Shown: positions 1 to 27,815 of the stretch, piece by piece
Layout of the letters: each line of letters starts with the position of its first letter
How positions within the stretch are numbered: position 1 is the first letter of the stretch
Assembly: GCA_022925895.1 (NCBI GenBank)
Contig: JAKSYS010000749.1
Span: forward strand, 1-27,815
Length of the DNA: 27,815 nt
Origin: Fragilaria crotonensis
Lineage: Eukaryota > Bacillariophyta > Fragilariophyceae > Fragilariales > Fragilariaceae
Direction: 5' to 3'
Made by a program: the position numbers and the translations under genes
The notes under the pieces: model-generated
The model's input: only the letters and a program-made list of their open reading frames with translations
Told to the model about the DNA's origin: nothing
The model's database searches: none

Positions 1-252
1 TATGCTCAATGCTCATGTATACCAGGTAGGCTGTACTCTGTACTCGGTGTACAAGTTGTACCACGCTTACGAGGAAAAAAAGGCGCGAGACATCTGTTGA
101 GTGTTGATTCGAAGTATCGTCGGTTTTTTAATGCTGGAGTGCAGTATGAATACACTCGGTCTCTTGGAGCTATACAAGGATACGAGGGCATCGTCGCAAA
201 CTCCAGACCCCAACCTGACGTTCATTGCTCATTGCTCATTGCCAATCATCGT

Positions 253-3200
253 ATGCTGACCCCTCCTGCAGTGAATTCTGGTACCATGCGACCGGAAGAG
301 GTGGCAAATGAAAGAACGATTCAAGTTTGGGTATGCGACGTGTGCAAGATCTCCAAATTTGATGACTTCATGGAGGCGTGTCGACACGAAGAAGCCTGCG
401 GGAACGACCATGCCATCAATAAGCAAGAGCCGTCGACCACCATGACAAAGCCTTCTAGTGATGCTGCAACGTGTGCTTCGAAAAATAAATCAATTCATGC
501 GTACTTCAGTTGTAATCAACGACAACCGGACAAGAATACTGCGACAGTTAACAATCCCACATTGACGTCATCAAGAAAGGGAAACGCACCTGCAAGAAAA
601 CGAAAAAATGCTAAAGCACCTATCGAATCCAATTTTGAACTTGCTGATCCTCATACCAAAGACAAACCGAAAAAGCCAAGAACTGGAGTAAGTCGATCCG
701 ATGTATTGAAGGCGACTGCAAACACCTTTGTAAATCTTCCAGAGTGTGACGAAGTTGGTGCGTGCACATCGAGCCCTACTGATTTTGCGCTAGCCGCAAT
801 TTTCGGTACCAAAAATTATAGTGAAATTGAGGCTGAGCAACGAGCAGTCGAACTCATTGCCAAGCGACGTCTGGCAGACCTAGCTCGCCAAAAGACTCGG
901 ACACTGGCTATCGCGCCGAAGATTGAAGTTGCAAGGCAATGTACGAAGGGGCGGAATCCTGATCAATTTCGGTTCCATCACACGTTGGAGCATCCGAAGC
1001 CGAGCACGAAGATACCAGCAAGTATGGCCACGTGTTGTCAATCTTGCGTAAGTCGATTAAGCACAGGGGTGGTGGTGACAAACGAAGCGACGTTGCTCCT
1101 TATCGTCAACTTCAAGCACCTGCTATTGCTTCGGCTGTTGATATCGATTTCTCAATGCTATCTTCCGCATTTGTCGTTCCGAAGGCCATTGATTTGCATG
1201 ATCACGAACTCTGGTCTAAGAAATACACGATAAAAAGACATTCCGTATGACGTCTGTGGAGCGTCCAACAAAATGATTGCCAAGAGCTGTACTGGATTTG
1301 TAGATGAGTGGAAAGTGGAAAGGCAGAAGGCCCTTTCCCGTCGAGCGGACAAACAGGACAGACTAGCGCGTGGCAGGAAGCCTTCGAAGAAGAAAAAGCT
1401 GGACGATCTCTGGGATGATGCTTCGGATGACGATCAGGCTGGTCTTCCTTCCATCTGCCTCCTGACGGGCCCTGTCGGGTGTGGAAAGACCAGCTTGGTG
1501 TATGCGGTTGCGAAGTCCTGCGATTGTAAAGTGATGGAAATCAATTCAACTGACAAGAGATCAAGCCAAAACCTGAAGAATGCAATCGAAGAAGCGACGC
1601 AGAGTGATTCGACAATTGATATGCTGAAGAACCGTGCAGCCGCTCCATCAGTCTTTTCCTCTCGAAAAGCGGCGCTTGTTGACTCAGAGGACGAAGATAG
1701 TGACGAAGAGGGATCAGCTGTCCCAATTGTTCTTATCGATGAGGTCGACTTAATTTTTGAAAACGAGGGGGATTCTGGTTTCTGGCCGACGCTAAAGGCA
1801 TTGGCGAAAAGGGCTAAGTGTCCGATATTCTTGACTGCAAACGTGATTCCACAGGCATTGACCTCCTTGTCTTTGCGATTTAAGCACTATTCCCTGGAGC
1901 GCCCCACACCGGAAGAATGCCTGAGCAAAATCTGGCAGGTGGTGAAGTCAGAAAACCTTATACACAGGCAGAATCTTCTTCGTGACCATGTCAAAGAAAC
2001 TCTTGTAAGCTTTGCAGAACGATATGAATGCGACCTACGTCGAGTACTGCTCGAAATGCAGCTATTCACCAAAGCAAGAAACTCTGTTCCAGTATCAGAG
2101 CAAGTCGCACACCTTCCGTGGAAGGCGTCGATTCACTCTGGGATTCCATTTCTGGAAAACGAACCTGTTTTCGAGAAGATCACACCTAATGTTCTACCTG
2201 TACAGCGAAGGACGCGTCTCAAGATTGAGGGCCGGGGCTTCGCTTCTTTGTCGCAGAATTACTCTGTTTTTATAGGGGAGCAGGTTTGCGATGCGGAAGT
2301 CGTAGATGATAACACAATCTTGGCCGCTTGTCCTCCTTCCAACTGCAAGAAACGAGAGGTCTTTATTCATGCAGGTTCCCGGTGGTGAAAGTTGAAGCGC
2401 CGCCTGTTTTACGAGCTGGGACCGGAAAAATGCTCAAGACCCTCCAGCTCCACAACGGTTCCACGATCCTCGCTGTTTCACATCTCAATGTCGAATTTGT
2501 GACCCCACAACTGCTCAGGGACGACGAGATATTTGAAAGGAGATCAAATGAACAGGCTGATGACTCTCATGTTCTTCAACTAGAGACCGAGAAGTCGATG
2601 GAGACGCCCAAAACGGTGCAAGTTTCTACTGACGATTGTGATGGGAATCTCTTGGCTTTGGAAGAGCTATCACAGCTTGCTTACAAACTTGAGCGCCAGA
2701 GTGATGTCACATGGGTGGAGCATTCGATGTACGGCATTCCTTGGCTTGGGGGAGCTTCTCGCGGTTTCGCGTCTCACTTTGTTGAAGGATTAAGTACGTC
2801 TTCAGACCCAACTACTACGAGCAAGCTGTGCAGAGACAACAATGCGAAGCCTCCTCCAATTGAACGAATTTTGCTCAACGGTTGGAACGATCATGAGTGT
2901 TTCTTCGGAAATAGTGACGTTTATTTTACAAACCCTGGTCATCGCGATCGGCAACTCTATTCACATATTGCTCGTTTCGGTCGTCAGGGCTCGCCGACAA
3001 CGTCAATTCAATCTCCGGATACCGAGGATGTCGACGACATGGAGCAGGAAGACATCCAAACAAAGCATTTCCCGTGTCAGCTGGATGAGGATTCCTTTCT
3101 CATGCGAGAGACATGGCTGGCAGAGCTTCCGTCTACTGTGATTCGTCTTCTTGGTGATTCGCCTGGAGAGCACCAGCTGACAAACAGCATACATTGCAAG

Positions 3201-3560
3201 CGACGGAAGCGCAAGATGCGAGTAACGAACGCGTTCTTGAATCAACTATGGCACGATGCAAATGCTTGCCTAGTCTTTGCCCGGGGGGTGGGAAGAGATG
3301 TCGATTCTGAAGAACCGTATGACGAGCGAATATTTCTCGATTATGGTCCAATCCTTTCCCAAATTTGCATGTACGAGGCTGCAGCTATTTGTTTGTCAGA
3401 TGCTCCTTCTGATGATACGCAGTCATCGTCTCGTCGGACCACCCGACGATCCAAGGAGCGGATGCACGCTCACCACTTCATGAAAGTCAATCAGGGATTA
3501 TACGAAGAGGACTGCAGGGAGATGGGTCGCAATATGGCGGCATGTTTACTGCGGTATTGA
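253..3560 (+). CDS. ATAD5/ELG1-like AAA+ PCNA unloader, frame interrupted
   Basis: This is probably the large subunit of the alternative clamp loader that removes PCNA from DNA in the nucleus. The N-terminal part has a Cys/His cluster (C-x2-C then HE-x2-C, about 331-400) and a degenerate PIP-like motif KSIHAYF near 490-510, followed by basic, disordered sequence. The AAA+ module follows: an LWSKKY segment (about 1209-1226) resembling the clamp-loader N-terminal motif, Walker A GPVGCGKTS (about 1465-1493), Walker B IVLIDEVD (about 1725-1748) and a sensor-like LTAN. An IPT/TIG-like segment (about 2160-2400) and a long C-terminal region end at TGA 3558-3560. The first in-frame ATG is 253; 286 is also possible. 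The frame changes at about 980-1020, at AAAAA 1232-1236 and at CCC 2378-2380. Homology continues smoothly across each break, which argues against introns. Family call fairly firm; exact exons and start uncertain. Confidence 0.75.
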
Positions 3561-3687
3561 TGTTTATGCGCAGACGCTCGACCCGATGAGACCCTTTCCG
3601 TCCCTTTTATCAAACTTCAGAGCAGTGACTAGTTTAGAACCATGATAGAAACTGGAAGTGGATCTCAGCGATGAAGAACCTATCATA

Positions 3688-4650
3688 TTACAATGGTTGC
3701 GCCCAGTAATGTCTTTCTGCACATAGCTTAGAGGGCGCAACGACTCCACTTGGAGGCTCTATTTCCTGACCGGGGAGTGAAGATCCGCCACGAAGGGCGG
3801 CTTCGCACTTTGTCAGCTCCCTCGCATCTCTTGCAAACACCAAACCAATCAAAGTGGCAACAATTGCGAAAACCAACCATATTGTCGCCCAGAGCCGATA
3901 GTCACCGCCCCAGTACTCCGCAACAGCTTGAGCATCAGTATTCATCAACGTATCCCCATTGTAGTTTTGGCTCGATCCATACAGATTGCGAATATCGAGC
4001 AACGCGTTCATAGAACAATTTGCGGCCAAGAAAGCAAAGAGGTTGTCAAGCCATGCTGCTGGAAGGAACCATCCAGACAAGATGAGGATAAGCCCCTCCG
4101 TAAAGAGGACAACGAAGCCAAAGGTATTCCGAACAAACAGCGCACAGCTCAGCGCCATCGCCACACCGATGGCGATCGAACCAATGGTAGGACCAAGGAC
4201 CGTTCGTCGAAAGAGCAACAGGATGCAACCCCAGAACGCCGTACCGGTGTATCCTGCGGACGCCACCACGGCTTTCTTCCAGGTGACACCATCGAGATCA
4301 TTCCAGCAAATTCCACCTCCATCGTGATAGATTTCCAGTTTTTTTATGCTTCCACCAACCAAAATGGCTGCTGTCCCATGAGACATTTCATGGACCCAAG
4401 TGGCGAACAACAAGAAGGGATACAGAACGTATCTCCCGGTTTCAAAATTCATCAAGATGAGCATGATAACACAAGCTCCAAATAAATTTCTGTCGCGATG
4501 TAAAATCCGAACGATCCAGCTTCGTCCATCGTCCCGTTGCTGTAGTGCGAGCAGTGACTCCTCACGAGTATCGTTTTCACAGGCGTCCGGCAGTGCACAT
4601 GTCATACTTCGAATCGTCGTCTGTGAAGGCTGGATTTTGTTTGCAGTCAA
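3688..4650 (-). CDS. M50B-like integral membrane metallopeptidase, copy 1
   Basis: Intact 320-residue multi-pass membrane protein of the peptidase M50B-like family. The zinc-binding HExxH motif appears as HEMSH at residues 87-91, just after a hydrophobic segment. About five further hydrophobic stretches follow, with a conserved NALLDI block near residue 215-220 that may supply the third zinc ligand. The C-terminus ends in HYWAQPL. M50 enzymes cleave within membranes, but M50B-like members are poorly characterised and no substrate can be named. Similarity with the second copy at 18103-19080 begins at Met16 (about 4605), so translation may start there instead of 4650. It converges with the clamp-unloader gene, 127 bp apart. 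No frame breaks, unlike most coding regions here. Confidence 0.85.
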   Translation of the reverse strand: MTANKIQPSQTTIRSMTCALPDACENDTREESLLALQQRDDGRSWIVRILHRDRNLFGACVIMLILMNFETGRYVLYPFLLFATWVHEMSHGTAAILVGGSIKKLEIYHDGGGICWNDLDGVTWKKAVVASAGYTGTAFWGCILLLFRRTVLGPTIGSIAIGVAMALSCALFVRNTFGFVVLFTEGLILILSGWFLPAAWLDNLFAFLAANCSMNALLDIRNLYGSSQNYNGDTLMNTDAQAVAEYWGGDYRLWATIWLVFAIVATLIGLVFARDARELTKCEAALRGGSSLPGQEIEPPSGVVAPSKLCAERHYWAQPL

Positions 4651-4890
4651 TGTATGGAGGCATTACTCGGACTGCTGTTCTTCTGCTCGTGGTGTAATCG
4701 AGGTCAAATATGTGAAGAGAATTTTCACAAATCTGATACTACCAGCTACCAGGTACATTGTACAGGTACTCCGACATAGAGCACTTCTCAGGCACACTCT
4801 CTAGTCTCTAGTCTATTCACACTTCACACCAATGTTGTTTCATGTGTTCAAATGTTCAATTGTTTTGTACTCCGAGTAGTCTATCAGATA

Positions 4891-4900
4891 TGTTGATCTG
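4891..4900 (+). repeat. Left 10-bp target site duplication of the MULE
   Basis: TGTTGATCTG lies directly outside the left terminal inverted repeat and recurs exactly at 17133-17142 outside the right one. Mutator-like elements typically duplicate 9-11 bp, so size and placement fit. Confidence 0.9.
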
Positions 4901-4973
4901 AGAGTGCCTAATGCGCTAACAACTAATGCGCTATCAAAGCGCTAACCCAATCATATTCCGCTGCAACGTCATC
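4901..4973 (+). repeat. MULE left terminal inverted repeat
   Basis: The reverse complement of 17058-17132 aligns over the whole length: TGCCTAAT, CGCTAAC, TAATGCGCTATCAAA and ACGTCATC blocks are shared in the same order. The motif GCGCTA occurs three times, which may be repeated transposase binding sites (inference). Confidence 0.88.
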
Positions 4974-5037
4974 ATGTCGAGTCTCCTCGTCAATGAATTT
5001 TTGCACCCCCGTCTTTAAATGAAAAAAAGAAACATGC

Positions 5038-5045
5038 GTCTTCAT
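5038..5045 (+). repeat. Left 8-bp target site duplication of the hAT
   Basis: GTCTTCAT precedes the left hAT terminus and recurs exactly at 10232-10239 after the right terminus. Eight bp is the characteristic hAT duplication length. Confidence 0.92.
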
Positions 5046-5064
5046 CAGAGTCCTGCACTGGGTA
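5046..5064 (+). repeat. hAT left terminal inverted repeat
   Basis: Nineteen bases, CAGAGTCCTGCACTGGGTA, identical to the reverse complement of 10213-10231. Confidence 0.93.
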
Positions 5065-5230
5065 TGACGCCTGTGCCCATGGGTACCCAAGGCAGCCGGT
5101 ACGCAGGCTTGGACCACCCATGACCCACCCACTCTTCGCACGGTCGAGCTCGGACCACCCATTACCCACCCACGCCCACTAGGTCGTACCCATACCCACC
5201 CATTACCCATTACCCGTTGTCCGCGCGTAA
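5065..5230 (+). repeat. hAT left subterminal repeat zone
   Basis: A cluster of ACCACCCA, ACCCACCCA and CCATTACCC motifs, similar to those at 10075-10212 near the other end. Repeated short subterminal motifs are usual hAT transposase binding sites; the assignment here rests on position and repetition. Confidence 0.6.
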
Positions 5231-5355
5231 AAGTCCCTGTTCGACACAAAACGAGAGCACACTGTAGTACGCACTCCGCGAACTATAACTATGGATGTGT
5301 TTGTTTAATTGCTGTTTAATACACGCTGTTTACAACACCTGTATAATATTTCATC

Positions 5356-6400
5356 ATTCTTTTCTGGCGGTTGGCAACACTTTGATTCTCTCAAGGCAGA
5401 CGAAATGCAGAAGTTAAACATGCTTTTTGCACGAGCTGTCCATCAAACAGCAACCCCTTACTCCCCTCTCTTGACATCGACATGTGTGACAAGCTGCACA
5501 AGCTGAAGCAGCTTGTCGCAGATCCGGCGTATTGGAAGGGCGTCGCCGCTTTCGAAGTCCTTTTTTGAACAATCAGTTCCTGTCCCACCTATTTTGAAGG
5601 CAAGGATGCTACCTTCTGCCTTGTCTGTTTATGCTTGCTTTGTTGCAATAAAATATCACCTGAAGAAGCTTGATGGTGCTGTCAAGTAAGGCTTGAACCT
5701 GAATAATGATGATATTGTTTTGAATGACAATTCTAACAGACCATTGTCTTGCAACCATCTACACAGAAGCACATGCACTTGCCTTTGCAACTCATCCAAT
5801 GTATACTGAGAGGCGGACAAGGATTGCAGGTGAATTCGGAGAAGAGTTCCTTCAACTGGGGAAGCCGTCAATTAATCAACAAGCCAAGATTGCTCTCGCT
5901 TGTCTTGCAAATGGCAATGATGACCGTCATCAGAAAATGTTCGGTGAGTTCGCCACTTACATTACAAGGTCCAAGCACGACAATTCAAATGAAGAGATGT
6001 TTTGCAACTTCAAGGATACAATGATGAAACTGTCAGAGCTGCGGATGTTGTCCGACGACTCTGACTACAGTTCAATCAAACACCTGCTGTCTGCAGTTCA
6101 CCGCAATGTAGCTGGAGCAAGTGGGCAAGAGAGAAACCACAAGTCGCCTAAACATGTGCACAGTCGCTTGTGTGCCCGGTTAGGTGCTGCAAAGGTTGAG
6201 ACAGGGGCCAGGACTGCGATACATTTTAATGCAAAGCACCTTCTTCTTCTCCGTAAAATGGACACAACAAGAAGTTCTCAATTCTGCAAGTGGTGGCTGC
6301 AACATCTTGGATCTCCATTTCTTGCTGGCTGCTGCTGAAGACAATCTTGCATGCCAGAACCTGATGATTGAAGAGGAGAACGATGACAATGCCTGACGCG
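5356..6400 (+). pseudogene. Decayed hAT transposase
   Basis: Pieces of a hAT transposase can be read in shifting plus-strand frames. A short N-terminal block containing LNMLFARAVHQTATPYS (about 5416-5470) resembles the conserved hAT helix upstream of the catalytic core. A C-terminal block around 6110-6245 (AGASGQERNHK... then RLGAAK) resembles the dimerisation region where hAT proteins show SxxxERxxS and RNRL-type motifs. In between, about 5480-5690 and 5724-6100 encode helical-looking sequence, but I see no clear catalytic DDE residues or BED zinc finger. Breaks occur at CCCC near 5461 and at TTTTTT 5561-5566. The protein is much shorter than an autonomous hAT transposase, so the copy is probably defective. 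Confidence 0.6.
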
Positions 6401-6954
6401 GAATCTGACTGGTGGAGTCGACATGATTGCTGATGAAGATATCTTGGCTTTGGCAGACAGAGAAAACAGCAGCTAAATGTATTTGATGGAAGTACAGTAA
6501 AATCATTATGGTAGCAGCAGGTATACTAGAACTTGGCAGTGCTCTTCCCGATCCCCATCCTATCTATGTAGTACTAGGTACTAAACTTTGCATACTAGTA
6601 GCTAGTAGTAGCAATACATCTAATGCCATCAGGGCTTCTCAGTTACTACTACAAAATGGTCCTGGTGTTTGTACAATTTCTTATTGTTGTAAAGTCAAAT
6701 CAATTTACTCAGTTGTCGGCAAATCGTAATCATTGTACTTGGTGTACTACCGTAACCTTAGTCTACCTCCGGTGTTCAGCGATTTCAGTACACCAGTAAC
6801 CAGTACACAGTCTTTTACACGTTGCTTTTGTTCATAATCTGAAGTCTGAGTTAGAGATACAAAACATAATTCTTAAAGGTTTTCTCACTGTTTTACCCAT
6901 GGATTTTGTATCCCTTTATTCAATGCTGACTAGCTAGTATGATAGTCAATGCAA
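6401..6954. other. AT-rich spacer inside hAT, no gene seen
   Basis: No convincing coding sequence. Contains short runs of CTAGTA/GTACTA-type repeats (about 6520-6620, 6740-6810) similar to low-complexity tracts elsewhere in the window. Confidence 0.6.
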
Positions 6955-7310
6955 AAGCCCCAAATATACAGGGTGCAGGGTCCCATTGTAATGAAAAATC
7001 TGAGGGCTGAGATGCAGAACAAACCTTCTGTCAGGAATGTTGAGGGTGTATCAGAAATGTTTTGACACCTAGATTTTTGTAGTGAGCTTACTTATTGGTT
7101 GAAAGGCAAGTCAGTGCACAAGCCCCAAATATACAGGGTGCAGGGTCCCCATTGTAATGCAAAATCTGAGGCTGCATTGGAGATGCAGAACAAATCTTCT
7201 GTCAAGGATTGTTAAGTGTATCAGAAATGTTTTTGACACCCTAGGTTTTTTAGTGAGCTTACTTATTGGTTGAAAGACAAGATAGTGCACAAGCCCCAAA
7301 TATACAGGGG
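6955..7310 (+). repeat. Tandem units of about 168 bp, left palindrome arm
   Basis: Three occurrences of AAGCCCCAAATATACAGGG start at 6955, 7120 and 7291. Each is followed by the TGCAGGGTCCC...AATCTGAGG...GATGCAGAACAAA...GTATCAGAAATG...TTATTGGTTGAAAG series; the third is truncated after the GGG. Confidence 0.85.
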
Positions 7311-8730
7311 GTGTGATCTCAAGAGGGCTGAATGAAGAAAAATGTTCTGCCAGAGTTTGTCAAGTTTGCATTGATGATACCGACGGCATCCTTTGATTGG
7401 AGTGGGTATATATACCCATTGACTAGTGTGCAATTCAGTGGGTAATTTGCCACAATTGCCGATACAGGGTTTTGATTAATGAATATTCTGCAGTCAGACA
7501 TTAATATTCTGCAGAATTGTACTGTTGTATTTTGTTGAGTGTGTATGGATTGTATTGATGGCATCCTGAGATCCTTTCAACCTTTTTGCTCATTGACTTC
7601 TTGAAGATTCAATTATGATGCCAAAATGAACAAAAACACAAAAATGATCAATACTCATTGGATTTTGGATTTTAAAAATGGCATTTACTCCATCATCAAA
7701 TGCCTGAGACTCATTTACAGAAGCTCCAGCAACGAAAGTCAATGCTAGGGTTGTTATAGTGCAACTGACAAGCTCAGAACATAAAGTACTTCTGATTTGT
7801 GTGATTACAACACTAGTAGATAACATGTGATCGCATCCTAAATTTCACATTAACTTATGTCGCTAACACCAACACTAACTCCCAAAGCAAATATTGTTGC
7901 GGGAGCTTCAGCCAATGAGTCTCAGGCATTTGATGATGGAGTAAATGCCAGTTTTTGATTTTTTAAAAATCCAAAATCCATTGAGTATTGATCATTTTTG
8001 TGTATTTTTTTGTTCGCATTTTGGCATCATAATTGAATCTTCAAGAAGTCAATGAGCAAAAAAGGTTGAAAGGATCTCAGGATGCCATCAATACAATCCA
8101 TACACACTCAACAAAATACAACAGTACAATTCTGCAGAATATTAATGTCTGACTGCAGAATATTCATTAATCAAAAAACCCTGTATCGGCAATTGTGGCA
8201 AATTACCCACTGAATTGCACACTAGTCAATGGGTATATATACCCACTCCAATCAAAGGATGCCGTCGGTATCATCAATGCAAACTTGACAAACTCTGGCA
8301 GAACATTTTTCTGCATCTTTCATTCAGCCCTCAGATTTTGCATTACAAAGGGTCCCCGCACCCTGTATATTTGGGGCTTGTGCACTATCTTGTCTTTCAA
8401 CCAATAAGTAAGCTCACTACAAAAAACCTAGGGTGTCAAAAACATTTCTGATACACCCTTAACAATCCTTGACAGAAGATTTGTTCTGCATCTCCAATGC
8501 AGCCCTCAGATTTTGCATTACAATGGGGACCCTGCACCCTGTATATTTGGGGCTTGTGCACTGACTTGCCTTTCAACCAATAAGTAATCTCACTACAAAA
8601 TCCTAGGGTGTCAAAAACATTTCTGATACACCCTCAACATTCCTTGACAGAAGATTTGTTCTGCATCTCCAATGCAGCCCTCAGATTTTTCATTACAATG
8701 GGGACTCTGCACCCTGTATATTTGGGGCTT
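6955..8730. repeat. Large imperfect palindrome inside the hAT
   Basis: Left arm 6955-7733 (779 bp) is inverted and repeated as right arm 7895-8730 (836 bp), with a 161-bp unique spacer (7734-7894). Identity is about 95% by eye in the inner 400 bp, with small indels. Landmarks include the self-complementary GGGTATATATACCC in both arms (about 7405 and 8230) and ATTCTGCAG blocks. The outer half of each arm is made of about three tandem units of 165-175 bp. No open frame of note. Its mirrored arms should be able to form a long hairpin in RNA or single-stranded DNA. Confidence 0.88.
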
Positions 8731-8800
8731 GGCTGTGCATCGCCTTGTGATTCAACCAATAAGTAAGCTCACTACAAAAAATCCAAGGGTGTCATGATTA
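8330..8800 (-). repeat. Tandem units of about 175 bp, right palindrome arm
   Basis: Inverted counterparts of the left-arm units: TATATTTGGGGCTT at 8367, 8542 and 8717. A further partial unit (to about 8800) has no left-arm partner, so the palindrome is asymmetric at its outer edge. Confidence 0.85.
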
Positions 8801-9399
8801 TCACCAATGCAACTGAAAGAGACTTTGACAGGACCATCTTCCGCATCTCCAAGTCTGACCACAGAATATGAATTGAAGTGGGAACCCCCAATCTGCAAAA
8901 GTTGTGTACTCCGGGGTTTTGCATACTTGTTTGCGCAACAGTCAGTTTGTATTGAAAGTTGTTAGAATCAAGAAGGGTCAACAAAACAACTGAAGAAAAT
9001 ACAACAAACACTGACAGAATAATTTCTCCATGCCCATAGCTGACCGCAGTTTTTGCATTTGAGCACGGATCCTACACCAAGTAAACAAGTGTGCTGGATT
9101 TGCTTGTGCACTGAGTTTACCAGAAGTCAGTTACCATCAATGGGTGTCATCAATACCACACATAATAAAAACTCAACAAATATTGACCAAAACTTTCCAA
9201 TTCCCAGGTTGACCACAGATTTTGCACCTCTTTAACTAGGATCCCACACCCAAAGTGTTGATTTGTGCATTGAATTCAACAAGTGTTGATGGGCATGGAT
9301 AGTACTGACAATCAAAGGGTGCTGTCAATACACCCAATACACACTTAAGAAACCATCATGATGACAGCTAGTTTTTCATTTCCAAAATGAGAATTTCTG
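8801..9399. other. Diverged repeat-derived DNA in hAT, no gene seen
   Basis: AT-rich, with scattered phrases related to neighbouring units (TCTGACCACAG, TTTTGCA, GGATCC.ACACC) but no clean repeat boundaries. No supported coding region. Confidence 0.5.
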
Positions 9400-9940
9400 C
9401 ATAGTATTTTTATTGCATTCTGGGATCATGCATTGAATCTTGTTCAAGAAGTCAATGAGCTTGGAAAGTGAAGCGCTTCAAGGATGCCATCAAGCAATAC
9501 AATCAATGCACACCAAGCAACCCACACCAGTACAATTTTGTTTTATCTCACTGTCTGCCTACTGAATATCATCCATTTAAGTGGAAAGCATCAAATGTGC
9601 TATAGTTGCAAATTGCTCATTGAATTGCCCACTAGTCAATCAGTTTGCATATCCATTGCAATCAATGGCTGCCGTCAGTACTATGACCAAAAAATCTTCA
9701 TAATTCCTGACAGTTGCATTTTTTGCATCTCCATTTCAGCCCTCACATTTTGCATTTACAAAGGAATTTGGCACCCAGGACATGCTGTTCTTTGGGATTG
9801 AGGCACATTGATTTGTGTACTAGTCTATGAGTAAGCTTAGTACATACAATCCAAGGGTGCCATCAATATCACCAATGAAGCATTGATAGGACTATTTTCT
9901 GCAACTCCAAGTCTGAACACAGAATATGAATTAAATTGGG
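9400..9940 (+). repeat. Older diverged direct copy of the right palindrome arm
   Basis: The order of recognisable blocks matches 8010-8890: TTGAATCTT..CAAGAAGTCAATGAGC, AAGGATGCCATCAA..AATACAATC, a TTGCAAATT..CCCACTAGTCAAT block, AATC..GGCTGCCGTC, TCAGCCCTCA.ATTTTGCATT, and AATCCAAGGGTGCCAT. Divergence is far greater than between the two palindrome arms, so this copy is older. Confidence 0.7.
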
Positions 9941-10069
9941 GATTGTGACAATCAACATTGATTTGCGCCTCGCACCACACTAGGAAATGGTACTGGAGTG
10001 CCCTATGGCTACTAGCTACAGGATACAGGATACTTGGAGAAATGGAGTGCAATGGTCGATTCGTGTGGG

Positions 10070-10212
10070 CAGGTTAGACCACCCATTACCCACCCACGAT
10101 TTGCGCAGTGGAGCTTGGACCACCCATACCCACCCACCCACTGGTTGGGCGTGTCCATACCCACCCATTATCCATGGGTATGGGTGGGTACTGGGTGGGT
10201 ACTGGGTATGGG
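10070..10212 (-). repeat. hAT right subterminal repeat zone
   Basis: Dense TACCCACCCA motifs in both orientations around a CCATGGGTATGGGTGGG centre, able to fold into a hairpin. Related to 5065-5230. Confidence 0.6.
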
Positions 10213-10231
10213 TACCCAGTGCAGGACTCTG
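10213..10231 (-). repeat. hAT right terminal inverted repeat
   Basis: TACCCAGTGCAGGACTCTG, the exact reverse complement of 5046-5064. Confidence 0.93.
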
Positions 10232-10239
10232 GTCTTCAT
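10232..10239 (+). repeat. Right 8-bp target site duplication of the hAT
   Basis: GTCTTCAT, identical to 5038-5045. Confidence 0.92.
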
Positions 10240-10589
10240 ATAGAAAAATTCATGTGTATCTCTCTTACATGGCAAGATTGGCGCCGGCCCGGTTTCCAAA
10301 ATTTCGAACCCAAACTCTTGGCATGCCTTACAATTGTACTGCTATGTACGGGAGGCATGAAATTCTGGAAGCGGCTGTAGTATACGTTCGTACTCAGAGT
10401 ACTGCAAGGTACTCGGAGTACAATGTTGCACTTATTTTGCCACCATTTTGCAGCATTATAATATTTTTACTGTTGATGCTGCTGCTTGTGTTGTTCTCAT
10501 TGCTCCGTTTTGATTTGTGTTGGTGTCAGACAACACAATCCCCATTGACTACTATCTGCCAGGGGATCATTGAGGTTGTCTTCGATTTT
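10240..10589. other. MULE internal spacer, no gene seen
   Basis: This 350-bp stretch between the hAT and the tandem array includes self-complementary GTACTC..GAGTAC tracts (about 10388-10422). I see no supported coding sequence. Confidence 0.5.
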
Positions 10590-11340
10590 GATCAACGACG
10601 ACTGAACGTTGCTGTCGTCACTGCCATACAGTGGTTTCGCCCGCAGCTTTTTTCTGACTTGAGCAAATCGTTGAACACGAGCGGTGTGAATTGTTGGACG
10701 GAAATCAGCTACCCTCTCTGTCGCAGTCCCGTGCTAGACATCATCATTGGGCTTACTGCTGCGTTGTCCTCGATTTTGATCAACGACGACTGAACATTGC
10801 TGTCGTCACTGCCATACAGTGGTTTCGACCTGCAGCTTTCTTTCTGAGTTGCGCAAATTGTTGGACACAAATCGGTTACGCTCTCTGCTGCTGTGCTGAC
10901 GTCATCGTTGGGGTTACTGTGCTGTCCTAGATTGTGATCAACGACGACTGAACGTTGCTGTCGTCACTGCCATACAGTGGTTTCGACCTGCAGCTTTCTT
11001 TCTGAGTTGTGCAAATTGTTGGACGCAAATCAGTTACGCTCTCTGCTGCTGTGCTGGACGTCATCGTTGAGGCTACTGTGCTGTCCTAGATTGTGATCAA
11101 CGACGACTGAACATTGCTGTCGTCACTGCCATACAGTGGTTTCGACCTGCAGCTTTCTTTCTGAGTTGCGCAAATTGTTGGACGCAAATCGGTTACGCTC
11201 TTGACTGCTGCTGGACGTCATCATTGGGTTACTGCGTTATCATCAATTGTGATCAACGACGACTGAACGTTGCTGTTGTCACTGCCATACAGTGGTTTCG
11301 ACCGCAGCTTTCTTTCTGACTTGCTCAAATTGTTGTAACG
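10590..11340 (+). repeat. Tandem array of about 158 bp, five units
   Basis: GATCAACGACGACTGAAC marks unit starts at 10590, 10778, 10936, 11095 and 11251. Each is followed by GTCACTGCCATACAGTGG, TTTCTGA.TTG..CAAAT.GTTGGAC and ACGTCATC blocks. Unit lengths are 188, 158, 159 and 156 bp; the last unit is partial. ACTGCCATACAGTGG contains the inverted pair CACTG/CAGTG. Open frames across it simply read the repeat. Confidence 0.9.
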
Positions 11341-11382
11341 ACGTTGCCTTCTGATCAACAAGATACTTGAGAAATTTTCTCA

Positions 11383-13342
11383 TTGAAGGATACGGTGGCT
11401 GGAGTTTGTGGAAGGATGGATGGGGGCAATGAACGTATGGAGGGAGTGGGGGAGTTTCCCGTGAATGCCAGCAACTATCTCCTGAGCGCCAGTGGGCAAA
11501 CAAATCCTTGTCGCTCATCGATCCTTAATCTTGGGGACACACCAAGGCTTGTTAGTGCGGCACAGATGTCACAGGGTGCGAGTAGGGTGCCAGGGGTGTT
11601 ACCACGGGTCAGGAGAGCTCGTAAATCATGTCCATCTCAGGCCCAGGTTTTGGCTGTGTTACTCAAGTGTTTGCCTGGAGACTTCAGAGCCGGGTTTGGG
11701 GAGTCCTTCTCTCAATATGTGACTGAACTGGGTGCGTGCATTGCATGCTGGTGAACCTATGCTATGCATGACCCCCGTACGTTGGATTTGGGGTGCTCTC
11801 CATGGCTTATATGCATGGTTTCCTGGGGGTGCTGAGTTGCCTGGCTTCCACATCGAACAATTGGGCTCGCTTGAGGATGTGTTCTATCAATCAGAGGTCA
11901 CAACCCCATTCCATCACAATTTTATAGTGATGGATGTTATCTTGAATCGCTCATATGTCCCTGTTGTGAGGGAACATGCCATACGGGCAGGGACTGTTGT
12001 TCCTGTTGGATGTTCTGGACCTGAAGAAATTGCAGACTGTGCAGACGGGAGTTTCAGAACAGTGATCGCAATCATTCCGTCGGCAGGGGCCTTCTACTGT
12101 GCTCGGGAGCGTCGGAGTAATGCAGTTGGTCGTGCAAACTCCCTTATTCCACTGGACTTGAGTTGGTTACGATTGGCTAGTGGTGGAAGTGAATTCGGGC
12201 AGGGAGGTTATGTGAAACGCCTGCATCATCGTAGTTCTGCATGGAGGGTGTCGCTGACAGTTAGATCGCATATTGGAAGGGTGCACCAGCATCGATTAAT
12301 TCGGTGTGCTAGGCAGCTGCACGATGCTGACGGACCGGCTTTGCCTCCGGATGTCTTCGATGGAAGTCCATGCGAGTGGTCGGCTGCTGATCGGGCAGCC
12401 TTGTACAACCTCCGGCTAGCCGGATCGAACTCTGTGCGCTATGGTGGGGGTCACTATGCAGTTGGATGCCACTACTTTGTGTGCCGTCTACGTGCTGCAT
12501 TGTGGACCCGTGTGTCACCCAATTCTTGATGTTATGGTGGATCTCCTGATCGGTGTGACATGAAAGGCAGGAAGACTGCGATTCTTATCAGAAACTCTCT
12601 GTCACTTCTTGACAATGGGGGTCGGCAGTTGGTGGGCAGAGCATTGATAACATCAACTCCCACAATGCGGTTGTTGCCCGTGAACGTGCCGTTGGCGGTG
12701 CGAGGAATGGGAGGGGGATGTTGGGACCATGCACCCCATTGGAACTCGGGTACACAAGGACGGCGTGTCAACGAGCAGTTACACAACAAATGCTTTGGTT
12801 CCTGATGAGGTGTTGCGCGAATTTGTTCGGTCGCTGGCACTTGTGGGTCGGCATTGCTTTCCTGATGTCCTCACCGTCATCCAGGACTTGAGGCAGATAG
12901 TGGCCTGCTTCCCGTGTCACCAATGGGGGGTGATGGTCATTTTGGCCGTGTTGGGTATTCGGTTGACATGAGTGTCAACCTGGGCAATGCATCCCATTTT
13001 GATTGTGGTGATGCCTCGCAGGGCTTTGCAGTGTGGACCGAGACAATTCCTGGGGCAGCAAAAAATTGGTTCTTCCTAATGCCAAATGTTGTGGGTGTTG
13101 ATGGGAATGGGAATCGTTTTTTGGGCCTGGCTGTGAAACTGTCACATGGTGTTGCTATCAGTTGGGATGGACGAGTGCTTCGGCACTGTACATCATTGCA
13201 CACTACAGGGCAAACAAATGGCCCAGAGGAACCAAACTTGTGCTTTGGTTCATTCAGTGTCGCCAAGGAGAGTGTCCTTCAGGCTGGAAGAACCATATCG
13301 TTGCGGCGGGATATGGCGGAGCGGAGTGCAACGAATGCATAG
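11383..13342 (+). CDS. MULE-borne gene of unknown function; jelly-roll-like C-terminus
   Basis: Function not recognised. Coding character is seen in plus-strand frames joined by shifts: 11383-11754, 11732-12529, about 12600-12900 and 12914-13342. The last 700 bp is the most convincing: a block with NSHNAVVARER and GARNGRGMLG, then MHPIGTRVHKDG (from 12729), a VGRHCFPDVLTVIQDL stretch, then VNLGNASHFDCGDASQGF, NWFFLMPNV and LSHGVAISWDGRVLRHCTS. The HxD (HFD), an aromatic strand and a downstream H...WDGR..RHC recall the double-stranded beta-helix of 2-oxoglutarate/Fe(II) dioxygenases; this is a pattern match by eye only. A shift near 12888-12893 joins the QDL and LEADSG frames. It faces the transposase gene tail to tail inside the element. 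The 5' end is uncertain. Confidence 0.5.
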
Positions 13343-13550
13343 TACGGACGCAATGTGTTTTTAACGTGGTGGAAGAAGGTGGTGGCTATCGCTGCTCCTT
13401 TAAGTTGGTACATATAGGCTCTCACTATTAAATCTGTTGCAGTTGCTTGTCCAAGCGGAACCAAATGTGGAGAACCAAGGGAATGTCATACGCTTTGGTG
13501 GTTCGTTCCATATGCCTTCGCTTTCTTGTTGGACGGCACTCTTCAAGGAC

Positions 13551-16500
13551 CTATGTTTCCTTTGCTTTGACGTAAACAAACAAGTGTGAATCGCTGGATG
13601 CTTTCTCCATCCATTTCTGAACTGTCTTTGCTTGTGTATAAAAAGTGGTATTAACTTCCCTGTCGACCCTGCAAGCAGTTTCATGTTGCTTTACAACAAA
13701 GTTTCCACCGCGCTCAATAAGCTGGAGTTCAACAATATTGTTGTCCGGAGATGGAATGTGGGTGTTCTGCAGATTCTTGGATCTGTATATGCTGGTAGGT
13801 CGCGACATAAACTCGATAGCCTCTGAAGAATAGAAGACTGCTTTAATGGACAGATGACGAATAATCTGAGAGGGAGATGGAATGTCTTGTTGGAGCTCTG
13901 ATTAAGTTTCAAGGTGCACCCAGCATTGGGCACAACTACATCGTGGTGACTTTGATTCCCAACGTACGATACCATCGATTCCAGGAGGCACTGTTCTTCT
14001 TCCCAACAAAAGCCACCTTGTCCATCTTAGAGCACCGCTTGATCGTGTGCTGACAGGAACCACAATACGAACATTGTGCCTGCCTGCTACGTGCATCAGC
14101 CAAATGAGGAACAAGGTTTTGAGAGAGTTCCATCGACAAGGGTCTGCTGCTTTGCTCCGTGTGCTTTCCTCTCGTTCAGTGATTTAAGTCGCTTCTGCCG
14201 AACCTTACCGATATTGTGTCGCTGCATCTCAAAATTACTGTTGTGGTGTTCAGCAAATATGCCTTCTTTCCGAGATTCGGCATTCGGCCCGAATGCCCCA
14301 AGAAATTCTTCAGCAGACGACATAAATCCAAGAAATGGAACGGAAGAAGTTTGCTGCTGGCCACTGGCGGACAAACTCAAGGCATCTCTCATCCGAACCA
14401 AGACACCTAGGCATTCCATTCTTGCATCTTCATTTGGAAGACTTAGTGCTAGATTTGCAACACTGTTCGCAACATCAGTAAAATCGCGGAAGGTCACATT
14501 CCTCTTCCTGACTACCGGTAGAACTGAAGTTGCTGTGTTGTTGACGAGAATGCAAGAATCGTGTTCGATACTCTCAAGGTCGGGTTCTTTCCAAATGCAC
14601 ATCGCATCTCCTTCCCCAGCATCATGATAGTCTTGGAAAGGATCATTGTCTTCGCATCCATCTTCCCCTGCCGGCAGGCTTGTAGGTCTTCTGGGTGGGC
14701 TTGACAGCACAGGAGCAGTCTGCCGACAGAACAACTTATCGCCGAGACTGCCAATGTAAGGGTCCCTGGTTACAGACCAAGCTGACAGGATAGTGGTGTA
14801 ATCTGGATTCGGGGACGATACTGACAATGGCTGGGCGTGGAACTTGGAATCAACGAGCCCAAGCTTGAATTCTTCACCATGAAATGCAAAGAGATGTCGA
14901 CATTGAATCTGATATGCAACGAAGACATTGCATGAGCACTTAGATCCATTGACAAGGCGAGCCCTTTGGGATGAATCCCCAATCCGTCGCACTTCCTTTT
15001 GTTCTCCGCCACCACTCAGCAGTGAGCAGTATCCTGATGATTTCTTGTATTCTTCTTTGCAGATCTTGAATCCGCGCTTTGACAGTTTAACAAGCATAAG
15101 GGCAAGGGTTTTATCGCATGTGGTGTGACTGCTTGCTGCACTCTGTCGCCTGTACTGGTCTCGGATACTTGCCCTCTTATTGGCGAGCTCTTGCATGCGA
15201 AGGATGCAGTCCTTAACCTGCATTGCAGGATCATCCCAGCTACCACCCCCGATGCGAGCAACATAAGATGAATGGTTAGCCTCCGCAATTGAAGATCCAA
15301 GACGTTCTTCGTTACAGGGTATTGCATTGACAGAGTAGCGTGCAAATCTTCTCCTTGCAACATGAATGACGTTGTTGAAATAGTTTAAGAGACTTTGAGG
15401 CTCACCACGACAATCCATCATTGCTAGAATCTTGGACCTTATAGTCTCGTAGGCATCCAAGGAGTAGGACTCAAAAACCAAAGATCGCAGCAATCCACCA
15501 TAGTGGTTCCATCTGCTGGCTCCAAATTGTTTAAACCATGTACCGCACTCAGGGGACAATAAATGGTGCACATCATCAAGGAGGGAACATGAATCTTGAA
15601 TGCCAAGGGATGCGAGCAGACTGTCGCAAGTTACTAATCCATCACCAAAGATAGCATGAATGCTGTCTAGCTTTGCTTGCATGAAAAGTTACTGCAGCAC
15701 CGAAGCAGCCATGCGTAAGCCTCGATCCGCTCAGATATCACAATGGCTTCGCACACACAACCATGTGGCCATATCCATCAATACCAGTGACAGCAATGTA
15801 CGGGTAACAAAAGCTGTTTAGCTGGCGTTTCATACCGTCTAATGCAATCGAGGAGGCGCAGGTGTCCCAGTCAAACCTCATTGTGGCTGTTTGCCAGCAA
15901 ATTCCAACCATTGTATCATTCTGATCACGTTGAATGTCAAAGAGAAAAGATGGATCCTCTTGATGCAGTCGACAGAGGTATTGAACCACCAAGCACATAC
16001 TTCCGGATCAGAGAGTGCCTCCTTTAATGTCTCATTTGCGATGTCCTGTGCAACAGACAGATACTCTGGAGGTAGATTGTCACTAGGACTTAAAATGAAC
16101 TCCACATCTCCCTCTGAGACTCTTCCTTCCGACAGGAGAAGATCAAAGTCACCATTCATCAGCTTCAACTTGACCTTGGTCTTCACATTATTTATGAATT
16201 TGCTGGACACGCCAAAATCTTTTGGCAACATATCGCGAAGCAAACCTCTCATCATTCTGGCACTTGGCTTCTGTTCACTTGCAAGAAGCTGGACAATGGT
16301 GTGCAGCTTAAGATTCTGAGTGCGGGCAAGGTGCCTTGATGCATGTCCACCACTAGTCCATGCTGCCTTGAATTGTTCCCTGAAGGCTTACACTCTTTCC
16401 GTGCATAAATTGCACATGCGATATTCTAACTCCTCCCAGTTCACTGCCCTTCATCCCGGTAAAGTTAATCTTGAATTCACACCCACACTTTGATCTTGCA

Positions 16501-16820
16501 GATTTTCGCGGCATATAGGTTTTTCCATTTCTCTGAGCAGCCAATTCCGTCCTAGCTGTTTTCGTGCATCCTGGGCATCCCTTGATGTTGTTTCAGAACA
16601 ACAAGCTGCCATTCCGCGGTCAACAATAAAGAATCCAAACTTCGTTGCTTTTGACGCATTGCATCGATCAGGTCCCTCCTTGTTGCAAACACAGCTCCGA
16701 CAGGGAACTCTCCGTCAAATTCCTTCTTGATAAGATGTAAATTCTCCTCTCTGCTTGAGAATAGAAGATGTCAGTTGCGGTTGACGTGCATTCTTCTTGC
16801 TCTATAGGAGTGATTTCCAT
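13551..16820 (-). CDS. MULE transposase with FAR1-like, MULE and SWIM domains, frame interrupted
   Basis: This is the transposase for the surrounding element. Reading leftward from ATG 16820 there is a Cys-rich N-terminal region with a KCGCEFKINF core (about 16500-16470) like the FAR1/WRKY-type DNA-binding domain. A helical linker (16340-16000) follows. The MULE catalytic core (about 15980-15690) contains GICWQTATMRFDW, LDGM (first catalytic Asp), TGIDGYGHM and SERIEAYAWLL (likely catalytic Glu). A 528-residue open stretch (15682-14096) holds a SWIM zinc finger, KCSC...QCRH, near 14940-14890. A zinc knuckle CSYCGSCQHTIKRC (C-x2-C-x4-H-x4-C, about 14080-14035) and a C-terminal tail reaching about 13551 complete it. 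Frame changes lie near 16755, 16670, 16590, 15950, 15750, 15684-15687 and 14115. Family call strong; functionality unknown. Confidence 0.82.
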
Positions 16821-17057
16821 GGCTTGCAGTGGGTAAGAGGTGCTGATGTCGTGCTGGTTAATAGTGAGAGTGAGTTGTTAACTTTCACGAATGCACTCGT
16901 ATTTGAAAATGGTGCAGCCGTACAATTTCAAGTACATTCAATTTCAAAGTTGGGCGCGAATATCGAATAAGTTATGCCGGCGTGCCATTTGAATATGTAT
17001 AACGATACATGTATATGATTATGACATCATCAGATGACTGTTTTGGCCCCTTTCCCC
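16821..17057. other. MULE 5' leader between transposase start and right TIR
   Basis: About 240 bp, AT-rich, upstream of the transposase; presumably its promoter. No clear individual element can be assigned. Confidence 0.4.
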
Positions 17058-17132
17058 GATGACGTCGCGGCAGATTCTTATTGGTTTAGCGTTTTTGATA
17101 GCGCATTAATCGTTAGCGAATTAGGCATTTCC
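17058..17132 (-). repeat. MULE right terminal inverted repeat
   Basis: Reverse-complement match to 4901-4973, ending in GAATTAGGCATTTCC before the 10-bp duplication. Confidence 0.88.
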
Positions 17133-17142
17133 TGTTGATCTG
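17133..17142 (+). repeat. Right 10-bp target site duplication of the MULE
   Basis: TGTTGATCTG, identical to 4891-4900. Confidence 0.9.
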
Positions 17143-17612
17143 GCACCATGCGCCCGTAAAGGCCCGTAGTACTCCGAGCTACGAGTGGCACAGAAGCATG
17201 GACTAGACTATGGCAAGTAAAGGGCCTTGTGGCGAAAACTTATGTAGTGCATAACATCGTACTCATACTTAGTAGTAGTACAACTGTACTGGAGTACAAC
17301 TTAGTATGCTCGATATCTGGAGCACTCGGAGCTCGGAGTACAAAGGACTGGCGACCTATAATATATATCATACAGTACATTTTGCATAACAGTATACCTT
17401 GTTGTATAAAATCATAACGACACCGAATACGGGAACCCCGAGCTGACACACTCGAAAATCTTGACAAAAACTCGTCAGAAATTGGCGATGGCTGTCGCCG
17501 CAGAATATTAAAAAATTTAAAAATCCGGTACTTGTAACGGTACTGGAGTAAAAGGTACTGTACCTAAATCGTACCGGTACAATTAACTTGTGCTACAGTA
17601 CATGGGAGTATG

Positions 17613-17637
17613 CATATGACATACAGTATGTCATATG
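17613..17637. repeat. Perfect 11-bp inverted repeat with 3-nt loop
   Basis: CATATGACATA, loop CAG, TATGTCATATG. It lies in intergenic DNA directly before the heptamer array. No function assigned. Confidence 0.8.
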
Positions 17638-17643
17638 TCATTT

Positions 17644-17700
17644 CGATATGCGATATGCGATATGCGATATGCGATAGCTGCGATATGCGATATGCATATC
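17644..17700 (+). repeat. CGATATG heptamer microsatellite
   Basis: About seven near-contiguous copies of CGATATG, interrupted once by AGCTG, ending in the palindrome GATATGCATATC. Confidence 0.9.
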
Positions 17701-18102
17701 GTTGAGGACTGGAGGGAGGACCAGGAGAATGGCGTGCAACTGTTGAATACTGATTATTTCTGAGATTACGGAATACTGTATGATAAAAAGGTATTCCTAA
17801 AAAAAGGTACCACTAGGAACTAGCACTGTTCCGCGCTGAAGTCAAGAGCGCGCGACACTGCGACCTGCGAATGACACAATGGACGAATGAAGCTTAGCAG
17901 CACCTGCGTATAACTCGGAAAGGTTGTGATTTACTGGACCTCCCATTGCAAACTATCATATGTTTAACACACTGGTTGACTAGGCTTTCACAGCACAGGC
18001 AGCGTTGAATTTTCTGTCACTACCAGGTATCGTGGTTCACACGGTGGCATGGTATAGCCGTCCGTCAATGCATGGAATCCGACAGTGGCCAATACTAGAT
18101 AA

Positions 18103-19080
18103 TCATACAGGTTGTGCCCAATAATAGTCGCCAGTGCTCTGAGTAGGCTTTGACACAGGAACCTGCTTTTCCTGGTTGTATTGCGGCTGCCTTTTGTTTC
18201 TCGGCATCTCCTTCGCATCCTTAGCAAAAACCAAGCCGATCAATGTCATGACAATAGCAAATACCAGCCACAAGGTTGCCCAAAACCGATAGTCGTTGCC
18301 CCAATACTCTGCCACGGCGGCCGCATCGGTGGTCGACAACTGACCACCCACGTATCCCTGCGAAGATCCGTACAAATTTTTAATGTCGAGCAATGCGTTC
18401 ATGGAGCACGTAGCCGCCAGAAAGGCATATAGATTGTCCAGCCACAGAGCTGGGAGGAACCACCCACACAATACGAAAGCAAATCCTTCAATGAGAAGTG
18501 CAATGAGTCCGAAAGCGTTACGAACGTACAACGCACAGCTTAGCAGGATCGCTACGCCGAAGCCTATTGTACCGATAGTGGGACCAAGTACAGTTCGCCG
18601 AAACAGAAGCAGAATGCATCCCCAGAATGCAGTCCCAGTGTATCCTGCTGATGATACGAAAGCACCCTTCCACGTCGCTCCATCGTAGTAATAGTAGCAT
18701 GAACCGCTTCCGTCATGAAATATCTTAAGCTCTTTGATCTTGCCACCGACCAAGATGGCAGCCGTTCCATGTGACATTTCATGAACCCATGTGGACAACA
18801 ACTTGAAAGGATAAAGGATGTATCTCCCTGTGTCAAAGTTCAATAATATGATCATGACGAGGCAGGCTCCCAAAAGTATCTTTTCTCGTTGGAAGAATCG
18901 TACAGCCCAGCTTCGTGTATCGTCCTTCTGTTGTGCAGCAATGAGTGACTCCTCACGAAGGTCATTCCCACAGGCATCAGGCAAATCGCAGCTCATCGTT
19001 GGCTTCTCAGCTCTTTGACGGCTGTATGGGAATGTATGATCTCTATCGATGTCGACCCAGTCGACAGTCGGCAGATCCAC
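18103..19080 (-). CDS. M50B-like integral membrane metallopeptidase, copy 2
   Basis: Intact 325-residue paralogue of the product of 3688-4650. HEMSH is at residues 100-104, followed by the same GTAAILVGG and AGYTGTAFWGCILLLFRR blocks, the GWFLP.LWLDNL..FLAA.CSMNALLDI region and a C-terminal YYWAQPV. Similarity starts at Met29 (about 18996) with the LPDAC.ND.REESL motif, so the true start may be there. The N-terminal tail and the stretch before the terminal WAQP motif diverge most. Same orientation as copy 1, consistent with a tandem duplication later separated by the MULE. An intramembrane metalloprotease role is inferred from the family; the substrate is unknown. Confidence 0.85.
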   Translation of the reverse strand: MDLPTVDWVDIDRDHTFPYSRQRAEKPTMSCDLPDACGNDLREESLIAAQQKDDTRSWAVRFFQREKILLGACLVMIILLNFDTGRYILYPFKLLSTWVHEMSHGTAAILVGGKIKELKIFHDGSGSCYYYYDGATWKGAFVSSAGYTGTAFWGCILLLFRRTVLGPTIGTIGFGVAILLSCALYVRNAFGLIALLIEGFAFVLCGWFLPALWLDNLYAFLAATCSMNALLDIKNLYGSSQGYVGGQLSTTDAAAVAEYWGNDYRFWATLWLVFAIVMTLIGLVFAKDAKEMPRNKRQPQYNQEKQVPVSKPTQSTGDYYWAQPV

Positions 19081-19462
19081 CTATTTCTACGACCAGCCGA
19101 ACCGCACGGCCGACGTCGGCGATCAGGTATTGGCGAAAGAATTGATTTCACTATTGGAGGAGTGAACTTGACGTCTAGTCTACTGAGAATCTAAAAAATG
19201 ATGTTTCTGCACTCCGCACGTCGCGGTCTGTTACCGGTATAGTAGTATTTTGGTACCAGGTACGAGTAGTATAGTCTTAAGTATCATCATGCCATGCATT
19301 CATTCATGGAGGTTTTAGTTTTTTATAGCTCCAGTACACCAGCAACAAGCGCTGGTACGCTATAATGAGCGTATGTCATATACAGTACCTGGTACACAAG
19401 CAACGCATGATTTACATTTTAGCAGGACATTTCGTACACACAAGGCATATGTATCCTACTAT
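19081..19462. other. Intergenic DNA upstream of M50B-like copy 2
   Basis: About 380 bp with GTACCAGGTAC/GGTACACAAG-type short repeats; probably includes the promoter of the minus-strand peptidase gene. No gene seen. Its right edge ATGACATGTGTCAT (19461-19474) is an inverted repeat of 6 bp with a 2-nt centre and overlaps the start of the 54-bp duplication. Confidence 0.5.
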
Positions 19463-19516
19463 GACATGTGTCATGCTACCGTATTCCTCAGTGTTTCGTA
19501 CCCGCCAAATGCATAC
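19463..19516 (+). repeat. 54-bp direct repeat flanking the retroelement, left copy
   Basis: Starts GACATGTGTCATGC and ends CCAAATGCATAC. Identical to 26867-26920. It abuts A1 on its right. Confidence 0.92.
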
Positions 19517-19641
19517 AAGACAGATAGTCAATCTCTGCAGCTGTTTCTAGCTGATCGGAGCAGAGAGAAAACTCCACCAAAAAATACTTCATATTTTCTA
19601 CAAGTATTCGCGTGAGACGCGAATCGACAGGAAAAGGGATA
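19517..19641 (+). repeat. Split direct repeat A1
   Basis: Begins AAGACAGATAGTCAATCTCT and ends AGGAAAAGGGATA, 125 bp. It has an internal A-rich stretch (GAAAACTCCACC...) shortened in the right-hand copies. Contains a perfect 8-bp hairpin with a 3-nt loop at 19606-19624 (ATTCGCGT GAG ACGCGAAT). The gag-like ATG follows 4 bp later at 19646. Confidence 0.92.
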
Positions 19642-19645
19642 GTAC

Positions 19646-22332
19646 GATGGTCGACAATCCGGCGTTAGCCGAACTAGTCGCAGCGCAACCAGTTGCGCTT
19701 CAGCGTCCGTATGCCGCTGACCCAGGGACTCACGGGGTGGCTGGTCAAGGATACGCTCGAAGCATCCCCGGATGAGGTGCTTCGCATTTTGGCGGCGACA
19801 AATGCTAAGTACGCAAATGTCAATGCCACCGATGCCAACGCGGAGGATGCCACAAACATCCTCAAGGAATTGGCTGAGGATATATTTGCGGCCGAAGCGT
19901 TGGAGACTTTCCTGACGGTAGTGATACCTGAAGGGGAGTCAACTGTGATGGTCGTAACAAGAATGTCCCGATACCGCCCAGAACTGGGGTGGCCTCGCCG
20001 TGGTCGGGACAAGGCTTTGGTTTCGGGGAGGTCGAAGGAGGGCAGTTGCCCCCGTTGGTGAAGCTGCCAGATGCGTTGTCGTTACGACAGGCGTTGGCTC
20101 CGAAAGAGGTGCTCGCGCCTACGTGGTCCGAATGGAACACCCATTTCGGCATTGACCCTCGCGACGTGCGCATCCGAGGCGAGGAACTCATGGTTGTAGA
20201 GGGCGGAGATGACAATGGCAGGAGGGTACTGGTGCCCAAGTTGCAGTACACTCGTGCCTGGGCGCCGTACTTCTTGGCGGCACAACTCCGGAGCACGCCA
20301 TGAGACTGATTCGTCAGCTAACTCGGAACTTGGAGACCGAGCAACAAAGGAAGTCGCAGCCCCTTTGAGCGCTGGTGTGCCGCGTCGCGTGCGAAGCGGT
20401 ATTGTCGGTAATCTGCGCGCGCAGCAAGAACTACATCGCGTGGGTGTCGCCGGCGGGGGCACTCGACAGGGCGCTTACGCGTTGGAGCGCACGAAAGATG
20501 GCGCCGTATATCACGGTCGCAGTGCCACCGATGATGGCGGCGATGTATCCTCCAGCGGCGGCTGGCGGCGGAGAGGCAGCAGCGCCCATCCCGATGATGC
20601 ATGCTCCGGGATACGAGGCCGGCAATCGGGACAAGGTGTATAGCCCCTTCGAGCACGAAAGAATTCGGACGGCATGTGGACTTTCGCACGCCAACTACGA
20701 AGCAAGTCGTCCGCCCATTTATGCAGCCATGCTCACGGAAGGCCGGACAATGGCCAAAGTGGAGGCAGTATTGCAGAGATTCTTTGAACCTATTGCAACG
20801 CATTGGGATCCAGTGAAGATCTACGTGTCAACAGAGTTGACGCGCGATGTCAAGGACCTGCGCTTCGGCTACGGGAATGAGAACACGTACGACACGTGCC
20901 ATCGCGGAATCTCGCCGTTCGCGGTGCTGCAAGTGTCCATGGAGCAGCAGAACAAGCGTCGTAGGATTCAAGAGCGCGCCGATCGAGCAACGCACTTGTC
21001 GACAGACGACGTACGCGCGATGGAGGCGGAGCCCGGAAGCTGTCCCAGCACCTACTTTACTATGTTAGGTCTACTAAAAAAGTACATACAGTTGCTGACT
21101 GTTCTTTTTGGCCCGGGATGTGCCCACCTGGCGGAGGTACAGGGGGTCTATCAGATATTGTCGGCCAAGTCCGCCGTCTACGAGACGATGACGGCGGAAT
21201 TGGTCGCGGAGACTCTATGGCATGTCTTCATCGACGCCCGGGAGTACTTCAGCTACACGGGACCGGGATTGCCGGACTCGCAGTTGTTTGCCCTGCGCGA
21301 CTGTCTCAGGAGCTGCTCGTTGAAGGTGACGATTAACTGCCCGGTCTACATGCTCTTGGGACGTCCAGCCCCATCGGTGGCAGCAGTGGTGTCGCGAACA
21401 GGCAGTGCTGGCGGCGGCGGTCGCGGAGGAAGCCACGGGAGCGGTGGATCAGCATCGACGATGTCGACACTCACAGGATCGGCGGCGGCGTCGCGAGTGG
21501 CGCCTGAGATGGTTGGAGGAAAGTGGTTAAACCCGACTGATTCCGAGATTGTATCCATCATGACAGCCCTCCGAGCTCGGAAGCCAGGAGTGGATATGTA
21601 CACGATCATGCGGTCCCAGAAGCTACTGATGTCGGATGTTGGCATTGGGGCCGCGGGCAGTGCATGGACTTCATGTACTTCGGCGAGTGTGGCAAGTCGG
21701 GATGCTCGTACTCCCACGTCGCCGGAGCGGTGTCGGCTGGAAAACGGCGCGACGTGATCAAGAAGATGACAAAGCGGTCGCCGGGTATCTTGCCGAGGAG
21801 ACTAGTGCCGGTGGCTGACGAGCAGGGAAAGCATGACTGCGGGAGGATTACGGAGACGAGTAGCGACGACAGTACAATTAATACAACAGTCGACCTTACA
21901 TCCGTTAGTTCCACCACTACCCACATCATGTTCGTTCCCCAAACAGCAAAAATCCCGCCTACACACAGTGTAGACGCGAACTTGCGACCCGTGTTAATAT
22001 CGGGCGCGGGAATTACAGCACCATACACAGTAGCCGTACTCGCGGCAGCCGGTGAGCGACGGGTAACTGCCGCGTCGTCCGGCGTGCTCCAGAAGTCGGA
22101 CACGCGCCAGCGATCGGTGGACAGACCACCCACTCTGCCAGCGCACCAGTGTCGTACTGGCACTGACCCAGTCACTACGGACGTCACCCGGCACTCGAGG
22201 CCGGCACGACGGCCGCCAGACAGACCAGCGGAGTTTTCGTTCGGCGCGCGAATAAGCGCGGAAGATCCGGATCTTCGCCCAAGTCGAATCTTTGAGCCAC
22301 CCGGCGAATCACCCCAAAATTGCACAAGGTAA
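19646..22332 (+). CDS. Gag-like region of the retroelement, frame interrupted
   Basis: Starts at ATG 19646 (MVDNPALAELVAAQP) five bases after A1. Early segments switch frame: 19646-19771, about 19700-19985, 19989-20303 and 20300-20366. A long open part then runs about 20375-21655. It includes FEHERIRTACGLSHANYEAS and several helix-rich stretches (20650-21340), then a Gly/Ser-rich linker (GGGGRGGSHGSGG, about 21408-21450). A frame change near 21645-21658 brings in a CCCH zinc finger C-x8-C-x4-C-x3-H (CMDFMYFGEC..C..H, 21661-21717) and a Ser/Thr/Pro-rich tail to 22332. Nucleic-acid binding by a C-terminal zinc finger suits a capsid protein, but sequence similarity to known Gag is not claimed. 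Confidence 0.6.
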
Positions 22333-22362
22333 GCTTAGAAAATTAATGAACCGGAACCGTGG

Positions 22363-24150
22363 ATGCGATTCCACCCATTTGTAGCAACGTTGGAGCAGTG
22401 GTCAGATGGAGTACCAGTAGTTTGTAGTCCGCCATGGAGCCCAGTAGCAATAGAAACAGCGGTCGCGAGGGGTCCGCACACAAGTGCACTAACGCCAGAG
22501 GCGCGCCAACTTATAACGGAAGAGATGGAATACCAAGTAGCTGCAGGTTTCTCTGAGATTATGCTGTGGTCAGACGTCCAGGCGCTGCAACCAGAGCACC
22601 TCAAGGTATCCCCACTGGCGGTAATACCGCAAGTCGGCCGACGTGGCCGTCTGCTATTGGATTTATCCTTTGCCGTTCAAGCCCCCGCCGCTGGGGGGGA
22701 AGCGCGCCAGACGCGCAAATAGGCCCACAGAACCCCTTGCACCGTATGTGAACGACACAACAACTAAGCTATCGCCAGAATATCCTGTCAAAGAAGTAGG
22801 CCGAGTCCTCGTACGATTGCTACAGTTTATGGCCGCGGTACCCGCAGAGGAGATAATCAATTTTGCTAAGATTGACCTATCCGATGGCTTCTGGCGCATG
22901 TTGGTTGCTGACGACAGCAAATGGAACTTTGCGTACACACTGCCCGGTGAGGTCGATGCCCCAGTGCAAGTTGTCATCCCACATGCCCTCCAAATGGGCT
23001 GGACCGAAAGCCCGGGTTACTTCTGCGCCGCGACCGAGACCGGGCGGGACATTATGCAAGCAGTGATTGACGCCGGAACTGTCTGCCCCCCGCATGCGCT
23101 AGATGACTTTATGACACCACAAAACCCTGCTCGCCGCCAGACCAGTCCCGAGACGACAGTGCGGAAATGGCAAATGTCGGCCGTGTATGTCGACGACTAC
23201 ATTCTGGCTGCCGTGGAAGACCGGGCCGGCACTCTATTGCAACGCACCGGCCGGGCGGCGCTATACACCATTCACGGCCTTTTCCCGCCGCCCGCCCGCT
23301 CAGGCCACATAGGCGGTAAGGACCCGATCTCAGCAAAAAAGCTTGCAGCCGGTGATGCCCGATGGGCCCACACCAAAGAACTACTCGGCTTCGTCTTCAA
23401 TGGGAAAGACCGCACCGTGCACCTTACTCAGCGAAAAGCGGCAGGTATTGCCGACGACACCGCCAAGCTACTTAAGAAAAATAGAGTGGCACTTCACAAA
23501 TTTCAGTCCATCGTTGGAAAAATGCGTCACGTTACCACGATACTGCCCGCGCGCGCGGTCTTTACCCGCTCAACCGTGCCCTGCGCGGCAACCCAAAGGT
23601 CATCTCGCCCACGGGAAGTCCGCGCTGCGCTCCTTGATTTGCGGCAGCTGGTGGTCAAACTTGCTGACCGCCCCACCCACGTCAATGAAATCCTCCAACT
23701 CGGCGCCCCAGCCTACATTGGGTATTGCGATGCGAGTGCCTTCGGCGCCGGCGGAGTCTGGTTCAGCGGCACAGTGCCGCTCCCGAAACAGTCTGGCGAC
23801 TGCAGTGGCCGCGGGATATCACCGCGGCCGTCGTTTCTGAGAGCAACCCGACCGGGAAGCTGACTAACTCAGACCTCGAGATGGCGGCGTGTTTTGCACT
23901 TAAGCGTTCTAGAAAATGTAGTGCCTTCCTTCGGCACCTCCACATTTTTGTCCATAGTGATAATACTCCAAGTGTAGCATGGGTGACTAAGATGGCGACC
24001 AAAACGGCGCAATCCGATGCTGCACACCGACTCGTCCGAGGTTTGGCGTTGCGCCAACGTATGCTGGAATCGGCCCCGTGAGCATTAGTCACGTCGCGGG
24101 ACCGACAATGTATTAGCCGATATCGCATCACGCCCCATCCCCACCATTGA
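22363..24150 (+). CDS. Reverse transcriptase-RNase H, frame interrupted
   Basis: Copies the element RNA into DNA. The RT has an N-terminal FHPFVATLEQW and RLLLDLSF region, motif A KIDLSDGFWRM (about 22868-22900), a PHALQMGWTESPGYF block, motif C YVDDYI (23186-23203) and ELLGFVFN (about 23380-23400). RNase H follows: YIGYCDASAFGAGGVW (about 23713-23760, first Asp), WRLQWPRDI, NSDLEMAACFAL (Glu, about 23868-23900), HSDNTPSVAWVTKMA (Asp) and a terminal SHVAG..DNVLADIASR. Frame breaks fall at GGGGGGG 22693-22699, CCC 23782-23784 and CCCC 24075-24078. The chosen ATG 22363 gives the longest N-terminus with no stop. Family assignment is strong. Confidence 0.88.
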
Positions 24151-25323
24151 TGACGACTCTGCGTTCCTCACGCACTTTGATTCTGCCTTCCCATTACAGA
24201 ACAGATACTGGCGTCGTGCCAGCCCGCTACCCGCAGCTTTCCAATGTGATTTTGAGCTGCGCGGGCAGCTTGACAATGCAACGGTGGACACTAAAGTCCG
24301 GGCCGCCAACTGGCGGTGGTGGGGACAATACTGCACCGAGTGTGGAGTTGATCCCTGGCTCCGAGACATTAACCCGCCCACCCGACTCCAATTATTGTTG
24401 GGCTTTGCCGCACGGACTCGAACTGGATATTTTGGGAAGGGAAGGCAAGTTACTCCCAAACTGTTGAAAAGCCATGCGTCACGTGGCACAAGCCTTCATG
24501 CTGGAGGGATACCCTGACCCCGATGCCCTCTGGATCCAGCGGAGGCGACCTGGCTCTGCCCGTTACCCACTTACTTAAATCCTATAAAGACCGAGACCCC
24601 GTCCCCGACCACAAGTTGCCCTCCCGTTGGTGCCATCCAAATGGCCGCCGCCGCCCGCCTAGATGCTGCTGCTACCCCGGAGCAGGCAACTGCCCACCTA
24701 ATCGTCATGGCGTTTTATTTTCTCCTGCGGGTTGGTGAATATACACTACCCCAGCTCATGTCACCACCCGCACTATCCAGTTTCGAGTGAGTGACACGCG
24801 TTTCTGGCAAGGCCAGACGCTGTTACCGCCCACCAGCGAGGCAGCAACCCTCGCAGCGGCCACCTCTGTGACGCTTGTGATGGACAATCAAAAGAACGGG
24901 CACCGTGGTGACACCATCCACCAGGAGGCGTGCGACACGGATTTTTGCCCCGTCCGCTCAGTTGCGGCTCTTGTGAGTGCCATCATGGCCCAAAACATGC
25001 CGGTTTCTACCCCACTGAGTTTTGTACAACCAGGCATGCATGTGCAGCCTGGCCATATTCTCCATGCCGTCCGGCGGGGAGCACAATTAGCTCAGCTCGA
25101 GGCAAGCGGCTACCAGTTAACCCGGATCGGTGCGCACTCGCTGCGCGCCTCGGGTGCCATGGCCTTGTGGTTATCCGGTCATGGCCCGGAAGCGATTATG
25201 AAACTGGGACGCTGGCGCACCCAAACATTTCTTACCTATATCCACTCCCAAATCGCTGCCCTCACCACAGGCACCTCTCGCAAGATGGGGCGTTCAGTCA
25301 ACTTCCACAATGTGGGCGGGTAA
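24151..25323 (+). CDS. Tyrosine recombinase of the retroelement
   Basis: Expected to integrate the circular double-stranded DNA form. The N-terminal core-binding part (about 24180-24500) is read in broken frames with AANWRWWGQYCTECGVDPWLRDI. The catalytic part shows FYFLLRVGEYT (first Arg, about 24728), HSLRASG (His-x-x-Arg, about 25135-25155), LGRWRTQTFLTYIH (Trp in the second His position, nucleophile Tyr near 25236) and ends at TAA 25321-25323. The final 178 residues (24787-25323) are one open frame. Stops or shifts lie near 24465, 24570 and 24787. The complete R...HxxR...W...Y set supports the call. Confidence 0.87.
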
Positions 25324-25603
25324 ACTTCTAGTAGCCCTCAGACTGTACAATCGAACAGCATCGGACCCTGCTCTTTTCATTACGTTCTTAGGTTTCCGCA
25401 GGTTCCCTGGGCGGCCGTCCGGCGCCCGCATTTATCCGAACTGTTCGATCGGGACCGGCGCTAGCACCGCGCCGGCTTCCTGTGCACTTGTAGCTTTGTC
25501 AAGGGACACCTCCCGGTGGGGGGTGGGTGTGTCCTTGGCACCGTTTACAAGGCCGAATTAGCTGGTGCAAATACGACACCACGAAGCAAACGGCACCGAG
25601 TGG
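25324..25603. other. 3' non-coding region of the retroelement
   Basis: 280 bp between the recombinase stop and B1. No gene; GC-rich with a GGGTGGGTGTG tract near 25520. Confidence 0.6.
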
Positions 25604-25848
25604 GGGATGATCCGGGGGGAGGGAACAAACCCAAAGAACCTAGAGTTCTGTGGAAATTCCTAACCCTATAGATTCCTTTCTACGGCCAATATGCTAGTGT
25701 GGTAGTACTGTAGTTGCTAGCACTGGTGCCACGCGACCACTAGTGATGACGAAGGATTCTACTGGAGGAACGACATACTGTACACTACGGGGAGCTACTC
25801 CCCCAGGATATTCGAAGACCGAGCGCACAGCCCCCTATCTCTGATAGG
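25604..25848 (+). repeat. Split direct repeat B1
   Basis: From GGGATGATCCGGGGGGAGGG to CCTATCTCTGATAGG; repeated as B2 and B3. The end is a palindrome, CCTATC TCT GATAGG. Confidence 0.9.
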
Positions 25849-25960
25849 TTTGGCGTGCGCCACAGTCGACGAACAGACACACCCTACCGATTACCAGCTA
25901 CTGATGACGCAGCCCTTTGAAGTGCGTCAGTAGCGGTTGAGCGTAGAATGTATGGCCTAT
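25849..25960 (+). repeat. B-to-A linker, copy 1
   Basis: About 112 bp from TTTGGCGTGCGCC to TATGGCCTAT joining B1 to A2. It recurs between B2 and A3 (about 26360-26468) with small deletions but is absent from both termini of the element. Confidence 0.85.
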
Positions 25961-26072
25961 AAGACAGATAGTCAATCTCTGCAGCTGTTTCTAGCTGATC
26001 GGAGCAGAGAAAAAATACTTCATATTTTCTACAAGTATTCGCGTGAGACGCGAATCGACAGGAAAAGGGATA
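25961..26072 (+). repeat. Split direct repeat A2
   Basis: Matches A1 except for a shortened A-rich stretch. The hairpin ATTCGCGT GAG ACGCGAAT is at 26037-26055. Confidence 0.92.
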
Positions 26073-26109
26073 CCCACCCCCCCTCACCGGTGTGACTAGC
26101 ACACCCCCA

Positions 26110-26131
26110 CCCCCCGGGATGATCCGGGGGG
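26110..26131. repeat. A-B junction hairpin CCCCCCGG/CCGGGGGG
   Basis: A perfect 8-bp stem with a GATGAT loop, formed where the C-rich tract after A2 meets B2. The same arrangement occurs before B3 (about 26617-26638) but not at B1, which lacks the C-rich left half. Confidence 0.8.
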
Positions 26132-26359
26132 AGGGAACAAACCCAAAGAACCTAGAGTTCTGTGGAAATTCCTAACCCTATAGATTCCTTTCTACGGCCA
26201 ATCTGCTAGTGTGGTAGTACTGTAGTTGCTAGCACTGGTGCCACGCGACCACTAGTGATGACGAAGGATTCTACTGGAGGAACGACATACTGTACACTAC
26301 GGGGAGCTACTCCCCCAGGATATTCGAAGACCGAGCGCACAGCCCCTATCTCTGATAGG
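26116..26359 (+). repeat. Split direct repeat B2
   Basis: Near-identical to B1 (AATCTGC in place of AATATGC, one C fewer before TATCTCTG), starting 512 bp after B1. Confidence 0.92.
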
Positions 26360-26468
26360 TTTGGCGTGCGCCACAGTCGACGAACAGACACACTTACCGA
26401 TTACCAGCTACTGTGACGCAGCCCTTGAAGTGCGTCAGTAGCGGTTGAGCGTAGAATGTATGGCCTAT

Positions 26469-26579
26469 AAGACAGATAGTCAATCTCTGCAGCTGTTTCT
26501 GGCTGATCGGAGCAGAGAAAAATACTTCATATTTTCTACAAGTATTCGCGTGAGACGCGAATCGACAGGAAAAGGGATA
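26469..26579 (+). repeat. Split direct repeat A3
   Basis: Near-identical to A2 (TTTCTGGCTGATC in place of TTTCTAGCTGATC). Hairpin at 26544-26562. The A2-A3 spacing is 508 bp. Confidence 0.92.
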
Positions 26580-26622
26580 CCCACCCCCCCTCACCGGTGT
26601 GACTAGCACACCCCCACCCCCC

Positions 26623-26866
26623 GGGATGATCCGGGGGGAGGGAACAAACCCAAAGAACCTAGAGTTCTGTGGAAATTCCTAACCCTATAGATTCCTTTCT
26701 ACGGCCAATCTGCTAGTGTGGTAGTACTGTAGTTGCTAGCACTGGTGCCACGCGACCACTAGTGATGACGAAGGATTCTACTGGAGGAACGACATACTGT
26801 ACACTACGGGGAGCTACTCCCCCAGGATATTCGAAGACCGAGCGCACAGCCCCCTATCTCTGATAG
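26623..26866 (+). repeat. Split direct repeat B3, right terminus
   Basis: Matches B2 and ends within the terminal palindrome at CTGATAG, where sequence switches to the 54-bp flank repeat. Confidence 0.92.
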
Positions 26867-26920
26867 GACATGTGTCATGCTACCGTATTCCTCAGTGTTT
26901 CGTACCCGCCAAATGCATAC
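26867..26920 (+). repeat. 54-bp direct repeat flanking the retroelement, right copy
   Basis: Identical to 19463-19516. Downstream sequence (ATCGAAAATG...) is unrelated to A1, so this copy continues into the right flank. Confidence 0.92.
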
Positions 26921-27085
26921 ATCGAAAATGCCAAAAGGGTACAGAACACCGAGGAAAATTGGAAAACGGACAGACCAATTTAAGGTGCGCCGAAGTTTGA
27001 ATCCACGCTCAACATCCCGCCTTCTGAGTTCTGACACAGTTCTTCTCTTGACACCATTGTTCCTCTGACAACTTTCTTTTCAAAC

Positions 27086-27815
27086 ATGCCTCGCCGCAAA
27101 GTGTTTTCTAATCGAGAGAAGCTGCACATTCTGTCCCAGATCAATGAAAGGCAAAGCGCAGGTGAGAGTTTGAGGTCGTGTTGCCGGTACTTTGATCGTC
27201 TCCAACCATCACAAGTTCGACGATGGAGGAACGCACAACAAGACATGAGCAACCCAGAGGCTGCAAATCGCGGGTCTGTTCACGTTGGCAGGGGTACAAT
27301 TCTTTCTTCCTTCCAAGAAGAATTGATGCGCTGGTTTTTTGAGCTTCGAGAACAAGGCTTCATGGTTTCTGTTCGATTATTCAGCACCACCCTCAGGGCA
27401 TGTGAGCTGAGCGCATCATTCCGAAGGAAGACGAACAGGTCGAAAGATTGCGCTATCGAAACCAAGAATCGTCGTACTTCGCGCTGTCACACACAAATGT
27501 CAGCACCCTCCAGGACAGCTAACGAGAGAGGCCCTTGATTTCATCGAATACGCAAGACCAAAGATTGTTGGGCCAAACCGACATGCAGCATTTGTGCTGA
27601 ACATGGATCAGACACCCATATTTTTGATATGTCAAGTGGAAGGACACTTAGCACATCAGGTGAGCGAACTGTTAATGGGCGTACAACATCATCATCAACA
27701 TTACGAGTGATGGTGTCTGTGACTGTCACCGCATCAGGTGAGCTTCTTAAACCAATGATTGTCTTCAAAGGTAAGCCTGGTGCAAGGCTTGAAACACGTG
27801 AATTCCCAACCTACC
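27086..27815 (+). CDS. Pogo/DDE_1-type transposase, 5' part, frame interrupted
   Basis: A transposase of the Tc1-mariner/pogo type, cut off by the window end. ATG 27086 opens an N-terminal helix-turn-helix-like region (VFSNREKLHILSQI, then SLRSCCRYF and QPSQVRRWR), followed by GRGTILSSFQEELMRWF and a GFMVSVRL segment. The catalytic domain begins at about 27530 with ALDFIEYARPK and FVLNMDQTPIF, the first Asp of DDE_1 domains. SGERTVNG and KPMIVFKGKPG blocks follow, with the P.IVFKG motif typical of this family. Frame changes are needed between about 27440 and 27470 and at TTTTT 27621-27625. The second Asp and third acidic residue lie beyond the window. Whether the retroelement landed in this transposon's upstream region cannot be decided here. 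Confidence 0.75.

Follow-up and report, generated by a model that had tools for sequence, protein, structure and literature searches.

Ngaro elements are built on split direct repeats in the order A1-[ORFs]-B1A2B2 (PMC8547959), and the split-direct-repeat plan is also reported for Ngaro, PAT-like, and VIPER elements (PMC6681497). The Ngaro element of Cafeteria burkhardae is described with this order, A1-[ORFs]-B1-A2-B2, and with gag, RT, and tyrosine recombinase (YR) positions one after the other (PMC8547959). The Dictyostelium element DIRS-1 differs in having inverted terminal repeats (PMC3266345). Its transcript is described as lacking parts of the ends, which an internal region is expected to restore before circularization by serving as template for the circle junction; the same account calls the replication mechanism experimentally not fully proven (PMC5633606). 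In the model given for DIRS1-like elements, the circle integrates without duplicating the target (PMC3266345). How tyrosine-recombinase retrotransposons integrate is described largely through models. Direct repeats also flank YR-encoding polinton-like viruses (PMC12220804) and occur at the ends of Cryptons, which are likewise YR elements (PMC3212892). Both differ from the element described here: polinton-like viruses are DNA virus-like, with shorter putative repeats of 7-23 bp that are often offset or partly symmetric (PMC12220804), and Cryptons are described with 4-6 bp repeats that are regarded as recombination substrates and without an RT (PMC3212892).

The present element lies in a window of 27,815 bp, the whole stretch of Fragilaria crotonensis DNA that was analyzed, and is bracketed by an exact direct repeat, T. 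The maximal exact match spans 55 bp, with a left copy at 19463-19517 and a right copy at 26867-26921 that adjoin the outer ends of the left (A1) and right (B3) terminal repeats. T begins with a G, the base on which B ends, and closes with an A, the base with which the A repeat opens, so that one base at each junction, on the inner edge of either copy, can be assigned to either side and the duplication is certain for 53 bp with a maximum of 55 bp. The 54 identical bases that the initial annotation placed outside A1 and B3 were borne out, as this length falls inside the range of 53-55 bp; its start at 19463 was exact, and its end at 26920 was one base short of the match. No 12-mer of T recurred elsewhere in the 27,815-bp window on either strand, and by arithmetic about 3e-25 exact pairs of 55 bases would be expected by chance in 27.8 kb. 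The palindrome ATGACA-TG-TGTCAT (19461-19474), inside which the left copy does start, is present and carries no weight: arms at least as long arose in 56/300 shuffles of its 78-bp stretch, and it was rejected as a recombination site.

Alignment of the repeats with one another revealed the forward-strand order A1, coding region, B1, C1, A2, D1, B2, C2, A3, D2, B3 between the T copies. A1 (125 bp, 19517-19641) was delimited by its alignment to A2 (25961-26072) and A3 (26469-26579), and the B repeats occupy 25604-25848 (B1), 26116-26359 (B2), and 26623-26867 (B3). The segment C, confined to the internal B-A junctions, measures 112 bp in C1 (25849-25960) and 109 bp in C2 (26360-26468), and a 43-bp C-rich linker is identical in D1 (26073-26115) and D2 (26580-26622). 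The C-A-D-B unit is doubled at a spacing of 507-512 bp, giving three A and three B repeats, and the stretches 25604-26359 and 26116-26867 share 98.8% identity over 757 aligned positions. The split direct repeats of the Ngaro/PAT-like plan are all present, followed by a further A3-B3 unit; relative to those elements, this one adds one C-A-D-B unit, the 109-112 bp C, the 43-bp D, and the 53-55 bp flanking duplication. In the alignment, A1 holds 13-14 bp at 19566-19578 that are missing from A2 and A3; although the T copies are identical, the last round apparently did not copy A2 over A1 at this position. A 6-bp hairpin, CCTATC-TCT-GATAGG (26853-26867), lies flush with the end of B3 and was not significant (reached in 26/300 shuffles). 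C1 also carries a dyad with 7-bp arms at 25905-25929; as a recombinase site it is suggestive at best, its arm length being reached in 32/300 shuffles for C1 and 26/300 for C2.

The coding region between A1 and B1 contains forward-strand open frames at the positions of gag, RT, and YR. The frame in the gag position (20369-21757) and the next (21541-22332), in which a C-C-C-H-like stretch CMDFMYFGECGKSGCSYSH was recognized by eye, had no Pfam match at E 0.1. An RT-like frame (22625-23863) matched RVT_1 at E 0.19, below the cut-off, and contains FAKIDLSDGFW and YVDDY, which by eye we take to be RT motifs. A tyrosine-recombinase-like frame (24739-25323) matched Phage_integrase in Pfam at E 0.023, also below the cut-off, and the integrase family PHROG 216 at E 0.0019; its HSLR, GRW, and TY are presumably tyrosine-recombinase motifs, again judged by eye. 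Predicted structures were of low confidence, with a mean pLDDT of 33.0 for the YR-like and 30.5 for the RT-like frame. No RNase H profile matched the element frames scanned, in which RVT_1 also reached E 0.19, and no methyltransferase domain was matched in these frames, where RT and YR likewise scored weakly; such a domain is a feature of DIRS/PAT and is not known from Ngaro. Rfam gave no match at the gathering threshold. Taken together, the repeat plan and the motifs point to a DIRS-order-like element.

Several frame changes occur within the coding region and may reflect decay or sequencing error. These changes, together with small indels in the element, which may likewise be sequencing error, could be set beside the exact length of T as signs that the duplication was created by the assembly, when contigs from a heterozygous or collapsed locus were joined, since assemblers commonly use a k-mer size of 55. 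Against such an origin, the window contains no run of N, the assembly kept apart two near-identical units of 507-512 bp, and the T-A1 and the B3-T junction would both need to occur in reads; we regard an artefact as very unlikely.

The position of T relative to the repeats bears on whether it belongs to the host or to the element. Exact identity with A2 and A3 sets in at 19517 for A1, and exact identity with B1 and B2 stops at 26867 for B3, in both cases at the inner edge of T, although BLAST carries the A1-A2 match six bases further out, to 19511, with mismatches. Because the A and B identities stop where T begins, the ends of the element are marked independently of T. Moreover, T is missing from both of the internal B-A junctions (2/2), where the unrelated segment C of 109-112 bp is found instead, and its likeness to C1, A1, B1, D, or the element body was no greater than that of shuffled T. 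T could conceivably belong to the termini of the element and recur at the ends of every copy, and it does adjoin both ends; with C rather than T at both internal junctions and with T pairing with the right flank, this is the least probable of the explanations considered and membership of T in the element is highly improbable.

The pairing in question is an inverted repeat across 26888-26956, in which positions 26888-26907 of T face 26937-26956 of the right flank with 17/20 bases paired. Its score was reached by 2/5000 dinucleotide shuffles of T against the right flank and in none of the 258 comparisons made between T and segments from 1-19300. Having come out best among 14 comparisons, it gives moderate support only, and it suggests that T is host DNA. 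A direct repeat in the left flank that matches T in part was discarded, as 12/300 shuffles and 166/2000 dinucleotide shuffles reached it. To the right of the insertion, the only profile match in 27035-27815 (+) was HTH_Tnp_1 (Pfam E 0.067, below the cut-off). By eye, the frames there read like a broken gene that we presume to be for a DDE-type transposase. The 5' end of the transposon to which these frames would belong may include T or be close to it.

The published DIRS replication scheme implies that the internal B-A junction should equal the joined outer ends of the element. At this locus it does not: C sits between B and A at both internal junctions and at neither outer end. The single copy in the window also departs from integration without target-site duplication, having 53-55 bp repeated at both ends. 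The absence of C from both outer ends is, we think, the most telling feature. For a DIRS-order-like element whose direct repeats are split, the expected integrating form would be a circle carrying the B-C-A junction, and a copy entering as such a circle should bear one part of the junction segment at each end. It might also be that C is confined to the interior in all members of the family, in which case its absence from the outer ends need not be abnormal.

The reading we prefer as the simplest, with confidence about evenly divided for and against, is that T is a target-site duplication left when a linear copy devoid of C was joined into a staggered break whose overhangs were filled in. A linear DNA running from A to B, whether a cDNA of RNA length or a circle that had been broken and trimmed, would have been joined into a chromosome break with strands cut about 53 bases apart, fill-in of the overhangs would have copied the target on both sides, and the joining would have proceeded without catalysis by the element's own recombinase. 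This repair route is drawn from the one copy in the window. It has a counterpart in mouse and human cells, where filling in of 43-base overhangs at breaks is reported to give tandem duplications (PMC8355091). In those experiments the size of the duplication is set by the length of the overhang, to which T can be likened; the copies described there have no large insert between them, unlike the T pair (PMC8355091). A copy without the junction segment at its ends and with so long a target duplication would represent a naturally occurring integration that bypassed the circle.

The TATA-like stretch CTATAAGA, found by eye, spans the C-A boundary and would place the transcript start inside A, so that the first bases of A1 would fall outside an RNA-length copy. 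Judged from these bases, a trimmed circle would be favored over a cDNA or other RNA-length intermediate. No poly(A) was found at the end of B3, and poly(A)-primed retroposition was rejected for this reason.

The same final structure would result if T were older than the insertion, either as a tandem T-T site split by the element or through a B3-T-A1 circle that recombined with a chromosomal T by homology. Both versions are compatible with the window, and each carries a cost: the first needs an insertion exactly at the boundary of two copies, and the second presupposes an earlier capture of T, from the very sequence that served as target. In addition, the inverted repeat links T to the right flank and not to the element. 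An older T is accordingly rather unlikely in our estimation. The options listed in the initial annotation were integration through a long stagger or through repair, a circle with captured flank, and a pre-existing repeat. The first is the best supported, because T is host-like, flush with both ends of the element, and absent from the internal junctions; the captured-flank circle needs an extra earlier event, and the tandem repeat is less likely owing to the exact placement that it demands.

Fill-in of a break as a one-off event may be contrasted with a mechanism proper to the family, in which the lineage would regularly insert via a wide staggered cut and leave duplications of about 50 bp, using a nuclease that is element-encoded or recruited. 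The locus looks orderly, with both junctions clean and gap-free and all repeats intact, and putative duplications of 7-23 bp are reported for tyrosine-recombinase polinton-like viruses (10/232 in one cluster), the nearest parallel seen (PMC12220804). On the other side, the window offers no second copy to show the duplication, no nuclease domain was recognized in the frames scanned (although RT and YR were also barely recognized there), and the account of DIRS1-like integration proceeds without duplication (PMC3266345). We consider a regular mechanism of this kind unlikely. A more elaborate version, which we find distinctly doubtful, would have a DIRS-order-like lineage make the same wide cut and ~50 bp duplication and exchange the segment between B and A in each cycle, that segment being captured target DNA (C at present, T in the next round).

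Among the literature matches listed on target duplications or insertion sites of DIRS, Ngaro, and PAT elements, covering titles and the beginnings of abstracts, none concerned a long duplication at a DIRS-order element. Searches for relatives in viral contigs gave six stretches that matched the pattern of the RT-like frame, 32 for a 50-aa stretch of the YR and seven for the transposase-like frame of the right flank, of which none was confirmed; the YR-like frame as a whole and two DNA patterns had no match in these contigs. In prokaryotic genomes, 22 stretches matched the pattern of the YR-like frame and again none was confirmed.

The remainder of the window holds further genes and repeats. 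The frames at 3688-4662 (-) and 18103-19080 (-) are diverged copies of one gene, with 69.8% DNA identity over 788 aligned positions, and the second matches Peptidase_M50B (Pfam E 1.4e-37). A large inverted-repeat structure at 6944-8794 resembles a foldback or MITE-type element; its arms include 7332-7473 and 8175-8316, which are 99% complementary, and its outer parts also contain tandem units of 171-175 bp. A tandem array with a 158-159 bp unit in about four copies occupies 10575-11335. The 530-aa open frame at 14096-15688 (-), which matches a SWIM zinc finger below threshold (E 0.0037), possibly derives from another transposable element, and a single open frame at 1234-2388 (+) encodes both AAA (E 2.6e-11) and IPT/TIG (E 2.9e-9) domains.
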